A DNA stretch of 64,000 nucleotides from Elusimicrobiaceae bacterium (GTDB lineage: Bacteria > Elusimicrobiota > Elusimicrobia > Elusimicrobiales > Elusimicrobiaceae). The DNA lies in contig JAGCXL010000028.1 of the NCBI GenBank assembly GCA_017961295.1, forward strand, positions 1 through 64,000, read 5' to 3'. The stretch's first letter is position 1. The number at the start of each line of letters is the position of its first letter. Below the pieces are notes generated by a model. It was not told where the DNA came from. It did no database searches and worked only from the letters and a program-made list of their open reading frames with translations. Below are positions 1-64,000 of this stretch, in pieces. The position numbers and the translations under genes were made by a program.

Positions 1-90
1 CGGTACTCGCCTTTGCCTGCGGCAAAACTCGTACAACGCTCCGGGCTTCGAATCTCGACGCGGCATAAAGCAGTTTATGCCGCTCGATAC
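1..90. other. GC-rich structured intergenic sequence, partial
   Basis: No gene is visible here. A perfect hairpin occupies 60-69/74-83 with a four-base loop, extended outward by the self-complementary tetramer TCGA on each side. The composition, rich in TACTCG and CTCG words, resembles the noncoding stretches at 12780-12860 and 52340-52420. The left edge is cut by the window, so what it belongs to cannot be seen. Confidence 0.35.
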
Positions 91-97
91 TCCTATA

Positions 98-132
98 AAT
101 TTAAAAACCCGCATAGAGCGGGTTTTTAAATT
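98..132. terminator. Bidirectional intrinsic terminator
   Basis: A 15-bp perfect stem (98-112 with 118-132) has a GC core CCCGC/GCGGG flanked by A and T runs, so it can act in both directions. It lies just beyond the 3' end of the minus-strand gene at 166-1020 and would end that transcript. Confidence 0.75.
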
Positions 133-165
133 CATACGGTGGGTATAGTTTGGGTAGCAGGATGC

Positions 166-1020
166 TTATTTGTTTTGATCCGGCCAATCTAACTCTACCC
201 AATAATTTGTAAAGGGTTCTACTACTACCGTAAATTGTCCTTTAACAAACTTTACTAATTCCACCAAATCCACTATTGCTACTTGGACCCGCGGGTCTTT
301 AATTCCTTCCAAGTATTTTTTGGCACTTTCATACTTGAAAAAAACGGGGATAGCTCCGTGTTTAGCAGGCGGTGTATCCAATTCTAATGTATGAAACCCA
401 AAAGTATCTCCCTTTGCAAAATCGTGCTGTGGAGGTTGCCAAGTCATAAATACTTTTTGCCCTTTAATACGGTCATAGAAAGGTGTTCCGCTTTTCCCCT
501 CAATGCTACTGTGGAACATATTAGCATTTTGGAGTGCATGAACCGTATGAACCATACAAATACCATTCACAACATTGATTACACGACGTAAGTCCGGCAA
601 ATTATATACGTGTGTTTCTCCATTGTGATAAAGCACTACTTGTAGCTTTCTATTTCCATTGTCATATAATGTACCCACAAGCTCCGCAAGCAAATTTTGC
701 ACGGTATCGGCAGAAATATTACCTTTAGTTTTTTCCTTTAATGAAGCAATCGCACCGTCTAACATAGTATCGTCTGCACAGAAATGAAATTGGCCCTTAA
801 AAATTACTTCGTTTTTGTCATTGTGTAAAAATCTACCGGATAGCAATAAAGAGTCCATAAATTTCAATTCATCTTCGGAATAGGACTCGTGAAAATCCGC
901 CGTTAGCGTTTGTATTGAAAAAGGGGAAGATTTCTTTTTGGAAAAAATTTTACCAATCAAAATTGCACTAAAAACTCCAATTAATAACACCGCAACGATA
1001 ACTAACAAAATGTAACGCAT
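166..1020 (-). CDS. Membrane-anchored protein of unknown function
   Basis: This 284-residue protein starts with a single hydrophobic helix (about residues 3-26, followed by Lys-rich residues), so it is probably an inner-membrane protein with a large domain outside the cytoplasm or an uncleaved signal anchor. The remainder is soluble and mixed alpha/beta. Near the C-terminus a segment reading IPVFFKYESAKKYL resembles the repeated PVFF...A..L pattern of Tic22-like proteins, but this is a weak resemblance. The start has a GGGAG site seven bases upstream, and a TATAAT box lies further upstream. It is transcribed alone and ends at the hairpin at 98-132. Function unassigned. Confidence 0.75.
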   Translation of the reverse strand: MRYILLVIVAVLLIGVFSAILIGKIFSKKKSSPFSIQTLTADFHESYSEDELKFMDSLLLSGRFLHNDKNEVIFKGQFHFCADDTMLDGAIASLKEKTKGNISADTVQNLLAELVGTLYDNGNRKLQVVLYHNGETHVYNLPDLRRVINVVNGICMVHTVHALQNANMFHSSIEGKSGTPFYDRIKGQKVFMTWQPPQHDFAKGDTFGFHTLELDTPPAKHGAIPVFFKYESAKKYLEGIKDPRVQVAIVDLVELVKFVKGQFTVVVEPFTNYWVELDWPDQNK

Positions 1021-1171
1021 AATATTTCTCCCAAAATCTTAATATACTTCCATTATAAAACATTTTAATGACAACTGAGCGACTTCCTACCTGGTCTAGT
1101 CAGCATAAAAACAAAAGATTTGTCATAATTCCCCAAAATACGCTAAAAACCGTATGCTGAAAGTGGTGCGC

Positions 1172-1210
1172 AAAAAAATCCCCGTCGGGCAAAGTGCCAA
1201 ACGGGGATTT
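1172..1210 (-). terminator. Intrinsic terminator of tRNA-Ser
   Basis: The ten-base-pair stem 1176-1185/1201-1210 (AAATCCCCGT and its complement) is followed on the minus strand by a run of seven T. It lies 26 bases beyond the 3' end of tRNA-Ser. Confidence 0.8.
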
Positions 1211-1235
1211 ATGCTATAAATCAAAAACTAAAATA

Positions 1236-1322
1236 CGGAGAGGGAGAGATTCGAACTCTCGATACGGTTTCCCGTATGCAGTCTTTCCAGGACTGTGCCT
1301 TAAACCACTCGGCCACCTCTCC
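1236..1322 (-). tRNA. tRNA-Ser(GGA)
   Basis: Read on the minus strand the gene folds into a full cloverleaf of 87 bases. The acceptor stem is GGAGAGG/CCTCTCC, the anticodon loop is CTGGAAA (anticodon GGA, reading TCC/TCT serine codons), and a long variable arm (ATACGG..CCGTAT) is typical of class II tRNAs. The T arm carries GTTCGAATC. The discriminator base is G and CCA is not encoded. It sits between two minus-strand protein genes and has its own terminator. Confidence 0.95.
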
Positions 1323-1366
1323 AAAATCGGTGTTGTAGGTTTAACGGACCTTATTATTATATCAAA

Positions 1367-1651
1367 TTAATTGCGTTTATGCATACCTAACAGGCGCATG
1401 AGTAACGTAAACGGAATGATGATACAAACTGACACCAACAAAACAATTACCGTTACTATAAACCCCAGGGCCAATACTAAAAACCCACCCAACATTCCAC
1501 CGCGGTCGCCTTGCGGGCGGGCATGGTCACCGGGCGTATGCCACTTGGGCCGTTCATTGGCACGCCACGTCACTTCCCCTTGCGGTAATGATTCCTGTCG
1601 TGAATTTTCTACAATTTCCGCTTCAATAATTTCGGGTTCGTTTAAAGACAT
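1367..1651 (-). CDS. Small single-pass membrane protein, unknown
   Basis: A 94-residue protein with an acidic N-terminus (residues 1-20), a Pro/Arg/Gly-rich middle (30-50), one long hydrophobic segment (about 54-85) and a basic C-terminal tail. It is probably an inner-membrane protein with its N-terminus on one face and a cationic tail on the other. No ribosome binding site is obvious upstream of the ATG. No family recognised. It is divergent from the large pilin-like gene at 1844. Confidence 0.6.
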   Translation of the reverse strand: MSLNEPEIIEAEIVENSRQESLPQGEVTWRANERPKWHTPGDHARPQGDRGGMLGGFLVLALGFIVTVIVLLVSVCIIIPFTLLMRLLGMHKRN

Positions 1652-1731
1652 AAGTTATTTACGGTTGGAAACTTTTTGTTACCCAATTATAGCAATTAAC
1701 TAAAGAGTATTAACAATTTGTTATTACCCCC

Positions 1732-1760
1732 TTGTTTTTTTCCCATTATAATATTATACT
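1732..1760 (+). promoter_or_regulatory. Promoter of the large pilin-like gene
   Basis: TTGTTT (1732-1737), a 17-base spacer and TATACT (1755-1760). Transcription would start near 1767, giving a leader of about 75 bases before the ATG at 1844, which has AGGAG at 1831-1835. Confidence 0.5.
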
Positions 1761-1843
1761 AATGTAGAGAGGTTGCCTGATTTTTAATACCAAACTATCT
1801 ATCGGGCTACTTCTTGGCGTTTGTTTATAGAGGAGAAAACCTA

Positions 1844-4360
1844 ATGAAAAAGAAAGCCTTTACCCTGACCGAGTTGTTGGTAGTGGTGGTAATTATTGGA
1901 GTATTGTCGGCTGTGGTATTGCCGAAATTTACCAAGATGTTGGAAGCGCGCAAAGCAACGGAGGCCGAAGATATAATGGCGGCCGTGCGTAACGAGCAGG
2001 AAGCACGGTGTACCCTGGGGAAAGATTATACCGGGGATGCGAGCAAATTGGCCTCGTTACCCAACGGGGGTAGCAAACACTTTAACTATGCGTTGGATAA
2101 ACAAGGTATTACGGCTACAAACGGTAGCGGCGGTTATGTATTAAGAATTCCTTCTTACACAGATGGCCGTATTTGTTGTGCCAGCGGATGTGATAAGTTA
2201 AATAGAGATTATCCTACGTGTGACGAATTAAATCCGGAAGCTGCCACGTGTAGCGTACCGCTTGAAGAGGAGCCCGAAGGACCTAATCCGGACGACGGAT
2301 GTAGCTCGGAACACCAAGACGGGGACGTCGCCCACGAAGAACCGTGCGAATGCGGTGGTATGAAATACACGCGCTACCGCTGTGTTAACAAAGTTTGGAC
2401 AACATATGAGGACGACCAATGTAAAGATTGTAACAACCCTCCCGACGACAAGACAGACTGTACTCCCGGGGACACAGAAAACGAAGATTGTGAAGAATGC
2501 GGCAGCAAAACACGTACTTGCGGTAGTGACGGAAAATGGGGCGATTGGAGTAAATGCCCTACCAAGCCGGGGAACTATACTTGTGAAGAATGCGGCGAAG
2601 AGATAGAAGCAACATGTGACGTTTCTAAAGGTTCTTGGAACGAACCGGACGCAAGCCAATGTAAAGAAGCATGCAGTGACAAAACTTGTAAAGAAGAAGA
2701 TAAACCGGAAAATTTAACCCAAGATTGTCACGTAGAAGGGGATGAGAAAGATAAACTGTGCGGGGAGCAAGTAAAAGAAGCTACTTGTGGTAAAGAGACA
2801 GACTTTAAATGGAAATATCCGGAAGAATACGGAGAATGTAAAGCCGTAGAAGGGAAATGTGCCAATGACGAAGGAATGACTACCTGTGGCGATTGGTACA
2901 GCGAAAAGGCGGGCCAAGGCGGGGATCATTTTTGCGCTGAAGCCAAACTAATCTTGCCGGATAGTTTATTAGACAAAGCAATCTCTGCAGATACTTCGGA
3001 AGAAGCTTATGTAGGATTGTGCTGTGGCCAATGTGAAAACCCGGACGAAGTATTATTCCCTAATGCCGGTTGGTGCTGCCCTAAAGGGAAAGTGCCTCTC
3101 ATGGACAAAGGGTGGGGAGAATGCGGTGATTGCTCGAATTTGGGTTCTAACTACTATTTTGATGGCATGAAGTGTTCACCGCGCTATACCCTGCAAGCTA
3201 CCACGTTCCCTGTGATATTGGGGGAAGTGTATCAAAATCTTGTGCCGTCCGGCGATGGGTGTTCGTTTAACTTTCAAGCGGACCGTGTACAAGCCTGTGC
3301 CATGACAGGCAATAAGAGAACAGGTTGGACTGTTGAACCACCCAGCGGCTACGGTGGGGACGACCCGTGCAACAAGTGTAACGCCGGCTCTGCCCAGTGT
3401 AACGTAGTTGCCTGTTACGACGCGCAAGACCTTGAGGAAATCAAGGCCAAAGTTAAAAGGGCTTCCACGAACGACTATCACATGAGTGTAAGCGGAAAAG
3501 GTGCCAGCGGTAGTAAGTGTGAGGGTAGTGTATGGTATGACAAAGATGCTTGGCGCGAAATTGTAGGTGTCAACACCGGGGATGCGTATTTGTGCGGTAT
3601 TTCCCAAAACGGTGTATGGCTGAGCGATTTGGGTGTAAACACCGCGTATTGTTCCAGCTGCGGAGGCAAGAGCTCTACCGTAACGCTTTGGAACGCTACC
3701 CAGATGCCCACACAGCAAGGCGGTCGCTGCCAAACGTTCTATACCACCGGGGATTATACCCAATCGTATGGTTACTTTGATTACCTCAACGAAGATGCCT
3801 TCCACCGATATGTAAACGACTCCGGATGGACAAGCTCTTCAGAATGGCGGGACGCCATTGAAGAGGCTAACCAAAGATCGGCAGATGCGATGGCGGCAAT
3901 ATATAGTAACTATCAACAAAGTTTGGTAGGTGCCACCTCGTCAACCGTTGCCGATATGACGGGGCACTATTGGATGGAGTTTGCCAATGATCCGAATGCA
4001 GCCTTGATGCTTTTGGAACAATACCCTTGGGTGGAGAATTTTTCGGAAAGTGAATTCCTTGAAAAATTTGGTACAGGTGATGCTTACACGGACCAGTACA
4101 CCCTGCAAAAGTATTACTATAAAAATAGTAACGTTGCCTTTGACCCAAGCAAAGTGGGAGGAGGTAGTGTTGACGTAATCTATCAAAATGGAGGGTATGA
4201 TGATTACGCTTGGAAACAATACTTGGATTGGATGAAACGCCGTACGGACGCTACTAACAACAACTTGCGTCACGGTGCAAACTGCCCGGATACGATAACG
4301 GCCTGTGCTGCCCCTATCGTTTACCAAGTGAAAGGGTACACTTGCCGCCGCAGTAACTAA
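1844..4360 (+). CDS. Giant Cys-rich type IV pilin-like protein
   Basis: An 838-residue protein. Residues 1-30 form a classic type IV prepilin N-terminus: a short basic leader (MKKKA), FTLTELL with Glu at mature position +5, then a hydrophobic helix ending in LPKF. A prepilin peptidase should cut and methylate before Phe. The next 80 residues resemble the head domain of ordinary pilins in this genome. Residues from about 110 on are a very long extension with dozens of Cys, including Cys-rich modules with a GDWSKC motif reminiscent of thrombospondin type 1 repeats. It is several times longer than a normal pilin (130-170 residues). The start at 1844, not 1814, is chosen because AGGAG lies eight bases upstream. 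It probably displays an adhesive, disulfide-stabilised domain at the surface or pilus tip; this is inferred. Confidence 0.85.
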   Translation: MKKKAFTLTELLVVVVIIGVLSAVVLPKFTKMLEARKATEAEDIMAAVRNEQEARCTLGKDYTGDASKLASLPNGGSKHFNYALDKQGITATNGSGGYVLRIPSYTDGRICCASGCDKLNRDYPTCDELNPEAATCSVPLEEEPEGPNPDDGCSSEHQDGDVAHEEPCECGGMKYTRYRCVNKVWTTYEDDQCKDCNNPPDDKTDCTPGDTENEDCEECGSKTRTCGSDGKWGDWSKCPTKPGNYTCEECGEEIEATCDVSKGSWNEPDASQCKEACSDKTCKEEDKPENLTQDCHVEGDEKDKLCGEQVKEATCGKETDFKWKYPEEYGECKAVEGKCANDEGMTTCGDWYSEKAGQGGDHFCAEAKLILPDSLLDKAISADTSEEAYVGLCCGQCENPDEVLFPNAGWCCPKGKVPLMDKGWGECGDCSNLGSNYYFDGMKCSPRYTLQATTFPVILGEVYQNLVPSGDGCSFNFQADRVQACAMTGNKRTGWTVEPPSGYGGDDPCNKCNAGSAQCNVVACYDAQDLEEIKAKVKRASTNDYHMSVSGKGASGSKCEGSVWYDKDAWREIVGVNTGDAYLCGISQNGVWLSDLGVNTAYCSSCGGKSSTVTLWNATQMPTQQGGRCQTFYTTGDYTQSYGYFDYLNEDAFHRYVNDSGWTSSSEWRDAIEEANQRSADAMAAIYSNYQQSLVGATSSTVADMTGHYWMEFANDPNAALMLLEQYPWVENFSESEFLEKFGTGDAYTDQYTLQKYYYKNSNVAFDPSKVGGGSVDVIYQNGGYDDYAWKQYLDWMKRRTDATNNNLRHGANCPDTITACAAPIVYQVKGYTCRRSN

Positions 4361-4384
4361 TACGGATTGTAATAGCAAATATAG

Positions 4385-4411
4385 AACCCCCGGCCTTGCG
4401 CCGGGGGTTTT
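4385..4411 (+). terminator. Intrinsic terminator
   Basis: Stem CCCCCGGC/GCCGGGGG (4387-4394/4400-4407) followed by TTTT, just after the large pilin-like gene. Confidence 0.85.
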
Positions 4412-4567
4412 GTGATTTAAGGGCGGTTCTTCTTTCCCCTGGCGGGAAGGTAAATTAAAGGGGTCATTTCCGAAGGTAGTAGTCGGGAATCTTCCGTATC
4501 CATTTTTTGCAAGTACCCGGTTAGACACTTGTTTAATATAAGGGGTAAACAGGACCGTAAGAGGGCC

Positions 4568-4621
4568 TAGGCCCATATAGGCCCAAGGGCCCTTGTTATT
4601 TGCGCATATAACAAGCATAAT
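4568..4621 (+). promoter_or_regulatory. Tandem TAGGCCC box plus promoter
   Basis: Two copies of TAGGCCC (4568-4574 and 4578-4584; starts 10 bp apart) precede a -35 hexamer TTGTTA (4593-4598), a 17-base spacer and CATAAT (4616-4621). The ATG follows exactly six bases later, so the mRNA is probably leaderless. GGGCCTAGGCCC at 4563-4574 is also a perfect palindrome. The same box geometry recurs at 35025, 38939 and 62219. Confidence 0.55.
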
Positions 4622-4627
4622 AAAGGT

Positions 4628-6472
4628 ATGAGAACATTTATTTTTACCAGCTTAGCTGTTTGTATTTCTTTTGGGGCGTTTGCTCAAAATGTGGGCAAAT
4701 ATGTAGTAAACGGAGCCAAAAAAACGGTACGCCCTACCTCTTTAAAAGGGGTCAAATATGTTCCTGCTACGCGTGTAACTGCGCAAGTGGAACGTGCCGT
4801 TGCGCAGGCAGAACGTGCGGCGGTGCCGGTTGCCGCTAAAACGCAAGCACCTACTCAAGCCGCGCGTAGCGGATACTTATATGCAGGGATTCCGTTTATG
4901 GATTTAAGCCCGGCTACCTTCCCCAAACGTAACCCCATTAATAAACGCTATCCTTCCGGGTTACGTCAAGAAGAACAATTGATTAGTGATTGGTTGGAGT
5001 ATTTTAAAAACGGATATTTCAAACCGCGCGACCAGGTGGAAGCCATTGAGGGTATGACGCCGCGCCAAATGAATAATATTATTGAATATTTGTATTATAT
5101 GCCGCTTGAAGAGGCCGAGCAAATTATTTTAAACCCATTGCGCGATACGGGCCGCTTGCCGGAGTTTATGTATGATAATAAACTGATTCCAGGTACTAAA
5201 CGGTTGCCCTCGGGATATTATAAAAATAAATTTAATGAGAATATTGCTACCTTTGTAAAATTAGCCGAAGAGGACGGTACTATTTTTACGCATAATGCAC
5301 AGCTTAAGGAACTGATGAGTGCGCTTAAAGATTATACGTTTAAGCAAGGGTTTACGTATACCAATTCGGCCGAGCTTTCCAACGGGCTACGCAAAAATTG
5401 GGAAGCGATGTATACCGAGATTAGTAAGCCCGGTATTAATAGTGCTAACCGTGCTTATATTAATCAACTGTGGAAACAACCGGTGGAAGCGGGAAACTTA
5501 AAAGTGAGTTTAAAAGATTATTTTACGCAACGGCGCAGAACGGCCTTCTTTGACGAGGCTGTGCCGGAATTTTATTTGAATAGCCCCAAATGGGTAGCTT
5601 TGGAAAACGAGCGGCGTAATTTAATTGCAAAGACGTATTCGTTTGAATTAGCAGATGCGAACGCTTTTAATAAAATGCAGATGCGTTGGGTGTTGGGCAA
5701 GCCGGACCGATACCTTACCTTGGAAGAATTTGGGGAAATGATGACGGCCCCGTATAAGGACGCTTTCGGGGAGGTGTATCAAGAAAAATTAGCACAAGCC
5801 GCCGCGTGCGAAGATGAACCCACCGGGCTTAAGGCGCAGACGCCTACGTCCACTAAAATTAAGATTGATAATTTTGCAAAATTGGGCGGCGTGTGCCAAA
5901 TGTCCTTTAGCGACGGCGGTTACATGGGGCGCGTGAAGGAAGGATATGACGGCACGTCTACCGTGGACCGTTTTAAGCCGGTAGTATTTGATAATGTGCG
6001 TGTGGTTACTTTTGATATGCGCACGTTGGAACCGAAGATTGTGACGTTGGATAAAGTATCCTACGTGAAAGATTTAAAGCAGCCGGATATTGACCGGGTG
6101 CGTGCCAGCTCTATGGTAGGAGATGGGTTAGATGCCTCGCGCGATGTACTTACGGTGCAACGTGCCGAGCGGGCTTTGCGTGATATTCCGCACTTGCGTG
6201 CCACCATTTACCCGCACCAACGGGTGGCAGAAGCGGAAAAAGTTCCGTACATGAAAGGGGGCGGATTGGCCGCGTATTTGGCGTTGTTTACACCGGATTT
6301 TTACCCGATTAAAACGGTACGCCTCTTAAAACAAGTAGACGGCAAATGGACCTGGGTGCCTACGCATTTTGTCCGCAAAGAGGTGTTAACCCATGCGGGG
6401 TTTGTCCACCGCGATCACTTAACCTTTACCGAACAGGTGGAAGAACGAATTGTGAAAAATGACCAAGAATAA
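4628..6472 (+). CDS. Exported protein of unknown function
   Basis: A 614-residue protein with a Sec signal peptide (basic start, hydrophobic stretch, cleavage expected after AFA near residue 19). An Ala/Val/Arg-rich linker spans about residues 20-75, followed by a large folded region with many charged and aromatic residues. No catalytic motif or family is recognised. Two Cys (about residues 397 and 417) could pair. It is a single-gene transcript between two terminators. The ATG lies six bases downstream of the -10 box, matching the apparent leaderless pattern of this genome. Its promoter carries the tandem TAGG box shared with the particle-gene cluster. Confidence 0.75.
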   Translation: MRTFIFTSLAVCISFGAFAQNVGKYVVNGAKKTVRPTSLKGVKYVPATRVTAQVERAVAQAERAAVPVAAKTQAPTQAARSGYLYAGIPFMDLSPATFPKRNPINKRYPSGLRQEEQLISDWLEYFKNGYFKPRDQVEAIEGMTPRQMNNIIEYLYYMPLEEAEQIILNPLRDTGRLPEFMYDNKLIPGTKRLPSGYYKNKFNENIATFVKLAEEDGTIFTHNAQLKELMSALKDYTFKQGFTYTNSAELSNGLRKNWEAMYTEISKPGINSANRAYINQLWKQPVEAGNLKVSLKDYFTQRRRTAFFDEAVPEFYLNSPKWVALENERRNLIAKTYSFELADANAFNKMQMRWVLGKPDRYLTLEEFGEMMTAPYKDAFGEVYQEKLAQAAACEDEPTGLKAQTPTSTKIKIDNFAKLGGVCQMSFSDGGYMGRVKEGYDGTSTVDRFKPVVFDNVRVVTFDMRTLEPKIVTLDKVSYVKDLKQPDIDRVRASSMVGDGLDASRDVLTVQRAERALRDIPHLRATIYPHQRVAEAEKVPYMKGGGLAAYLALFTPDFYPIKTVRLLKQVDGKWTWVPTHFVRKEVLTHAGFVHRDHLTFTEQVEERIVKNDQE

Positions 6473-6498
6473 AGAGCATTTGGTTTTATTTAGAGCGT

Positions 6499-6531
6499 AA
6501 AAAATCCTCCGGTTTTACCGGAGGATTTTTT
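6499..6531. terminator. Bidirectional terminator between convergent genes
   Basis: A 14-bp stem (6499-6512/6518-6531) with core TCCTCCGG/CCGGAGGA, flanked by A and T runs. It separates the exported unknown from lptB, which converge here. Confidence 0.85.
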
Positions 6532-7250
6532 TACATCTTAAAGTCTTCGCCCAGGTAAAGCTTGCGGGCATTAGGATCGTTTAGCAGGGTGTTTTGGTCG
6601 CCCTCTACTAAAATTTTACCGTCGTAAATAAGGTAGGCGCGTTCGGTTAAAGGCAGTGTTTCGCGCACGTTGTGATCGGTAATTAAAACGCCGATGCCTT
6701 TGTCTTTAAGTTTAAAAATCATGTTGCGCAGGTCAGACACCGTAATAGGGTCAATCCCTACAAAAGGTTCATCCAAAAGAATAATTTTAGGGTTACTAAT
6801 CATACAACGCGCAATTTCCATACGGCGTTTTTCACCGCCCGAAAGGGTCCACGCTTTCTGCTTGGCCAGTTTGGTAAGCCCAAATTCGTTTAATAATTCA
6901 TCTACGCGTTTTTTTTGAGCCGCTTTGTCGTCTAAAATACGTTCTAATACGGCCAGTAAATTCTCTTCTACCGTAAGCCCTTTAAAAATGGTGGGTTCTT
7001 GGGCCAAATATCCTAACCCGTGGCGGGCGCGTTCAAACATGGGCAGCGCGGTTACGTCATCCCCGTCAATGAAAACCTTGCCGCTGGTGGGACGGATAAA
7101 ACCGACCATCATATAAAAGGAAGTGGTTTTGCCTGCGCCGTTGGGGCCTAACAAGCCGACAATCTCGCCGGATTTAACGTGAATATCTACCCCTTTTACA
7201 ACCATGCGGTCTTTGTATACTTTGACGATTTTTTCACTGCGTAGTTCCAT
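6531..7250 (-). CDS. lptB: LPS export ABC transporter ATPase LptB
   Basis: This 239-residue ATPase powers extraction of lipopolysaccharide from the inner membrane through the LptB2FG complex. It has Walker A GPNGAGKT (35-42), the signature LSGGEKRR (about 138), Walker B with ILLDEP (about 159) and the switch His in ITDHN (about 194). The length is that of the family. Close matches to the LptB consensus (LLGPNGAGKTT, LDEPFVGIDP) separate it from general ABC ATPases. It is the last gene of the minus-strand operon kdsA-ORF58-kdsD-lptC-lptA-lptB, seven bases after lptA. The permeases LptF/LptG are not in this window. Confidence 0.95.
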   Translation of the reverse strand: MELRSEKIVKVYKDRMVVKGVDIHVKSGEIVGLLGPNGAGKTTSFYMMVGFIRPTSGKVFIDGDDVTALPMFERARHGLGYLAQEPTIFKGLTVEENLLAVLERILDDKAAQKKRVDELLNEFGLTKLAKQKAWTLSGGEKRRMEIARCMISNPKIILLDEPFVGIDPITVSDLRNMIFKLKDKGIGVLITDHNVRETLPLTERAYLIYDGKILVEGDQNTLLNDPNARKLYLGEDFKM

Positions 7251-7257
7251 AGTTCCT

Positions 7258-8151
7258 CTAAAATTGACGGTTTATTTTGTTTTCATTTAAGGTGGGGGAA
7301 ACCACCCAGCCCTGCACTTGCCCCTCTAAGGTAACCACGTTGCCTTGAGCGTCCGAAGTGACATTATCTGCTATTATAGCAAATGTGCCTTGTTCCGTGG
7401 TGCCGGTGGCCAGCGGACGCGCACCAAACGCGCGGGCGTGATCGTGCTCGGCATCATAAACAATGGTATCGGCTTGCAAAGTGCGTAGGTCATCTTTTAC
7501 AATGGCATTTCCGTCTAAAAGTAAATAATTTTCGGTTTGTTTGAGGGTTACTTTATCGGCTTGTAAGGTTTGCGTGGCATCTTGTACGGTGCGCTCAATA
7601 TGTACATTTCCCGTCAAAATAAATATTTGAGCGTTGGTATCAAAGGAAATGTGTTTGGCGCGGGCGTTAACTGTTTGGGTGTCATCTTGTAGCCGCAACC
7701 GGGCCGGGTTTTTGGAAGTAGATTTTAAAATTCCTTTACCGGTTTGGTAATTATAGTGTGCGTAATCTGCCCATGCTTCATAGGTGGGGGATCTGGGCTC
7801 GTGTTGTTTTAAATAAACGTTTTGGCTGGCCGTAATCGTGCGCGCCTTGCGGTCCGAAAGGGCATAGCCCGATTTAAATGTATAAATACCGTTGTCATAA
7901 AATACATGGCCGGAAAATTCTTCTTGTTCTTTATCTTTATAAATCGTCCACTCGTCACTTTTGACGATACCGCCCAAAACTTCGGGGATTTGAGAGGCCT
8001 TTTTTTGTTTGGTTTTAAGTGCTTCTTTTTTAGTTTGCAAGGTTTGCTTGGGTTGCGGCACTTGGGCTACCGCGGGCGTTTCTACGTGCACCGTACGGCA
8101 CGCTTGCAAACAAAGACAGCACATAAATAGACAAATTAACGAGCGGTTCAT
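7258..8151 (-). CDS. lptA: LptA/OstA-type LPS transport protein, predicted lipoprotein
   Basis: A 297-residue periplasmic bridge protein that would carry LPS between the LptC side and the outer membrane. After a lipoprotein-type signal (lipobox LQAC, Cys at about residue 17) comes a basic linker, then repeated beta-strand segments of the OstA/LptA jelly-roll type, with phrases such as AKHISFDTNAQIFILTGNVH and LEGQVQG. Canonical LptA is shorter (about 180) and not lipidated, so this is a longer, membrane-tethered variant. It overlaps the end of lptC by four bases and lies just before lptB, which supports the assignment. Confidence 0.85.
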   Translation of the reverse strand: MNRSLICLFMCCLCLQACRTVHVETPAVAQVPQPKQTLQTKKEALKTKQKKASQIPEVLGGIVKSDEWTIYKDKEQEEFSGHVFYDNGIYTFKSGYALSDRKARTITASQNVYLKQHEPRSPTYEAWADYAHYNYQTGKGILKSTSKNPARLRLQDDTQTVNARAKHISFDTNAQIFILTGNVHIERTVQDATQTLQADKVTLKQTENYLLLDGNAIVKDDLRTLQADTIVYDAEHDHARAFGARPLATGTTEQGTFAIIADNVTSDAQGNVVTLEGQVQGWVVSPTLNENKINRQF

Positions 8152-8687
8152 AAGGCGTTTTTTTGCAACTCCTTGCGATTTTTTGGCAATTGGGTAGCAT
8201 GTTTTTTAATCACAATTTTGGTAAGTTTGGAGTTTGTTTCCACCCCGTTAATCGCTACCGAACGCGCGGTGCCGCGGGTAATTACGGTGCGGGCATCGGA
8301 CCAAATTTTATCTTGCGTAATATCGTAAAAAAAGCGCGGGGCTGTAATACGGGCTTTTTCCGTTAAAGATTCTAAAACGGCATTACCTTCAATGGTTACC
8401 AGCTGTTTGGCATAATCAAAGGTACCCATTTCTCCGGATACGCGGGCGCTATCTTCCCCGTCCTGTTTTAAGAACAGTTGTGGGTTTTTAAGGGCGGCAC
8501 TTTGCATATTTTCAAAGTTCACTGAATCGGCGTGAAGGACCCACTCCTTTTGATTTTCTTTAGAGGAAAAAATGGATACGTTGGTGGCTAGTTGCATGTC
8601 CCCTTCGTCCTGCACGGACGGAGTATTGCCGGAATTACACGCTGCCAAACAAAATATTCCCAGTAAGAAAACCAACAGTTTTTTCAT
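8148..8687 (-). CDS. lptC: LPS export protein LptC, predicted lipoprotein
   Basis: A 179-residue protein with an N-terminal lipoprotein signal (lipobox LAAC, Cys17). Its body matches the LptC/YrbK pattern: SKENQKEWVLHADS near the N-terminus followed by repeated beta strands ending in ARTVITRG. In E. coli LptC is held by a transmembrane helix; lipid anchoring here is a variant seen in other phyla. It receives LPS from the transporter and hands it to LptA. It is translationally coupled to lptA (four-base overlap) and abuts the stop codon of kdsD. Confidence 0.85.
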   Translation of the reverse strand: MKKLLVFLLGIFCLAACNSGNTPSVQDEGDMQLATNVSIFSSKENQKEWVLHADSVNFENMQSAALKNPQLFLKQDGEDSARVSGEMGTFDYAKQLVTIEGNAVLESLTEKARITAPRFFYDITQDKIWSDARTVITRGTARSVAINGVETNSKLTKIVIKKHATQLPKNRKELQKNAL

Positions 8688-9688
8688 TATTTTTTATCCA
8701 ACATGGCTAAAAATTCAATGAGGTCTTTTTCATCAATAATGCCGACCACTTTGCCGGTTTTATCCAGCACCGGCAAATTGTCCACTTTTGTTTGGTGAAT
8801 CATTTTGGCGGCCTCAATGGCGGGTAATGTGTCTATAATATGGTACGGATTTTTGGTCATTACCTGCGTAATTTTTTTGCTCAAAACCTCGGTACCGGTT
8901 TGTAAAATGCGGCGCAGGTCCCCGTCGGTAAAATAGCCCAAAAGGTGGCCTTTTTTATCTACAATGCTGCAAGCTCCTGCGGCCCCGGTTTGAGTCATTA
9001 CAAAAAGAGCATCTTTAACAGTAGCGGTTTGGGGTACGGTGGGATTGTTTTTGCCTTTGCGCATGACATCTTTGACTTGTTGAGTGAGCAGCTTGCCCAG
9101 AGAACCGCCCGGGTGAAACTGGGCAAAATCGCGTTTTTCAAAATGCTTCATTTTCATTAAACAAATGGCTAATGCATCGCCTACGGCAAGTGTAGCGGTG
9201 GTAGATGCGGTGGGTGCTAAATTGTACGGGCAGGCCTCGCGGTTAATATGCACGGTAATATGAATATCGGACATCAGGGCCAGTTTGCTATGGGCATGGC
9301 CCGTCATGGAAATAATGGTCAGTTTGCGCCGCTCCAAAGAAGGGAGAATTTTATTAATTTCTTCGGTTTGACCGGAAAAAGAAATCGCAATAATAACGTC
9401 GCCGGGCATAATCATGCCCAAATCCCCATGCAACGCTTCAACGGGGTGGACAAAGAAAGACGGCGTGCCCGTGGAGGCCAGCGTGGCGGAAATTTTTCGC
9501 CCGATAATTCCGCTTTTGCCAATGCCTAATACGACGACGCGCCCTTTGCAGTGGGCAATTACATCTACGGCTTTTATAAATTGGTCATCAATGCTTTTGT
9601 GACTTAAGGCCAAGGCTTCGTGTTCAATAGTAAGCACTTGGCGGGCAATACGCTTTACGGCCGAAATATTTAGTTGAAGTTTAGACAT
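8687..9688 (-). CDS. kdsD: D-arabinose-5-phosphate isomerase KdsD/KpsF
   Basis: A 333-residue enzyme that converts ribulose-5-phosphate to arabinose-5-phosphate, the first committed step to Kdo. It has an N-terminal SIS domain (about 35-170, with GIGKSGIIGRKISA and SFSGQTEE), the family motif FHPGGSLGK (about 200), and two C-terminal CBS domains. I chose the ATG at 9688: GAGG lies seven bases upstream of it, while the longer GTG start at 9709 has no site and overlaps the 58-residue ORF. It sits with kdsA and the lpt genes, which fits the pathway. Confidence 0.93.
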   Translation of the reverse strand: MSKLQLNISAVKRIARQVLTIEHEALALSHKSIDDQFIKAVDVIAHCKGRVVVLGIGKSGIIGRKISATLASTGTPSFFVHPVEALHGDLGMIMPGDVIIAISFSGQTEEINKILPSLERRKLTIISMTGHAHSKLALMSDIHITVHINREACPYNLAPTASTTATLAVGDALAICLMKMKHFEKRDFAQFHPGGSLGKLLTQQVKDVMRKGKNNPTVPQTATVKDALFVMTQTGAAGACSIVDKKGHLLGYFTDGDLRRILQTGTEVLSKKITQVMTKNPYHIIDTLPAIEAAKMIHQTKVDNLPVLDKTGKVVGIIDEKDLIEFLAMLDKK

Positions 9689-9696
9689 AGTATCCT

Positions 9697-9873
9697 CTAA
9701 TCGTTCCACGGGGTTGTGCCTTCAAGGGGTGTGCGCGGCTGATAGGGGGCCGGCAAATGCGTGCTTAGTAAGCACAAAGCCCCAACACACAAAGCACTTA
9801 TCACCAGGCAAATTCCTAAGCAGACGCAGTGCCATTTTAGCGAAGGGATCCAGGTGAAAGTGGGTGTTTTCAT
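9697..9873 (-). CDS. 58-residue membrane protein in the Kdo/LPS operon
   Basis: A short ORF with ATG at 9873 and TAG at 9697-9699. Its start codon overlaps the kdsA stop (ATGA), so it is probably translationally coupled, and it ends eight bases before the kdsD ATG. Translation begins MKTPTFTWIPSLKW, then one hydrophobic segment rich in Cys, Leu and Val (about residues 15-37), then a Pro-rich tail ending TPWND. The tight packing argues that it is a real gene. No family recognised. It may be a small membrane partner of LPS synthesis or export. Confidence 0.65.
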   Translation of the reverse strand: MKTPTFTWIPSLKWHCVCLGICLVISALCVGALCLLSTHLPAPYQPRTPLEGTTPWND

Positions 9874-10700
9874 GATTTAAATTTTTTAACTACGCTGTCC
9901 AGCATACAAAGTTCTTTTACCATTTTGGTTGTAAGGGGATAATCCAGCGAGTTCGGCCCGTCGGAAAGGGCGGTGTCGGGGGTGGGGTGTGCTTCAAAAA
10001 ATACACCCGCAATACCCAGGGCTACCGCTGCTTTGGCAAGTACCGGGGCTAGCTGCCGGTTACCGCCGGTGGCGCTACCTAACGCACCCGGTTTTTGTAC
10101 CGAGTGGGTAGCATCAAAAATTACCGGATAGCCAAACTGTTTCATAATTTCCAAGGAGCGCATATCCACGACCAAATCCCCATATCCAAAACTGGAACCG
10201 CGCTCGGTAAGTAAAATTTTATGATTTCCGCGCGATTCAATTTTTTTAATTACCTGTTCCATAGCACCGGGGGATAAGAACTGTCCTTTTTTGACGTTTA
10301 CGGCGCGGCCCGTATCGGCACAGGCCAGGACCAAATCGGTCTGGCGGCACAAAAATGCCGGGATTTGCAGTATATCTGCCACTTGGGCAGCTTCTTCAGC
10401 CTGCCAAGGTTCGTGTACATCTACGACTACGGGAAGCCCGGTTTGAGCTTTGGCTTTGGCTAAAATTTTAAGCCCTTTGGTTAGCCCCGGCCCGCGGTAG
10501 GCCGATACGCTGGTGCGGTTGGCTTTGTCAAAGGAAGCCTTTAATATAAAAGGATGGTGCGTGCGGCGGATGATTTCTTTTAGTTTCTTAGCCGCATTTA
10601 AATAATGTGCTTCACTTTCTATCACACATGTGCCCGCCATAAAACATAGCGGACGGGTATTACCTATTATATAGGAGCCGATTTTAAAGGTTTTTTGCAT
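9870..10700 (-). CDS. kdsA: Kdo-8-phosphate synthase KdsA
   Basis: A 276-residue aldolase that joins phosphoenolpyruvate and arabinose-5-phosphate to give Kdo-8-phosphate. Recognised by GPGL..GLKIL, the PEP-binding KKGQFLSPGAM segment, LTERGSSFGYG, DATHSVQKPG and the C-terminal FFEAHPTPDTALSDG block. The length is that of the family. It is the first gene of the LPS operon. TATGAT ends six bases before its ATG with no Shine-Dalgarno site, so the operon mRNA is probably leaderless. Confidence 0.96.
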   Translation of the reverse strand: MQKTFKIGSYIIGNTRPLCFMAGTCVIESEAHYLNAAKKLKEIIRRTHHPFILKASFDKANRTSVSAYRGPGLTKGLKILAKAKAQTGLPVVVDVHEPWQAEEAAQVADILQIPAFLCRQTDLVLACADTGRAVNVKKGQFLSPGAMEQVIKKIESRGNHKILLTERGSSFGYGDLVVDMRSLEIMKQFGYPVIFDATHSVQKPGALGSATGGNRQLAPVLAKAAVALGIAGVFFEAHPTPDTALSDGPNSLDYPLTTKMVKELCMLDSVVKKFKS

Positions 10701-10782
10701 ACCTACATCATACCAAATTTACCTTATAAATAGAAAAAATCCGGTTTATTTGCTATACTATTAGAAACTAAAGGAGGAAATT

Positions 10783-11199
10783 ATGAAAGGTTTTACGTTG
10801 ATTGAGTTGTTGGTAGTTGTGATTATCGTAGGAGTTTTGGCCGGGATTGCGTTGCCGCAGTATGAAAAGGCCATAGAAAAAAGCCGTTCGGCAGAAGCGA
10901 TTATGACCGGCAAAGCAATTGTGGAAGCCCAAAACCGTTCTTTGACGGCTTTCCCGAGTGATTCCGTTGCCGAAAAAAGTGCCTTGGATATTAAATTGAC
11001 GGGCGGTTCGTGGAGTGATAACGTTTTTAGTACGGATAGATTTTCTTATGAGCTCCAAAGCGGCGGTGTGGAAATAACCCGTGTAGGGGGTAAATATACC
11101 TTGTTTATGGGGAATCAATCCGCTGCAGGTGGCAACTGGTGTAAAGGAAGTATTTGTGCCGCGATGGAAGGTGTCGGGTTTGAAAACAAAGGAGAATAA
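10783..11199 (+). CDS. Type IV pilin-like protein
   Basis: A 138-residue prepilin. It begins MKG then [10 protein letters not shown] with Glu at +5, followed by a hydrophobic helix ending ALPQYEKA. Prepilin peptidase should cut after Gly3. The C-terminal head has two Cys (GNWCKGSICAA) five residues apart that could form a small disulfide loop. It has a very strong ribosome binding site, AAAGGAGG, and TATACT about 24 bases upstream of the ATG. It is a single-gene unit ending in a strong terminator. Which of the five pilin-like genes here is the major subunit cannot be told from sequence. Confidence 0.9.
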   Translation: MKGFTLIELLVVVIIVGVLAGIALPQYEKAIEKSRSAEAIMTGKAIVEAQNRSLTAFPSDSVAEKSALDIKLTGGSWSDNVFSTDRFSYELQSGGVEITRVGGKYTLFMGNQSAAGGNWCKGSICAAMEGVGFENKGE

Positions 11200-11218
11200 A
11201 TAGCTTTAAGGTGGAGTA

Positions 11219-11256
11219 TAAGCGGCTAAACCACACAGGTTTAGCCGCTTATTTTT
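11219..11256 (+). terminator. Intrinsic terminator
   Basis: A 14-bp perfect stem (11219-11232/11238-11251) followed by TTTTT, just after the pilin gene. Confidence 0.9.
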
Positions 11257-11445
11257 GCACCAATTTACGACGATAAAAAGAAAAATTAATTCAATATTTA
11301 CGTCCACATGGGTAAACAAAGGCAAATAGGATAGCACTTTAAAAAGGAACGTGTCAAGTAGATTTTTAAAAAAAACTTGCGCGACGGTTGCCAAATGAGT
11401 TTTAATAAAAATGTAGGGAGTATAAAACTAAACAGGAGGAGTATC

Positions 11446-12711
11446 ATGAAGAAACTATTAGGCGTGCTGTTGGCCATTGCGATGTCTTGGCCAGTTAACG
11501 CAACTGTACTCAAAAATGTGGAAGTAGTTGGCGAAATTCAAACCATCGCCTCTGATGTAAGTCATAATAAAGCGGCGGCCCCGGTGATGCCTGGGGACAC
11601 CAACTACCGTTACAACAACGGGGTTTCCAACCGTGTGATGGCGGGTCTTTCTGCTGATTTAGTGGAAGATGTAACCGCTAACTTAATGTTCCAATATGCC
11701 GATGTATGGGGTGAAAACGCTAACAATACCGGTAAAACCGTTCAAAACTATTGGGACCAAGTAAGATTGGTAAATGCCAATGTCGTTTTGCATAACTTAT
11801 TGTGTGCGTTCGATTTGACCGTCGGCCGCCAATTCTACGGTGATGAAGACAGCGCCGTAATGTACATTGGCCCGAACCACTACAACGCGGAAGCTGCGGG
11901 GTACGTCAACTCCATTGATGCTGCCAAATTGGTCTATGCGGATGATGTAAAATCGTTCACCATGATTGCTGGTACGATTATTGATGCCAACGCGCCGCGT
12001 TACGATGGTGTGCCTGCTGATTTAAAATACAACCTGTTTGGTGCGGATTTCAAATTGCACCTTACTGACGGCTTTTTTGCCCAAGTATATGGTTATGATA
12101 CGACTGTCAAAGGTGCAGCTGCTCCTATCCCGGCTGGGCTTGATGAAGCTGACAAACACTTTGGTATCTATGGTGCCAAAGCAGGTATGAACGGTGAAGC
12201 TGTTCGTGCCAGCGCCGAATATGCCCGCAACTTTGGCGGACATCGCTTGATTAAAGAACACAAAGATACCGGCTACATGGTAAAAGCTGATTTAGCCGCC
12301 GATATCAATGCTCTTACGGCCCGCGGTACCTTCTTGTATGCCAAGCAAGGTTTCCAAGCTTTTGGTAACTACACGCCCGGCTTACTCGTTGGCCACTTGT
12401 TAGGTGGTAACGGTATTTGGGGTTACAGCAACGAAGGCGTCCGCTTGTTCAACCTCGGCTTTGATATGAAAGCCGCTGAAAAGTGGGTATTTGCCTTGGA
12501 CGGTTACCTGTTCCAAGCCCGCACCGGTCATGCTACCTCTTACGAAGCTGACTTAACCGCTAAATACAATCACAACGAATATGTGCAATTGTTTGCGGGT
12601 GTAGGTTATATTAGATATGCCAAGACCGAAAACTACACTGGCTTTGACCGTCTCAATATGGACAGCAAAGACGATGTTAAAGGTCAACTTGGTATGTTAA
12701 TTAAATTCTAA
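11446..12711 (+). CDS. Outer-membrane beta-barrel protein (porin-like)
   Basis: A 421-residue protein with a Sec signal peptide (MKKLLGVLLAIAM..VNA). The mature part alternates polar and aromatic residues in repeated strands with GLSADLVEDV-type and YGYDTTVKG-type segments and ends in GQLGMLIKF. A terminal Phe preceded by alternating residues is the BAM recognition signature of outer-membrane barrels. It is probably a porin or alginate-export-like channel. The ATG at 11446 is chosen because AGGAGGA lies just upstream; the upstream in-frame Met at 11377 lacks one. It is monocistronic, with strong signals that suggest high expression. Confidence 0.85.
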   Translation: MKKLLGVLLAIAMSWPVNATVLKNVEVVGEIQTIASDVSHNKAAAPVMPGDTNYRYNNGVSNRVMAGLSADLVEDVTANLMFQYADVWGENANNTGKTVQNYWDQVRLVNANVVLHNLLCAFDLTVGRQFYGDEDSAVMYIGPNHYNAEAAGYVNSIDAAKLVYADDVKSFTMIAGTIIDANAPRYDGVPADLKYNLFGADFKLHLTDGFFAQVYGYDTTVKGAAAPIPAGLDEADKHFGIYGAKAGMNGEAVRASAEYARNFGGHRLIKEHKDTGYMVKADLAADINALTARGTFLYAKQGFQAFGNYTPGLLVGHLLGGNGIWGYSNEGVRLFNLGFDMKAAEKWVFALDGYLFQARTGHATSYEADLTAKYNHNEYVQLFAGVGYIRYAKTENYTGFDRLNMDSKDDVKGQLGMLIKF

Positions 12712-12729
12712 TTCCACATTAGAACAAAT

Positions 12730-12760
12730 ACTCCCCCGCTCGCAAGAGCGGGGGAGTTTT
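12730..12760 (+). terminator. Intrinsic terminator
   Basis: A 12-bp stem (12730-12741/12746-12757) with GCAA loop and a short T run after the barrel-protein gene. Confidence 0.88.
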
Positions 12761-12912
12761 CTTTGTAAAATGCTTTATTTCGTTGTTGCTCAAAGGCTCG
12801 AATACTTCCGCCGAGCGGCTGCGCACAGTATACTTCGCCTTTTTGCGCCTAGAACTAAAGCATTTTTCTTTGACAACTCATTTCTTTGCAAAATGATTTA
12901 GTTCGTTGTTGC
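12761..12912. repeat. 29-bp direct repeats around a small inverted-repeat element
   Basis: The 29-base segments 12761-12789 and 12884-12912 match at 26 positions. Inside, AAAATGCTTTA (12767-12777) and TAAAGCATTTT (12856-12866) form an 11-bp perfect inverted repeat that bounds a GC-rich core of about 80 bases. No ORF is credible here. It looks like a small non-autonomous element or degenerate repeat; the 12712-13084 gap holds only this and the two palindromes that follow. Confidence 0.5.
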
Positions 12913-12946
12913 GGGGTCGTCCCTTAGCTTTAAAGAGCACAAGGAG

Positions 12947-13048
12947 GAGATCCCCGATAGAAGCCTTCGGGGATGACGTTTATAATAAATCTTGGGGACG
13001 ACGATTTTTATAATAGCAAGATCCTGAGCAACGACGACTCAGGATGAC
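12947..13048. repeat. Two copies of a dispersed palindromic repeat
   Basis: Copy one is 12947-12977 (stem ATCCCCGA with TCGGGGAT) and copy two is 13019-13048 (stem ATCCTGAG with CTCAGGAT). Each has the form AGAT..stem..loop..stem..ATGAC. Three more copies occur at 15035, 15821 and 55713 with different but self-complementary stems. Confidence 0.7.
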
Positions 13049-13084
13049 AACAGAGTAGCACTCGTGTTTTATAAAACAACTGTC

Positions 13085-14467
13085 CTAGAAATATAAGTCG
13101 CGTTTGCCGGCTTTAATTTTGGCCAGGTTCTCGTCTATCATTTTTTTAATCGGAGTGCCCTGGGCAAACGCTTCTTTGGCGGTGGACTCAATCAGCGCGT
13201 AGCCCTTGGCTTTTAAGGGGGCGGGGGCAAAGTCTTCCAAATATTCGGCAAAGGTAAACATGGCGTTAGGCAAACAATGGGTTTTAATAAGCCCCGGTTT
13301 GGCCATATCCATAAAGTCTTTTCCCACGCGGCCCAAGCGGTAACACCCGGTGCAGAACGACGGCATATGCTTGGCATCTACGATGGCGTCAATTACTTGG
13401 GCTAGCGTGCGGTCGTCGGTTAAAGTAAACTGGCTGCCGTTTTGTTTATCATAGGAATATCCACCGGGGTTTACGCGGCTGGCCGCAGAAATTTGCGATA
13501 CGCCTAACTCCAAGCAGGCATTACGCATGGCCGGGCTTTCGCGCGTACTTAAAATAATCCCCGTATAGGGAACCGCTAAGCGTAGTACGGCTACGCATTG
13601 TTTAAATTCATCATCGGTAAGTTCTTCGTTGGGGTGCTTGCTAAAGTCGCTCCCTTCGGCGGGCTCAATGCGCGGGATAGAAATGGTATGCGGGCCTACG
13701 CCGTAAGTTGAATCCAAGTACCACGAGTGCATGAGCGTGGCTAAAATTTCGTACTTATGGTCGTAAAGCCCTAAAAGCGGGCCGATACCTACGTCGTTAA
13801 TGCCGGCCTGCAAAGCGCGGTCCATGGCGTCTAGGCGGAACTGGTAATCTTTTTTGGCGCCGGCTAAATGCAATTTTTCATACGTTTCTTTGTGGTACGT
13901 TTCCTGGAAAAGCTGATACGTGCCGATATTGCATTTTTTAAGTTCTTCAAATTCGGGCTTGGTGAGCGGGGCGATATTTACGTTCACACGGCGGATGTTT
14001 TGTCCGTTCCAGCGGGTTTCGTAAATGGCGGCAACACTGTCATACACGTATTGAAGCCCGCCGCCGGGGTAAGCCTCGCCGGCTACCATTAAAATACGTT
14101 TGTGGCCTTGTTGCAAAAGGGCGGTTACTTCTTGGTGGATTTCATCGCGTGTGCTGGCGTGGCGTTTGAGCGCGGTGTTGGATTTGCGAAACGCACAGTA
14201 CACGCACTCATTAGTGCAAATGTTGGAAATGTAAAGAGGGGCAAACAGCACAATGCGGTTGCCGTAAATGGCTTCTTTAACATATTTGGCGGTGTCAAAA
14301 AGTTGGTCCAGTAAACGGCGGTCTTTTAAACTAAGTAAAACGGCGGCTTCTTCTAAAGAAATTCCTTTTAATTCTTTGGCTTTAGCCAAAATGCGGGCTA
14401 CGTCCGCGTCAGTATAAGAGTTTCCTTTTTCCAGGGCTTTGTATAGTTTTTCATCTTGAATCATCAT
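13085..14467 (-). CDS. hydG: [FeFe]-hydrogenase maturase HydG
   Basis: A 460-residue radical-SAM tyrosine lyase that makes the CO and cyanide ligands of the hydrogenase H-cluster. The radical-SAM cluster motif is C84-x3-C88-x2-C91. The C-terminal auxiliary cluster motif CTGC followed by 22 residues and Cys (CX2CX22C) is present and separates HydG from ThiH. The length fits HydG. It stands alone, divergent from smpB, and converges toward the repeat region at 12761-13048. The partner maturase HydF is at 32710; HydE and the hydrogenase are not in the window. Two adjacent ATG codons (14467, 14464) are possible starts. Confidence 0.95.
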   Translation of the reverse strand: MMIQDEKLYKALEKGNSYTDADVARILAKAKELKGISLEEAAVLLSLKDRRLLDQLFDTAKYVKEAIYGNRIVLFAPLYISNICTNECVYCAFRKSNTALKRHASTRDEIHQEVTALLQQGHKRILMVAGEAYPGGGLQYVYDSVAAIYETRWNGQNIRRVNVNIAPLTKPEFEELKKCNIGTYQLFQETYHKETYEKLHLAGAKKDYQFRLDAMDRALQAGINDVGIGPLLGLYDHKYEILATLMHSWYLDSTYGVGPHTISIPRIEPAEGSDFSKHPNEELTDDEFKQCVAVLRLAVPYTGIILSTRESPAMRNACLELGVSQISAASRVNPGGYSYDKQNGSQFTLTDDRTLAQVIDAIVDAKHMPSFCTGCYRLGRVGKDFMDMAKPGLIKTHCLPNAMFTFAEYLEDFAPAPLKAKGYALIESTAKEAFAQGTPIKKMIDENLAKIKAGKRDLYF

Positions 14468-14525
14468 ATGCCTATATATTACTACTTTTAAAGGGGAGCT
14501 TGTAGCATTTTGCTATAATATAGCT

Positions 14526-14996
14526 ATGCCGAAGAAGGAAAGTATTTTAATTGTGTGTACCAACCGCAAAGCCTACCACGACTATTTTGTGGAGGACACT
14601 TACCAGGCTGGGCTGGAACTTTTGGGGGCGGAAGTAAAATCAATCCGCCAAAAGGAACTAAGCCTGGAGGGGAGCTTTGTGCGTGTGGAAAACGGGCAAG
14701 CTCACGTATATCAAATGCACGTAAAACCTTATAAATTTAATTCGGCTATGGACCTGGATCCTACGCGCCCGCGCCGGCTGCTGCTTACTAAAAAGGAACT
14801 ACGCAAGCTGGAATCTAAAGCTGAAATAAAGGGCTATGCTTTGGTACCCCTGGAAGTATATTTTAAAAACGGGTGGGCCAAATTAAAATTGGCCTTGGCT
14901 AAAGGGAAGCACACCTATGATAAGCGCGACTCTTTAAAGAAGAAAGACCTGAGCCGCGAAATGGAAAAGCAGTTCAAAAACTCCATTAAGTTCTAA
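14526..14996 (+). CDS. smpB: SsrA-binding protein SmpB
   Basis: A 156-residue partner of tmRNA in ribosome rescue. The family pattern is complete: an N-terminal block with AYHDYFVEDTYQAGLEL, GAEVKSIR, the L-x-GSFVR segment, then LLLTKKEL and a basic C-terminal tail with KKKDLSREM. TATAAT (14514-14519) ends six bases before the ATG and there is no Shine-Dalgarno site, which suggests a leaderless mRNA. Monocistronic. Confidence 0.96.
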   Translation: MPKKESILIVCTNRKAYHDYFVEDTYQAGLELLGAEVKSIRQKELSLEGSFVRVENGQAHVYQMHVKPYKFNSAMDLDPTRPRRLLLTKKELRKLESKAEIKGYALVPLEVYFKNGWAKLKLALAKGKHTYDKRDSLKKKDLSREMEKQFKNSIKF

Positions 14997-15034
14997 TTCC
15001 TAGTACATAATAAAGGTTGGCATATATTAAGAGT

Positions 15035-15062
15035 GTCATCCCAAACTTGATTTGGGATCTCC
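15035..15062. repeat. Copy of the dispersed palindromic repeat
   Basis: GTCATCCCAAA..TTTGGGATCTC, the reverse orientation of the elements at 12947 and 13019, with its own compensated stem CCCAAA/TTTGGG. Confidence 0.7.
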
Positions 15063-15206
15063 ACCTCCCTATTTTACCTGGGTCTTGACAAAAATACAAA
15101 AATTCTTATCTTGCGTTTTGCGTGTATTTTACGACGGGAACCGCAAAAAAATCCCGGTAAAAAAATCCTGTCAACAGGCCCCCCAAAAAAAATTTTAAAA
15201 AAAGAC

Positions 15207-15234
15207 TTGCATTTTTCATAAAATATGTTACACT
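15207..15234 (+). promoter_or_regulatory. Promoter of pilin gene 15294
   Basis: TTGCAT (15207-15212), a 16-base spacer and TACACT (15229-15234), preceded by A/T tracts that could act as an UP element. A second candidate, TTGACA-N17-TATCTT, lies at 15084-15112. The leader before the ATG is about 50 bases. Confidence 0.55.
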
Positions 15235-15293
15235 ATATGTGTAGGGGGCGTAAGCCTTCTATAAAACTTGTAGGATAAAAAGGAGATAAACTT

Positions 15294-15758
15294 ATGAATA
15301 AAGGTTTCACCTTAATTGAGTTACTCGTAGTAGTACTCATCATTGGTATCTTGGCCGCAGTAGCCTTGCCCCAATATACCAAAGCTGTAGAAAAAGCTCG
15401 CGCTGCCGAAGCTGTGTCCTTGTTAGGGGACATTATGACCGGTCAACGCATTTTTGCCTTGGGCAATAACGGGGCATTTACCGCTGACTTGAGACAGTTG
15501 GACATTGATATGCCCGGCTTGCAAAACGACGGTACTGCCGAAACCAACAACTTCACCTTCCAAACTTACACGACTGGAAGAGCGATTGCCACCAGAAAAG
15601 GTACTCACGTCTACACCTTGACCTATGACTTGGATGGTGACGGGAACATTACCCGCTACTGCAACGGCGATCTGTGCAGCGCCATTGCTAACACCGCTGA
15701 ATGGGCTTCTGGAGACGCTCCGGCTCAATCTGGTGGTTCCCAACAACAAGGGAGCTAA
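15294..15758 (+). CDS. Type IV pilin-like protein
   Basis: A 154-residue prepilin starting [20 protein letters not shown], with Glu5 and the helix ending ALPQYTKAVEKARAAEA. The head has a short Cys pair (RYCNGDLCSA) near the C-terminus, a position where many pilins carry a disulfide loop, and a Gln/Gly/Ser tail. AAAGGAG lies upstream of the ATG. Its N-terminus is almost identical to that of the minus-strand pilin at 51661, so the two are recent paralogs or under gene conversion. Monocistronic, with its own terminator. Confidence 0.92.
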   Translation: MNKGFTLIELLVVVLIIGILAAVALPQYTKAVEKARAAEAVSLLGDIMTGQRIFALGNNGAFTADLRQLDIDMPGLQNDGTAETNNFTFQTYTTGRAIATRKGTHVYTLTYDLDGDGNITRYCNGDLCSAIANTAEWASGDAPAQSGGSQQQGS

Positions 15759-15777
15759 GTTAGTTTGAAGTTTACAT

Positions 15778-15807
15778 ACCCCCGGGCAACCGGGGGTTAT
15801 TTTTTTA
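15778..15807 (+). terminator. Intrinsic terminator
   Basis: Stem ACCCCCGG/CCGGGGGT (15778-15785/15790-15797), GCAA loop, then a T-rich run. Confidence 0.85.
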
Positions 15808-15820
15808 TATGTTGGCAGCG

Positions 15821-15851
15821 GAGATGCTGAGCAAAAACATCTCAGCATGAC
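15821..15851. repeat. Copy of the dispersed palindromic repeat
   Basis: GAGATGCTGAG..CTCAGCATGAC; stem ATGCTGAG (15824-15831) with CTCAGCAT (15841-15848). Located between the pilin terminator and the rimP promoter. Confidence 0.7.
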
Positions 15852-15880
15852 AGCATCCAATTATAACCGCTTTTCCTTTT

Positions 15881-15909
15881 TTGACAAATGAGCCCTAAAC
15901 TGCTACAAT
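15881..15909 (+). promoter_or_regulatory. Promoter of the rimP-nusA-infB operon
   Basis: TTGACA (15881-15886), a spacer of 17 and TACAAT (15904-15909). One of the best sigma-70-type promoters in the window; the transcript would start near 15916. Confidence 0.8.
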
Positions 15910-15924
15910 ATATATGTTCTTGGT

Positions 15925-15958
15925 AAAGAGCGACTTGGTAGTTCACAAGTCGCTCTTT
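15925..15958 (+). promoter_or_regulatory. Leader hairpin upstream of rimP
   Basis: A 13-bp perfect stem (15925-15937/15946-15958, AAAGAGCGACTTG and its complement) with an eight-base loop lies right at the 5' end of the operon transcript and ends about 18 bases before the rimP ATG. It may be a control site for NusA or RNA-stability feedback, by analogy with the rimP leader of enterobacteria. It has only a short T run, so a terminator role is uncertain. Confidence 0.55.
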
Positions 15959-15976
15959 GTACCAATAGGAGGGCGT

Positions 15977-16435
15977 ATGAAAGATCCTAAACTGATTGAG
16001 CAAACCGTAGCCCGGGCCTTAGCCGCGCAAAACGTAGAACTGGTGGACTTAGTGATTCAACACCAGGGGCGCAAGGCTGTGTTGCAGTTTTTTGTAGATA
16101 AAGTCGGCGGAGTAACCTTAGATGATTGCGGCGAACTGACTGACAAAATAGACTCTATTTTGGAAATGGAAAACTTAATAGACGGTGCATACGTGTTGGA
16201 GGTTTCTTCCCCCGGTGTGCAACGCGTGCTTAAAAAGCCGGAACATTTTAAACGTTTTACCGGCGAGCGCGTTAAAATCGTTTTGAAGGTGACCCTCAAC
16301 GGGCGCGGTAGTTTTACCGGCGTGATTGCCTCCGCGGACGATAACGCCTTTGTATTAGACGACGGAACTAACCAATTCCGCTTTGAGTACAACAACATTA
16401 AAAAAGCCAACTTGGACCCTGTCCTTGAATTTTAA
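15977..16435 (+). CDS. rimP: Ribosome maturation factor RimP
   Basis: A 152-residue factor for 30S subunit maturation. The N-terminal domain carries the conserved VELVDL..GRKAVLQFFVDK and LDDC..T, then LEVSSPGVQRVLKKPEHF, then an Sm-like C-terminal domain. The ATG at 15977 has AGGAGGG upstream; a longer frame from 15914 would begin inside the leader hairpin and is rejected. It is first in the operon with nusA and infB, the usual bacterial arrangement. Confidence 0.95.
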   Translation: MKDPKLIEQTVARALAAQNVELVDLVIQHQGRKAVLQFFVDKVGGVTLDDCGELTDKIDSILEMENLIDGAYVLEVSSPGVQRVLKKPEHFKRFTGERVKIVLKVTLNGRGSFTGVIASADDNAFVLDDGTNQFRFEYNNIKKANLDPVLEF

Positions 16436-16458
16436 CTTTATAAAGGAGATTATACCCC

Positions 16459-17865
16459 ATGGAAATGAATGCAAAAGAATTATTAGCCGCTTTGGAAGGT
16501 TTGGAGCGGGAAAAAAATATTAAACGCGAGGATATTTTAAAAACGATTGAAGACGCTTTGGTCTCTGCCTTGCGCAAAAACTTGGGTAAAACTGCCCAAA
16601 TTACCGCTAAAATTGATGTAAATTCCGGCAGCGTAAATGCCGCGCATCTTTTAAACGTGGTGGAAGTAGTAACCAACCCGGAAACGGAAATTGATTTAGA
16701 TACGGCCACGCAAGAAAATAAAAAATTAAAAGTAGGCGATGTTTTAAGCCGCCCCTTAGAAGTGACGGATTTCTCCCGCATTGCTGCGCAAATTGCCAAA
16801 CAGGTACTCATCCAAAAAGTACGCGGCATTGAACGTGATAATTTCTACAAAGAATATAAACCGCGTGAAGGCGAAGTAGTAATGGGTTCTGTGCGCCGTA
16901 TGATGGACCGTGATATGATTGTGGACCTGGGAAAAATTGAAGCCATTTTGCCGTACTGTGAGCAAATTAAAAAAGAACGCTACAGCAACGGTTCGCGCAT
17001 TAAAGCTATTATTTCCAAAGTAATGAACCAAAACGATCTGGCTGCGGCGGGAGACGACCCGGTGCTAAGCCGCTATAAATCGGCCGCGTTTAAAATGGAT
17101 AAAGCGCAACGGGGGCCGTATGTGTTTTTATCCCGCGGAAACAGCGCGTTTTTAGAAGAACTTTTTAAAGTAGAAGTGCCCGAAATTAACGAAGGCATTG
17201 TGGAAATTAAAGCCATTGAACGCGACCCCGGTTTTCGTGCTAAAGTGCTCGTAAGCAGTATTGACAGCAAAATTGACCCCATTGGTACGTGTGTGGGGAT
17301 GCGCGGAATCCGTATCCGGGCGATTCAAAACGAACTTTCCGGCGAGCGCATTGACTTGATTAACTATTCAGCCGACGTGAGCACCCTTCTTATGAACGCG
17401 ATTGCCCCGGCCAAAGCCAACTTTGTGCAAATTACCAGTGTGCGCGAAAAAACCGCTACCATTATCGTGCCCGACGACCAATTGGCCATTGCCATTGGGA
17501 AAGATTGGCAGAATATCCGCTTGGCTTCTCGCTTGACCGGTTGGGAACTAGACGTAAAGAGCGAAAGCCAAAAAGCACAAGAAGAAAAAGAGGCCGTCAG
17601 CTCTATCCAAAATGTACTGGCCAGTATTGAAGGGGTCGGTCCCAAAACAGCAGAACTTTTGCAAAAAGCCGGGTTTACTTCCGCCGAGAAATTAGCCAAT
17701 GTGGAAGTGGAACACCTTTGCACTGTGCAAGGCATTGGTGATAAAACTGCCGCCAAAATTATTGAAGGGGCTAAAAAATATATATCACAGCATGCCGACG
17801 TGTTGGGTGCCCCGCAAGCGCAAACCGAGGAGGCCGCCCATGACGACAACCAAGAAAACAACTAA
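16459..17865 (+). CDS. nusA: Transcription termination/antitermination factor NusA
   Basis: A 468-residue RNA polymerase accessory factor. It has an N-terminal polymerase-binding domain (1-125), an S1 domain (about 135-200, GSVRRMMDRDMIVDLGKIEAILPY), KH domains (about 230-370 with GTCVGMRGIRIRAIQNEL and AIAIGKDWQNIRLASRLTGW), and a C-terminal helix-hairpin-helix region (IEGVGPKTAELL, VQGIGDKTAAKI). AAAGGAG precedes the ATG. The stop overlaps infB by 26 bases in another frame. Confidence 0.97.
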   Translation: MEMNAKELLAALEGLEREKNIKREDILKTIEDALVSALRKNLGKTAQITAKIDVNSGSVNAAHLLNVVEVVTNPETEIDLDTATQENKKLKVGDVLSRPLEVTDFSRIAAQIAKQVLIQKVRGIERDNFYKEYKPREGEVVMGSVRRMMDRDMIVDLGKIEAILPYCEQIKKERYSNGSRIKAIISKVMNQNDLAAAGDDPVLSRYKSAAFKMDKAQRGPYVFLSRGNSAFLEELFKVEVPEINEGIVEIKAIERDPGFRAKVLVSSIDSKIDPIGTCVGMRGIRIRAIQNELSGERIDLINYSADVSTLLMNAIAPAKANFVQITSVREKTATIIVPDDQLAIAIGKDWQNIRLASRLTGWELDVKSESQKAQEEKEAVSSIQNVLASIEGVGPKTAELLQKAGFTSAEKLANVEVEHLCTVQGIGDKTAAKIIEGAKKYISQHADVLGAPQAQTEEAAHDDNQENN

Positions 17866-20119
17866 GGACGAAGCCCCCACTAAAAAAACGGCTGCCAAAA
17901 AAACAACGGCTAAAAAAACCACTACTAAAAAGACAACGGTAAAAAAGGAAACCGCTGCCAAGAAGCCGGTTGCCAAAAAAACGACGGCTGCTAAAAAGAC
18001 AACCGCCAAGAAAACGGCACCTAAAAAAGCGGCTCCCAAAACGGAAACAAAAGCTGCTGCCAAAGCGGAACACAAAACATCCGTAGCGGAAAAACCGGTT
18101 ACCCCGGTTATAAAACCTGCTGCGGAAGTCACCCCAAAACCTGTGCAAGCGGCTAAACCCGTGCAAGCGGAGCCGGCAAGTCAACCTAAACCGCAAGTGC
18201 AAACTGCTCCTAAACCGGCACCCGTGCAAGCTGCGCCCAAACCGCAACCTGTTTCTCAACCTAAAGCAGCGCCGGTAAGTCAGCCCAAACCGCATGTACC
18301 GCCTGTCTCTAAACCGCAAGTAACCGTTAAAGAGCAAGAGCCCGCTAAACCTTCTTCCAAAACGGTTCGTATTGTTGGTCAACCGACGGTAAAAGACTTA
18401 GCGGAAAAAATGAATTTTAAAATCAATGACTTCATCAAAAAACTGATGATGATGGGCATTTTTGCCACCATTAACCAACGCTTGGAAAAAGACATGATTG
18501 AACTGGTCGTTGCCGAGTGCGGTTTTGAAGCCGAAATGGTGGAAGAAGATTTAAAAGAAGCTACCGCCGTCATTGAGGCCGAAGATGACCCGGCTAGCTT
18601 AAAACCGCGTAGCCCGGTGATTACCATTATGGGGCACGTGGACCACGGTAAGACGAGTCTTTTAGATGCTATCCGCAAATCTAATGTAGTGGCGGGAGAA
18701 GCTGGGGCTATTACCCAGCATATTGGTGCGTACCGTGTTAAAACTCCGCGCGGAGTGCTCACGTTTTTAGATACGCCCGGTCACGAGGCTTTTACCGCCA
18801 TGCGCGCGCGCGGGGCGCAAGCTACCGAGATTGGGGTGTTGGTGGTGTCCGCTACGGACGGGATCATGCCGCAGACTATTGAGGCTATGGAACATGCCAA
18901 AGCCGCCGATGCACCGATTATTGTGGCCGTCAACAAAATTGATTTGCCCGGTGCCAATCCGGATCGCGTCCGCCAAGATTTGGCGGCTCGCGGGTTAGTG
19001 CCCGAAGAGTGGCAAGGTTCTACTATTTTTGTAGATATTTCCGCTAAAAAGCATATCAACATTGATAAACTTTTGGAAATGATTTCTTTGCAAGCCGAAA
19101 TGATGGAACTGAAAGCTAACCCGGACCGTTTGGGCGTGGGTGTTATTTTGGAAAGTAAGCGCGATAATAAACGCGGGGTGGTAGCTACTGTTCTGGTGCA
19201 AAAAGGTACGATGAAGGTAGGGGATCCGTTTTTAGTAGGAACCAACTACGGCCGTATCCGCGCGCTGATTGACGAAAATTCCCAGCGTTACCAAAAAATC
19301 GGGCCGAGCGTTCCTGCCGAAATTTTAGGGATTAACGGCGAACCGCCGCAAGTAGGCGATACGCTCTACATTATGGAAAGCGAAAAAGAAGCCCGCTACG
19401 CCGCCGAAAAACGCAAATTGGCGCAGAAGGAAGATTCGCAAGCACACCGCAAGCAGATGTCTTTAATGGCGCTGGGGAAAGAGGACGAAGAAGGCAATAA
19501 GGTCAAAAAACTCAGTTTGATTTTAAAGGCCGACGTGCAAGGTTCTATTGAAGCGATTAAAGATGCGTTGTTGCGTATCCCGTCGGATGAAGTGGAATTG
19601 GATATTGTGCTTTCCGCGCCGGGGAATATTAACGAAAGTGATATTCTTTTGGCCAAGGCCAGCAACGCGGTAGTGATCGGTTTTCACGTATCTACCGAGC
19701 ATAAAGCACAAGCCGAAGCCGAGCGCGAAGGCATTGAAATCCGCAACTACACCATTATCTTTGAACTCTTGGAAGATATCAAAGCGGCCATGGAAGGGTT
19801 GTTAGAGCCCGACGTGGTGGAAACAGTGGTGGGTACGGCTACCATTAAAAAAGTAATGAAATTGAGCTCCGGCCTCATTTCGGGTTCGTTGGTAGAATCG
19901 GGAACTATGGTGCGCAATTACGAAGTGCGCATTAAACGGAATGGTGCGGAAGTCGGCCGCGGTAAAATCGGTGGTCTCAAACGCTTCAAAGACGATGTCA
20001 AAGAAGTGGAAAAAGGCTATGAGTGTGGTATCTTAATTGAAGGATTTAAGGGTGTGCAGGAAGGCGACACCATTGAGTGCTTTAAGAAGGAAACCATTAC
20101 TCGCAGAATTAAGATGTAA
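17840..20119 (+). CDS. infB: Translation initiation factor IF-2
   Basis: A 759-residue GTPase that places initiator tRNA on the ribosome. Residues 1-70 are a Lys/Ala/Thr repeat of the histone-H1 kind (repeated AKKTT), then a Pro/Gln/Ala-rich linker to about 170, the IF2 N-terminal fold, then the G domain with GHVDHGKTS (about 266), DTPGHEAF and NKIDLPGA, and the C-terminal domains. The ATG at 17840 lies inside the nusA end and has GAGGAGG upstream; the longer frame from 17699 is only the nusA shadow. It ends the operon at a strong terminator. Confidence 0.97.
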   Translation: MTTTKKTTKDEAPTKKTAAKKTTAKKTTTKKTTVKKETAAKKPVAKKTTAAKKTTAKKTAPKKAAPKTETKAAAKAEHKTSVAEKPVTPVIKPAAEVTPKPVQAAKPVQAEPASQPKPQVQTAPKPAPVQAAPKPQPVSQPKAAPVSQPKPHVPPVSKPQVTVKEQEPAKPSSKTVRIVGQPTVKDLAEKMNFKINDFIKKLMMMGIFATINQRLEKDMIELVVAECGFEAEMVEEDLKEATAVIEAEDDPASLKPRSPVITIMGHVDHGKTSLLDAIRKSNVVAGEAGAITQHIGAYRVKTPRGVLTFLDTPGHEAFTAMRARGAQATEIGVLVVSATDGIMPQTIEAMEHAKAADAPIIVAVNKIDLPGANPDRVRQDLAARGLVPEEWQGSTIFVDISAKKHINIDKLLEMISLQAEMMELKANPDRLGVGVILESKRDNKRGVVATVLVQKGTMKVGDPFLVGTNYGRIRALIDENSQRYQKIGPSVPAEILGINGEPPQVGDTLYIMESEKEARYAAEKRKLAQKEDSQAHRKQMSLMALGKEDEEGNKVKKLSLILKADVQGSIEAIKDALLRIPSDEVELDIVLSAPGNINESDILLAKASNAVVIGFHVSTEHKAQAEAEREGIEIRNYTIIFELLEDIKAAMEGLLEPDVVETVVGTATIKKVMKLSSGLISGSLVESGTMVRNYEVRIKRNGAEVGRGKIGGLKRFKDDVKEVEKGYECGILIEGFKGVQEGDTIECFKKETITRRIKM

Positions 20120-20136
20120 AAAGAATTGTCTTACAA

Positions 20137-20162
20137 AAACCCCCGGCTTATGCCGGGGGTTT
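20137..20162. terminator. Terminator between infB and vanX
   Basis: An 11-bp stem AAACCCCCGGC/GCCGGGGGTTT (20137-20147/20152-20162). It separates convergent infB and the dipeptidase gene and can act in both directions. Confidence 0.85.
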
Positions 20163-20177
20163 CTTGCTTTATAAAAC

Positions 20178-20798
20178 TTAATTCTCGGTTTCCAACGCAA
20201 TATCCAACAAGGGTTTGTTTTTCCAACCGGTTTTATCAAAGTGCCACCACTCGGTGCGGGTATAGGTAAACCCCGCTTGTGTCATAATTTTTTTAAGCGT
20301 TTCCCGGTTTTTAAGTGCGTCTTTGGGCAAGTTTTGATAATCCATATGAGCCCGTTTGGTAAAGTTATCAAAGTCCGTCGGCATTTTTAGGGGGGTTCCA
20401 TTAAAGTCACACGGAGTTAAATCCACCGACATGCCCCGGCTATGGCGCGAACCTTTTTTGGGCGGAGCCACATAATTGGGATTAGGTTTAGCGGCCCATA
20501 GTTTTTTTTGAGCACTTGCCGGGCGATAGCAATCCCACAGGCAAAACGTAAAGGGCTCTTTTTCTTCGGCGGCTAGTGCTACGGCCTTTTTAAGCCCTTC
20601 TACGGCTTCTTTGTGTAAGTAACAAGCAGCTCCGGCGTTATAAATGGGTTTGCCGGTAAAATTGTTAGAGGTAGCGTAGCGCAAACTGACAAAGACAGGC
20701 AGTTCTTCTACGGTTTGTACGTCTACTAGGTTTGCATCTTCTAAGGGGCTTGCCGCAAGAGGCACAGCACATACAAGTAATAAAAATACGTGTTTCAT
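20178..20798 (-). CDS. D-alanyl-D-alanine dipeptidase (VanX/DdpX family)
   Basis: A 206-residue exported zinc peptidase of family M15D. A signal peptide (MKHVFLLLVCAVPLAA) is followed by DCYRPASAQ, the zinc motif SRHSRGMSVDL (His and Asp ligands), and EWWHF (catalytic Glu, His ligand). Secreted members recycle D-Ala-D-Ala from murein and need not mean vancomycin resistance: no vanA or vanH is nearby. I chose the ATG at 20798; the upstream frame to 20936 runs inside era. TATAAT ends exactly six bases before the ATG, part of a palindrome shared with the era promoter. Confidence 0.92.
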   Translation of the reverse strand: MKHVFLLLVCAVPLAASPLEDANLVDVQTVEELPVFVSLRYATSNNFTGKPIYNAGAACYLHKEAVEGLKKAVALAAEEKEPFTFCLWDCYRPASAQKKLWAAKPNPNYVAPPKKGSRHSRGMSVDLTPCDFNGTPLKMPTDFDNFTKRAHMDYQNLPKDALKNRETLKKIMTQAGFTYTRTEWWHFDKTGWKNKPLLDIALETEN

Positions 20799-20804
20799 AC
20801 TTTT

Positions 20805-20814
20805 ATTATATAAT
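20805..20814. promoter_or_regulatory. Palindromic two-way -10 element for vanX and era
   Basis: ATTATATAAT is a ten-base palindrome. Read rightward it gives TATAAT at 20809-20814, six bases before the era ATG (20821). Read leftward it gives TATAAT at 20810-20805, six bases before the vanX ATG (20798). Both transcripts would start at or next to the start codon. No good -35 hexamer is seen for either. Confidence 0.6.
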
Positions 20815-20820
20815 AAAGAT

Positions 20821-21738
20821 ATGGACGAAAAACACTTCAAAAGCGGTTTTGCGGTACTGGCCGGGTTGCCTAATGCGGGGAAATCTACGCTTTTAAACCA
20901 AGTTGCGGGGGGACTGTTATCGGCGGTTACGCACAAGCCTCAAACCACACGTCAAAATATTTTAGCAATAGCCGAGGGGGAAAACTACCAAGTAGTATTT
21001 GTGGATACCCCCGGTTTTTTAACGCCTAAATACAAATTGCAGCAGACCATGGCAGATTGTGTGGACCGCGCAGTACAGGAAGAGGCCGATGTAGTGCTTT
21101 TTATGCTAGATGTTACCGCTGATTATGCGGATAATGCCAAATTGATTGCCAAACTTAAAAAAGTATTTTGCCCGATTTTGCTCGTCCTAAACAAAATAGA
21201 TTTAGTAAAAGACAAAGCCGTTTTGGCGTCATTGGAAGAACAAGTAAAAAAAGAGTTGCCCATTAAGCAAACATTTCACATTTCAGCTGCCAAATCAACG
21301 GGAATAGATGCTCTTAAAAAAGCGGTAGTTAATTATTTGCCTACAAGCCCGGCGTATTTCCCGGCGGGACAATGGACTGACCGTTGGGAGCGTTTTTACG
21401 CGGCAGAATTTATCCGCGAGCAAATTTTCCTATTATATCAGCAAGAAATTCCGTACAGCACCTATGTAGAAGTGGAAAAATTTACCGAAAATTTAGGTAA
21501 TAAAAACTTTATCCGTGCCAATATCCACGTAGAGCGCGAAAGCCAAAAGCCTATTATTATCGGTAAAGGCGGCAGTATGATTAAACAACTGCGCGAGCGC
21601 AGCCAAAAGCGTGTGGAAGAATTTTTAGGCAAAAAATACCGTGTGGAGTTAAATGTAGTTGTGTCGCCGGATTGGCGTAACAATAAGGCCATGTTGGAAC
21701 AGTTTGGCTACATTGATAAAGACCCGCGCGAGATGTAA
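20821..21738 (+). CDS. era: GTPase Era
   Basis: A 305-residue ribosome-assembly GTPase that binds the 3' end of 16S rRNA. The G domain has GLPNAGKST (15-23), DTPGF (about 63) and NKIDL (about 127); the C-terminal KH domain carries the GKGGSMIKQLRERSQKR motif (about 245). Length and order are those of the family. It is divergent from vanX and convergent with serC. Apparent leaderless start. Confidence 0.96.
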   Translation: MDEKHFKSGFAVLAGLPNAGKSTLLNQVAGGLLSAVTHKPQTTRQNILAIAEGENYQVVFVDTPGFLTPKYKLQQTMADCVDRAVQEEADVVLFMLDVTADYADNAKLIAKLKKVFCPILLVLNKIDLVKDKAVLASLEEQVKKELPIKQTFHISAAKSTGIDALKKAVVNYLPTSPAYFPAGQWTDRWERFYAAEFIREQIFLLYQQEIPYSTYVEVEKFTENLGNKNFIRANIHVERESQKPIIIGKGGSMIKQLRERSQKRVEEFLGKKYRVELNVVVSPDWRNNKAMLEQFGYIDKDPREM

Positions 21739-21742
21739 TTTA

Positions 21743-22903
21743 CTACTTTCCCGTTGATAACCGCTGTGCGATTTTATTCAGCATGGCGGTTAATTTTTTG
21801 TACTGTTCTACTCCGTCGGTATCCACAAACGGAAAGCACGCAATACGCAAGCTCTCTTGGGGTATAGTGCGGTATTTTTTAAGGCCGTCCATCAGGTTTT
21901 GCTTACCCGTAGAACGCAAAATGGTGGCAATTTGTTCGCCCGTTACCTGTGGGATTGTAATAGCCAAGGTGAGTGTGGTAAATGAACGGTGTGCGCCGTC
22001 TTGGATAAGCGGCTTAAAATAAGGGGATTTCTGTGCCCAATTTACCAGAAAATCTGCGTGGCGTTTGCACAAAGCTTCCATCGCGCTAATTCCTCCATGC
22101 CCCAGCATCCATTTGCACGCTTCGTTGGCCATCCAAATGTTGATGGTGGAGGGGGTGTTAAGCGTTTGGTATTTATCTACATATCCTAGTGCGTTGCGTA
22201 AATCTAAGAAGAACGGCAAGTTTCGCACCGGTTGTTTAGCACGTTCTACTGCGCGCGGACTAAGCACCATGCAACACGTGCCGCCACCGGCGCCCAAACA
22301 TTTTTGCAATCCGAAAATTTGAATATCGTACGCCCCTTTGGGTAGCTTGCGTCCGCCCGCACACGACGTGGTATCCCAAGCAACTAGCGTGTTGGGCCCG
22401 CGTTGTTGCCAAACTTGTAATAAATAATCGTCGGTTAGTTGTACGCCGGTGGCCGTTTCGTTGGGTGTGAGTAAAATTAAACTGGTGTTTTTATTGGGGA
22501 ACCCTTGCGGCAAAAATTGTTCGTCTGCCGTTACAAAAGAGCGGGAAACATCAGGTAATCGTCCGGCCAAATCAGCACACCACAAGTGGCTAAATGCCCC
22601 AATATCCACCCCGGAAACACTATCTTTTGCCAAACTCCACAAGACGGAATCCATCGCCGGGGTAACGCCTCCCGGGAAAAACAGAACGGTGTAATCGTGC
22701 GGAATTTCTAACAGGTTGCTCAAGTTTATAATGCACTCTTTATACAGGCCGTCAAAAGTAACGTCAGCCGCGCGGTGGCTGCGTTCAAAAAATGTTTCAT
22801 ATAGGTGAGCGTTGCGCACGCTAAACAAGCCTTGCCCCGGCCCGCAAGAAAAACTGGAAGTGGGAAGTTCGGATTCGTTAAAAATTAAATCAGTAATGTT
22901 CAT
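21743..22903 (-). CDS. serC: Phosphoserine aminotransferase-like (class V)
   Basis: A 386-residue PLP enzyme expected to convert 3-phosphohydroxypyruvate and glutamate to phosphoserine. It opens with SSFSCGPGQG, comparable with the FGPGPS of SerC, and has FFPGGVTPAMDSV near the cofactor phosphate site, and IFGLQKCLGAGGG with the Schiff-base Lys. The substrate assignment rests on overall resemblance, so another small-molecule aminotransferase of the same fold is possible. Its start overlaps the uvrA stop by four bases (ATGA), so it is co-translated with uvrA. Confidence 0.8.
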   Translation of the reverse strand: MNITDLIFNESELPTSSFSCGPGQGLFSVRNAHLYETFFERSHRAADVTFDGLYKECIINLSNLLEIPHDYTVLFFPGGVTPAMDSVLWSLAKDSVSGVDIGAFSHLWCADLAGRLPDVSRSFVTADEQFLPQGFPNKNTSLILLTPNETATGVQLTDDYLLQVWQQRGPNTLVAWDTTSCAGGRKLPKGAYDIQIFGLQKCLGAGGGTCCMVLSPRAVERAKQPVRNLPFFLDLRNALGYVDKYQTLNTPSTINIWMANEACKWMLGHGGISAMEALCKRHADFLVNWAQKSPYFKPLIQDGAHRSFTTLTLAITIPQVTGEQIATILRSTGKQNLMDGLKKYRTIPQESLRIACFPFVDTDGVEQYKKLTAMLNKIAQRLSTGK

Positions 22904-25809
22904 TTTTTGTTTTTACTCGTAGATTTTGTAAGTTCGCTTAAGGAAGCGTGTTGTTTAATATATACGTCTACTGCTTCTAATTCCGCCTTTAAATATTTGC
23001 CTGTATAAGAAGTTTTACAAGCCGCTACTTGGCGCGGAGTGCCCTCGCATACGATTTGGCCGCCCTTATCGCCGCCTTCGGGCCCCAGGTCAATGAGCCA
23101 ATCGGCGGTTTTAATGACATCTAAGTTGTGCTCAATAATAAGCACGGTGTTACCACGGTCCGCTAGCCCGTGTAAAACTTGCAACAGCTTATCAATATCG
23201 GCGAAGTGCAAGCCGGTGGTGGGTTCGTCTAAGATATAGAGTGTGTTTCCCGTTCCTTTGCGGGAAAGTTCGTCGGCTAGTTTGACGCGTTGGGCTTCTC
23301 CGCCGGACAAAGTAGTAGCTGCTTGGCCTAATTTAATATATCCCAGGCCTACATCGTTAAGCGTTTGCAAGTAGCGTTTGATTTTGGGAATGGCACTGAA
23401 AAATTCCAACGCTTGCGACACGCTTAAATTAAGCACTTCGGCAATGTTTTTGCCTTTGAATTTTACTTCTAACGTGTCCTGGTTAAAACGGTTGCCGTTG
23501 CACTCTTCACATTTCACATAAATATCGGGCAGAAATTGCATTTGAATTTTTAGAATGCCGTCGCCCTGGCATTTTTCGCACCGGCCGCCTTTGACGTTAA
23601 AAGAGAAACGGCCCGGCTTGTAACCGCGGCGTTTTGCCTCGGGCATTTGGGCAAATAAATCGCGAATATGGGAAAACACGCCCGTATAAGTGGCGGGGTT
23701 GCTGCGCGGTGTTTTGCCGATAGGGCTTTGGTCTACGATGATAACTTTATCAATGTTTTCTAAACCTTTGATGGTATCGTGGGCACCGGGAACCTCTTTG
23801 GCACCGTAAAATTTATGGGCAAGTTCCTTATACAAAATATTGTGAATCAGCGTACTTTTGCCCGAGCCGGACACCCCCGTTACACACACCAACTTACCGA
23901 GCGGGATTTTAACATCTATATTTTTGAGGTTAAATTGTTTGGCACCTTTAATGGTCAAAAATTTTCCGTTCCCTTTACGCAATTGCGGGCGCGGTAAAAT
24001 AAGGTTACGCCCGTTTAGGTACGAGGCCGTAAGCGAAGATTTGTTTTTAAGAAAATCTTTTGTAGGCTGGCTGGCTACAATTTGACCGCCGTTTTCGCCG
24101 GCGGCCGGCCCCAGTTCTACCACGTAATCGGATGCTAAAATAGTGTCCTTATCGTGCTCTACAATGATAAGTGTGTTGTCCAAATCGCGCAAATTTTTAA
24201 GGGTGTCAATTAAGCGGTCATTATCGCGCGAGTGTAGGCCGATGGTCGGCTCATCCAGCACATACAAAACGCCCGTCAGGCCGGAGCCGATTTGCGTAGC
24301 TAAGTGGATACGCTGCGCCTCGCCGCCTGACAAAGTTTGGCTTTTGCGGTTAAGCGTTAAATAAGAAAGCCCTACGCTATTTAAAAAATTTAGACGGGCA
24401 TTAATTTCTTTAAGCACATCTTTGGCAATAATTTTTTCTTTGTCACTTAGTTTTAAATTTGCAAAAAACTCTTTGGCAGCGGATACTTGCATGGCGGAAA
24501 TATCGTAAATGTTTTTACCGTTAATTTTAACGGCTAAGGCTTCCGGCTTGAGGCGTTTGCCGTTGCAAACGGGGCATTCAATCTCGCGCATGAAGCGCTG
24601 GGTAACTTCTTCCTTCACAAAGTCACTTTCCGATTCGGCCACGCGGCGTTTTAAGTTAGTAATTACGCCTTCAAATTCTTGCTCTCCGCCGGAAATAATA
24701 GAAGTATAAGTGGCTCCGCCCGTGCCGTACAATAAAAGATCTCGCTGTGTTTTAGGCAGCTTATTCCAAGGAGTGGTCATAGAGATATGATTTTGGCGGC
24801 AGACCTGTTTTAAAATATCGTAATAATAGCCGCTCCAGGAGTTTTTCCACCGGTGGGTGCGCGTGGTAACGGGATTGTCCCACGCTTCAATAGCGCCCTC
24901 GTTGATGGCGAGTGTCGGGTCCGGCACGACCAACGCTTCATCTACTTCAATTTTAACACCCAATCCATTACACTCCGGGCAGGCCCCATAAGGGGAGTTG
25001 AAAGAGAATAGGCGCGGTTCCAACTCACTAAAGCCGATGCCGCAATGCGCGCAGGCGTTAGATTCACTATAGGTAAACTCCTGCGGATTTTTCCCTTCGG
25101 TCTCTACAATATGTACCAGGCCTTTGGCATAACGTAAGGCATTTTCCAAGCTTTCTACCAAGCGTTCCCGGTCCAGTTCTTCCACAAAAATTTCATCGGT
25201 TACCAGCTCAATGGTGTGCTTTTTGTAACGTTCCAAAACGGGGATTTCGTCCAAATTAATTACGGTGCCGTTGAGCCGGGCTTTAACGTATCCTTCTTTT
25301 TTAAATTTTTTAAAAAGTTCCTCGTAAGTTCCTTGCCTGCCGCGGATAATGGGAGCTAATATAAAAACGGTTTTTTCGTTAAATTTGCTTAAAATATCTT
25401 GCGCAATACCCTGTACGCTCCAGGTTTGTACTTCGCGCCCGCAGTGCGGGCAGAAACGGTGGCCTACCCGCGCAAAAAGCAAGCGCAAATAGTCGTAAAT
25501 TTCGGTCACGGTGGCTACGGTGGAACGGGGGTTTTTAGAAGGGTTGCGTTGCTCAATGGAAATAGCGGGGGAAAGCCCTTCAATATGTTCCACGTCGGGT
25601 TTTTCCATAAGTTCCAAAAATTGGCGCGCATAAGCCGACATGCTTTCCACATAACGGCGTTGGCCTTCGGCATAAATAGTGTCAAACGCAAGCGAGCTTT
25701 TGCCCGAGCCGGAAAGCCCCGTTACTACCACCATTTTACCCTTTGGAATTTCAACGGAAATATTTTTTAAATTGTGACCTTTGGCACCGATTACTTTAAT
25801 TGATTTCAT
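22900..25809 (-). CDS. uvrA: Excinuclease ABC subunit A
   Basis: A 969-residue damage-recognition ATPase of nucleotide excision repair. It has two ABC modules: the first Walker A is [10 protein letters not shown] (about 31-40), the second [10 protein letters not shown] (about 640), with signatures LSGGEAQR in both halves. Zinc modules CPHC..CAHC and CEKC..CEEC are present. It is slightly longer than the usual 940 residues through a Lys-rich C-terminal tail. No Shine-Dalgarno site is clear. First gene of a two-gene unit with serC. Confidence 0.97.
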
Positions 25810-25890
25810 ACAAACGCAATAGAGTTTACATTCTCAACTACTTTAAATATATTATATAATTTTTATATATCTTAACTTGGGGAAAACCGC

Positions 25891-26940
25891 GTGAAAAAGC
25901 CGCTTAAATACCTTCTGTACGCCGTAGGGATGATCCTGTCCGTTGGCATTTTGGCTGTAATGATTTACAATGCCAAGGATAGTTTTATTAAAATTTGGCA
26001 AGGCGTAAAAACCAAATACCTGTTTTTGTCGTTATTATCCTCGGTATTGATTTACATAGCGATGGGGATGAGCCTTTATGAAATGCTACGCATTATGGGC
26101 CGGCGTATCAGCAAAAGTGCCGCGGTAGGGATTGCCCTTGTTTCTACGACGGTAAATTATTTGGTTTCTTCGTTAGGAGCCAGCGGATTTGCTCTACGCG
26201 CTCACCTGCTAAACCGCCGCAAGATTCCGTTTGGTATGTGTGTAACGGCCAGTATTGTGATTACGGTGTTGTTGTACTTCGTGTTGGCCATTATCATTTT
26301 ACAGGGTTCTGTGCTCATGTTGTTTAATTCATCAACTACTACTTGGCAATTAGCCGAAAATTTTGGGCTTATCGCCGGTATGTGTATGATTTGTGTGTTC
26401 ATTACGGCGTTTTTGTTTAATGATGAGTGGCGTTCCAAATGGTTACGCAAGGCGTTTAGATTGCTTAATAAAGTATTATTCCACGTGTTTGGAGCGCTGA
26501 TTCCCAAAGATCGCTATAGTGATTTTGCCGCTCAATTAGACGAAGGGATTGAGCTTATTCATAAGAAAAAACACAAATTAACCAGTACCATCGTGTACGT
26601 ATGTGCAGACTGGTTTTTTACCATTATGGTGCTTTATTTTGCCTTTCGTGCGGTGGGCGTATATATTTCTCCCGGAGTACTTGTAGCGGGATTTGCCGTG
26701 GGTATGGTTACTACACTGATTCCCATTTTGCCTAGCGGATTAGGTGCTATGGAACTGGCTATGACAGCTGTTTTTAGCCAAATGGGTATTGACTGGGATT
26801 CCGCATTAATGGCTACGCTTATTTACCGCGTAGTGTATTATGTAATCCCCGGTATTGTGAGTATTTTTATTTATTGGGGGCTTCAGCTTTCTTCCCCTAG
26901 CGAGGAACCCAAACGTCGCCGTAAAGGAGTACGCGCATGA
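25891..26940 (+). CDS. Flippase-like integral membrane protein (UPF0104/LPG-synthase TM family)
   Basis: A 349-residue protein with about eight hydrophobic helices and no soluble catalytic domain. The pattern LSSVLIYIAMGMSLYEML.. and LGASGFALRAHLL.., and ILPSGLGAMELAMTAVF near the end, match the lysylphosphatidylglycerol synthase TM region (YbhN/AglD-like). These are thought to move or modify lipids; a synthetase domain is absent, so lysyl transfer is unlikely. It starts with GTG after a weak GGGG site and overlaps the next gene by four bases. Confidence 0.8.
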   Translation: MKKPLKYLLYAVGMILSVGILAVMIYNAKDSFIKIWQGVKTKYLFLSLLSSVLIYIAMGMSLYEMLRIMGRRISKSAAVGIALVSTTVNYLVSSLGASGFALRAHLLNRRKIPFGMCVTASIVITVLLYFVLAIIILQGSVLMLFNSSTTTWQLAENFGLIAGMCMICVFITAFLFNDEWRSKWLRKAFRLLNKVLFHVFGALIPKDRYSDFAAQLDEGIELIHKKKHKLTSTIVYVCADWFFTIMVLYFAFRAVGVYISPGVLVAGFAVGMVTTLIPILPSGLGAMELAMTAVFSQMGIDWDSALMATLIYRVVYYVIPGIVSIFIYWGLQLSSPSEEPKRRRKGVRA

Positions 26941-27452
26941 TTGAAAAATTGGGGCCGCTTACACCGCAAATAGATTCCAGCTGCTTTGTGCATAAAACTG
27001 CTTCTGTAATTGGGCAAGTTACTTTAGCCAAAAATGTTTCTGTATTTCCTTGTGCTGTGTTGCGCGGCGATATAGCCGCTATCAGTGTGGGGGAAGGCTC
27101 TAATATCCAGGATAACGCGTGTTTGCACGTTAATTACAATATGCCGTGTCAAATCGGGCGCGGTGTAAGCGTGGGCCACGGAGCCGTGGTACACGGCAGT
27201 AAAATTGGCGATAACGTGATTATTGGTATGAACGCCGTTGTGATGGAAACTGAAATTGGCCCCAACTGTATTATTGGAGCGGGGGCCGTAGTCCCGGCGG
27301 GGAAAAGCATACCGGCAGGGTCCTTAGTGATGGGTGTTCCGGCTAAAGTGGTGCGCCAGTTGGAAGAAGAGGAAGTAAACGATATTTTGCAAAACGCACG
27401 CGAATATGCCAAGGCCATTTCACTTTTTAAAGAACAGGCGCAAGAATTATGA
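26937..27452 (+). CDS. Gamma-type carbonic anhydrase family protein
   Basis: A 171-residue left-handed beta-helix trimer protein of the YrdA/PaaY group. Hexapeptide repeats run from about 15 to 140, with zinc ligands expected in HVNYN..VSVGHGAVVHG, and the VMGVPAKVVRQL closing motif. It may hydrate CO2 or act on another substrate; many YrdA-type proteins are uncharacterised. It overlaps its neighbours by four bases on both sides, so it is co-translated with a flippase-like protein and a response regulator. Confidence 0.9.
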   Translation: MIEKLGPLTPQIDSSCFVHKTASVIGQVTLAKNVSVFPCAVLRGDIAAISVGEGSNIQDNACLHVNYNMPCQIGRGVSVGHGAVVHGSKIGDNVIIGMNAVVMETEIGPNCIIGAGAVVPAGKSIPAGSLVMGVPAKVVRQLEEEEVNDILQNAREYAKAISLFKEQAQEL

Positions 27453-27814
27453 AAAAAATTGTTTTAATCGAAGATTCTAAAGTATTAGGCACTGCTTTAG
27501 TAGGGGCTTTAAAGGTAGAAGGGATAGAAACCCATTGGGCCGCTAACGGCGTAGCAGGAGTATCCTTGGCTAAGGCGCAAAAGCCCGATTTGATTTTACT
27601 GGATTTAATGCTGCCCAAGTTAAGCGGTTTTGACGTGTGCAAAATGCTTAAAACCGATAATGCTACTTGGCGTATCCCGATTGTAATTATGTCTACGCTT
27701 GCGGACCCTGAATCGCGCGAACGTGCTACCGAGGCGGGGGCCGATTATTTTATCCCCAAACCGTATAATTTGGCGGAAACGTTGGCGGAAATCAAAAAAA
27801 TCTTAAAAATCTAG
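27449..27814 (+). CDS. Single-domain response regulator (CheY-like)
   Basis: A 121-residue receiver domain with no output domain. The acidic pair follows KIVLIEDSK, the phosphorylated Asp is in LILLDLMLPKLSG (about residue 52), and the conserved Lys is in FIPKPYNL (about 105). It would signal through protein contact, perhaps with the adjacent TPR protein. It overlaps the carbonic-anhydrase-like gene by four bases. No histidine kinase is in the window. Confidence 0.92.
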   Translation: MKKIVLIEDSKVLGTALVGALKVEGIETHWAANGVAGVSLAKAQKPDLILLDLMLPKLSGFDVCKMLKTDNATWRIPIVIMSTLADPESRERATEAGADYFIPKPYNLAETLAEIKKILKI

Positions 27815-27822
27815 GAGGTTGT

Positions 27823-28881
27823 ATGGCCTTTGATAGCAACGCAATTTTGGAACTGTTAGAAGCAAATGAGCCGGCACAAGCACTCGTCGAGCTTAAAAAT
27901 GCGCGCAAAAAAGATGCGCAAATTTTATTTTTGGAAGGGGAAGCACACCGCCAACTGGGTAGTTTTGAAACCGCTTTAAAAACCTATGCCAAAGCGTTAC
28001 ATATTGCAGATGTAGCCGAAGAGCGTATGGATATTTTACTGGCTATGTCGGCCTGTTATCGCACCTTGGGGCATGCCGCGCTTGCTTATGAACTGGCGTT
28101 AGAGACGCTTGAAATGGCCAAAGAATTGGAAATGGACGACTATGAAATCCGCGCCATGCAAGAGATGGGCATGTCTTTGCGGGCGTGGGGGAAGTTAGAC
28201 GAATCCTTGGAACTTTTGGATGCGGTTTTGGCCGCGTATGTGCAGCTTAAAGACTATGCCGGGCAAAGCTTTATCCATTGGGCCAAAGGGGGGATTTTCC
28301 GTCTGCAAGGCCACTTTGAAGAAGGAATTTTTCAATTTAAAAAATCCGTAACTTTGGCACGCAAAATCGGTGATAAGATTAACGAAGCGTATGGCTACTG
28401 TGGGCTGGCCGGGATTAGCCGCATTTGCGGGAAAGTGGACGATTGTGTAAAAAATTACAAACTGGCCGAGAAGATTTTTAAAAATTCACAAGACGTTTTT
28501 GGTAAAGCTTATACACAATGCGGTATGGCCAACGGGCTACGCCAACAGGGCAAATACAACGAGGCGCTGCGCCATTATAATTTGGCCGATAAGCTTTATT
28601 CGTCCATTGGCGACAAAGTGGACCTGGGATTTGTGAAGTGGGGCCGTGCCGATGTATTGCGCCGCAAAAACAAATTGGACCTGGCGTTGAAAGATTTGCA
28701 AGAAGCGCGCGCGTTGTTTGATAATTCCGACGAAAAACGTGGGCAAATTTTAACCAAACTTTCCTTGGCGCAAGTTTTGTATGCCTTGGGCCGTACCGAT
28801 GAGGCCGAAGAACTTTACGACTTGGGGGTTAAACAAGCCCGCGCCGAAAAGTTACACACCTACTTGGAAAGCTATACATAA
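27823..28881 (+). CDS. TPR-repeat protein
   Basis: A 352-residue protein made of about eight tetratricopeptide-like helical hairpins (for example LGSFETALKTYAKALHIA and QGKYNEALRHYNLADKLY). No signal peptide, so cytoplasmic. AGGAGG precedes the ATG. It is the last gene of a four-gene unit with the CheY-like protein directly upstream, which suggests a scaffold or partner for that regulator. This is inferred from position only. Confidence 0.85.
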   Translation: MAFDSNAILELLEANEPAQALVELKNARKKDAQILFLEGEAHRQLGSFETALKTYAKALHIADVAEERMDILLAMSACYRTLGHAALAYELALETLEMAKELEMDDYEIRAMQEMGMSLRAWGKLDESLELLDAVLAAYVQLKDYAGQSFIHWAKGGIFRLQGHFEEGIFQFKKSVTLARKIGDKINEAYGYCGLAGISRICGKVDDCVKNYKLAEKIFKNSQDVFGKAYTQCGMANGLRQQGKYNEALRHYNLADKLYSSIGDKVDLGFVKWGRADVLRRKNKLDLALKDLQEARALFDNSDEKRGQILTKLSLAQVLYALGRTDEAEELYDLGVKQARAEKLHTYLESYT

Positions 28882-28902
28882 GATTATTTAAAAGAGCCAA
28901 AA

Positions 28903-28929
28903 ACGCCCGCAAATTGCGGGCGTCTTTTT
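28903..28929 (+). terminator. Intrinsic terminator
   Basis: Stem ACGCCCGCA/TGCGGGCGT (28903-28911/28915-28923) followed by CTTTTT, after the TPR gene. Confidence 0.85.
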
Positions 28930-28955
28930 GTGTTAATATTTATTACCCAACTTGT

Positions 28956-29768
28956 CTACAGGTCATAAAATTTGGCCACGATATGCCATGCCTCTTTGGC
29001 GGTGTCCACAATCGGGCAGAGGTGTTTGTCTTCCATAGCAATCACGCCGTACTTGGCTAGTGCCTCTACGTTGAATACGGTTGTCCAAAACTCTTTACCC
29101 ACCAAAATTACCGGGATTTTGCTCTTTTTCCCCGTTTGGATAAGGGTTAAAATTTCAAACAGTTCGTCAAATGTACCAAACCCACCCGGGAATACTACAA
29201 ATGCGCGCGCCCGCAGCACAAAGTGCAATTTGCGGATAGCAAAATAGTGGAATAAGAAGGCCAGGTTTTGGGTAATATACGGGTTAGGGTCTTGTTCATG
29301 CGGTAAGGTGATGTTGAGCCCAATGCTGCGTCCGCCGTTTTCGTACGCGCCGCGGTTGGCCGCTTCCATAATGCCGGGGCCTCCACCCGTAACAATGGAA
29401 AAGCGATCCCCTGCATTTTCTACCACCAGTTTTGCAAACTGGCGGGCTTCATCATAATATTTGCTTAATGAGAGCAGCCCTTGTGCGGCTTTTACTTTAT
29501 GTTGCAAGGTAACATCTTTAGGTTTTTTAGCTAATTTTTTTTGTGCTTCGGCCAGTTTCTTTTGGGCTTCGTCCGCTTCGGCAATTCGGGCGCTGCCAAA
29601 GCAAACAATGGTATTGGTAACGCCTTTTTTGCGGAAATAAATTTCCGGCTTTAAAGTTTCCAATTCCATGCGTACGGGACGCAGATCATCATTTTTTAAA
29701 AGCTCTATATCTTCATAAGCTTTGATGTAAGAAGAGGAATGTTTGCTCGCTTCTTTTGTTTTTTTCAT
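28956..29768 (-). CDS. LOG family nucleotide phosphoribohydrolase
   Basis: A 270-residue protein of the LOG/TIGR00730 type, which releases a base from a nucleoside monophosphate (cytokinin activation in plants, general purine monophosphate turnover in bacteria). The diagnostic motifs GGGPGIMEAANRGA and PGGFGTFDELFE are both present. The N-terminal 100 residues, including a Lys/Ala-rich helical stretch, are extra compared with short LOG proteins. It lies seven bases after dxs in the ispA-dxs operon. Confidence 0.9.
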   Translation of the reverse strand: MKKTKEASKHSSSYIKAYEDIELLKNDDLRPVRMELETLKPEIYFRKKGVTNTIVCFGSARIAEADEAQKKLAEAQKKLAKKPKDVTLQHKVKAAQGLLSLSKYYDEARQFAKLVVENAGDRFSIVTGGGPGIMEAANRGAYENGGRSIGLNITLPHEQDPNPYITQNLAFLFHYFAIRKLHFVLRARAFVVFPGGFGTFDELFEILTLIQTGKKSKIPVILVGKEFWTTVFNVEALAKYGVIAMEDKHLCPIVDTAKEAWHIVAKFYDL

Positions 29769-29775
29769 AGTTCCC

Positions 29776-31632
29776 TCACTTAATTTTCCACTGCAAAATA
29801 TGTTTTACGATCGCAGCTTCGCTAATACCTACTTGGTCGTAAAGCAGGGCAGATTTAGCGTGCTGCACAAATTCATCTCCAATCCCCAGGCGTAACAAAT
29901 AAGCATTTTTACCGGTATCGGCCAGATACTCGGCTACCGCCGAACCAAAGCCTGCCGCTAACATATTGTCTTCCACCGTCACTAATTTGCTTGTACGCTT
30001 AACGGCTTCGTCAATTAGGGCGGTGTCTAGCGGTTTAATAAAACGCATATTGATGACCCCCGCATCTACGCCTTTGTCACGCAAAGTTTCCGCTGCTTTT
30101 AAAGCCGGGTGCACGCGGTTGCCAATGGCTAAAATCGTAACGTCTTTGCCTTTGGTAAGCCAGGCGCCTTTGCCAATATCTAACGCTTTTAATTCTTTAT
30201 CCAGTGGCACACCAAATCCGGCTCCGCGCGGGTAGCGTAAGATAAAGGGAGCTTTGGCTGCAAAGGCAGTTTTTAAAAGGTGCTGAAGTTCGTTTTCATC
30301 GGCGGGAGCAGCCATGATTAAGTTGGGGATACTGCGTAAAAAACTAATATCAAATACGCCATGATGTGTAGGGCCGTCTTCCCCTACCAGGCCGGCACGA
30401 TCCAGCGCGAAGACAACGGGCAATTTTTGTAAACAAATATCGTGTAAGATTTGGTCATAGCAGCGCTGCGCGAAGGTGGAATAAAGGGCGACTAGCGGTT
30501 TTTCTCCGCCGGCGGCCAGACCGGCTGCGAAGGTGGCGGCATGTTCTTCCGCAATTCCCACATCAAAGTAGCGTGACGGGAATTTATTGCGAAACGCATC
30601 TAATCCGGTGCCTTCGGGCATGGCAGCGGTAATCGCGCAAATTTTTGGGTCTTTTTCCGCTAAATTTACAAGTGCCTGGGAAAAGGCCTTAGTAAACGTA
30701 ATGGTGCCCAATTTGCCCAAAGAATCTCCCGTTTCCACATCAAAAATACCGACGCCATGAAATTTGGTGGGGTTTTTCTCGGCGGGCTCATATCCTTTTC
30801 CTTTTTTGGTAACCACATGGAGCATAACGGGCCCTTTGACGGTTTTTAGCGTTTCTAACACTTCTAAAAGGGCATTAATATCGTTACCGTCTACCGGGCC
30901 AAAATAGCGAAATCCCATTTCTTCAAACAAGGTTCCCGGAAATAAAATAGAGCGTGCCCGTTTGGCCAGTTTGGCAGCATTGTTGCCAATTTCATCAAAG
31001 CGTTTTAAAAAGTTAGTCGCTTTTTCTTCGGCCAGTTGGACGTATTTTGTGGTAAGTAGTTTTGTTAAAGCCGTCCCTAAAGCACCCACACGCTGGGAAA
31101 TAAACATTTGGTTGTCATTTAAAATAACGAGCATGTCCGTGCGCAGAAGCCCTGCGTTTTGCATGGCCTCATAGGCCATACCCCCGGTTAAACAACCGTC
31201 CCCTACTACGGCAATTACGCGGTGTTTTTGATGTTGTTGGTCGCGCGCGATAGCCAGCCCTAACGCGGCGGAAACCGCGGTGGAAGCGTGCCCTGCCCCA
31301 AAGGCATCATAATCGCTTTCGGCCCGCTTGGGAAAACCGCTTAGGCCTCCTTTGGTGCGAATCGTAGCAAAATCTTTTTGCCGCCCGGTTAATAGTTTGT
31401 GTGCATAGGCTTGGTGGCCGGTATCAAACACAATTTTGTCTTCGGGCGTATTATAAACATAATGTAGTGCGGTAATAATTTCTACTGCTCCTAAACTAGA
31501 CCCTAAGTGTCCCCCGGTTTTGCTGGCGGTTTTAATGATTACATCACGCAGTTCCTGACACAAAGTAGGTAAGTGTTCTTTTTTAATCAGGCGTAAATCT
31601 TGCGGAGTCTGGATACTGGGCAGTACTTTCAT
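29776..31632 (-). CDS. dxs: 1-Deoxy-D-xylulose-5-phosphate synthase
   Basis: A 618-residue thiamine-diphosphate enzyme, first step of the MEP isoprenoid pathway from pyruvate and glyceraldehyde-3-phosphate. The ThDP motif is VVGDGCLTGGMAYEAMQNAG..LNDN (about 150-180); the N-terminus has TGGHLGSSLGAVE; the transketolase middle domain has DVGIAEEHAATFAAGLA. Length is normal. It follows the prenyl synthase gene by nine bases, so the operon supplies both the C5 precursor and longer prenyl chains. Confidence 0.97.
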   Translation of the reverse strand: MKVLPSIQTPQDLRLIKKEHLPTLCQELRDVIIKTASKTGGHLGSSLGAVEIITALHYVYNTPEDKIVFDTGHQAYAHKLLTGRQKDFATIRTKGGLSGFPKRAESDYDAFGAGHASTAVSAALGLAIARDQQHQKHRVIAVVGDGCLTGGMAYEAMQNAGLLRTDMLVILNDNQMFISQRVGALGTALTKLLTTKYVQLAEEKATNFLKRFDEIGNNAAKLAKRARSILFPGTLFEEMGFRYFGPVDGNDINALLEVLETLKTVKGPVMLHVVTKKGKGYEPAEKNPTKFHGVGIFDVETGDSLGKLGTITFTKAFSQALVNLAEKDPKICAITAAMPEGTGLDAFRNKFPSRYFDVGIAEEHAATFAAGLAAGGEKPLVALYSTFAQRCYDQILHDICLQKLPVVFALDRAGLVGEDGPTHHGVFDISFLRSIPNLIMAAPADENELQHLLKTAFAAKAPFILRYPRGAGFGVPLDKELKALDIGKGAWLTKGKDVTILAIGNRVHPALKAAETLRDKGVDAGVINMRFIKPLDTALIDEAVKRTSKLVTVEDNMLAAGFGSAVAEYLADTGKNAYLLRLGIGDEFVQHAKSALLYDQVGISEAAIVKHILQWKIK

Positions 31633-31641
31633 ACGCGCTCC

Positions 31642-32652
31642 TTAGTAGGTTCTGGTTTTAAAAAATTCGGCCATTTCATACAAGGGCCACAGGTTTTTCT
31701 TTTTGGCGGTTTTGAGTTTACCCAGCGCCTTTTGGGCATTGGCAATAAGCAGTTGGGCATGCTTGCGGCTACCTTCCAAACCAAATAAACTGACGAAGGT
31801 AAGTTTGCCGTTTTCTTTATCGCTATTGGATTTACCCAACTGTTTAGCTGTGGCGGTAACATCCAAAATATCATCCACAATCTGGAACACCAACCCAATA
31901 CAGTTGGCATATTCTTTGATGTGTTTTAAATCGGTTCCTTTTACGCCGGCAAGCAAAGCACCCGTTTCCACGCTGCCGCGAATCAGCGCCCCCGTCTTAT
32001 TGGCGTGAATATAACGCAAAATAGTTTCGGGTGTAGTTTCGGCCGCTGTAGGGGGGAGCATAAAGTAGCGTAGCGACTTGTCCGCTATAAACTTTGACGA
32101 TTTTTTGAGCTTTTCGGCGCGTAGACTTTTGGCGTCACTCGTTCCCATGCCTTCGGCGTAAACGTCGGCCGTTTGCCCGCCTACCATGCCCGAGGCACCG
32201 GCGCAGTTGGCAAAGTTTTGCAGAGCGGTTAGTGTGTTTTCGGCGCCGATGGCTTTTATTTTGCCGTTTTGAGCAAACACTTCAAAAACGTAGGTTAAGA
32301 GTGCATCGCCCGCCAACAAGGCCAAATCTTCGCCAAATACTTTATGGTTGGTGGGTTTGCCGCGGCGCAAATCATCGTCATCCATGCAAGGCAAATCGTC
32401 GTGAATTAAAGAATAGGTGTGTAGCATTTCTACCGCGCACGCGGCAGGCAAAACGTCGGCTGCTTTTTTGCCAAACGCTTCGGCGGTAGCCATGAGTAAA
32501 ATGGGCCGTACACGTTTACCGCCGGCCTGCAAAGAATAATTCATTGCATCCGTTAAAATTTTGGGAGAGTTTTTAATTTTTAAAATATATTTAGCCAAGT
32601 TTTTTTCTACTATTTTGGCTTTTTCTTTTTGGTACGTATCAAATCTATTCAT
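31642..32652 (-). CDS. ispA: Short-chain polyprenyl diphosphate synthase (farnesyl/geranylgeranyl type)
   Basis: A 336-residue isoprenyl synthase. The first Asp-rich motif DDLPCMDDDD (about residue 90) and second DDILD (about 236) bind Mg-diphosphate; GGKRVRPIL near residue 45 binds substrate. The chain-length pattern upstream of the first motif fits IspA-type C15 synthases. It is longer than E. coli IspA (299) through a basic C-terminal extension. AGAGG lies upstream of the ATG and TATAAT further back. First gene of ispA-dxs-LOG. Confidence 0.88.
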   Translation of the reverse strand: MNRFDTYQKEKAKIVEKNLAKYILKIKNSPKILTDAMNYSLQAGGKRVRPILLMATAEAFGKKAADVLPAACAVEMLHTYSLIHDDLPCMDDDDLRRGKPTNHKVFGEDLALLAGDALLTYVFEVFAQNGKIKAIGAENTLTALQNFANCAGASGMVGGQTADVYAEGMGTSDAKSLRAEKLKKSSKFIADKSLRYFMLPPTAAETTPETILRYIHANKTGALIRGSVETGALLAGVKGTDLKHIKEYANCIGLVFQIVDDILDVTATAKQLGKSNSDKENGKLTFVSLFGLEGSRKHAQLLIANAQKALGKLKTAKKKNLWPLYEMAEFFKTRTY

Positions 32653-32709
32653 AAAATCCTCTTTTGAGTATATACGTTATTATACCAATTCTGTACGCGC
32701 GTGCGAAGC

Positions 32710-33885
32710 TTACACGCCTTTTTTTCTAAAAATTTCCGTCACACGTTCAAAAATTCCATGGCACCAAGCAATCGTGAGCCCGTAGTTGCTAACGGGGACC
32801 CCGGCCTCTTTTAAAATTTCCAAGCGGCGCAAGATTTGCGTACGCGTGACCATACACCCGCCGCATTGGATAGCTAGTTTAAATTGAGTCAAATTGGCGG
32901 GTAAGGGGTCTAGGTTATTTATTGTGGTAAAAGAGAGTTTTTTACCGGTAAATTCTTGCAGCCAATGAGGAATTTTTACACGGCCGATATCGTCGCATTT
33001 ATTGACGGTATGGGAGCACGATTCCAGTATCAAAACAGAGTCCCCGTCTTGCAATTTGTTAATAGTTGGGGTGCCTTTTAAGAACGTGTCAAAATCGCCT
33101 TTGAGGCGAGAAAACAAAAGACTAAAGCTGGTTAGCGGAATATGGGCGGGAACTACGCTGCTGACGTATTTAAAAACTTGGGAATCGGTGACCACAAGTT
33201 TTGGGGTATGGTCGGCCAGGTATCCTCTCAATTCGGTATCTTTTACGCATACGGCAATGGCTCCAATATCCAATAAATTACGTATCGTTTGTACTTGCGG
33301 TAAAATCAGTCGCCCTTGCGGAGCCGAATGATCCACAGGGATTACGAGTATCACTTCATCGCCTGCCCGGACGTAATCGTCCAAAATAACGTCCGGTGCG
33401 TAAGAGCTTTTGGGTAGGTGGGTGCTGATGGCATGCAAGAGAAGAGCGGTATTTGGGGCTTTACATGAAAAAGGAATTACATCTGTACCTTTGATTTCCA
33501 CGTTTGTAGTAGGCAAATCGGTTTTATTTTGCACCAAAAAGAAAGGTACCTTGCGGATCTTGCAGGTTTCCATTAAAGTCTGGTCGTACGCGTCAAAATT
33601 CCCGGCAAATACCAAGACGGCCAAATCCACTTGATCCAAAGCATTATGGGTGCGTGCGACACGTTGCTCGCCCAATTGGCTGGGGTCATCTATACCGGCG
33701 GTATCAATGAGTTCCACCGGTCCAATTTCAACCAGTTCAATGGCCTTTTTAACAGGGTCCGTGGTGGTTCCCGGTTCCTCGGAAACGACGGAAACTTGCT
33801 GGCCGGTCAGGGCATTAACAATAGAACTTTTGCCCGCGTTCATTTTGCCAAAAAATCCAATACGGGGTTTATTGAGTTGTACCAT
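32710..33885 (-). CDS. hydF: [FeFe]-hydrogenase maturation GTPase HydF
   Basis: A 391-residue scaffold on which the di-iron subcluster is built before transfer to hydrogenase. The N-terminal G domain has GKMNAGKSS (about 13-21), a switch segment with EEPGTTTDPV, DTAGIDD and NKTDLP. The C-terminal cluster-binding domain has the ESCSHTVNKCDD segment and CGGC further on, matching the HydF CxHx(n)CxxC arrangement. TATAAT ends six bases before the ATG, so the mRNA is probably leaderless. It lies directly downstream of the terminator of the noncoding RNA at 33944-34263. Confidence 0.94.
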   Translation of the reverse strand: MVQLNKPRIGFFGKMNAGKSSIVNALTGQQVSVVSEEPGTTTDPVKKAIELVEIGPVELIDTAGIDDPSQLGEQRVARTHNALDQVDLAVLVFAGNFDAYDQTLMETCKIRKVPFFLVQNKTDLPTTNVEIKGTDVIPFSCKAPNTALLLHAISTHLPKSSYAPDVILDDYVRAGDEVILVIPVDHSAPQGRLILPQVQTIRNLLDIGAIAVCVKDTELRGYLADHTPKLVVTDSQVFKYVSSVVPAHIPLTSFSLLFSRLKGDFDTFLKGTPTINKLQDGDSVLILESCSHTVNKCDDIGRVKIPHWLQEFTGKKLSFTTINNLDPLPANLTQFKLAIQCGGCMVTRTQILRRLEILKEAGVPVSNYGLTIAWCHGIFERVTEIFRKKGV

Positions 33886-33937
33886 AGCTTCATTATAGCA
33901 AACTTATCTGTTCGTTCAAGGAAACAAACACGGAAAC

Positions 33938-33973
33938 AAAAAAGAGCCCCTCGCGTTTCTTCAACACAAGGGG
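33938..33973 (-). terminator. Terminator of the noncoding RNA upstream of hydF
   Basis: Arms 33963-33973 and 33947-33957 pair over 11 bp on the minus strand with two G-U pairs, followed by CTC and six T. The G-U pairs exist only in the minus-strand RNA, which fixes the direction. Confidence 0.85.
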
Positions 33974-34263
33974 ACTTAACTAATCGCTTTTTCCATAAGC
34001 TAAACGCCTGGCGGTAAAGCGAATCTGACTACCCGACGGAACAGCGGTTGCCGGTTCCATCTCCCGGGGGACTCCCCGTACCCGCAGGTACCGGGCTCCG
34101 GGCTCGTGAAACGGTGTGCCAACCTCATGCACCACCCGGGCGTCCTTTCGCTTTGATTCTGTGGGTCATCCTATCTGGTGCCCGCTTCGCCGGCACCGCT
34201 AACATCACCCATAGTTCTTTTGTCACCCTTGCAGGCCAAAAGACATTACAGCCACTCAAGCGT
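33944..34263 (-). ncRNA. Structured noncoding RNA, about 320 nt, class unknown
   Basis: No ORF of note lies here, yet the stretch has its own promoter (34297-34270) and terminator (33973-33938). The minus-strand RNA folds into several GC-rich hairpins: GGTGCC..GGCACC; GGTGGTGC..GCACACC with one bulge; CCCGGTACC..GGTACGGG; and GATGGAAC..GTTCCGTC enclosing CGG..CCG, the last with a U-G pair. A 5' segment near CTTGA can pair with TTAAG just before the terminator and so close the molecule. Size would suit RNase P RNA, tmRNA or SRP RNA, but I find no GAAAGTCC/ACAGAA core, no T-arm or tag ORF, and no SRP loop. It may therefore be a new RNA or a very divergent known one. Confidence 0.6.
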
Positions 34264-34269
34264 ATTCTT

Positions 34270-34297
34270 AGTATAAGCGAAAATGTATATTTGTCAA
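34270..34297 (-). promoter_or_regulatory. Promoter of the noncoding RNA
   Basis: On the minus strand TTGACA (34297-34292), 16 bases, TATACT (34275-34270). Near-consensus, which suggests strong constitutive transcription of the RNA that follows. Confidence 0.75.
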
Positions 34298-34314
34298 GGG
34301 GTAATTTACAAAAA

Positions 34315-35001
34315 TTACTGTACGTCGGTAATTTTGCGTACGACCAACCCTATCGGTTGTACTCTGTCGGGTGCAAAAGCTTTGTATTTTTTGTTGTTGT
34401 CCGAATAGAGTACAATTTTGCCGTTTTCTTTGCAAATGCGTTTAATTAAATAGCCGTTTTCTACTTTAACAAGCATTATTTTGCCGTCTAAGAAATTTGT
34501 TTCGGGTTTAATTAAGCATAAATCATCATATTCTACGCTGCCCTGCATGCTGTCTCCGCAGCAGCGTACCAAATATTTGGCTCCTTTAGCGTAGCGGCGG
34601 GGTAAAGTCCACCATTCAATTACATCTGCTTCATCAAAATCGGGGTATCCGGCAGGTACGTTGGCCAAAAAGGGCAACGCCACACTGTTGCTTTGTGGAG
34701 AAACAAGTTCTGTTTCTTTGTCAGCATTGTAAATCCCGTCGTTGGTATTTTCATGAAAAGCGGCGGTGTGGGATGAGTTTTCGGGATAAGTAGTAGGCAT
34801 AAACAAGCGGAGAACTTTCTCTTCGCTCATACCAAAAAGTTTTGCCATTTGGGCTACGTAACCTTTGGAAGGGTTGCGTTTGCCGGTAGCCCAAAGGGCC
34901 ACGGTGGCAGTAGAAACCTTAAGTATTTTTGCTAGCTTAGCTTGCGCACCACGAAGGGTGCCATCGTTCCAAGATGCTAATGCTTTTTCAAATTTATTCA
35001 T
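34315..35001 (-). CDS. LexA/CI-type self-cleaving repressor (HTH plus S24 peptidase)
   Basis: A 228-residue regulator. Residues 1-65 form a helix-turn-helix (GAQAKLAKILKVSTATVALWATG). The C-terminal half is an S24 peptidase with the nucleophile in CCGDSMQGS and the general-base Lys in the ENGYLIKR segment. An Ala-Gly bond in NVPAGYPD is the likely autocleavage site, so DNA damage through RecA could inactivate it. AGAGG precedes the ATG at 35001. Upstream lie GCCCTT-A-AAGGGC (35039-35051), a palindrome overlapping the divergent promoter, and the TAGG boxes. It resembles a prophage repressor and stands 1.9 kb before the particle genes. Confidence 0.9.
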   Translation of the reverse strand: MNKFEKALASWNDGTLRGAQAKLAKILKVSTATVALWATGKRNPSKGYVAQMAKLFGMSEEKVLRLFMPTTYPENSSHTAAFHENTNDGIYNADKETELVSPQSNSVALPFLANVPAGYPDFDEADVIEWWTLPRRYAKGAKYLVRCCGDSMQGSVEYDDLCLIKPETNFLDGKIMLVKVENGYLIKRICKENGKIVLYSDNNKKYKAFAPDRVQPIGLVVRKITDVQ

Positions 35002-35024
35002 ACTAAAACCTCTTCTGATAAAAA

Positions 35025-35081
35025 TAGGTCCAAAATAGGCCCTTAAAGGGCTTGACAAACGCTAACAAAACTTGCTATACT
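35025..35081 (+). promoter_or_regulatory. TAGG boxes, palindrome and promoter divergent from the repressor
   Basis: TAGGTCC (35025-35031), four A, TAGGCCC (35036-35042); then the palindrome GCCCTT-A-AAGGGC (35039-35051); then TTGACA (35052-35057), an 18-base spacer and TATACT (35076-35081). The box lies at the same distance from the -35 as the one at 38939. The palindrome is a natural candidate operator for the neighbouring repressor. Confidence 0.65.
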
Positions 35082-35087
35082 GTCATT

Positions 35088-35382
35088 TGTGAAGGAAGGC
35101 TATTCCTTTTCAAAGTTGAGCTGGCGTACGTGTTGTCCCGGTAGCGGATTGTTTATCTCCTAAACGCGGTAGCAGCTTAGCTACCAGTGCTTTCGCTACT
35201 TAGTTTACCGTGGGTTGCTAGACCTAGGTAACCAGTATTATAGCATAAAACACGTAAAAAGGGTTAGTAAAGTTAAAAGGTTAAGTCCGGCCCGCATATA
35301 AATGGGTTACGGCGGCCTAAACAACAAGATAACCCAAAGCCGTCGGGGGTTAGTCTTGCGGTGCACCGCAAGAACGTCCCCG
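35088..35382 (+). ncRNA. Structured leader or noncoding RNA, class unknown
   Basis: A stretch of about 300 bases behind a near-consensus promoter with no plausible ORF. The plus-strand RNA can form GGTAGC/GCTACC (six-base loop), GGTTGCT..GGTAACC with G-U pairs, GGGTTA..TAACCC, and near the 3' end a 20-base perfect palindrome TCTTGCGGTG/CACCGCAAGA (35354-35373) enclosed by CGGGG..CCCCG. No run of T follows, so the 3' end is uncertain. It could instead be the 5' leader of the YfcC-type gene, although that gene seems to have its own -10 box. Confidence 0.45.
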
Positions 35383-35412
35383 TAAATGTGGCAGGTTTTA
35401 TATAATATAAGT

Positions 35413-36801
35413 ATGCAGAAGACATTTTCGCTCAACATTTATGGACTTATTTTCTCAATTATGTTGGTAGTGGCAGGACTTACCTGGTTGTTGCCTGCCG
35501 GCCAATATGATACGCAAGAAAAAGACGGCCGCACCTATACGGTAGCCGGCTCTTATCATCAGGTAGAATCGGCCCCGCAGGGTTTGGGGGCGGTGCTCAC
35601 AGCCCCTGCCAAAGGGTTTAAAGACTGTGCCGATATTATTGTTTTTATTTTTATTACCGGTGCGATCTTTACTATTTTGGAACGCACGGGAACGGTTAAC
35701 GCCGTCATCCTGGGAACCAGTTATCTTTTTTCCAAGCGGGAAAAACTTAAAAAATGGTTTATCCCGGCTAGCATGGTGCTGTTTTCACTGGGCGGCGCTG
35801 TGTTTGGCATGGAAGAGGAAACATTGATTTTTATTCCGCTATTTATTCCCTTGGCTTTATCACTGGGATATGATAGTTTGGTAGGGGTCAGTATCCCGTT
35901 TTTGGGGGCTTGGGCAGGATTTTGCTCCGCTTTTATGAATCCGTTTACGGTCGGTATTTCGCAAGGGATTGCGCAATTACCGCTTTATTCCGGGTTGGGA
36001 TATCGTTTAGTTGTATGGTGTATTTGTACGGCTACGGTGATTGCTTTTGTAACTTGGTACGGGGAAAAAATCCGTAAAAATCCGTCCAAAAGTATTACTT
36101 TTCAGGCAGACCAAGAGCGTCGCAAACATTTGGACTTAACAACCGTACAAAAACCGCAGTTTAAGCGTTCCCATATCATCATTAGTGTAGTGTTTGCATT
36201 AGGGATGATAGGGTTGGTAATCGGGGTTGCGGTTTATGAGTGGTACATTGTGGAAATTTCCGGTTTGTTTTTGGGAGTGGGTTTACTGTGTGCGCTTATT
36301 GCGCGGCTGAGCTTAAACCAAACGACGGATGCTATTATTGACGGCGCGCGCAGTATGGTCAGCGTGGCGGTCATGTTAGCGTTGGCGCGGGCTATTGTGG
36401 TGCTCGCTTCGGACGGACGTATTTTAGATACGGTGCTACACGCTATCGCTTCTTTGATTGGGCATATGCACCCCTTAGCAGCGGTGGAAGGGATGTTTGT
36501 AGCGCACAGTTTTCTAAATTTCTTTATTGCATCGGGTTCCGGTCAAGCGGTTTTAACCATGCCGGTAATGATTCCTCTTTCCGACCTTATGCACATTAGT
36601 CCGCAACTGTCCATTTTGGCTTATCAATTTGGCGAAGGATGGACAAACGCCATTATTCCAACGGCGCCGGTTACCATGGCAGCGTTGGGAATGGCTGGGA
36701 TTCCGTGGCTCAAGTGGGCCAAGTGGAATATTAAACTACAAATTATTTTGGCAATACTTTCCGTATTGTTATTAATTCCGCCGTATTTAATGGGTTGGTA
36801 A
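35413..36801 (+). CDS. YfcC/ArcD-type anion or amino-acid antiporter
   Basis: A 462-residue integral membrane protein with about twelve hydrophobic segments. It has the LPAGQYD motif after the first helix, GGAVFGMEEETLIFIPLFIPLALSLGYD, and SGSGQAVLTMPVMIPLSDL near the C-terminus, all typical of the YfcC/DcuC (AbgT-like) superfamily. Substrate unknown: C4-dicarboxylates or basic amino acids are candidates. I chose the ATG at 35413; TATAAT (35401-35406) ends six bases before it and no ribosome site is seen, so the mRNA may be leaderless. It ends at two hairpins before the particle genes. Confidence 0.88.
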   Translation: MQKTFSLNIYGLIFSIMLVVAGLTWLLPAGQYDTQEKDGRTYTVAGSYHQVESAPQGLGAVLTAPAKGFKDCADIIVFIFITGAIFTILERTGTVNAVILGTSYLFSKREKLKKWFIPASMVLFSLGGAVFGMEEETLIFIPLFIPLALSLGYDSLVGVSIPFLGAWAGFCSAFMNPFTVGISQGIAQLPLYSGLGYRLVVWCICTATVIAFVTWYGEKIRKNPSKSITFQADQERRKHLDLTTVQKPQFKRSHIIISVVFALGMIGLVIGVAVYEWYIVEISGLFLGVGLLCALIARLSLNQTTDAIIDGARSMVSVAVMLALARAIVVLASDGRILDTVLHAIASLIGHMHPLAAVEGMFVAHSFLNFFIASGSGQAVLTMPVMIPLSDLMHISPQLSILAYQFGEGWTNAIIPTAPVTMAALGMAGIPWLKWAKWNIKLQIILAILSVLLLIPPYLMGW

Positions 36802-36806
36802 TCATT

Positions 36807-36889
36807 ACCCCGGCGGAATACCGCCGGGTATCAAATTAAATTGATGCTTTTGTGCGGTGCTTACTTTTTGTAAGCACCGTCTTGTTTTT
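36807..36889 (+). terminator. Two hairpins after the transporter gene
   Basis: A first stem, CCCGGCGG/CCGCCGGG around 36808-36828, has no T run. The second, CGGTGCTTAC/GTAAGCACCG (36855-36864/36870-36879) with a five-T loop, is followed by TCTTGTTTTT and is a good intrinsic terminator. They insulate the particle cluster from the transporter gene. Confidence 0.75.
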
Positions 36890-36915
36890 GCGCACCAAGT
36901 ACGCAGGGGGAAACT

Positions 36916-37218
36916 ATGTCTTTGAAGGATAAAATTGATTTGGAAAATAAAATTTTTGCACGGGCCGCGCATTTGCAAGTGCCGGTATATTCCAAATATG
37001 GGGGGCTTATTTCAACGGCAGAGGATTTGGAATTACAAACTATGTTGTACGTATATAATGCGCAATTCCAAGCAAAAAATTATCAGCAATTTTGCTCCCC
37101 AGCCGAAGCCTTGCAGGCACGCCAAAATTATAAAGTCCAACAGAAGAGCTTCGGGCGTGCACGTATTTATGGGAAAAAAGATCTTAAGTTTGAGTTGTTG
37201 TTAACGGAGGAAAAATGA
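36916..37218 (+). CDS. Small protein opening the particle-gene cluster, unknown
   Basis: A 100-residue, mildly basic, soluble protein without recognised family. GGGGG lies upstream of the ATG. Its stop overlaps the start of the small-terminase gene by four bases, so it belongs to the same transcript. By position it could be a regulator or a packaging accessory protein. No HTH or nuclease motif is visible. Confidence 0.7.
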   Translation: MSLKDKIDLENKIFARAAHLQVPVYSKYGGLISTAEDLELQTMLYVYNAQFQAKNYQQFCSPAEALQARQNYKVQQKSFGRARIYGKKDLKFELLLTEEK

Positions 37219-37625
37219 AAAAGATTTCTTATCGTTCTTCTTTTTGTGAAGAAGTATTACATTTCTTTGAAGGGGCCGCCTTTCACGTGACGGAAGTTCA
37301 AAAAAAAGACGGCGCTATTACTTTATTGGAAACAGCGGCTGAACTGCCCACCTTTGCGGCTTTTGCTAAAAAAATAGGAGTTACGTGTAAAGAGTTGCAG
37401 TATTGGGAAGAACAACACCCGGCCTTCAAATACGCCTGCGAACAAGCACGGGACCGGCAAGCTAATATCTTAATCCAAAATAGTTTACGCGGTAACTATG
37501 CGGCTTCTTTTGCGATATTTACGGCCAAGAATTTACTGGGTTGGAAAGACGGTAAAGAGAGTAAAGAAAATGTGCAAAACGCAGAAGCAGTGGTAGTGAG
37601 TTGGGAGCAGGAACATGCAGAATAA
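37215..37625 (+). CDS. Putative phage terminase small subunit
   Basis: A 136-residue protein. An HTH-like segment (PTFAAFAKKIGVTCKELQYWEEQHPAFKYA, quoted in parts: FAKKIGV, LQYWEEQ) is followed by ARDRQANILI and the closing AIFTAKNLLGWKD, a pattern typical of DNA-recognising small terminases. It lies directly before, and overlaps by 11 bases, the large subunit gene. It would choose DNA for packaging; what DNA it chooses in an element without replication genes is an open question. Confidence 0.82.
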   Translation: MKKISYRSSFCEEVLHFFEGAAFHVTEVQKKDGAITLLETAAELPTFAAFAKKIGVTCKELQYWEEQHPAFKYACEQARDRQANILIQNSLRGNYAASFAIFTAKNLLGWKDGKESKENVQNAEAVVVSWEQEHAE

Positions 37626-38934
37626 ATCGGTCATTAAAATTCCCTACGCGCCCCGGCCTGTGCAAAAAGAAATTCATAGTGCACTTGCTACGCATCGCTT
37701 TTGTGTGTTGGTTACACACCGTCAGTTGGGCAAAACCGTTTGTGCCGTCAACCATTTAATTCGCCAAGCCACTCAAAACCCGCAAACTTGTCCGCGTTAT
37801 TTTTACGTGGCACCCTTTTTAAAGCAAGCTAAACTGATTGCTTGGGATTATTTAAAACGCTATGCGCGCAAAATTCCAGGCGTTAAGTTTTTAGAAGGAG
37901 AGTTGTGCGTACAGTTTGCTTCCGGGGCGCGTATTTGGGTGTGTGGGGCGGATAATCCGGATGCGCTGCGCGGTACCTATGCCGACGGAGTTGTGTTGGA
38001 TGAGTATGCCCAAATTAAACCCGATGTATTTAATGAAATTATTCGCCCTATGCTTTTATCGCGTGAGGGCTGGGTTGTTTTTATGGGGACCCCAAAGGGC
38101 CAAAATGCCTTTTTTGAGTTGTTTAATAAAGCGCAAAAAAAAGCACAACAAGAACCGGGCTTGTGGTGGGTGGGGGTATATCGCGCGGATGAGTCCGGTG
38201 TGATTCCGGCCGCGGAACTTAAACGCCTGCAAGAAGAAACTCCGCCAGTTATTTACCGTCAAGAATATCTGTGTGATTTTACCGCTAGTGCGGAAAATAT
38301 TTTAATTCCGATTGATAGCATATTAGCCGCTTGTCAGCGTGCAATTGCCCCGTCGGATTATCGGTATGCTCCCAAAATTATGGGGGTGGATCCGGCCCGT
38401 TTTGGAGCGGATCGCAGTGTGATTTTTTGCCGTCAGGGAGTTCGTGCTTTGGAACCACTTAGTTTTGAGGGGCTTGATAATATGGTATTGGCCGCTCGGG
38501 TGGCGCATGAAATAGAACGTTTCCATCCGGATGCGGTATTTATTGATGCCGGTTGCGGAGGCGGAGTCATTGATCGGCTTAGACAGTTGGGGTATCGTCA
38601 AATTATGGAAGTGCCTTTTGGCGGACGGGCCAACAAACCGGAACAGTACGTTAATAAACGGGCTGAAATGTGGTACGAAATGGGACAATGGATTAAAACA
38701 GTGGGTGTATTGCCGCAATCTGCCGAGCTAAAAGCGGACTTGTGTCAGGTGCGTTACGATTATGATTTTCTCGGCCGCTTACGTTTGGAAAGCAAGGAAA
38801 AAATCAAGGAACGTACCGGCAAAAGCCCGGACTTGGCTGATGCGTTGGCGCTTACTTTTGCAGCCGCGGTGCGGGCAAAAAATCCAAATTGCGCTACGGC
38901 GGAATTTGCCCGCAGTGAGTATGAAGTTATTTAA
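37615..38934 (+). CDS. Phage terminase large subunit
   Basis: A 439-residue DNA-packaging motor. The ATPase half has a Walker A variant THRQLGKT (about 37-44), Walker B VVLDEYA (about 127), and a coupling motif VFMGTPKG. The nuclease half has GVDPARFGADRS and VFIDAGCGGG with the acidic residues of an RNase-H fold, and LADALALTFA near the end. All active-site residues expected by eye are present, so it seems intact. TerL is followed immediately by the promoter at 38939. Confidence 0.93.
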   Translation: MQNKSVIKIPYAPRPVQKEIHSALATHRFCVLVTHRQLGKTVCAVNHLIRQATQNPQTCPRYFYVAPFLKQAKLIAWDYLKRYARKIPGVKFLEGELCVQFASGARIWVCGADNPDALRGTYADGVVLDEYAQIKPDVFNEIIRPMLLSREGWVVFMGTPKGQNAFFELFNKAQKKAQQEPGLWWVGVYRADESGVIPAAELKRLQEETPPVIYRQEYLCDFTASAENILIPIDSILAACQRAIAPSDYRYAPKIMGVDPARFGADRSVIFCRQGVRALEPLSFEGLDNMVLAARVAHEIERFHPDAVFIDAGCGGGVIDRLRQLGYRQIMEVPFGGRANKPEQYVNKRAEMWYEMGQWIKTVGVLPQSAELKADLCQVRYDYDFLGRLRLESKEKIKERTGKSPDLADALALTFAAAVRAKNPNCATAEFARSEYEVI

Positions 38935-38938
38935 AATC

Positions 38939-38994
38939 TGGGTCCAAAATAGGTCTTTTTTATACTTGACAAAACTAACTTTATTTACTAATAT
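38939..38994 (+). promoter_or_regulatory. TAGG boxes and promoter of the capsid/tail genes
   Basis: TGGGTCC (38939-38945), four A, TAGGTCT (38950-38956), then TTGACA (38966-38971), a 17-base spacer and TAATAT (38989-38994). The transcript would begin near 39001 and open with an inverted repeat AAATAAACG (39006-39014)/CGTTTATTT (39040-39048). From the box to the first bases after TTGACA it is close to the element at 35025. Confidence 0.65.
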
Positions 38995-39048
38995 AATATT
39001 GTAATAAATAAACGTGCCCACCTAAAAAGCACATTTTCGCGTTTATTT

Positions 39049-39077
39049 AAAAATAAAAATCCGGCATATAAACGCCG
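39049..39077 (-). terminator. Terminator of small minus-strand gene
   Basis: On the minus strand CGGC..GCCG (39077-39074/39065-39062) is followed by GATTTTTATTTTT. It lies 23 bases after the stop of the 58-residue gene. Confidence 0.6.
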
Positions 39078-39100
39078 AAAAAACAAATAATAAGTTTTTC

Positions 39101-39277
39101 TTACAAGCTTGTAAACATAAAAGCGGCTAAAACAGCTGCTAACAATACTGTCAGTAAGTAAGAAACAATGCGTGCCGTTTTTTTACTACCCTTGGGCCAC
39201 ACCGCCCGGGTAATAATGTAAAACCCCGGTACGGCGAGTAAAATTACAAACAAAAAAATTAAGATAATTCCCGTCAT
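39101..39277 (-). CDS. 58-residue membrane protein (moron candidate)
   Basis: Starts at the ATG at 39277, which has GGAGG six bases upstream; the longer frame to 39316 has none. Two hydrophobic helices (about residues 2-24 and 36-56) flank a basic loop (WPKGSKKTAR). It is transcribed against the particle genes, between terL and the portal gene, with its own terminator, which is the usual layout of a phage moron. Function unknown; superinfection exclusion or membrane modification are possibilities. Confidence 0.65.
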   Translation of the reverse strand: MTGIILIFLFVILLAVPGFYIITRAVWPKGSKKTARIVSYLLTVLLAAVLAAFMFTSL

Positions 39278-39341
39278 ACCTACCTCCGTGTATGAGTATG
39301 ATAGTAAATTTTGCATCTTTTTGCATGAAAGGAAATTAGTT

Positions 39342-40844
39342 ATGAACTCAAAAGAACAAATAAATTCTTATCAAAAAAAATACGAAGCACTCAAACAAGC
39401 GCGTGCTCCCTGGGTGAGTACTTGGAAAGAATTGTCGACTTATTTGGCACCTACCCGCGGCTTGTTTGACGGGGAAACCCTCAATTCCGGCCGTCGGGTG
39501 GACCATAAAACTTTATTAGACAGCTCCGCCTCTTTGGCGGTGGGCGTGTTAGGAGCCGGGATGATGAGTGGGCTTACCAGCCCCTCGCGCAGTTGGTTTG
39601 ACTTAACTTTGCAGCCGACTGCGTTTAAAAAATTGCCCGGCGTCAGTGCGTGGTTATTAGACGTTAAAAAAGCATTAGAATCTGCTTTTGCCAAAAGTAA
39701 TGTGTATTCCGTTTTGCAAGCAGTCTACGAAGAAATTTCTGTTTTTGGTACAGCAGCTTTTTTAGTAGAAGAGGATTCAAAAGGAGGAATTTTTTGCCGT
39801 CCGTTTACAGCGGGGGAATATTTACTAGATGTAGATGGAAAAGGGCGTGTAAATACTTTTGGACGTGAATTTTTTATGAACGCGGCGCAGTTGGCGCGTG
39901 CCTTTGGAAAAGAAAATTTACCTACTCAAATAGTACAAGAATTGCAACAAGAGCGTTGCAATAATTTGTATGCAGTGCGGCATTTAATTTTTCCCAATCC
40001 CACTTTTAATGAGCACTACGCAGATTACAATCACTTTGCTTACAAATCTGTTTATTTTACAACCGACGGCACGTTGCTGCGTAGTGGGGGGTATCATGAG
40101 TTTCCGGTCATTGCGGCGCGTTGGGAAACGCGTACCAGCGCGGATATTTACGGCCGCGGACCGGGGTGGAAAGCGCTGGGAGACGTAAAAATGCTGCAGA
40201 AAATGCAGAAAACAAAATTGGTAGCTTTGGATAAGAATACCAATCCGCCCGTGATGGTTTCCGCCAGCGTGCAAGGGGAAGTCAACCTTTTGCCGGGCGG
40301 TATTACCCGTTGCAACAGTTTGACAGATGCCGCCGTTAAACCGGCTTACCAAGTGCAAGCTGATTTAACGGCTTTGGAAAGTGCCATGGAACAAGTGCGC
40401 CAGACAATTCGGTCGCAATTTTTTGCCGATGTATTTGTGATGCTTTCCGCCCAAGATATACCGAATATGACGGCTGCCGAAGTGGCCGAACGCCGGCAAG
40501 AAAAAATGCTTTTGTTGGGGCCGGTATTTGAGCGGCTTAAAAGTGAGCTTTTAGACCCGCTTATTGAACGTACGTATTATATTTTGTTGCGCCAAGGAGC
40601 GATTGCACCTGCTCCCGAAATTTTACAAGGTCTTGAAATGAACCCGACGTATATTTCTACCATTGCACAGGCCCAACGTGCCACCGCATTAGAGCCGTTA
40701 AGTCAAGCCGTAACTTTCGCGGAAAACCTCACGCAAGCAGCGCCGGCTTTGGCAGAACAAGTAGATTATTCGCGTGCACTTAGCGAAGGATTAGAAAGTT
40801 TGGGTATGGACGGAGTTTTACTCAAACAAGGAGTGCGTCCATGA
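39342..40844 (+). CDS. Podovirus-type portal (head-to-tail connector) protein
   Basis: A 500-residue protein of the T7 gp8 / head-to-tail connecting family. Recognised by the opening LKQARAPWVSTWKELSTYLAPTRGLFDG (shown here as key pieces: APWVSTW, YLAPTRG), GAGMMSGLTSPSRSWF, and the LLLGPVFERLKSELLDPLIERTYYIL block with AEVAERRQEKM before it. Twelve copies would form the DNA entry ring. The ATG at 39342 follows AAAGGA. Length matches the family. It begins the morphogenetic half of the cluster. Confidence 0.92.
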   Translation: MNSKEQINSYQKKYEALKQARAPWVSTWKELSTYLAPTRGLFDGETLNSGRRVDHKTLLDSSASLAVGVLGAGMMSGLTSPSRSWFDLTLQPTAFKKLPGVSAWLLDVKKALESAFAKSNVYSVLQAVYEEISVFGTAAFLVEEDSKGGIFCRPFTAGEYLLDVDGKGRVNTFGREFFMNAAQLARAFGKENLPTQIVQELQQERCNNLYAVRHLIFPNPTFNEHYADYNHFAYKSVYFTTDGTLLRSGGYHEFPVIAARWETRTSADIYGRGPGWKALGDVKMLQKMQKTKLVALDKNTNPPVMVSASVQGEVNLLPGGITRCNSLTDAAVKPAYQVQADLTALESAMEQVRQTIRSQFFADVFVMLSAQDIPNMTAAEVAERRQEKMLLLGPVFERLKSELLDPLIERTYYILLRQGAIAPAPEILQGLEMNPTYISTIAQAQRATALEPLSQAVTFAENLTQAAPALAEQVDYSRALSEGLESLGMDGVLLKQGVRP

Positions 40845-41143
40845 ACACACGCAAACTTAAAAAACGTAATTTGTGTGATTTGCAAACGGTGCTCAAAACA
40901 CCGCAAGGCCGACGGGTGCTATGGCGGGTTTTGCAAGCCGCTCAAGTGCGCCAACATGGCTTTGTGCCGGGGGATAGTTTGTCTACTTCTTTTCATTGCG
41001 GACAGCGTAGTATTGGGCTATTTTTGCTGGATGAAATAGAAGAAGCACAGCCGGGGGCTTATCAACAAATGCGCAGTGAATACATAGCGGAAATTAATTC
41101 TATACAAAACCAACTGACTACTCAGGAGGATGACCATGAGTGA
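40841..41143 (+). CDS. Bbp19-like phage protein
   Basis: A 100-residue protein with the pattern TPQGRRVLWRVLQ..FVPGDSLSTSFHCGQRSIGLFLLDEI, which matches the small family found after the portal gene in podoviruses related to Bordetella phage BPP-1 (Bbp19). It overlaps the portal stop by four bases and the scaffold start by eight. Role in the virion or assembly is not known to me. Confidence 0.75.
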   Translation: MNTRKLKKRNLCDLQTVLKTPQGRRVLWRVLQAAQVRQHGFVPGDSLSTSFHCGQRSIGLFLLDEIEEAQPGAYQQMRSEYIAEINSIQNQLTTQEDDHE

Positions 41144-41669
41144 AAAAATAAAAAACGATTTACAAATTAATGCTGCATCTAAAGAAGAGCAAGAAACTCC
41201 TTCTCAGATGCAAGCAAGCTTGGACCCGTATGCAGCTATTTCGCTGCCGGAAAATTCCTTATTAAGCAAGCCGCAGTTGGCCGCTTTTAAACAGGCGGCT
41301 ACCGAACTTAAACTGCCTGCAGAAGCGCTGGTAAAGTGGCTTTCTTACGAAGAAGAACGCCTACAATCTTGGCAACAGGAGAAAACATTCCAAAGACAAG
41401 AACAACTGGCCGGGTGGGCCGCTCAAACGCAAGAAGAATTCGGCCCCCGTTGGCAAGAGGAAGTTTCCAAAGCGGTGCGCGCCGCGGATGCATTTGGTGG
41501 CCCGCAACTACGTCAACTTTTAGAAGAAACGGGGCTAGGCAACCATCCGGTGATTGTCCGTACCTTTCGCGCGGTGGCTAAGTGTATTAGTGAAGATGTA
41601 ACTCCCGGCGGTGTTTCCCATACAACGACGGATAAAACTTTCACACAAGCTTTGTACGGAAAAAATTAA
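41136..41669 (+). CDS. Putative capsid scaffolding protein
   Basis: A 177-residue, Gln/Glu-rich, mostly helical protein between portal and capsid genes, where podoviruses place the scaffold. The end pattern LRQLLEETGLGNHPVIVRTF..AKCISED is typical of this group. I start at 41136 because AGGAGG at 41124-41129 gives it a normal spacing; the ATG at 41130 directly abuts that site. It should be absent from mature particles. Confidence 0.75.
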   Translation: MSEKIKNDLQINAASKEEQETPSQMQASLDPYAAISLPENSLLSKPQLAAFKQAATELKLPAEALVKWLSYEEERLQSWQQEKTFQRQEQLAGWAAQTQEEFGPRWQEEVSKAVRAADAFGGPQLRQLLEETGLGNHPVIVRTFRAVAKCISEDVTPGGVSHTTTDKTFTQALYGKN

Positions 41670-41680
41670 AGGAGAAATTT

Positions 41681-42658
41681 ATGGCAATTATTGCTGAAAA
41701 AAATTACAACTTAATTGACTATGCCAAACAGTTTGATCCGTCGGGCCAAGAGTTGGCCATTGCGGAAGTATTAAGTCAATCCAACGACATCATTGGCGAT
41801 GCGGTGGTACAAGAAAGTTCTTTAGATTCCGGGCATGAATACGCGGTGCGTACCGGAATCCCGGAAGGAACTTGGCGTCGGGCTTACCAAGGGATTGAGC
41901 CCGCTAAAGCTACTACTAAAGTAGTTGTGGAAAGCTATGGTACGTTATCGGCTTACTCGGTAGTAGATAAATTGGTGGCGGAAAAGGGCGGTCATGTGGA
42001 TGCGGTGCGCACGGGGCAGTCCCGTGCGATTATTGCCGGGATGTCCTCGTCTATGGCTTCTAATTTAATCTACGGAAATTCGGGTGCCACTCCGGAACGC
42101 TTTACCGGTTTGGCGGCTCGTTATAGTGCGCTTTCCGGGGCAGAATCTAGCCGCAACGTAGTAGACGGCGGCGGTACTACCAACGGTCAAAATTCGTCCA
42201 TTTATCTAGTCGTGTGGGACACGGACAAGGTATTTACGTTCTTCCCCAAAGGTTCCAAAGCGGGGATTCAACGGGTGGATTACGGGTTAGTCAATCACGT
42301 AGATGCTTCCGGCAACGAGTTCCCGGCCTACAAAGAATATTTTGAGTGGAAACTGGGGCTTGCCGTACAAGATTGGCGCTTTGCGGGGCGCATTTGCAAC
42401 ATTGATGTGACCAATGTCCCGTCAACGCTTATCGATAAGATGTGTGATTTGGAAAAAAAAATCCAAAGTTTATCTATGGGTAAACCCGTATGGTATATGA
42501 ACCGCACCGTTAAGGCGGCGCTGCGTAAATTAACTACCAACCGCAGCAATATCCAGTATACACCGGATCAAATTACGTCCAGACCTTTAATGACGTTTAA
42601 TGAAATTCCGGTACATATTTGTGATGCGATTCGCGACGATGAAGCCGTAGTGGCTTAA
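41681..42658 (+). CDS. Major capsid protein
   Basis: A 325-residue protein of the podovirus HK97-fold group related to phage BPP-1 Bbp17. Features include an N-terminal arm rich in acidic residues, SSLDSGHEYAVRTGIPEGTWRRAYQGI, and a C-terminal GKPVWYMNRTVKAALRKL..PVHICDAI block. AAAGGAG precedes the ATG. It is followed directly by a hairpin that would partly end transcription, consistent with high production of this protein. Confidence 0.9.
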   Translation: MAIIAEKNYNLIDYAKQFDPSGQELAIAEVLSQSNDIIGDAVVQESSLDSGHEYAVRTGIPEGTWRRAYQGIEPAKATTKVVVESYGTLSAYSVVDKLVAEKGGHVDAVRTGQSRAIIAGMSSSMASNLIYGNSGATPERFTGLAARYSALSGAESSRNVVDGGGTTNGQNSSIYLVVWDTDKVFTFFPKGSKAGIQRVDYGLVNHVDASGNEFPAYKEYFEWKLGLAVQDWRFAGRICNIDVTNVPSTLIDKMCDLEKKIQSLSMGKPVWYMNRTVKAALRKLTTNRSNIQYTPDQITSRPLMTFNEIPVHICDAIRDDEAVVA

Positions 42659-42667
42659 GCCGCCTAA

Positions 42668-42692
42668 GGGCGGGATTTTACCCGCCCGTTTA
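42668..42692 (+). terminator. Terminator after the capsid gene
   Basis: Stem GGGCGGG/CCCGCCC (42668-42674/42681-42687) followed by GTTTATTTT. Confidence 0.75.
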
Positions 42693-42711
42693 TTTTAAAT
42701 TAGGAGAATTT

Positions 42712-43101
42712 ATGTTACTTGATAAAACTACTATGTTTTCTGATGCACAAGCATTGCGCGCTACCGGAGCCGGTACCAACACCCTTGATCTTAAAGCCGC
42801 CGGTAATGCTGTTCCCGGCCGTTTGGTACTTATTGCCCATGCGGACACTGCTTTTGTGGGCGCTACACAAATAGTTTGTGCTTTGCAAACAAGCGATAAG
42901 GCGGACTTTTCCAGCGGAGTGGTTACGTTGGCAAGTGCTACCGTAAGCGGTACGCAGTTGGCAGATACCGAAAACAACCTCTTTGCCTTGGGTGTTCCGG
43001 CGGGTCTTAAGCGTTACTTGCGGATTTATTATACCGTAACCGGTACCGTAACTGCGGGTGCGATTTCCTGCTTTGTGGCAGATGTGGCGGATTTGCATTA
43101 A
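42712..43101 (+). CDS. Bbp16-like capsid cement protein
   Basis: A 129-residue beta-rich protein whose opening MLLDKTTMFSDAQAL and ATGAGTNTLDL match the Bbp16 family, which decorates and stabilises podovirus heads. TAGGAG lies upstream. Its position right after the capsid gene is the expected one. A second hairpin follows it. Confidence 0.85.
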   Translation: MLLDKTTMFSDAQALRATGAGTNTLDLKAAGNAVPGRLVLIAHADTAFVGATQIVCALQTSDKADFSSGVVTLASATVSGTQLADTENNLFALGVPAGLKRYLRIYYTVTGTVTAGAISCFVADVADLH

Positions 43102-43110
43102 TTTGTCCGC

Positions 43111-43145
43111 GCGGGCGTGGTGTTTAAGCGCCACGTCCGCAAAAA
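43111..43145 (+). terminator. Hairpin after the cement-protein gene
   Basis: GCGGGCGTGG/CCACGTCCGC (43111-43120/43131-43140) with one G-U pair in the plus-strand RNA. Only A-rich sequence follows, so it may protect an mRNA end more than terminate. Confidence 0.45.
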
Positions 43146-43284
43146 TGGCCTTATTAAAGCATAAAAAGCCATATCGGTATGGCGGGCGGGGGGAAAAGAT
43201 TGAAAATAGAGGCATTTTAGCCGAAAAGCGGGTGTTTTTAGGCTTAAATGATGTCTAAATAACCCATTTATCCCCAATAATTTT

Positions 43285-43611
43285 AAGATATCGACGTTAT
43301 ATCGACGAAAAAATATAATTTTATAACCTATTCCTGGTGAAAAGCAATGGAATCTTTTTTAATCGCAAAAGCAGATTTAAATTTGTTTTTAAAATTTAAT
43401 ATACAAATAAAAACACTTAAAATTTAAGTATTTTTAAAAATATATATAAAATTATAATTATTATAAAAATTGATTTAATAAATATATATTTAAATATAAA
43501 AATATTTTAATTTTAATTATTTTTAAATTTAGTATTAATAATAAAACAAGTATTTAAAATAAAAAATACTTAAAATACAATATAAATTTTTTTAAAATAT
43601 AAAAATTTGGA
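43285..43611. other. Very AT-rich block with 11-bp direct repeats
   Basis: The 43102-43617 gap has no credible gene. ATATCGACG occurs at 43288-43296 and 43299-43307, 11 bp apart, as two tandem binding sites would. From about 43375 to 43611 the sequence is almost only A and T with a few isolated G or C, quite unlike the flanking genes. It may be a protein-binding or promoter region, a melting or packaging site, or degenerated DNA. The next gene has its GGAG site at the right end of the block. Confidence 0.6.
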
Positions 43612-43617
43612 GTACTT

Positions 43618-44205
43618 ATGAACTCTCAAACTAGCATTTGTAATTTGGCATTAGCATATTTAGGTCAGCCACCTATTAGTTCCTTAGAGCAAGATAATGA
43701 ACAAGCTCGTTGGTTAAAATTGTTTTATAATCCGGTACGGGAGGAAGTCTTGCTTACCCATGATTGGGGCTTTGCCGCAGCCCAAAAAACGCTTACTTTG
43801 GTACAAAATCCAACCAGTTCGCAAGGGGAGTTTTTGTATAAATATCCTGCGGATGCGTTATTTATCCGCTGTATTTTTAGCCAAAATGCCCCACAGACGC
43901 CGGTTTCATTTGAGCAACGTTTTGATGTGGACCGGCACATGCGGCTGTTGTCTACACCGGCAGTACGGGCGGTGGCTCGCTATACCCGGCGTATTACGGA
44001 TGAAACGCAATATGATCCGGCGTTTGTAAAGTGTTTTGCCTTGGCCCTGGCATGTGATTGTGCCCTGGCGTTGACCGGGGATATTGATTTGTCGGCTCGG
44101 TTGCAGCAAAAATATACCCTTTGCCTGGAAGAAGCTAAACGGGCTAATATGACGGAAACCTGGGTGCGTTCCCCTCAAACGGATACCTTTAGTGAGGTGC
44201 GTTAA
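43618..44205 (+). CDS. Tail tubular protein A-like (gp11 family)
   Basis: A 195-residue protein. The opening TSICNLALAYLGQPPISSLEQD..ARWLKLFYNPVREEVL and the later FLYKYPADALFIR match the T7 gp11/tail-adaptor group that joins portal and nozzle in podoviruses. GGAG is nine bases upstream of the ATG. It is followed by the tail tubular B-like gene, the canonical order. Confidence 0.87.
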   Translation: MNSQTSICNLALAYLGQPPISSLEQDNEQARWLKLFYNPVREEVLLTHDWGFAAAQKTLTLVQNPTSSQGEFLYKYPADALFIRCIFSQNAPQTPVSFEQRFDVDRHMRLLSTPAVRAVARYTRRITDETQYDPAFVKCFALALACDCALALTGDIDLSARLQQKYTLCLEEAKRANMTETWVRSPQTDTFSEVR

Positions 44206-44206
44206 T

Positions 44207-46798
44207 ATGGTACTACGTCACTTACAACCGTCTTTTGTAGGGGGAGAAATTAGCCCTTCTTTACAAGCACGCGTAGATGCGTCGTCGTATAATACCTGGT
44301 TAAAGAATGCCCAAAATATGTTTGTGCACCCGCAAGGGGGGATTTCCAATCGTCCGGGGATGCAATATCAGGGAGCGGCCAAATATACAGACAAAAAGTG
44401 TCGGTTATTTTCTTTTTACATCAACGAAGAAGAATCTTACATCATAGAAGCAGGCGAATATTATTTCCGTTTTTATACGTCTAACGGAATTGTACTCAAT
44501 GCGCAGCAAACTCCGCTTGAGATTGTAACTCCCTACTCCGGCGCTGAAATTAAAAAGTTGCAAACGGCTCAATATAATCAAACGCTTTACTTCGCTCATC
44601 CAAATCATCCCTTACATCGGCTTGCATGCACGAACGTAGGTACGTTTACTTGGGAAGAAGTGCCTCTTAAGTATGGGCCCTTCCAACCGGCTAATACAGA
44701 TATAACTCGTAAAGTTCGGGTATATCCGCAAACGCAAACGGTAGAGTCGCAAGGGGTGGCCGCTCAAATGTCTTTTGAACCGGTGAATTATTCCAACCTC
44801 ATGGTATGGGCCTATTTTAATGGGACCTGTTTTTATGTGGCGGACGGATATGGGTTAAATTTAGCCGAAATTGTGTCTTTTTTCAATGAAGACTATGGGT
44901 CGCAGGGATTACAGGCTTCGCAGCAGGGAAATATTTTAACGATTTGTTCCGGCGCATCCGACGGGGGCGATTGGAACGGGGCTGTTTTTAAGTTGGAATA
45001 TCGCAGCCGTTTTATGGGAGATGCTGATTTTTCTGTTACGCAAACGCTTAGCGGGGGCGAAAATGCCGGCACACAAACGGTGGCAGAACCGGGTCGATAT
45101 ATTTTGGAAAGTTCTTTTTCAACTTTTACGCCGTCTGATGTGGGTAGCAAATTTTGTGTGGTGCATACAGTGGATGCCCAGCACGAGAGCGGTACGCTAG
45201 GGCGCGAAAGTGTTTCTGCCTCTATTAAATCCGGTAGCGATTGGACGCTGCGCACGGTGGGGAATTGGACCGGTACACTCGAAGTGGAAGTGTCGTCCGA
45301 TTTGGGGCTTACGTGGCGGACACTTAAAGTTCTTTCCCGGGTTAGCGGCGATGATAATTTTTATATAACTGGGAATTTAAATGATGCCGAAAATTTGTTT
45401 TATCTGCGGGTGCGTTCCTGTCAAATTTCCGGCGAAGCGGAGTATGAATTAGCGGCAGAATCTTTTATACAACGCGGGGTGCTTCACTTGCTTTCTTATG
45501 TGAGTGCCACCCAAATGGTAGCAGAGATAGAACGTCCCTTTGGGAGCGAAGAGTGGACTTCGCTTTGGGCACTAGGTAGTTTTAGCTCTGCCGCGGGATA
45601 CCCAAGCTGTGTGTTCTTTTTTCAAGAACGTTTAGGATTGGCAGGCACCCAAAGTGAAATGCAAACGTTGTGGTTTTCTAAGACGGGGAATTTAACCGAT
45701 TTCGGGCGGGCACGTGACGAACAACTTAGTACCGATGCGATGAGTGTTTGTTTAGGGGGCACGCAACTTAATGCCATTGAAAATGTGCTTGTGGCCAACC
45801 GGTTGCTTATTTTTACAACGGGAAGTGAATGGACGCTTACTTCGTCGGGGCCGCTTAGCTTGGATACATTGCAACTGGAACAACAAAGTCAACGTGGGGC
45901 CTATTTTACTACGCCTGTGTTAGCGGGCAATCACGCACTTTTTGTGCAGGCACGCGGTTCCAGTATACGTGATTTGGTCTATGATTACATGACTTCTTCT
46001 TATAGCGGGGATGATATTACACTACGGGCAAAACATTTGTTTTTTAGTCGCAAAGTGATTCAAATGGCTTACGCTCAGGAACCGGACCATCTGCTTTGGT
46101 GTGTGGCGGATGATGGGGCTTTGTTTAGTATTACCTACTTGCCGGAACAAGGGATTTACGCTTGGACACATCATCAAACACAAGGCAAAGTTCTAAGTGT
46201 GTGCGTACGTCCTTATCAGGGACAAGATGAAGTTTGGTTTTTAGTGCAGCGTGCGGGGGGAGTTTTTCTGGAGAAATTGGCTGTGCGCATGACTGATAAA
46301 ACCCCAGTTTCACAAGTGTTTTTAGATGGCAGTATATCCTATCAATTTCAAACGCCGCAAACGATAGTCAGCGGGTTATCGCATTTGGAAGGGCAGGACG
46401 TTTGTGCACTAGCCGACGGGAACGTGATTGCCGGATTAACGGTACAAAATAACTCCGTTACATTACCATACGCGGCTCAAATTGTTCACGTAGGGTTAAG
46501 TTATCAAAGTTGTCTGGGTACGTTACCCCTTAAAAGCGTACAGGTTCAAAAACATAGGATCGTCAATGTTCGTGTCAAAATGATAGATAGCCGGGGGGGA
46601 AAAATCGGGGTGGAGCAAGGTGCTTTAACGCCATTTGTACAACGTACCGACGAAAAATATAATACGGCCGTTGCTTTACAAACGGGGGAAATTTGTACAG
46701 CCTTGGCGTGTGCGCATCAGCCTACTCCTAATTTGCTTTTGGTACAAGAGGACCCGTTACCGCTTACGGTTTTATCTATTGAAGTACAAGCCGTTTAA
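44207..46798 (+). CDS. Tail tubular protein B-like / tail nozzle protein
   Basis: An 863-residue protein. The N-terminus VLRHLQPSFVGGEISPSLQARVD followed by GGISNRPGMQY is the hallmark of podovirus tail nozzle and stabilisation proteins; the middle is beta-rich and contains FFQERLGLAGTQSEMQTLWFSKTGNLTDF, also typical. I start at the ATG at 44207 with GAGGTG upstream; a GTG at 44192 lies inside the preceding gene. It would form the end of the short tail. Confidence 0.87.
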   Translation: MVLRHLQPSFVGGEISPSLQARVDASSYNTWLKNAQNMFVHPQGGISNRPGMQYQGAAKYTDKKCRLFSFYINEEESYIIEAGEYYFRFYTSNGIVLNAQQTPLEIVTPYSGAEIKKLQTAQYNQTLYFAHPNHPLHRLACTNVGTFTWEEVPLKYGPFQPANTDITRKVRVYPQTQTVESQGVAAQMSFEPVNYSNLMVWAYFNGTCFYVADGYGLNLAEIVSFFNEDYGSQGLQASQQGNILTICSGASDGGDWNGAVFKLEYRSRFMGDADFSVTQTLSGGENAGTQTVAEPGRYILESSFSTFTPSDVGSKFCVVHTVDAQHESGTLGRESVSASIKSGSDWTLRTVGNWTGTLEVEVSSDLGLTWRTLKVLSRVSGDDNFYITGNLNDAENLFYLRVRSCQISGEAEYELAAESFIQRGVLHLLSYVSATQMVAEIERPFGSEEWTSLWALGSFSSAAGYPSCVFFFQERLGLAGTQSEMQTLWFSKTGNLTDFGRARDEQLSTDAMSVCLGGTQLNAIENVLVANRLLIFTTGSEWTLTSSGPLSLDTLQLEQQSQRGAYFTTPVLAGNHALFVQARGSSIRDLVYDYMTSSYSGDDITLRAKHLFFSRKVIQMAYAQEPDHLLWCVADDGALFSITYLPEQGIYAWTHHQTQGKVLSVCVRPYQGQDEVWFLVQRAGGVFLEKLAVRMTDKTPVSQVFLDGSISYQFQTPQTIVSGLSHLEGQDVCALADGNVIAGLTVQNNSVTLPYAAQIVHVGLSYQSCLGTLPLKSVQVQKHRIVNVRVKMIDSRGGKIGVEQGALTPFVQRTDEKYNTAVALQTGEICTALACAHQPTPNLLLVQEDPLPLTVLSIEVQAV

Positions 46799-46800
46799 AA

Positions 46801-46827
46801 AGGGCTTTCGGTTTGCCCGAAAGCCCT
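46801..46827. terminator. Terminator between convergent genes
   Basis: Stem AGGGCTTTCGG/CCGAAAGCCCT (46801-46811/46817-46827). On the minus strand it is followed by TTTTT, serving the gene at 46838-47578; on the plus side it lies right after the tail gene. Confidence 0.8.
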
Positions 46828-46837
46828 AAGATAAGAT

Positions 46838-47578
46838 TTAATTACCAGCGGGGGGAGTCCAGCGGAAACTTTGCAGCATTTGTACGGCTTGATTTTGTAG
46901 GGTTTCGGTGCGTTGCGTAGATAGCGCTCCCACGTAATAAACCGTATCCGGGGAAGTCTGCAAAGCAGTAAGCCAAAAATAAATGAGTCCGCGGTTGGAA
47001 TAAGCTTCTCCCTGGGCTTGATAAGCGGGCATCCCGTTTATTTCTGTAAAATCGGAAGAAGTAATGCTTAAACGGCGTTGGGTTTGTGCTGTTTGCAAGC
47101 CGGCCTGAAATTCTTCTAACGGATGGGTATCCTGTATATTCGTTTGACGAAGGATACCTGCCATTAAAAAAGATTGAGGTTTTTTCCCGGATGCATCCTT
47201 TTTAAGCGCATTGGTATCCATCCCTACTTTCAGGTCCAATTCTTTCCAATGGATCCAATCGGAAAAGTCCATACCGTCATAAACGGTTAACTCAAAGGGG
47301 AAAGCGTTGTCTTTGTAAATTCTTTCTCCATAAACGGGTGCAGGGTTCTGTTTTGCCCGGGCTATTAATCCTTGGAAGGGGCTTAATACGGCGCGTACGC
47401 CCATCCACATTCCCAGGCCGATTATTCCCCCTAAGAGGATTGTACAGATACCGGCGGTAATAGCAGGGCCTTTATTGGAATGATTTCTAAAAATCAACCA
47501 ACCCAGTTTGAACAGTACAAAAAATACTGCAAACGCAACAAACAGTACAAATAACGCTGAAAGAATAAGTATTGTCAT
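46838..47578 (-). CDS. Membrane protein of unknown function inside the particle cluster
   Basis: A 246-residue protein with two N-terminal hydrophobic helices (about 2-27 and 40-63) and a C-terminal domain outside the membrane (PVYGERIYKDNAFPFELTVYDGM.. and VYYVGALST). TATAAT (47590-47585) ends six bases before the ATG at 47578, the same leaderless signature as host genes; the frame to 47695 is therefore not used. It runs against the tail genes and interrupts them, so it is a host-derived moron candidate expressed independently. Confidence 0.75.
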   Translation of the reverse strand: MTILILSALFVLFVAFAVFFVLFKLGWLIFRNHSNKGPAITAGICTILLGGIIGLGMWMGVRAVLSPFQGLIARAKQNPAPVYGERIYKDNAFPFELTVYDGMDFSDWIHWKELDLKVGMDTNALKKDASGKKPQSFLMAGILRQTNIQDTHPLEEFQAGLQTAQTQRRLSITSSDFTEINGMPAYQAQGEAYSNRGLIYFWLTALQTSPDTVYYVGALSTQRTETLQNQAVQMLQSFRWTPPAGN

Positions 47579-47614
47579 AAGCATATTATAGCTTTTTAAA
47601 TGAAGGAGAATCAT

Positions 47615-48091
47615 ATGATTGAAATAGGAAAAAATTTTTTGTCTGGGCTTGCACGTGTCCAACAAAGTTACCGGACACAAAAACAAAAATATCAATTGCT
47701 AGCTGGGCAAGCGGCACAGCAGGCTGAAGATTTACGTCACACGCACGAAGATAAAATGAATTATTTGTTTCGTTCTTCCAGTGAAAAATTACGTGAAGCT
47801 TACGCGCAAGCCCGGGCGGCCTTGGCGGCTCGGCAAGCTACGCGTGCTGCCCATGGAATCAGTGAGGCTTCCGGTTCCTCCGTGGAAGATAAAAAAACCG
47901 TACAGCTTAATCAGAATTTGCAAGCGCGCCGTGCTCAACAAGATTTACAGAACGCTGCTGCTCAACAAGAAAAAACCTTTAAAGAAAAGTGGGCGGCTTT
48001 GTGGCAAGCGGTTAAGCAGTACCGTGTAAAATCGCGTAAAAACGGGCGGTGGGGAAGTGTAGGCCAAGCTGTTACATCATTATTTAAATAA
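47615..48091 (+). CDS. Particle protein, possible internal virion protein
   Basis: A 158-residue, Gln/Ala-rich, basic, helical protein with long coiled-coil stretches (residues 15-130) and a short basic end. Placed between tail nozzle and tail fibre genes, where podoviruses encode internal core or ejection proteins (T7 gp14 position). The assignment rests on position and composition only. AAGGAG precedes the ATG at 47615. Confidence 0.6.
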   Translation: MIEIGKNFLSGLARVQQSYRTQKQKYQLLAGQAAQQAEDLRHTHEDKMNYLFRSSSEKLREAYAQARAALAARQATRAAHGISEASGSSVEDKKTVQLNQNLQARRAQQDLQNAAAQQEKTFKEKWAALWQAVKQYRVKSRKNGRWGSVGQAVTSLFK

Positions 48092-48105
48092 GGAGAATAA
48101 TTGTT

Positions 48106-49254
48106 ATGAGTATTTCATCATTAATTTGTAAAAGAACTTATCATGCCGACGGAGAAAGACGGGAATGGGAAATTGATTTCCCCGTTTTATCGGCCCAAGA
48201 TGTGGTTATATATGTGACGGATCCGCAAGGTGCGGAAAGTAAAATTACGGATAATTATGAAGTTAATTTGGAACGGGAAGTGGTAGTATATCCGTTAATT
48301 AGTAGTGGTGTATCCCCGTTGGCAACTGGTTATACGATTACACTTTTGCGTACGACGCCGTATACACAGGGAATCAATCTTACTCAACAAGGTACGCTGG
48401 ATGCGGAAGAATTAGAGGCCGGATTTGATAGATTAACTTTACAAATCCAGGAATTGGCCGAGCAACTTAAACGCAGTATTAAATATGCGGTTTCTTCCAT
48501 TAATACCGACGTGGATGCACAAACTTTTTTAAACGAATTGCAGGCGACCCAAACCGCTGCTTTAAATACAGCTTTAGCAAGTGTAGAGCAAACTAAAACT
48601 ACCTTGCAACAAGCGTTGGCAACGGAACAAACACAACGTTCGCAAGCAGACTTGTCTTTACAACAAAATTTGCAGATGCTTGCCGGTACGGCGGCGCAAC
48701 AAGAGGCTGCGCAAACAAGTGCTTTATCCTCCGAAGCCAGTACACGCAGCGTCGCCGATACGGCTTTGGAAAGTGCGCTTAGTGCAGAAACAACCGCCCG
48801 GTTAAATGGAGATGCTGCCTTGCAACAAGCCATTGAACAGTTAAATTTTATTACCTTTGTGGTAGGGTTGCCCGCGTCGGGTAACTCTAAATATATTTAT
48901 GCCGTTCCACAGGAAGAAACCGATCTTGATGACCATCCCATTGTAGTTCTATATTTATGGGATACTACCTTGCAGTCCTGGAACGCGATAGGTGCTTTTA
49001 GTACCAATTTAGATCCGGCTACACTACTTACTAAGACAGAAGCAGCCAATACGTATCTTACACAAACTGCGGCCGTAAATACCTACTTACCTTTGGCGCA
49101 AAAAGCGGTAGCGGGTGGAGTAGCTAGTTTGGATGCTAATGGGAAATTGGCATCCACGCAAATACCCTATGCCACTTCTAATACGATTGGCGGAATTAAA
49201 CAAAGTTTTGATTCTACAACTGGCACGTGGATCGTCGTAACCGAGGACCTATAG
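48106..49254 (+). CDS. T7-like tail fibre protein
   Basis: A 382-residue protein. Residues 1-125 match the T7 tail-fibre N-terminal domain that docks to the tail (KRTYHADGERREWEIDFPVLS, TDNYEVN..); a helical coiled stem rich in Ala/Gln/Thr follows (about 130-255), then a compact C-terminal part with repeated NTYLT/NTYLP motifs. TAAGGAG precedes the ATG. It would form the shaft of a receptor-binding fibre completed by the next gene product. Confidence 0.87.
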   Translation: MSISSLICKRTYHADGERREWEIDFPVLSAQDVVIYVTDPQGAESKITDNYEVNLEREVVVYPLISSGVSPLATGYTITLLRTTPYTQGINLTQQGTLDAEELEAGFDRLTLQIQELAEQLKRSIKYAVSSINTDVDAQTFLNELQATQTAALNTALASVEQTKTTLQQALATEQTQRSQADLSLQQNLQMLAGTAAQQEAAQTSALSSEASTRSVADTALESALSAETTARLNGDAALQQAIEQLNFITFVVGLPASGNSKYIYAVPQEETDLDDHPIVVLYLWDTTLQSWNAIGAFSTNLDPATLLTKTEAANTYLTQTAAVNTYLPLAQKAVAGGVASLDANGKLASTQIPYATSNTIGGIKQSFDSTTGTWIVVTEDL

Positions 49255-49263
49255 GGGGTATTT

Positions 49264-50478
49264 ATGGCCTTATATCACAGCGCAAGAGGTTCAGTAAACT
49301 ACACCATAGTAGGCAACCCGACTATTGTGGACGGAGTGGCGAGCGGATTTAGTAGTAGTGATTATGTCACCGTAACACCTTTTTCTGCTTTAGCGACGGA
49401 TGAAGTAGTAGAAAAAATTACTTTTACAACGGGTACTATTAGCGGTAATCAATGGATATTAGGGCGTTCACAAAATAGTGTCCTTCTCGGCGTGTATATA
49501 AATTCTTCGGGAAAATTGCGAATACCCTTTATTGAAAACAATGGAAGCGCAATAAGTTGTAATTTAGACTATGTATTATCCGCAAACACTTCTTACTCGG
49601 TTATTGTCGTTAGAAGCACAAACGGTACTTTGACTTCTACGCTTTACGATAATCAAGAAACCGTTTTAGATACGGCTTCAACAACTGCCCAATATGCTTT
49701 TACAGGAACAGGTAACATCTTTTTAGGGGTTACTGCGAGTGGTGGACACGGAAATTCTTTTGATGGTTCCATAGACCTCAACCACACCTACATTAAAGTA
49801 AACGGTCAACCCTGGTTTGGTATCTGCCCCATAGAGGTACAAAAGCACCAGTTAATGGGTCCCGTGGGGTATGAAGAAGTAGGAAGCCCTACGATTACCG
49901 ATGGAGTGCTAATCAGTCCTACTGATAAGCAAAACACGATTAAGACCTCGCAGGTATTAAATGTAGGAGATAGCTCCTGGGAAATGCAGTTTAAAGTGCT
50001 TAATCCAACTGTAAAGGGGTGTGCTTTATTCCGCGTAAATGGTAACACTAATACAAGGTGTACTTTCTCATCAACAAACACTTTCAACTTGTACCCAGAC
50101 TACCAAAGTGATAGTAGCGTAGTATTGCGTGCTCTTGAAAATTTTTGGTCAAATGCAGTAGATAATCAAGCTCCCGTTGTATACCTTAAAATATCCTGTA
50201 TCGGTAAGGTGGATAACTCATATCCGTTCATATTTGCAGCGTCATTAGACGGAAATTCGTGGACTACGCAACAAATAATTTCGTCGGTTCCTCTAGCGAG
50301 CGGGGCTATCTCATACTGTTCTTCTTATAACTCATACCAAACGGGAACAAGTGTAGGTTATGATTTGGACCTCAACGAAACCTACATCAAAGTAAACGGC
50401 AAGCTATGGTTTTGGCAACCGCAATCTACAAAGAAAATATACGTAGATAATATCCGGGTATGGGAGAAATCAACATGA
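49264..50478 (+). CDS. Receptor-binding fibre tip with two jelly-roll-like repeats
   Basis: A 404-residue beta-rich protein. The two halves are homologous: each has VGNPTIVDG/VGSPTITDG near its start and IDLNHTYIKVNGQPWF/LDLNETYIKVNGKLWF at its end, so an internal duplication is clear. The fold resembles LamG/concanavalin-type carbohydrate-binding modules. GGGGG is upstream. It likely contacts a cell-surface glycan. Its end overlaps the next start (ATGA). Confidence 0.72.
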   Translation: MALYHSARGSVNYTIVGNPTIVDGVASGFSSSDYVTVTPFSALATDEVVEKITFTTGTISGNQWILGRSQNSVLLGVYINSSGKLRIPFIENNGSAISCNLDYVLSANTSYSVIVVRSTNGTLTSTLYDNQETVLDTASTTAQYAFTGTGNIFLGVTASGGHGNSFDGSIDLNHTYIKVNGQPWFGICPIEVQKHQLMGPVGYEEVGSPTITDGVLISPTDKQNTIKTSQVLNVGDSSWEMQFKVLNPTVKGCALFRVNGNTNTRCTFSSTNTFNLYPDYQSDSSVVLRALENFWSNAVDNQAPVVYLKISCIGKVDNSYPFIFAASLDGNSWTTQQIISSVPLASGAISYCSSYNSYQTGTSVGYDLDLNETYIKVNGKLWFWQPQSTKKIYVDNIRVWEKST

Positions 50479-50669
50479 TCAATGTGGAGCTAATTTGGAA
50501 GATACTGGGGTTAGTTTTTGCGTGTGGGGTGGTATGGGCCAAATTGGAGGCTATCCAAAAAGATATTGCCCGTTTAGAAAAAAAACAGGATAAATATAAC
50601 AATCTGCAAGAACGTACACGCGTGCTGGAAGTGAAATTGGAAAACCATTTAATCCGGGAGGAAAAATGA
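50475..50669 (+). CDS. Small membrane/coiled-coil protein of the lysis cassette
   Basis: A 64-residue protein with an N-terminal hydrophobic helix (about 4-22) and a charged coiled coil (23-64, EAIQKDIARLEKKQDKY). The shape suits a holin-like or spanin-like lysis protein or an XhlA-type membrane recruiter. It starts at the ATG overlapping the fibre stop (50475) and overlaps the lysozyme start by four bases. Confidence 0.65.
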   Translation: MINVELIWKILGLVFACGVVWAKLEAIQKDIARLEKKQDKYNNLQERTRVLEVKLENHLIREEK

Positions 50670-51079
50670 AAGAAAAATGGATTCAATATATACGGTTTTA
50701 TGAGGGCTTGCGCACTAAACCGTACATTTGTCCGGCGGGGCATTTAACAATAGGTTATGGACATAATTTAGAAAACGGTATAAGTCAACAAGCTGCAGAA
50801 TTTATCTTGCAAGAAGATTTACAAATTGCCCAAAATACGGTGCAGCAAAAATTTGCATGGTGGAGAGAATTGAACGAAGTACGCCGGTTTGTATTGGTGG
50901 ATATGGCTTTTAATATGGGGATAAACAAACTGGCAACTTTCAAAAAAATGTTAGCAGCTGCGGAAAAGGGGGATTATACGACCGCTGCTCGCGAAATGTT
51001 GGACAGCCGCTGGGCCGTACAGGTGGGGCGGCGTGCTAGGGAACTAGCCGAAATGATGAAAAAAGGAGAATATGTATGA
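50666..51079 (+). CDS. Phage lysozyme (glycoside hydrolase 24)
   Basis: A 137-residue muramidase that would cut the host cell wall. The motif E13-GLRTKPYI-C22-PAGHL-T28 matches the T4-type E-x8-D-x5-T catalytic triad but with Cys in place of Asp; GYGHN follows, and WRELNEVRRFVLVDMAFNMG is conserved later. Cys at that place is known in some phage lysozymes such as P1 Lyz, so the enzyme may be active. It has no N-terminal signal or SAR helix, so release would depend on a holin. Confidence 0.9.
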   Translation: MKEKWIQYIRFYEGLRTKPYICPAGHLTIGYGHNLENGISQQAAEFILQEDLQIAQNTVQQKFAWWRELNEVRRFVLVDMAFNMGINKLATFKKMLAAAEKGDYTTAAREMLDSRWAVQVGRRARELAEMMKKGEYV

Positions 51080-51270
51080 TTAAGTTTATTACGCAACATT
51101 ATGATGAAGTATTACAAATTATAGGAGCGGTGGTTGCTTTGGCTACGCTGGTTGTAAAATTGACGCCAACCCAAAAAGATGACAACGCGCTTAGCAAAAT
51201 TATTCAAGTACTTAGTGCTTTAAGTTTATGTAATGCCGACGGGTCCTTCATCGGCAGAAAGGAGCACTAA
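51076..51270 (+). CDS. Holin-like small membrane protein
   Basis: A 64-residue protein with one hydrophobic helix (about 11-30) and a short polar tail, starting in the lysozyme stop (ATGA) behind AAAGGAG. Size and position fit a holin or antiholin. No sequence family recognised. Confidence 0.6.
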   Translation: MIKFITQHYDEVLQIIGAVVALATLVVKLTPTQKDDNALSKIIQVLSALSLCNADGSFIGRKEH

Positions 51271-51497
51271 TGTACGGATTATGTGGGGGAGTATTGTTCT
51301 TTTTGGGGATTTTGTTATTCGTGGTAGTGTTGCTGGCAAGTAAAAACGGAAGTAAAGCGGCCCGGTTAGAGGCTTTGAAAACAGAGCTTAAAAAACAAGA
51401 AAAGGAACAAATGCATGCTAAACAAATTAGGGATAAAGTGTATCATTTGTCTACTGATGATGCTAAGCGCAGGTTGCACCAAATTGCAAGTAAGTAA
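51270..51497 (+). CDS. Rz-like inner-membrane spanin
   Basis: A 75-residue protein with an N-terminal membrane anchor (about 5-24) followed by a Lys/Glu-rich coiled coil, the i-spanin layout. It shares one base with the preceding stop (TAATG) and contains the start of the Rz1-like gene in the +1 frame. With it the pair would fuse the two membranes at the end of lysis. Confidence 0.75.
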   Translation: MYGLCGGVLFFLGILLFVVVLLASKNGSKAARLEALKTELKKQEKEQMHAKQIRDKVYHLSTDDAKRRLHQIASK

Positions 51498-51612
51498 CGC
51501 AAGTGCCTGCCAAGTGCCTTTTGATTACGCAGATGAGGGTGTAAATGAGCAAAATACACGGGCCCTTTTAATGTATTACTGTATTTGCGAAGATGAAAAA
51601 GTATGCCAATAA
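51415..51612 (+). CDS. Rz1-like outer-membrane lipoprotein spanin
   Basis: A 65-residue lipoprotein: hydrophobic signal with lipobox LSAGC (Cys21), then a short mature chain. It starts inside the Rz-like gene in another frame (83-base overlap) and runs past it, the partly overlapping Rz/Rz1 layout. The mature part is Cys-containing (YYCICEDEKVC) and lacks the Pro-rich look of classic Rz1. AAGGA lies upstream. Confidence 0.75.
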   Translation: MLNKLGIKCIICLLMMLSAGCTKLQVSNASACQVPFDYADEGVNEQNTRALLMYYCICEDEKVCQ

Positions 51613-51637
51613 AAACCCCGGTCTACTAGGACCGGGG
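51611..51637 (-). terminator. Terminator of minus-strand pilin; end of particle cluster
   Basis: Stem CCCCGGTC/GACCGGGG (51616-51623/51630-51637). On the minus strand it is followed by TTTTTATT, so it ends the pilin transcript; it also marks the end of the lysis genes. Confidence 0.8.
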
Positions 51638-51660
51638 AAAGATTCAAATAATCTTCTACA

Positions 51661-52101
51661 TTAAAAACCATTAACTTTGTCTGCTCCGCCCGCGATAGCA
51701 TAGCAGAAGTTTTTGCCATCGTCACCTTCGCCGCTACAGGAACGCGTTTCAGTGTACGCGCCATTGGACTCGGCAATTTCAGTTTTCAATGTATATAGTC
51801 CGGTTGTGCGCGTAGCGGTAATAGTACCCCCAGAAAAAGTGACACAGAAATTCTTGCCACCATGGTCACAAGTGGCACCGGCGGGAATATCTACATCTAA
51901 TTGATTGAAAGTTGTAGGCCAGTCCTCATGCTGTGCGTGATAGCGTTCTATGGCTCCCGCCATGGCACTCATTTGGGTAAGAGCTTCCGTGGCGCGGGAA
52001 CGTTCCACTGCCGTTTGATATTGCGGTAATGCGACGGCAGCTAAAATACCAATAATCAGTACAACGACAAGTAATTCAATTAAGGTAAAACCTTTGTTCA
52101 T
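51661..52101 (-). CDS. Type IV pilin-like protein
   Basis: A 146-residue prepilin beginning [20 protein letters not shown] with Glu5, then [18 protein letters not shown]. The head has four Cys ([12 protein letters not shown] and [16 protein letters not shown]), suggesting two disulfides around two similar DGGKNFC-like turns. AAAGGAG precedes the ATG and TATACT lies about 45 bases upstream. It is next to the particle cluster but on the opposite strand and has host-type features. Confidence 0.92.
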
Positions 52102-52245
52102 ATTTTTCTCCTTTCAGGCGCAACCTGCGCTACTATAAGTATAGCAAAAAAGGAGCAAAAATCAACCTTGATTTTTAAAGAAAGAAAAAAAGTGCATAAA
52201 GGGATAAATTTTGATAAAATATATATGTTCAAAGTGTTCCTTTGT

Positions 52246-52318
52246 GCCAAGATAGCTCAGCTGGTAGAGCAGCCGCTTCGTAAGCGGCAGGTCCGGGGTT
52301 CGATCCCCCGTCTTGGCT
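52246..52318 (+). tRNA. tRNA-Thr(CGT)
   Basis: A 73-base cloverleaf with acceptor GCCAAGA/TCTTGGC, D arm with AGCTGGTAGAGC, anticodon loop TTCGTAA (anticodon CGT, reading ACG) and T arm CGGGG-TTCGATC-CCCCG. CCA is not encoded. TTTTTT follows directly and may end transcription. The last twelve bases recur at 52465-52476. Confidence 0.95.
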
Positions 52319-52476
52319 CTTTTTTATGCCTATTTTTTCGCTGTACTTCGTTCTCGCTTGGCCGCATATCTCCGCGCGGCCGCGCGCGTTCCGCCAGTAT
52401 TGCTCCCGTGCTGCGGCCTCGCCCAGCAAAAAAATAGTTTTAAAAAACGTCCATTTCTGCCAAGCCCGTCTTGGCT
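52307..52476. repeat. Small inverted-repeat element bounded by a duplicated tRNA 3' end
   Basis: CCCGTCTTGGCT occurs at the end of tRNA-Thr (52307-52318) and again at 52465-52476. Between them lies a GC-rich element bounded by inverted repeats CTATTTTTTCGCTG (52330-52343) and CAGCAAAAAAATAG (52424-52437; 13 of 14 paired). No protein is encoded. The layout suggests insertion of a small element at a tRNA end. The second copy is preceded by GCCAAG, so it resembles the two acceptor arms joined. Confidence 0.5.
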
Positions 52477-52483
52477 AAAATTT

Positions 52484-52510
52484 AAAAGCCCCGCTTGCAG
52501 CGGGGCTTTT
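52484..52510. terminator. Terminator between the tRNA-Thr region and frr
   Basis: Stem GCCCCGCT/AGCGGGGC (52488-52495/52499-52506) flanked by A and T runs, so it works in both directions; frr ends here from the right. Confidence 0.85.
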
Positions 52511-52529
52511 TACCATTACAGAAAACCGG

Positions 52530-53093
52530 CTACACTTTCATAATTTCCGCTTCTTTGGCTTCAATGATTTTATCAATTTGCGCAATAAAAGCATCGGTTG
52601 TTTTTTGAACGTCACTTTCGTAGCGTTTTAAATCATCTTCGGTAATCTCGGAAGCTTTTTGCGCTTTTTTGAGTTTGTCCATTACGTCACGGCGGGAATT
52701 ACGTACGGCAACTTTAAAATCTTCACTCATTTTGGAAATGTTTTTGGCCAGCTGAACGCGGCGTTCTTCGGTCATAGAAGGCAGGGTAATGCGGATTACT
52801 TTGCCGTTGTTTACCGGGCTGGCGCCTAAATCGGCTTTTTGTAAAGCTTTATCAATATCGTTTAACGCGGACATATCCCAGGGTTGAATTTCCAACGTTT
52901 TAGCATCTAGCACGTTGATCATAGCCATTTGTTTAATCGGCGTAGGAGTGCCGTAATAATCTACACGGACATTTTCCAAAAGGCCCGCGCTGGCGCGACC
53001 GGTGCGGATGGTGGCCAAATCGCGTTCCAAACGGGCAACGTGTTCGGTCATTTCAGATTTAGTGTTAGCGAGTAAAGCAGAAATTGCTTCCAT
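52530..53093 (-). CDS. frr: Ribosome recycling factor
   Basis: A 187-residue factor that splits post-termination ribosomes with EF-G. The L-shaped family pattern is complete: HVARLERDLATIRTGRASAGLLENVRVDYYG, the PLGQ-like TPIKQMA, LEIQPWDMSALNDIDKAL and the C-terminal three-helix domain with LTEERR-like MTEERRVQL. AAGGAAG precedes the ATG. Monocistronic here (pyrH is not adjacent). Confidence 0.97.
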   Translation of the reverse strand: MEAISALLANTKSEMTEHVARLERDLATIRTGRASAGLLENVRVDYYGTPTPIKQMAMINVLDAKTLEIQPWDMSALNDIDKALQKADLGASPVNNGKVIRITLPSMTEERRVQLAKNISKMSEDFKVAVRNSRRDVMDKLKKAQKASEITEDDLKRYESDVQKTTDAFIAQIDKIIEAKEAEIMKV

Positions 53094-53153
53094 AAGTTTC
53101 TTCCTTATATTAAGATTTCTTTTATTATAGCAAGTTATGAGGCTTTGCGGGAA

Positions 53154-53181
53154 TAAAAAAAGCCCCGCCGGAAGCGGGGCT
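53154..53181 (-). terminator. Terminator of the OmpA-family gene
   Basis: Stem AGCCCCGC/GCGGGGCT (53161-53168/53174-53181); on the minus strand seven T follow. Confidence 0.85.
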
Positions 53182-53198
53182 TTGTAATAAACAGCGAA

Positions 53199-53846
53199 TT
53201 AGTTGTTGGTAACTTCTAATTCTACGCGGCGGTTTTGATAGCGGCCTTCCGCAGTTTTGTTAGAAGCAACCGGGTTGGCAGCGCCGTAACCGATGTAGGA
53301 TACGTTATCTGCCGAAACACCGTCTTTAACAAGCTGTTTGGCTACGGAGTAGGCGCGGCGTTCAGACAAATCCATATTGTAATTAGGATTGCCCAAAGAG
53401 TCAGTATACCCGGCTACGCGGATTTTAGCGTTGGGGTAGTTCTTAAGAGCGTTGGCTACTTTGTCCACAGTGGCTAAAGATTGGGCATCCAATTCATCAC
53501 TGTTGTATTTGAAGTTAATTGGATCTTTGAAAGAAAGGACGGTAGCGTGGGCGGCCTGTTTAATGTTAGCCACTTCGGCGATCGCTTTATCTTCTTCCAC
53601 TTTCGGAGCGGGAGGAACCGGAACCGGGGCTACTACAACGACGGGGGCCGGTTTGTGATGTTCGCATTTGTGGCATTTGCAACCCGGTTTGCAACGTTTA
53701 CATTTGCAACCCGATTTGTGTTGTTCATCACATTGTTGACAGGCAGGTTTATTAGTAAATCTGCCCGCGGTTTGAGTGGTGCATTTGGCGCAATGGCAGG
53801 CACCCAAGAACAAGGCAGCTGCCAAAACAGTCATTACTTTTTTCAT
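53199..53846 (-). CDS. OmpA-family (Pal-like) lipoprotein with Cys/His-rich linker
   Basis: A 215-residue lipoprotein. The lipobox is LGAC (Cys at 16). Residues about 18-65 hold a striking Cys/His/Lys-rich segment with repeated CxxC-type pairs (CQQCDEQH, CKCKRCKPGCKCHKCEHH), then a Pro/Val linker, then an OmpA C-terminal domain (SDELDAQSLATVDKVANALKNYPNAKIRVAGYTD and NRRVEL) that binds peptidoglycan. The start is set at 53846 with AAGGAG upstream. The Cys-rich part could bind metal or cross-link; that is inferred. Confidence 0.88.
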   Translation of the reverse strand: MKKVMTVLAAALFLGACHCAKCTTQTAGRFTNKPACQQCDEQHKSGCKCKRCKPGCKCHKCEHHKPAPVVVVAPVPVPPAPKVEEDKAIAEVANIKQAAHATVLSFKDPINFKYNSDELDAQSLATVDKVANALKNYPNAKIRVAGYTDSLGNPNYNMDLSERRAYSVAKQLVKDGVSADNVSYIGYGAANPVASNKTAEGRYQNRRVELEVTNN

Positions 53847-53889
53847 GTTGTGCGTTCTCCTTATTAAAATGTACATCTTCTTTACTATT

Positions 53890-54387
53890 TTACAAAATCT
53901 GGCAAGTTGGTAAACCCTTTTTTTTAATTAGTTTGCGATAAAGCATATAAATGGGCTCGTTTAGCTTGGGGTGTACAAAGTCCGGTAAAATGTACGAAAG
54001 CGGCTTTAATACAAATTCCCGCTCGTGCAAACGCGGGTGGGGGATAAAAAGGGTGCAATCTTCGGCATCTTCAAACACGATTTTATCGTCATAAAATAAA
54101 ATATCCAGGTCTATTAGGCGCGGTCCGTTAGCAAAAGTGGGGGTGCGGCCCAGGTCTTTTTCCAGTTTTTTGAGGGCGCGTAATAGGGGCATGGGGGCTA
54201 ACTGAGTTTCCAGGCCCAGTACGGTATTTACAAAATCCGCTTGGTAAGGGTACCCTTCGGGTTTGGATAAGATATAGGGGGCTACTTCCTCTACGGTGCC
54301 GATAGAAGCAAGCGCCGTTACGGCACGGTCCAAATTTCCCTTAGGGTCCCCCATATTGCTACCGAGGGCTAAAATAACTTTGGCCAC
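53890..54387 (-). CDS. folK: HPPK, folate biosynthesis
   Basis: A 165-residue 2-amino-4-hydroxy-6-hydroxymethyl-dihydropteridine pyrophosphokinase. It has LALGSNMGDP at the N-terminus, DFVNTVLGLET, LEKDLGR, and the signature GPRLIDLDIL followed by IPHPRLHEREFVL. It activates the pterin for FolP. It begins on the base after the stop of the PTPS-like gene, in the order folP-PTPS-folK on the minus strand. Confidence 0.95.
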   Translation of the reverse strand: MAKVILALGSNMGDPKGNLDRAVTALASIGTVEEVAPYILSKPEGYPYQADFVNTVLGLETQLAPMPLLRALKKLEKDLGRTPTFANGPRLIDLDILFYDDKIVFEDAEDCTLFIPHPRLHEREFVLKPLSYILPDFVHPKLNEPIYMLYRKLIKKKGLPTCQIL

Positions 54388-54741
54388 TTAAAAATCTCCT
54401 TTATAGAGTGTAATCCACCGGTCCGGTTCCTCGGCTACTTTTAAATGGTGTAACTCCGGGAATTTTTGAGCAATTAGACGAAACAGATAAAGAGCCAGTT
54501 CCTCGGTGGTGGGGTTTTTAAAAAGCGTATTTAGGTCGGTTTGGTTTAGACGGACGGAAATTTCGCGTGCGAAAAAGTCTTGCAATACCCGAAAATCAAG
54601 TAAGTACCCTTCTTTGTTAAGCGGGCCGTAAAAAGTGGCCTCAAAGTGAAAGGTATGTGTGTGCGCGCCTTCTGCAAGAGTGCCGTTGTGATGATGAGTG
54701 GCAGTAAAACTGCCGCATTGGGTTAAGTAGACGTGGGTCAT
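54388..54741 (-). CDS. PTPS-III-like 6-pyruvoyl-tetrahydropterin synthase family protein
   Basis: A 117-residue tunnelling-fold enzyme. Zinc His residues are in FTATHHH and HTHTF. At the catalytic position the canonical CxxxHGH of QueD is replaced by EGAHTH, that is ExxHxH, the mark of PTPS-III proteins, which make 6-hydroxymethyl-dihydropterin directly and stand in for FolB. This fits its place between folP and folK and the absence of folB here. The second His motif reads HTH instead of HGH, a small departure. The separate QueD at 57444 keeps the Cys. It overlaps folP by four bases. Confidence 0.78.
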   Translation of the reverse strand: MTHVYLTQCGSFTATHHHNGTLAEGAHTHTFHFEATFYGPLNKEGYLLDFRVLQDFFAREISVRLNQTDLNTLFKNPTTEELALYLFRLIAQKFPELHHLKVAEEPDRWITLYKGDF

Positions 54742-55532
54742 TTCGCGGTCTCCAGCTCGGCGTAGAAATCTATAATTTTGCGCGTGTCACGCACGTCGTG
54801 CACACGCAAGATATCGGCCCCATTTTGCAAAGCAACTAAGTGGGCGGCTAAGGTTTGGGCTTTGCGTTTGGGGGGAAGTTCCCGTTTTTGCGCTAAAAAT
54901 GTTTTGCGGGAAAGCCCAACCAGCAGGCGAACACCCAAACTTTTAAAATCTTTGAGATGTTTTAAGAGAGCATAATTTTGCTCGCGTGTTTTGGCAAAAC
55001 CAAAGCCGACATCTATGATGATTTGTTCTTTATTAAGGCCGCAACTTTGTGCTTGAGAAATTTTTTTTAAGAGAAATTCTTTAATTTCACCAAGTAAATC
55101 TTCATACTGCGTGAGTGTTTGCATGGTTTGCGGGGTGCCGCGGCTGTGCATGATGACGATTTGTGCCTGGTATTTTTTGACTAAAGAAAACATTTCCGGG
55201 TCCGGCGTGCCGCTCACGTCATTAATGATTGTAACGCCGTTTTTTAGACCTTCGGCGGCTACGGGGATTTTTACCGTATCTAACGAAAGGGGGGTTTTAG
55301 GCCATTTTTCGTGCGCGGCCTTGATTAAAGGCAGTACGCGGGCCAGTTCTTCGTCGGCAGAAACGGGCGTGGCACCGGGGCGGGTAGACTCGCCGCCGAT
55401 ATCTAAAATATCGGCCCCGTCCGCTACATAGTCCGCACATTTTTTAAGAAGTGCGGCTAAATTATTCTGCGGATTACCGTCATAAAAAGAGTCGGGCGTG
55501 GCATTTACAATGCCCATTAAAAGCGGGGTCAT
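54738..55532 (-). CDS. folP: Dihydropteroate synthase
   Basis: A 264-residue TIM-barrel enzyme that joins hydroxymethyl-pterin diphosphate and p-aminobenzoate. It has MGIVNATPDSFYDG, GADILDIGGESTRPGATPV, NDVSG and the IIDVGFGFAKT segment, with LLVGLSRKTF near the end. TACAAT ends six bases before the ATG and no ribosome site is seen, so it is probably leaderless. First gene of folP-PTPS-folK. Confidence 0.96.
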   Translation of the reverse strand: MTPLLMGIVNATPDSFYDGNPQNNLAALLKKCADYVADGADILDIGGESTRPGATPVSADEELARVLPLIKAAHEKWPKTPLSLDTVKIPVAAEGLKNGVTIINDVSGTPDPEMFSLVKKYQAQIVIMHSRGTPQTMQTLTQYEDLLGEIKEFLLKKISQAQSCGLNKEQIIIDVGFGFAKTREQNYALLKHLKDFKSLGVRLLVGLSRKTFLAQKRELPPKRKAQTLAAHLVALQNGADILRVHDVRDTRKIIDFYAELETAK

Positions 55533-55660
55533 ATAAGTATTGTACCAATCCCGTTTTGCGAAAGCAACTTTTTTGAGGTTTTAAAAGCAGCCCCAACTTT
55601 TCCTTGATTTGTTTTTTTTTTTGCTACGATTAACACATATTGCAGCCTGGAGAATTTAAA

Positions 55661-56299
55661 ATGAATAGTAGTCGGTCTAAAATGCGTTGCATGAAGAGTT
55701 TTACCCGGTTTTGTCATGCTGAACTTGATTCAGCATCTCGTCGTTATGGAGAGAAAGAGGCCCTGAATAAAAGCGTCTTCAGGGCTCCGCTTCGCTCCGG
55801 TTTTACCCTCCTGGAATTGTTAGTAGTGGTATTAATCATTGGCGTATTGGTGGCGGTGGCCTTGCCGCAGTATCGTATGTCGGTAGCAAAGAGTAAATAC
55901 GCCACTATGAAACATTTGGTGGACGCTTTGGTTAAAGCGGAAGAAGTGTATTACTTGGGCAAAGGGGAGTATCCAAAAAAAATAGAAGAACTGGATATCA
56001 ATATAGCCGGGGGGCAAGTTTCTGGTGATACGATTACGCTTCCTTGGGGAAGTTGTCAGATTTCATGGGGAAATGCGGCAAGAACTTCTTGTCAACTCAA
56101 TAATCCCCGGTTAGGATATCTGTATTATTTGCGACATAGTATTGCTCCCGGTGTTCGCATGTGCCAAATATGGGGCACGGATGACACCACAGACTGGCGG
56201 AACCAAGTGTGCCAGGCAGAAACGGGGGATGTTACTGCCAACCCTTCTTCCAATGGCGGAGCACATCTTAGCTATAATTATCCCCATCTACGTTTATAA
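55661..56299 (+). CDS. Type IV pilin-like protein with repeat-derived long leader
   Basis: A 212-residue prepilin in which FTLLELLVVV, with Glu5 and helix ending ALPQYRMSVAKSKYATM, begins only after about 54 residues. The long leader includes CHAELDSASR, encoded by a copy of the dispersed palindromic repeat (55713-55739). It ends FRAPLRSG, which supplies the basic Gly-ended site for prepilin peptidase. The head has several Cys and a Trp-rich segment. I start at 55661, where GGAG lies ten bases upstream. Whether the long leader is tolerated or an internal start is used is not visible: no ATG lies nearer the helix. Confidence 0.82.
   Translation: MNSSRSKMRCMKSFTRFCHAELDSASRRYGEKEALNKSVFRAPLRSGFTLLELLVVVLIIGVLVAVALPQYRMSVAKSKYATMKHLVDALVKAEEVYYLGKGEYPKKIEELDINIAGGQVSGDTITLPWGSCQISWGNAARTSCQLNNPRLGYLYYLRHSIAPGVRMCQIWGTDDTTDWRNQVCQAETGDVTANPSSNGGAHLSYNYPHLRL
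55713..55739. repeat. Dispersed palindromic repeat inside a pilin leader
   Basis: GTCATGCTGAA..TTCAGCATCTC with stem ATGCTGAA/TTCAGCAT. The element is in frame with the pilin gene and encodes part of its leader. Confidence 0.7.
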
Positions 56300-56330
56300 A
56301 GACGACAAAATTGCGCTGCAGGGTGCTACG

Positions 56331-56951
56331 CTATTTAATCATTTCTAAAAATTCGCTGCGTACTTCCAATTTGTTAAACGCTCCGCGGATTGCACTGGTA
56401 ACCATAACGGCATTGTGTTTTTCAATTCCGCGTGAGCTGATACACATGTGTTTGGCTTTGCACACCACCATGACACCGTGTGGGTGTAAGGTTTGCATCA
56501 AACTGTCTGCAATTTGAGAAACCAGTTTTTCCTGAATTTGCAACCGGCGGGCAAATACTTCTACCAAACGGGCCAGTTTGGAAATTCCCAGTACGCGCCC
56601 GTTGGGAAGGTAGCCAATGCTAATAGTGCCGAAGAAAGGTTGCAGGTGGTGTTCACACGTGGAGTAAAACTCAATATCTTTGAGCACCACCATTTCCTCG
56701 CAAGAGCCCTCTACAAAAGTTTTAAGCACGTCTTGCGGTTTTTGCTTATAACCGCCAAAAATTTTATCCCAGCTTTTTACAATGCGCTTGGGAGTTTCTA
56801 GAAGTCCCTCACGTGCGGGGTCATCCCCGATATAAGCCAGTAAATCACGCAAATGTTCTAAAGCTTGATCTTGCGTTATTTTACGTTTATGAGCTTGTGC
56901 AGCTGCACGCTTAGGCGCGCGGTGGGATGATTTTTTACCAGTTGTAGGCAT
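56331..56951 (-). CDS. folE: GTP cyclohydrolase I
   Basis: A 206-residue enzyme that opens pterin and queuosine synthesis by making dihydroneopterin triphosphate. The zinc and catalytic motifs are present: IEFYSTCEHHLQPFFG (Cys and His ligands), IGYLPNGRVLGISKLAR and the later KAKHMCISSRGIEKHN with the second Cys. The basic N-terminal 30 residues are encoded in a 76-base out-of-frame overlap with queE. No later ATG is available, and AGGAG lies upstream of the chosen ATG. Confidence 0.94.
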   Translation of the reverse strand: MPTTGKKSSHRAPKRAAAQAHKRKITQDQALEHLRDLLAYIGDDPAREGLLETPKRIVKSWDKIFGGYKQKPQDVLKTFVEGSCEEMVVLKDIEFYSTCEHHLQPFFGTISIGYLPNGRVLGISKLARLVEVFARRLQIQEKLVSQIADSLMQTLHPHGVMVVCKAKHMCISSRGIEKHNAVMVTSAIRGAFNKLEVRSEFLEMIK

Positions 56952-57475
56952 AGGTCAATATTCTCCTGTAAATTGTCTAGCGGTTGAAAGTAGAGCGTGG
57001 TTTTTTCGTTTTCATAATTATAATATTTTTCCACGTCTTTTAAATCGGTTTTTGGGCCAATGACCAATTTGATGACATCGGCCTTTTGTAGCATTTCTTT
57101 GGATACGTTTTTTTTGGGGGATACGCAAACAAAATCGGCCTTGGATACGTCGCAATCGTGTGCGCCGTTGGTCTCAATGTGAACGATATGCCCGGCTGAT
57201 TTTAATACGTTAATCAGTGCAGGCAAATCTTGCTCGGCCGGTTCTCCGCCGGTTACCACAACGGCCTTACTGGGATATTTGGCTAGCTCCACCAAGATTT
57301 GTAAACTGTTCATTTCTTTGCCGGGGGCAAAGGCGTATTTCGTATCGCAAAAATCACACCCCATACTGCACCCGGCCAAGCGCAAAAACACCGCGGGCAT
57401 ACCGCTGTGGCGGCCTTCCCCTTGTACGGAATAAAAAATTTCGCTAACGTTCCAGGATAGCGGCGGCATTTTCAC
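56876..57475 (-). CDS. queE: 7-Carboxy-7-deazaguanine synthase QueE
   Basis: A 199-residue radical-SAM enzyme of queuosine synthesis that contracts the ring of 6-carboxy-tetrahydropterin. It begins SEIFYSVQGEGRHSGMPAVFLRLAGC, has the cluster motif C-x3-C-x2-C (GCSMGCDFCDTK), VVTGGEP and a C-terminal LSVQLHKL. Its 3' end overlaps folE and its 5' end overlaps queD by 32 bases, so the three are tightly coupled. Confidence 0.95.
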   Translation of the reverse strand: MKMPPLSWNVSEIFYSVQGEGRHSGMPAVFLRLAGCSMGCDFCDTKYAFAPGKEMNSLQILVELAKYPSKAVVVTGGEPAEQDLPALINVLKSAGHIVHIETNGAHDCDVSKADFVCVSPKKNVSKEMLQKADVIKLVIGPKTDLKDVEKYYNYENEKTTLYFQPLDNLQENIDLCLQLVKNHPTARLSVQLHKLINVK

Positions 57476-57788
57476 TCTCCCAAATTTCCAGCGTTTTTAG
57501 CGTTAGTCCTTTGGTGGCTAAGGCGGGGGAAATTTTATCAAATAGATACTGTGCTAAATTTTCCGCGGTGGGGTTTTCCGTAAGATCATTTAAAAATTGG
57601 TGGTCCGGCAGGTAACTGTCCAATAGCGCTTTGACTGCTTTAAAATCGCACACCATGCCGTCTTTTTGTACCGGGCCTTCTATTACAAATACGGCCTTCC
57701 AAGTGTGACCATGCAAATCATGGCACGGGCCGTCATAAGAGGGCAAGCGGTGAGCTGCCGAAAAAGAACGTATGAGTTTAATCTTCAT
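57444..57788 (-). CDS. queD: 6-Carboxy-tetrahydropterin synthase QueD
   Basis: A 114-residue tunnelling-fold enzyme. Zinc His in FSAAHRLP and the canonical CHDLHGH (catalytic Cys and zinc HxH) are present, so this is the QueD paralog, in contrast with the ExxHxH protein at 54388. It acts between FolE and QueE, which follow it on the same strand. Its start overlaps the upstream membrane-protein stop by four bases. Confidence 0.93.
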   Translation of the reverse strand: MKIKLIRSFSAAHRLPSYDGPCHDLHGHTWKAVFVIEGPVQKDGMVCDFKAVKALLDSYLPDHQFLNDLTENPTAENLAQYLFDKISPALATKGLTLKTLEIWESENAAAILER

Positions 57789-58528
57789 GGTAACACCTCG
57801 GACTTGTTATTAAAAATCTGTTGGACGTAAATGATGCACAGCAAAACTTGGGCAAGCGTAAACAGCGGAATAGAAATCCATAGACGCAACCAAAATAATG
57901 TCGTAAGCGGGCCCAATAAAAAGGCCGCCAACTTAAGCATCATCACTTTTGTGAAAAACCCATGATGAAAAATATTAAAAAATAAAGTAACGCACAAGGC
58001 TAGGCCAAACTCATAAAGTAACAAAAGGGCTAAAAATAAGAAGGACGTGATAAAAAATGCCGCACGCAAGGAAGCGGAAAGGGTGGGCTCATATTTATTT
58101 AGCACTTCTTGCGAAGAGGTAAAGTTAAGCGTGGGGGGCAATTTTTGGATTTGTAACGTATTTTGCGAGGGGATATACAGATTATCTTGATGTACCCAAG
58201 CGACGGTGTTTTGTTTAATTAGTTCTTCGGCCGACGGGGGCATTTGCGCGGCCGCATCAAACACAATTTTAAAATCAGTACCCGGAATAGGTGCAGAAAC
58301 AGGTTCTTGCGGAGCCGTTAAAACGCCTTTTTCAAAGGTAATTTGCGGAAAATTTTTTAAAAATAGAGGCAAATTCCGTTTTAGCAGGGTTCCCGTAAAA
58401 AAGAACACGATAAGGACAGACAATACAAATAAGTATCCCGCAAATAAAGCGGCCTGTTTGGCACTTAATTGAGCTAAACGATGGTAAAATTTGAACGAAA
58501 AAATCGTCTTAAAATGGATAAATAACAT
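57785..58528 (-). CDS. DUF1189-like integral membrane protein
   Basis: A 247-residue protein with one N-terminal helix (about 30-50), an extracytoplasmic domain (about 55-145, mostly beta, with PIPGTDFKIVFDA) and three or four closely spaced helices at the C-terminus. The outline and the opening FSFKFYHRLAQLS fit the DUF1189 family, of unknown function. TATAAT ends seven bases before the ATG. It is the first gene of the unit that continues to queD, queE and folE, although no functional link is obvious. Confidence 0.75.
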   Translation of the reverse strand: MLFIHFKTIFSFKFYHRLAQLSAKQAALFAGYLFVLSVLIVFFFTGTLLKRNLPLFLKNFPQITFEKGVLTAPQEPVSAPIPGTDFKIVFDAAAQMPPSAEELIKQNTVAWVHQDNLYIPSQNTLQIQKLPPTLNFTSSQEVLNKYEPTLSASLRAAFFITSFLFLALLLLYEFGLALCVTLFFNIFHHGFFTKVMMLKLAAFLLGPLTTLFWLRLWISIPLFTLAQVLLCIIYVQQIFNNKSEVLP

Positions 58529-58555
58529 ACACCTTATTATACAAAACTTAGGTGG

Positions 58556-59134
58556 TTACTTTTTAGAGGGGGCGTTTTTGTCCTCACACGTGATTTGAGA
58601 GCCTAAAAAATAAATTTGGTTCTTTTTAAATACGCAGGATAGTTTTTTTGCTTGCGGGGCCCCGTAAGAAGTGTCTTGCAGGGTTTTCCAACACGCAATC
58701 CGGGTACAGGTGTAGGTTTTTCCGCACTCCGGGAAAGAAGAGGAGGGAAAGTTTGTGATAAACCACGAAAAATCCAGATTGTATTTAAGTGTTTGCAAGA
58801 AATTATCGCACGTTAATTCTCCGTCAAAGTTGCATTTCGGCTCAGCGGTGGTATCCTCGGTGGTGAGGGCCTGGTCCAGTAACGTATAACGGTCCTTATC
58901 CATGGGGTCTCCCTGTACGCGGTACACGTCAAAACAGGTAAATCCGGCCGGCTGACTTTTGGTACAGGTAAATGAGTTGATGATATCTGCGCCGGGGCAG
59001 GTATCGGTTACTTTAAGAGCGTCTATGGATAGGTATTGCGCTTGAGCACGCTTTGTTTGCGGTTTATAGGTTTTTTGCTGCGCTCCGTAAACCGTGGTTC
59101 CCAAAAAGAATATAAAAAGCCACAGATGTTTCAT
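58556..59134 (-). CDS. Exported Cys-containing protein, unknown
   Basis: A 192-residue protein with a Sec signal peptide (MKHLWLFIFFLGTTVYGA). The mature part holds about eleven Cys (DTCPG, FTCTK, FTCFD, PKCNFDGELTCD, ECGKTYTCTRIACW), so it is probably disulfide-rich and periplasmic or secreted. No family recognised; the Cys spacing loosely recalls pilin-like head domains of this genome but there is no pilin helix. TATACT lies seven bases before the ATG. Confidence 0.7.
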   Translation of the reverse strand: MKHLWLFIFFLGTTVYGAQQKTYKPQTKRAQAQYLSIDALKVTDTCPGADIINSFTCTKSQPAGFTCFDVYRVQGDPMDKDRYTLLDQALTTEDTTAEPKCNFDGELTCDNFLQTLKYNLDFSWFITNFPSSSFPECGKTYTCTRIACWKTLQDTSYGAPQAKKLSCVFKKNQIYFLGSQITCEDKNAPSKK

Positions 59135-59204
59135 ATATAAAAGTATAGCAAATCAAGCAAGAATTGGAGCAGAAGTATGAGAAAATGCTAAAATATATAT
59201 ACTT

Positions 59205-60434
59205 ATGGCAAAACTAGTACGTGGGTTTCGCGATATATTTGAACCCCAATCCAATCAATTTACAGAACTGGAAAATTGCGCCCGCGGCGTATTTTCTAGT
59301 TACGGGTTTGGTGAATTACGCCTGCCTACTGTGGAGCTCAAAGAACTCTTTGTGAAATCCACCGGCGAAACGACAGACATCGTCCAAAAAGAAATGTATG
59401 CTTTTGAAGATGCCGGACATCGTCAATTAGCCATCCGCCCTGAGGGTACCCCCGGAGTAGTGCGTGCGTATTTGGAGAACAATTTTGTACAAAATGCGCC
59501 GGTGCAAAAACTGTATTATATCGGCAATATGTTCCGCGCCGAGCGCCCCCAAGCCGGCCGCTACCGCGAGTTTGAGCAAATCGGTGCTGAATATATTGGT
59601 AACTCTGCTCCGGCGGCCGATGCCGAAGTAATTTTGATGCTTAAAGACATTGTGGCAAAGTTTGGTGCTAAAAACTATATTGTCAAAATCAACAGTTTAG
59701 GGTGCGAAAAATGCCGCCCGCTTTACCGCCAAGCACTCATTGATTTCCTATCTAAAGAAAAGGACACCCTTTGCGAAAACTGCCAAACCCGTTTAGAAAA
59801 AAATCCTTTGCGCGTTTTGGATTGTAAAATAGACGGGGCCCGTTTTGCCGGGCGTGTACCTACGATGCAATTGTGCCCGGAGTGTCAGGAACATTTTGAT
59901 ACGGTGCAAGCTTTACTCAAAGGGAAAATAGACTATGTAGTGGACCCGATGCTTGTGCGTGGGCTAGATTATTATTCGCGCACCGTTTTTGAATTTCAGG
60001 CGGGGGACGTGTCCCAAAATGCGATTGCTGCCGGCGGACGTTACGATACGCTTATCAAAAATATGGGCGGCCCGGCTACCCCGGCTATCGGGTGGGCCAT
60101 GGGCGCCGAGCGCGTGATTTTAGCGCGGGGAGAACAACCCGTTCAAAAACGCAAAAGTGTATGTGTGGTGTCCTTGGAAAAAGCCTGTAACGAAGCGGCT
60201 TTTAATCTCATGCAACAACTGCGCGCGGCGGGTATCCGCACCGAAGGCGGCTTATTTGATAAAAACATCAAAGGCCAAATGAAACAGGCCGACCGCTGCG
60301 GGGCTTCTTTTGCGCTTATTTTAGGTGGTGACGAGTTACAAAAACAAGTAGCCACGTTGAAAGATTTAACGACAGGCGAGCAACGTCAAATCCCGTTTGC
60401 CGAAGTAGTCAATGAGGTAAAAAAAGTATTATGA
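59205..60434 (+). CDS. hisS: Histidyl-tRNA synthetase
   Basis: A 409-residue class II synthetase. It opens ARGFRDIF and shows GEDDIVQKEMYAF-like TTDIVQKEMYAFED, IRPEGTPGVVRAYLENN (motif 2 region with YYIGNMFRAERPQAGRYREFEQIGAE), the His-binding MLVRGLDYYSRTVFEF, and a C-terminal anticodon domain. It includes a Cys-rich insertion (CEKC..CENC..CPEC) found in many bacterial HisRS. An AT-rich -10-like sequence lies close to the ATG. Co-translated with aspS. Confidence 0.97.
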   Translation: MAKLVRGFRDIFEPQSNQFTELENCARGVFSSYGFGELRLPTVELKELFVKSTGETTDIVQKEMYAFEDAGHRQLAIRPEGTPGVVRAYLENNFVQNAPVQKLYYIGNMFRAERPQAGRYREFEQIGAEYIGNSAPAADAEVILMLKDIVAKFGAKNYIVKINSLGCEKCRPLYRQALIDFLSKEKDTLCENCQTRLEKNPLRVLDCKIDGARFAGRVPTMQLCPECQEHFDTVQALLKGKIDYVVDPMLVRGLDYYSRTVFEFQAGDVSQNAIAAGGRYDTLIKNMGGPATPAIGWAMGAERVILARGEQPVQKRKSVCVVSLEKACNEAAFNLMQQLRAAGIRTEGGLFDKNIKGQMKQADRCGASFALILGGDELQKQVATLKDLTTGEQRQIPFAEVVNEVKKVL

Positions 60435-62182
60435 AACGAACCAATTATTGCGGTGATATTACCGCACAATTTTTAGGAACTAAACAAACCTTGTGCGGGT
60501 GGGTTAACTCCTACCGTAACCATGGGGGCGTATTGTTCATTAACTTGCGTGACCGTGCGGGCGAGTGCCAAGTAGTGGTAGAGCCCAACCGCCCGTTTTT
60601 CAAAGAAGCTGCTGCCGTACGTAACGAATATGTAGTAGAAGTGACCGGAACCGTGCAACGCCGCATTGAAGGTGCCGTCAACAAAAATATGAAAACCGGC
60701 GAAATTGAAGTAGTAGCTGACGAATTTAAAGTTTTAAATACTTGCGTACCGCTTCCGTTTGACGTAGATAAATCCCGCGGAGCCAGCGAAGAAATCCGCC
60801 TTAAATACCGTTATTTAGATTTGCGCAATCCCCAAATGTTTGCCAATTTGTATTTGCGCCACCGCATTGCGCAGGCCGCGCGGCGCTACCTGGACGGGCA
60901 AGGTTTTATTGAAGTGGAAACCCCCGTACTTACTCGTTCCACGCCGGAAGGCGCGCGCGATTATTTGGTGCCTTCTCGCGTGCACCATGGGCAATTTTAT
61001 GCGCTCCCGCAAAGCCCGCAAATGTTCAAGCAAACTTTAATGGCCAGCGGCATTGACCGTTATTTCCAGTTGGCGCGTTGTTTTAGGGATGAAGATTTGC
61101 GTGCCGACCGTCAGCCCGAACATACGCAAATTGATATGGAAATGTCCTTTGTAACCATTGATGATATCCACCATATCGTAGAAGGACTTATGCAAGAGAT
61201 TTTTAAGACGGCTGGCAAAGAACTCAAAACACCGTTTATCAAATTGCCTTTTGACCAAGCGATGGAAAAATACGGCTCCGACAAGCCGGACTTGCGTTAT
61301 TCTTTAGAATTGAAAAATGCGGCAGCGGCGTTTGCCCAAACCGGTTTTAAAGTATTTGCTGACGTATTAGCCCACAAAGGGGCCATTTATGCGTTGCGCG
61401 GTGAGAAAGGTGCTGCCTACTCCCGCGGGCAAATGGACAAACTGACTGAGCTAGTTAAAAAGAACGGAGCTAAAGGCCTGGTGTGGCTGAAAGTGAAAGA
61501 CGGCAACGTGGAAGGGCCTTCTGCCAAATTCTTTAGTGCGCAGGAATTAGCAGCTGTAAAAGAATTAGTTGGCGCGCAAGAAGGCGATGCTATTTTTATC
61601 GGTAGTGATGTGAATAAACGCACCACGCAAACTTTTATGGGTGCCTTACGCAAGGAGCTCGTTAAAGAGTTGCCTAAACAATGTGATTGGGCATTTGCGT
61701 GGATTACCAACTTCCCGCTTTTGGAATATATCCCAGAAGAAGACCGGTGGGACGCGGCGCATAACCCTTTTACAGCTCCGGTGGAAGAAGATTTACCGAA
61801 TTTGGAAAAAGACCCGGGTTCTATCCGTTCGTATCAGTTTGACTTGGTGCTTAACGGAAATGAATTAGCTTCCGGTTCTGTGCGCAATTGCCGCCGTGAT
61901 GTGCAAGAACGTATTTTGGCGCTTATGAAACATTCTAAAGAAGAGTCTGCACGACGCTTTGGTATGCTGTTAAACGCCCTGGAAGCCGGTGCCCCGCCAC
62001 ACGGCGGTATCGGCTTGGGCTTGGACCGTATTACCGCGTTACTAGCCGGGGAAGAATCTATCCGGGAAGTAATTGCGTTTCCCAAAACGGCGCAGGCTGT
62101 GTGCCCGCTGACGGAATCACCCAATGTGGTAGATGAACAACAGCTGATTGATTTAGGGATTACCCTAATTAAAGAAAAATAA
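60431..62182 (+). CDS. aspS: Aspartyl-tRNA synthetase
   Basis: A 583-residue class II synthetase of the bacterial type with an N-terminal OB anticodon domain (GWVNSYRNHGGVLFINLRD), motif 1, motif 2 (FQLARCFRDEDLRADRQPEHTQIDMEMSF), a GAD insertion (about 285-420) and motif 3 (GGIGLGLDRI). It follows hisS with a four-base overlap (ATGA), a common pairing. Whether it also charges tRNA-Asn cannot be decided from this sequence. Confidence 0.97.
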   Translation: MKRTNYCGDITAQFLGTKQTLCGWVNSYRNHGGVLFINLRDRAGECQVVVEPNRPFFKEAAAVRNEYVVEVTGTVQRRIEGAVNKNMKTGEIEVVADEFKVLNTCVPLPFDVDKSRGASEEIRLKYRYLDLRNPQMFANLYLRHRIAQAARRYLDGQGFIEVETPVLTRSTPEGARDYLVPSRVHHGQFYALPQSPQMFKQTLMASGIDRYFQLARCFRDEDLRADRQPEHTQIDMEMSFVTIDDIHHIVEGLMQEIFKTAGKELKTPFIKLPFDQAMEKYGSDKPDLRYSLELKNAAAAFAQTGFKVFADVLAHKGAIYALRGEKGAAYSRGQMDKLTELVKKNGAKGLVWLKVKDGNVEGPSAKFFSAQELAAVKELVGAQEGDAIFIGSDVNKRTTQTFMGALRKELVKELPKQCDWAFAWITNFPLLEYIPEEDRWDAAHNPFTAPVEEDLPNLEKDPGSIRSYQFDLVLNGNELASGSVRNCRRDVQERILALMKHSKEESARRFGMLLNALEAGAPPHGGIGLGLDRITALLAGEESIREVIAFPKTAQAVCPLTESPNVVDEQQLIDLGITLIKEK

Positions 62183-62183
62183 C

Positions 62184-62209
62184 AAAAGCCCCGCTTCGGC
62201 GGGGCTTTT
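62184..62209 (+). terminator. Intrinsic terminator of hisS-aspS
   Basis: Stem AAAAGCCCCGC/GCGGGGCTTTT (62184-62194/62199-62209) with a TTCG loop. Confidence 0.92.
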
Positions 62210-62211
62210 AG

Positions 62212-62272
62212 TAGGACCTAGGTTTAAATAGGACTTTTGTACCTGGCATAAAATTATTTTTTTCGCTATACT
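62212..62272 (+). promoter_or_regulatory. Triple TAGG boxes and promoter
   Basis: TAGGACC (62212-62218), TAGGTTT (62219-62225), three A, TAGGACT (62229-62235), then CTGGCA (62243-62248), an 18-base spacer and TATACT (62267-62272). The ATG follows after exactly six bases. The last box is 14 bases from the -35, close to the 15-16 at the other three sites. Confidence 0.55.
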
Positions 62273-62278
62273 AATACT

Positions 62279-63886
62279 ATGAACGAAGATAAAACTGCCT
62301 TAAAAATTGCTTTGTTGGTACTGGGCGCTTTAGCGGTGGTGGCGGCTCTGTGGCGGGTGCTCGCTTATGAGCCGAGTGCCGCGCGGGTTGGTTCACGCCC
62401 TGCGGCGGGTGGCCGAGCTACTATGGCACAATCCGATTTTTCCAATGCCCGTTTCCCGGTTACCGAACAAGAAGCGTTAGATGAATTATTGCCGCAAGGG
62501 CAGCCCGCTTTGCGTGCGCAAACGGCTTTGGGTGCAAATTCCCAAACCAATCCTCAGGCAACCCCTTCACGTCGGGTAGCGTATCCCGAAAACCGAGCCT
62601 CACGCAAGGTAGCCTATCCGGCGAGTTCATCCGCTGGCGGAAAACGCTATGGAAATACCCGTCATTCAACGAGTCAAACGCAAGCCGTACCATACGCGCA
62701 GGCGGCTTCTTCTTTTTACAAAGGGGGTAATGCCGCCGCTACTTCATCATCTTCCGTTGCGGCAAGCATGCAAGAAGAACGTGCCCGTATGTTGGCCCCT
62801 TATTTGCGCCCGAACCGCAAACAAAAAGAACAAATGGATGCCAAATGGACGAAACTTTCTGCCGCCATTGACCGAGCTGTTGCACAGGCTTTAACTCCCA
62901 AAAGCAAGAAAGAGCAAATGTTAGAAAAATACGCGCCTAAAGCGGCCGGTACTTCTGCCGGACAGAGTGGGCTGACGGGTCCGTTTGCACCGGTAGTAAA
63001 TGCTATTGCCGCGCAGAAAAATGATATTGTAAAAAGTTTTGCTCAGTCTTTTGGTGCATCGGCTGCCCAAGAGGCAAGCCAGATGATGGATTCTTTTGCC
63101 GGTGAAGTAGCGGCGGCGGCCAGTGCACCGGGAGTCACGTCTCAACAAGCCGCGCAACAAGTAAAAGAAATTGCTAAAAAATACGAGAAGAAGATGGATA
63201 AATTGGCAGAAAAAAGCCAATATGATAAATTTGTGGCGGACCGCGTGGCGCAAGATAATAAACAAAAAGCGGAATTGGGAGCCTTATATCCCGATGAGAA
63301 GGTGCAAATCGGGCAACTGATTGACCAAACGCGCGAGAAAGATTTGGCCCTGGCTACCCAAAATTTACCCCGCGAAGAGTATTTTAACCAACTGGCCCAA
63401 AATAATCAGACCCTGCGTAGCGATATCCAAAAGTTGGTGACACAGGGGGGAAAATCGGTGCAAGATTTCCAAAAGTGGGAACAAGGCCAAACGCAAGCAT
63501 ATCTTGAGAAATTAGGCCAGCTGGAAGAATCCGGGCAAATTCAAAGTGTGGCTCGCGTAGCTACGCCGGATGAAAAACGCAAAACGCAGGCGGACATAGA
63601 TGCTCAAAAGCCGAAATTTTTAGACGGAATAGAAAAAAGTTTCGGCCCGCAAGCCAAAGCCGATTTTGAACCTATTTTTGAAAATTATGAGCGCACCCTC
63701 AAACAAATTGACGAGGCCAAACTTTCCCCCTTGGAGCGGGAAACCCAAAGAGCCAACGCTACCAAAGAAGCCAACCGCGAGCTGTTCAGTAAAAAAATTG
63801 AATACGTGGAAAAAATGAATATTCCCGACGAGCAAAAACAAGCTGCTTTGAACGAATTACGCCAAGCTTACAACAATATCAAATAG
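62279..63886 (+). CDS. Membrane-anchored coiled-coil protein, unknown
   Basis: A 535-residue protein with one N-terminal helix (about 9-30), then a long Ser/Ala/Gln-rich region of low complexity (to about 165), then a helical, charged region (about 170-535) with coiled-coil character (LEKYAPKAAG.., VKEIAKKYEKKMDKLAEKS). It is probably anchored in the inner membrane with most of the chain in the periplasm. No family recognised. Single-gene transcript with apparent leaderless start; the TAGG boxes link it to the particle cluster. Confidence 0.75.
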   Translation: MNEDKTALKIALLVLGALAVVAALWRVLAYEPSAARVGSRPAAGGRATMAQSDFSNARFPVTEQEALDELLPQGQPALRAQTALGANSQTNPQATPSRRVAYPENRASRKVAYPASSSAGGKRYGNTRHSTSQTQAVPYAQAASSFYKGGNAAATSSSSVAASMQEERARMLAPYLRPNRKQKEQMDAKWTKLSAAIDRAVAQALTPKSKKEQMLEKYAPKAAGTSAGQSGLTGPFAPVVNAIAAQKNDIVKSFAQSFGASAAQEASQMMDSFAGEVAAAASAPGVTSQQAAQQVKEIAKKYEKKMDKLAEKSQYDKFVADRVAQDNKQKAELGALYPDEKVQIGQLIDQTREKDLALATQNLPREEYFNQLAQNNQTLRSDIQKLVTQGGKSVQDFQKWEQGQTQAYLEKLGQLEESGQIQSVARVATPDEKRKTQADIDAQKPKFLDGIEKSFGPQAKADFEPIFENYERTLKQIDEAKLSPLERETQRANATKEANRELFSKKIEYVEKMNIPDEQKQAALNELRQAYNNIK

Positions 63887-63923
63887 GTCCAAAGACTAGT
63901 TGCATCTAGGTCTTTTGGACCTT
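63885..63923 (+). terminator. Hairpin after the coiled-coil protein gene
   Basis: AGGTCCAAAGAC pairs with GTCTTTTGGACCT across TAG..CTA, with one bulged base; a short TTT follows. It contains two TAGGTC words (63884 and 63907), one including the stop codon, so it may act as a regulatory site as well. Confidence 0.45.
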
Positions 63924-63980
63924 TCGGCTCAGCTTACATAAAAGCTATCATATAAGTAGATTAGTTACAAAGGAGAAACC

Positions 63981-64000
63981 ATGAATAAGAAAGTTTTTAT
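63981..64000 (+). CDS. Start of a further gene (cut by the window)
   Basis: AAAGGAG precedes the ATG at 63981, and translation reads MNKKVF before the window ends. A basic start followed by hydrophobic residues would fit a signal peptide or a prepilin, but too little is visible to say. Confidence 0.55.

Follow-up and report, generated by a model that had tools for sequence, protein, structure and literature searches.

A vertically inherited podovirus-type particle module in Candidatus Avelusimicrobium that probably works like a gene transfer agent

Results

Organization of the module

The window (the whole 64-kb stretch of DNA analysed) carries between positions 36916 and 51612 a module of about 15 kb, made up of podovirus genes of the BPP-1 type. 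A preliminary description had read it as one unbroken plus-strand run of 18 genes for packaging, head, tail and lysis; the functions are borne out by PHROG and Pfam profile matches and all 18 frames are open, but two conserved minus-strand genes lie inside the run. Features are on the plus strand unless stated otherwise. At the 5' end g1, a conserved protein of 100 residues (36916..37218) found in 19 module loci, stands ahead of the small terminase subunit, TerS (37215..37625; phrog_3064, 5e-19; PF16677, weak), followed by the large subunit, TerL (37615..38934; phrog_2, 2e-54; pooled dN/dS 0.084). The catalytic motifs of TerL, said earlier to be intact, are indeed so: 38-42 relatives show no variation in the Walker A/B residues or in the acidic residues of the nuclease. 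The head genes are a portal of BPP-1 Bbp21 type (39342..40844; phrog_332, 1e-121; dN/dS 0.084), a Bbp19-like gene (40841..41143; phrog_528, 5e-18), a scaffold-like protein (41130..41669; phrog_458, 6e-27) with the highest rate among head genes (dN/dS 0.28), the 325-residue major capsid protein (41681..42658; phrog_212, 4e-62; dN/dS 0.023), of that length in 61/61 copies examined, and a Bbp16-like, cement-type head protein (42712..43101; phrog_427, 5e-22) which has a homologue in the sister phages described below. The portal frame opens with a GTG at 39288 but its true start is probably 39342; internal stops in matching sequences were considered as signs of portal decay, which they are not, for they sit 5' of this start.

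Beyond a segment that looks non-coding (43102-43617) come tail tubular proteins A (43618..44205; phrog_394, 1e-42) and B (44192..46798; phrog_376, 5e-173; dN/dS 0.109), the latter intact in 44 of 45 copies; a core-like protein of 163 residues (47600..48091), recognized by its conservation in the clade and its position, where internal virion proteins sit; a tail fibre with a podovirus N-terminal domain (48106..49254; phrog_1640, phrog_13893); and a hypervariable fibre tip (49264..50478), 39% identical to that of the nearest relative, G017. Other module clades have IVP152 and IVP200 homologues at the core-like position, and large ejection proteins are reduced in the window's clade. The term "complete", applied earlier to this particle module, is slightly too strong because the sister phages have large ejection proteins that this clade lacks. 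The lysis genes and their neighbours comprise a small membrane protein (50460-50669), a phage lysozyme/endolysin (50666-51079; Pfam Phage_lysozyme, 8e-19; phrog_7, 1e-26), another small membrane protein, conserved in 29 loci and a probable holin (51076..51270; phrog_9685), and an Rz-like and Rz1-like spanin pair in overlapping frames (51270..51612; phrog_1026), Rz1 being recognized by its lipoprotein signal and nesting. Lysis function is retained across clades despite a swap of endolysin family between them.

The two inner minus-strand genes are m71 (39101..39277; dN/dS 0.20), which lies between TerL and portal and encodes a small protein of about 59 residues with two transmembrane segments, and m285 (46838..47578), for a membrane-anchored protein, between the tail and core genes. 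They occur in 58 and 35 module loci respectively, in no phages, and are probably host genes. So too, probably, is the DcuC-family transporter gene between repressor and g1 (35386..36801; Pfam DcuC, 5e-99), outside the particle set and missing from the corresponding position in several species. A type IV pilin-like host gene (51661..52101, minus strand) lies at the downstream edge of the module, as it does in most species. Other species have a cargo at the TerL-portal junction; considered as hidden phage early genes, it proved to consist of tandem secreted proteins and to contain no phage genes.

Repressor and promoters

Just 5' of the module, and an addition to the preliminary description, lies a minus-strand gene for a phage-like repressor of the S24 (LexA/CI-like) type with a helix-turn-helix (34315..35001; Pfam Peptidase_S24, 3e-13; HTH_3), which is probably the regulator of the module. 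In 16-17 species it adjoins g1 upstream or has only the DcuC gene intervening, and sister phage L090 has a repressor homologous to it (HMM, 2.6e-20; phrog_4). A predicted promoter, P1 (35027..35081), consists of the operator-like GGTCCAAAATAGGCC followed by TTGACA-18-TATACT, an 11/12 promoter match with TG before the -10; a second, P2 (38941..38994), ahead of the portal gene, has P1's operator-like element, GGTCCAAAATAGGTC, followed by TTGACA-17-TAATAT. Within the window the operator-like 15-mer is found without mismatch only at P1 and at 38941. P1 is conserved in G017, G055 and G026, and P2 in G017, G037, G040 and G009 and more weakly in G026. The operator-like sequence, GGTCCAAAATAGGYC, is the putative target of the S24 repressor. 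A promoter motif common to the whole genus was also considered and rejected, the operator being present only in the window's clade and one other species.

Relation to phages

Profiles of tyrosine recombinases and phage replication initiators gave no match at the window module; identical profiles were positive in the sister phages, with integrases in 3 prophage neighbourhoods and a replication initiator in 9 phage loci. The absence of integration and replication genes noted from the sequence thus holds, and extends to all module loci (0 matches). Equally, there is no att-like direct repeat around the module: the longest repeat is the internal promoter/operator pair.

The closest relatives are the Avelusimicrobium prophages G050:C2 and G007:C9 and rumen IMG/VR contigs (portal 51-56%, capsid 61-69%), which, unlike the module, have an integrase and/or replication initiator as well as large ejection proteins. 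Sister-phage TerL has only 26-29% identity to module TerL and the TerS proteins are unrelated (no homology at E<=1e-3), so that an exchange of the packaging motor has taken place; g1 homologues were not found in the sister phages. A long, fully supported branch separates the module clade from the phages, and scans of a viral collection yielded no copy of the module; what matched was the phage clade and phages still further removed (capsid <=67%).

Distribution, inheritance and selection

We sampled 66 species of Candidatus Avelusimicrobium (Elusimicrobiota; uncultured, animal gut), with a single MAG per species. An orthologous single-copy module, traced through its capsid gene, is present in 62 of them and in 34 of the 36 genomes at least 90% complete; the portal is distributed likewise, with only distant copies (22-30%) beyond the genus. 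Shared neighbouring genes join the 23 long-flank genomes into one connected set. The module and rpoB trees (FastTree) have 18 of 32 splits in common, as against a mean of 0.2 and a maximum of 2 in shuffles, and portal and rpoB distances correlate with r=0.92; at four well-supported splits the module tree disagrees with that of rpoB. The capsid has changed about as slowly as RpoB (distances of 0.112 and 0.093), and every gene tested is under purifying selection (dN/dS 0.02-0.28). The preliminary description had left the choice between a GTA-like system and a fixed prophage remnant, to be checked by conservation in relatives and dN/dS; single copy, common neighbourhoods, co-diversification with rpoB and strong purifying selection support the former and exclude the latter, and close relatives did not show what it had named as contrary evidence, the cluster at variable sites together with an integrase. 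Compared with the sister phages, the module does not show the low-carbon signature of alphaproteobacterial GTAs, some genes deviating in the opposite direction.

Four species have lost the module or carry it broken, and in G056, G012 and G061 it has decayed or disappeared where selection was lost. At the syntenic site in G061 all phage genes and the repressor are gone; m71 and m285 (59% identity), the DcuC transporter and the type IV pilin-like gene are kept. That this absence is an artefact of a contig break after frr was rejected because the module-side flank is intact on contig L279. G061 also shows clean loss of comEC, comM and dprA, competence genes that are near-universal in the genus and that recipients of the Rhodobacter agent RcGTA require (PMC10883770). 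The co-loss is one event only, with P=0.015 if only clean losses are counted and P=0.06 with all four module-negative genomes. In G056 and G012 module genes are broken or lost, yet comEC and dprA are present, as expected of non-producing recipients but likewise of a module unlinked to competence.

Discussion

A GTA has been defined (PMC9662315) as having particle proteins of caudoviricete origin, full endogenisation and mostly vertical inheritance with host co-diversification, and as packaging mostly random host DNA for delivery to other cells, in a head so small that its own genome is left out wholly or in part. The module's PHROG and Pfam matches and its identity to BPP-1-type phages place its ancestry among caudoviricetes; it is chromosomal, in conserved neighbourhoods, with no integrase and no free viral copies found; and its splits (18/32) and distances (r=0.92) follow those of the host. 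We consider, with fair confidence and from sequence, that it is an independently domesticated, vertically inherited phage particle, GTA-like in its working. Selection has preserved it for so long that its most likely use to its hosts is to carry fragments of host DNA from one cell to another.

The other readings each account for part of this. A decaying fixed prophage would explain the missing integration and replication genes and the four species with a lost or broken module, but relaxed selection and truncated genes, which should go with it, are not seen: the capsid has 325 residues in 61/61 copies, almost every copy of TerL, portal and tail tube B is intact and dN/dS lies at 0.02-0.28, so that decay is barely credible and for the genus as a whole refuted. 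That the module belongs to an ordinary temperate phage moving among species with its integration and replication genes elsewhere is very unlikely: related integrase-bearing prophages do exist within the genus, but an active phage should have integrase and replication genes with its structural genes, for which all module loci gave 0 matches, and the single copy in 62/66 species, host-congruent tree, long separating branch and lack of free copies in the viral collection all speak against it.

A hypervariable fibre tip amid conserved surroundings, as for changing targets, together with maintained lysis, would suit a domesticated, PBSX-like weapon or bacteriocin against related bacteria, any packaged host DNA being a by-product. 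Tailocins, though, have lost capsid and terminase; here both are present and, with the portal, are the most constrained proteins, for which a tail-only weapon has no need, and such a weapon does not predict co-loss with comEC, comM and dprA. We think it improbable. Programmed lysis with DNA release, in which a few cells lyse, capsids perhaps shield the DNA, competent sisters import it and tails are dispensable, agrees with the conservation of lysis function through gene swaps, with the near-universal competence genes that went along with the module in G061, and with the reduced ejection proteins of the window's clade. It too is unlikely, as the tail tube genes are unbroken and evolve under purifying selection, and attachment and delivery therefore seem still to be selected.

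On the reading that we favour, the genes for particle, packaging and lysis come from a BPP-1-type podovirus. Their capture dates from the ancestor of Candidatus Avelusimicrobium or earlier, and with integration and replication genes lost they are now a fixed, vertically transmitted chromosomal system. Relief of the S24-type repressor, probably by DNA damage, would fire both shared-operator promoters; a few cells would assemble short-tailed heads, TerS/TerL would load these with DNA of the host chromosome, and the particles, set free by lysozyme, holin and spanins, would supply relatives that import the DNA and integrate it via ComEC, ComM and DprA. Acting so, the module would work like a gene transfer agent. 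We lean, by a modest degree, to the fuller proposal that this independently evolved, podovirus-derived GTA is an ancestral, near-universal trait of the genus and forms one functional unit with host genes for DNA uptake and recombination, such that a lineage giving up uptake also drops the particle. Against the GTA-like reading, heads of BPP-1-type phages have a capacity of about 40 kb, so the whole 15-kb module might fit, unlike in classical GTAs; an ancestral T=7 head could have room for 15 kb.

In gene order and protein families the module resembles podoviruses of the BPP-1, BcepC6B and epsilon15/phiV10 type, its portal being 36.5% identical to BPP-1 Bbp21 and its capsid 39% to the BcepC6B major head protein; those phages are complete, about 40 kb long and equipped with integration and replication genes, as against about 15 kb without. 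PBSX of Bacillus subtilis is a tailed killing particle. It shares with the module an immobile phage-like nature but differs in ancestry, and it is described as a packager of chromosomal fragments of about 13 kb (PMC12946183). RcGTA and the other alphaproteobacterial type I GTAs (Rhodogtaviriformidae) likewise have a structural cluster devoid of replication and integration genes that co-diversifies with its host, and rely on ComEC, ComM and DprA to handle DNA in the recipient (PMC9662315, PMC10883770); they are siphovirus-like, of separate ancestry, and their low-carbon signature is not in the module. A podovirus-like GTA is no longer without precedent, since FpGTA of Faecalibacterium was published in 2026 (PMC12946183). 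By description FpGTA is close to the module: a genus-wide podovirus-like operon of a gut anaerobe, with TerS, TerL, portal, scaffold, capsid, short-tail and lysis genes and with replication and integration genes absent (PMC12946183). Its particles, 40 nm with about 9 kb of DNA, have been shown experimentally, whereas the Avelusimicrobium module is known from genes; and FpGTA occupies two loci, of which some strains lack one (PMC12946183), whereas the module is one locus, in another phylum and of BPP-1-type ancestry.

Our search found no literature report of a GTA in Elusimicrobiota. Known GTAs are few and mainly from Alphaproteobacteria. If our interpretation is true, the module represents a second podovirus-like GTA lineage, in a phylum so far without a reported GTA, and the genus, sampled at 66 species, allows its gain, maintenance and loss to be traced. 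The G061 deletion, with its loss of comEC, comM and dprA, makes an old question testable, whether particle production is kept for the use of DNA by kin; and a large group of bacteria from livestock and the rumen, all uncultured, would own a dedicated device for gene exchange.

Gene content and distribution of the module

The 18 plus-strand open reading frames at 36916-51612 are all open and lie in the order given in the preliminary description, and profile searches recover the packaging, head, tail and lysis families expected of them; the run is not, however, unbroken, for two minus-strand genes, m71 (39101-39277) and m285 (46838-47578), intervene. A minus-strand gene for an S24-type repressor (34315-35001) lies upstream. 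Among isolates, BPP-1, BcepC6B and Caulobacter podovirus-type phages come nearest in portal and capsid (36-40% identity); for the packaging motor the nearest relatives are uncultured phages, at 47%. The fibre tip (49264-50478) is only 39% identical between the window genome and G017, the adjoining fibre gene 88%. Stand-alone type IV pilin-like genes are very numerous and scattered (1814, 10783, 15294 and 51661 in the window, many in locus L279), several adjoining the module, and the clade of genomes G016, G057 and G044 has a gene for a type IV pilus ATPase (PF00437) some 10 kb away from the module.

The capsid gene is found in 62 of the 66 species of the genus—apparently Candidatus Avelusimicrobium—with a single module copy per species, and in 34 of the 36 genomes of at least 90% completeness (the window's source MAG is 66.65% complete). 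The portal is distributed likewise, and its matches outside the genus are all distant (22-30%).

Comparison with related phages

Besides the module, genomes G050 and G007 harbour related prophages, and rumen relatives are present in IMG/VR. These encode a replication initiator (phrog_270), and a tyrosine recombinase lies within ~20 kb of both prophages, whereas the same profiles match no module locus or flank, upholding the earlier statement that integrase and replication genes are absent. A fully supported long branch divides phages from modules in the tree. The phage TerS is unrelated to that of the module and TerL is only 26-29% identical; the module's motor is therefore of other origin. 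Scans of the viral collection returned matches solely from the phage clade and from more distant phages. In a further phage-like locus, L091 of genome G026 (contig C4), the TerL-type match to the module is 59% but the portal just 32%, so that a relative of TerL may be in circulation among other phages in this genus.

Inheritance and selection

Gene order in the module is kept genus-wide. Its flanks are common to members of one clade, and common neighbour genes link all 23 genomes with long flanks into a single set, with blocks rearranged between clades. Module and rpoB trees of 35 species have 18 of 32 splits in common (mean 0.2, maximum 2 when shuffled), with four well-supported conflicts, and portal and rpoB distances correlate at r=0.92. 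The window genome was excluded from the tree test because its rpoB contig clusters with another clade, probably through contamination: this MAG has two overlapping rpoB fragments, on contigs C33 and C35, and since the C35 copy falls in a different clade the assembly is probably chimaeric there.

The capsid is 325 aa long in all 61 copies examined, nearly every copy of TerL, portal and tail tube B is intact, and the catalytic residues of the terminase are invariant. The dN/dS comparison proposed in the preliminary description, pooled pairwise over close pairs (Nei-Gojobori, own script), gave 0.023 for capsid, 0.084 for both TerL and portal, 0.109 for tail tube B, 0.136 for TerS and 0.279 for scaffold. 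Amino-acid distance of the capsid, 0.112, is near that of RpoB, 0.093.

Some parts vary between clades. Internal virion proteins are kept by other clades, whereas the window's clade has just a 163-aa protein there. The endolysin, a lysozyme in the window, is in other clades an enzyme of a different type, M15-like by eye; the small holin-like gene is retained, and lysis itself is thus maintained. Several species have secreted-protein arrays between TerL and portal: two to eight tandem proteins (G063, G064 and G028; loci L044/L217, L081, L072/L220; also L280) of 360-480 aa. By eye these proteins, which bear GExH...YAGxGH-like motifs, look like ChaN/Tiki hydrolases; one, when tested, had no Pfam match.

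Candidate control sites and loss of the module

GGTCCAAAATAGGYC has only two exact matches in the 64 kb, at 35027, adjoining the repressor, and at 38941, preceding the portal, each 10 bp ahead of a TTGACA promoter. Six close species conserve at least one of the two copies, and the module-free site of G061 has neither; we infer that the pair is linked to the S24 repressor.

G061, 93% complete and placed by rpoB in the window's clade, reads HydF-DcuC-m71-m285-pilin-tRNA at the syntenic site: all phage genes and the repressor are gone. As m71 and m285 persist there, they can be separated from the particle and probably belong to the host. Alone among 66 genomes, G061 lacks ComEC: in the comEC position of relatives, a deaminase gene comes after recR. 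Every genome of the 66 that keeps the module also has ComEC. The comM-dprA pair of G061 is cleanly absent between flanking genes that relatives also have. In Rhodobacter, ComEC, ComM and DprA are used to take up GTA DNA and integrate it (PMC10883770). This co-loss is one event and statistically weak (P 0.015-0.06); in G056 and G012 the module is partly lost or broken and the uptake genes are retained.

Domestication

A literature search, with preprints and most subscription papers outside its scope, found nothing comparable for Elusimicrobiota; a podovirus-like GTA has a published precedent in FpGTA of Faecalibacterium (PMC12946183). Three of the six published defining features of GTAs (PMC9662315) are found in the module. 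That the module is domesticated is well supported, and, judged from sequence, function as a gene transfer agent would be its best explanation.
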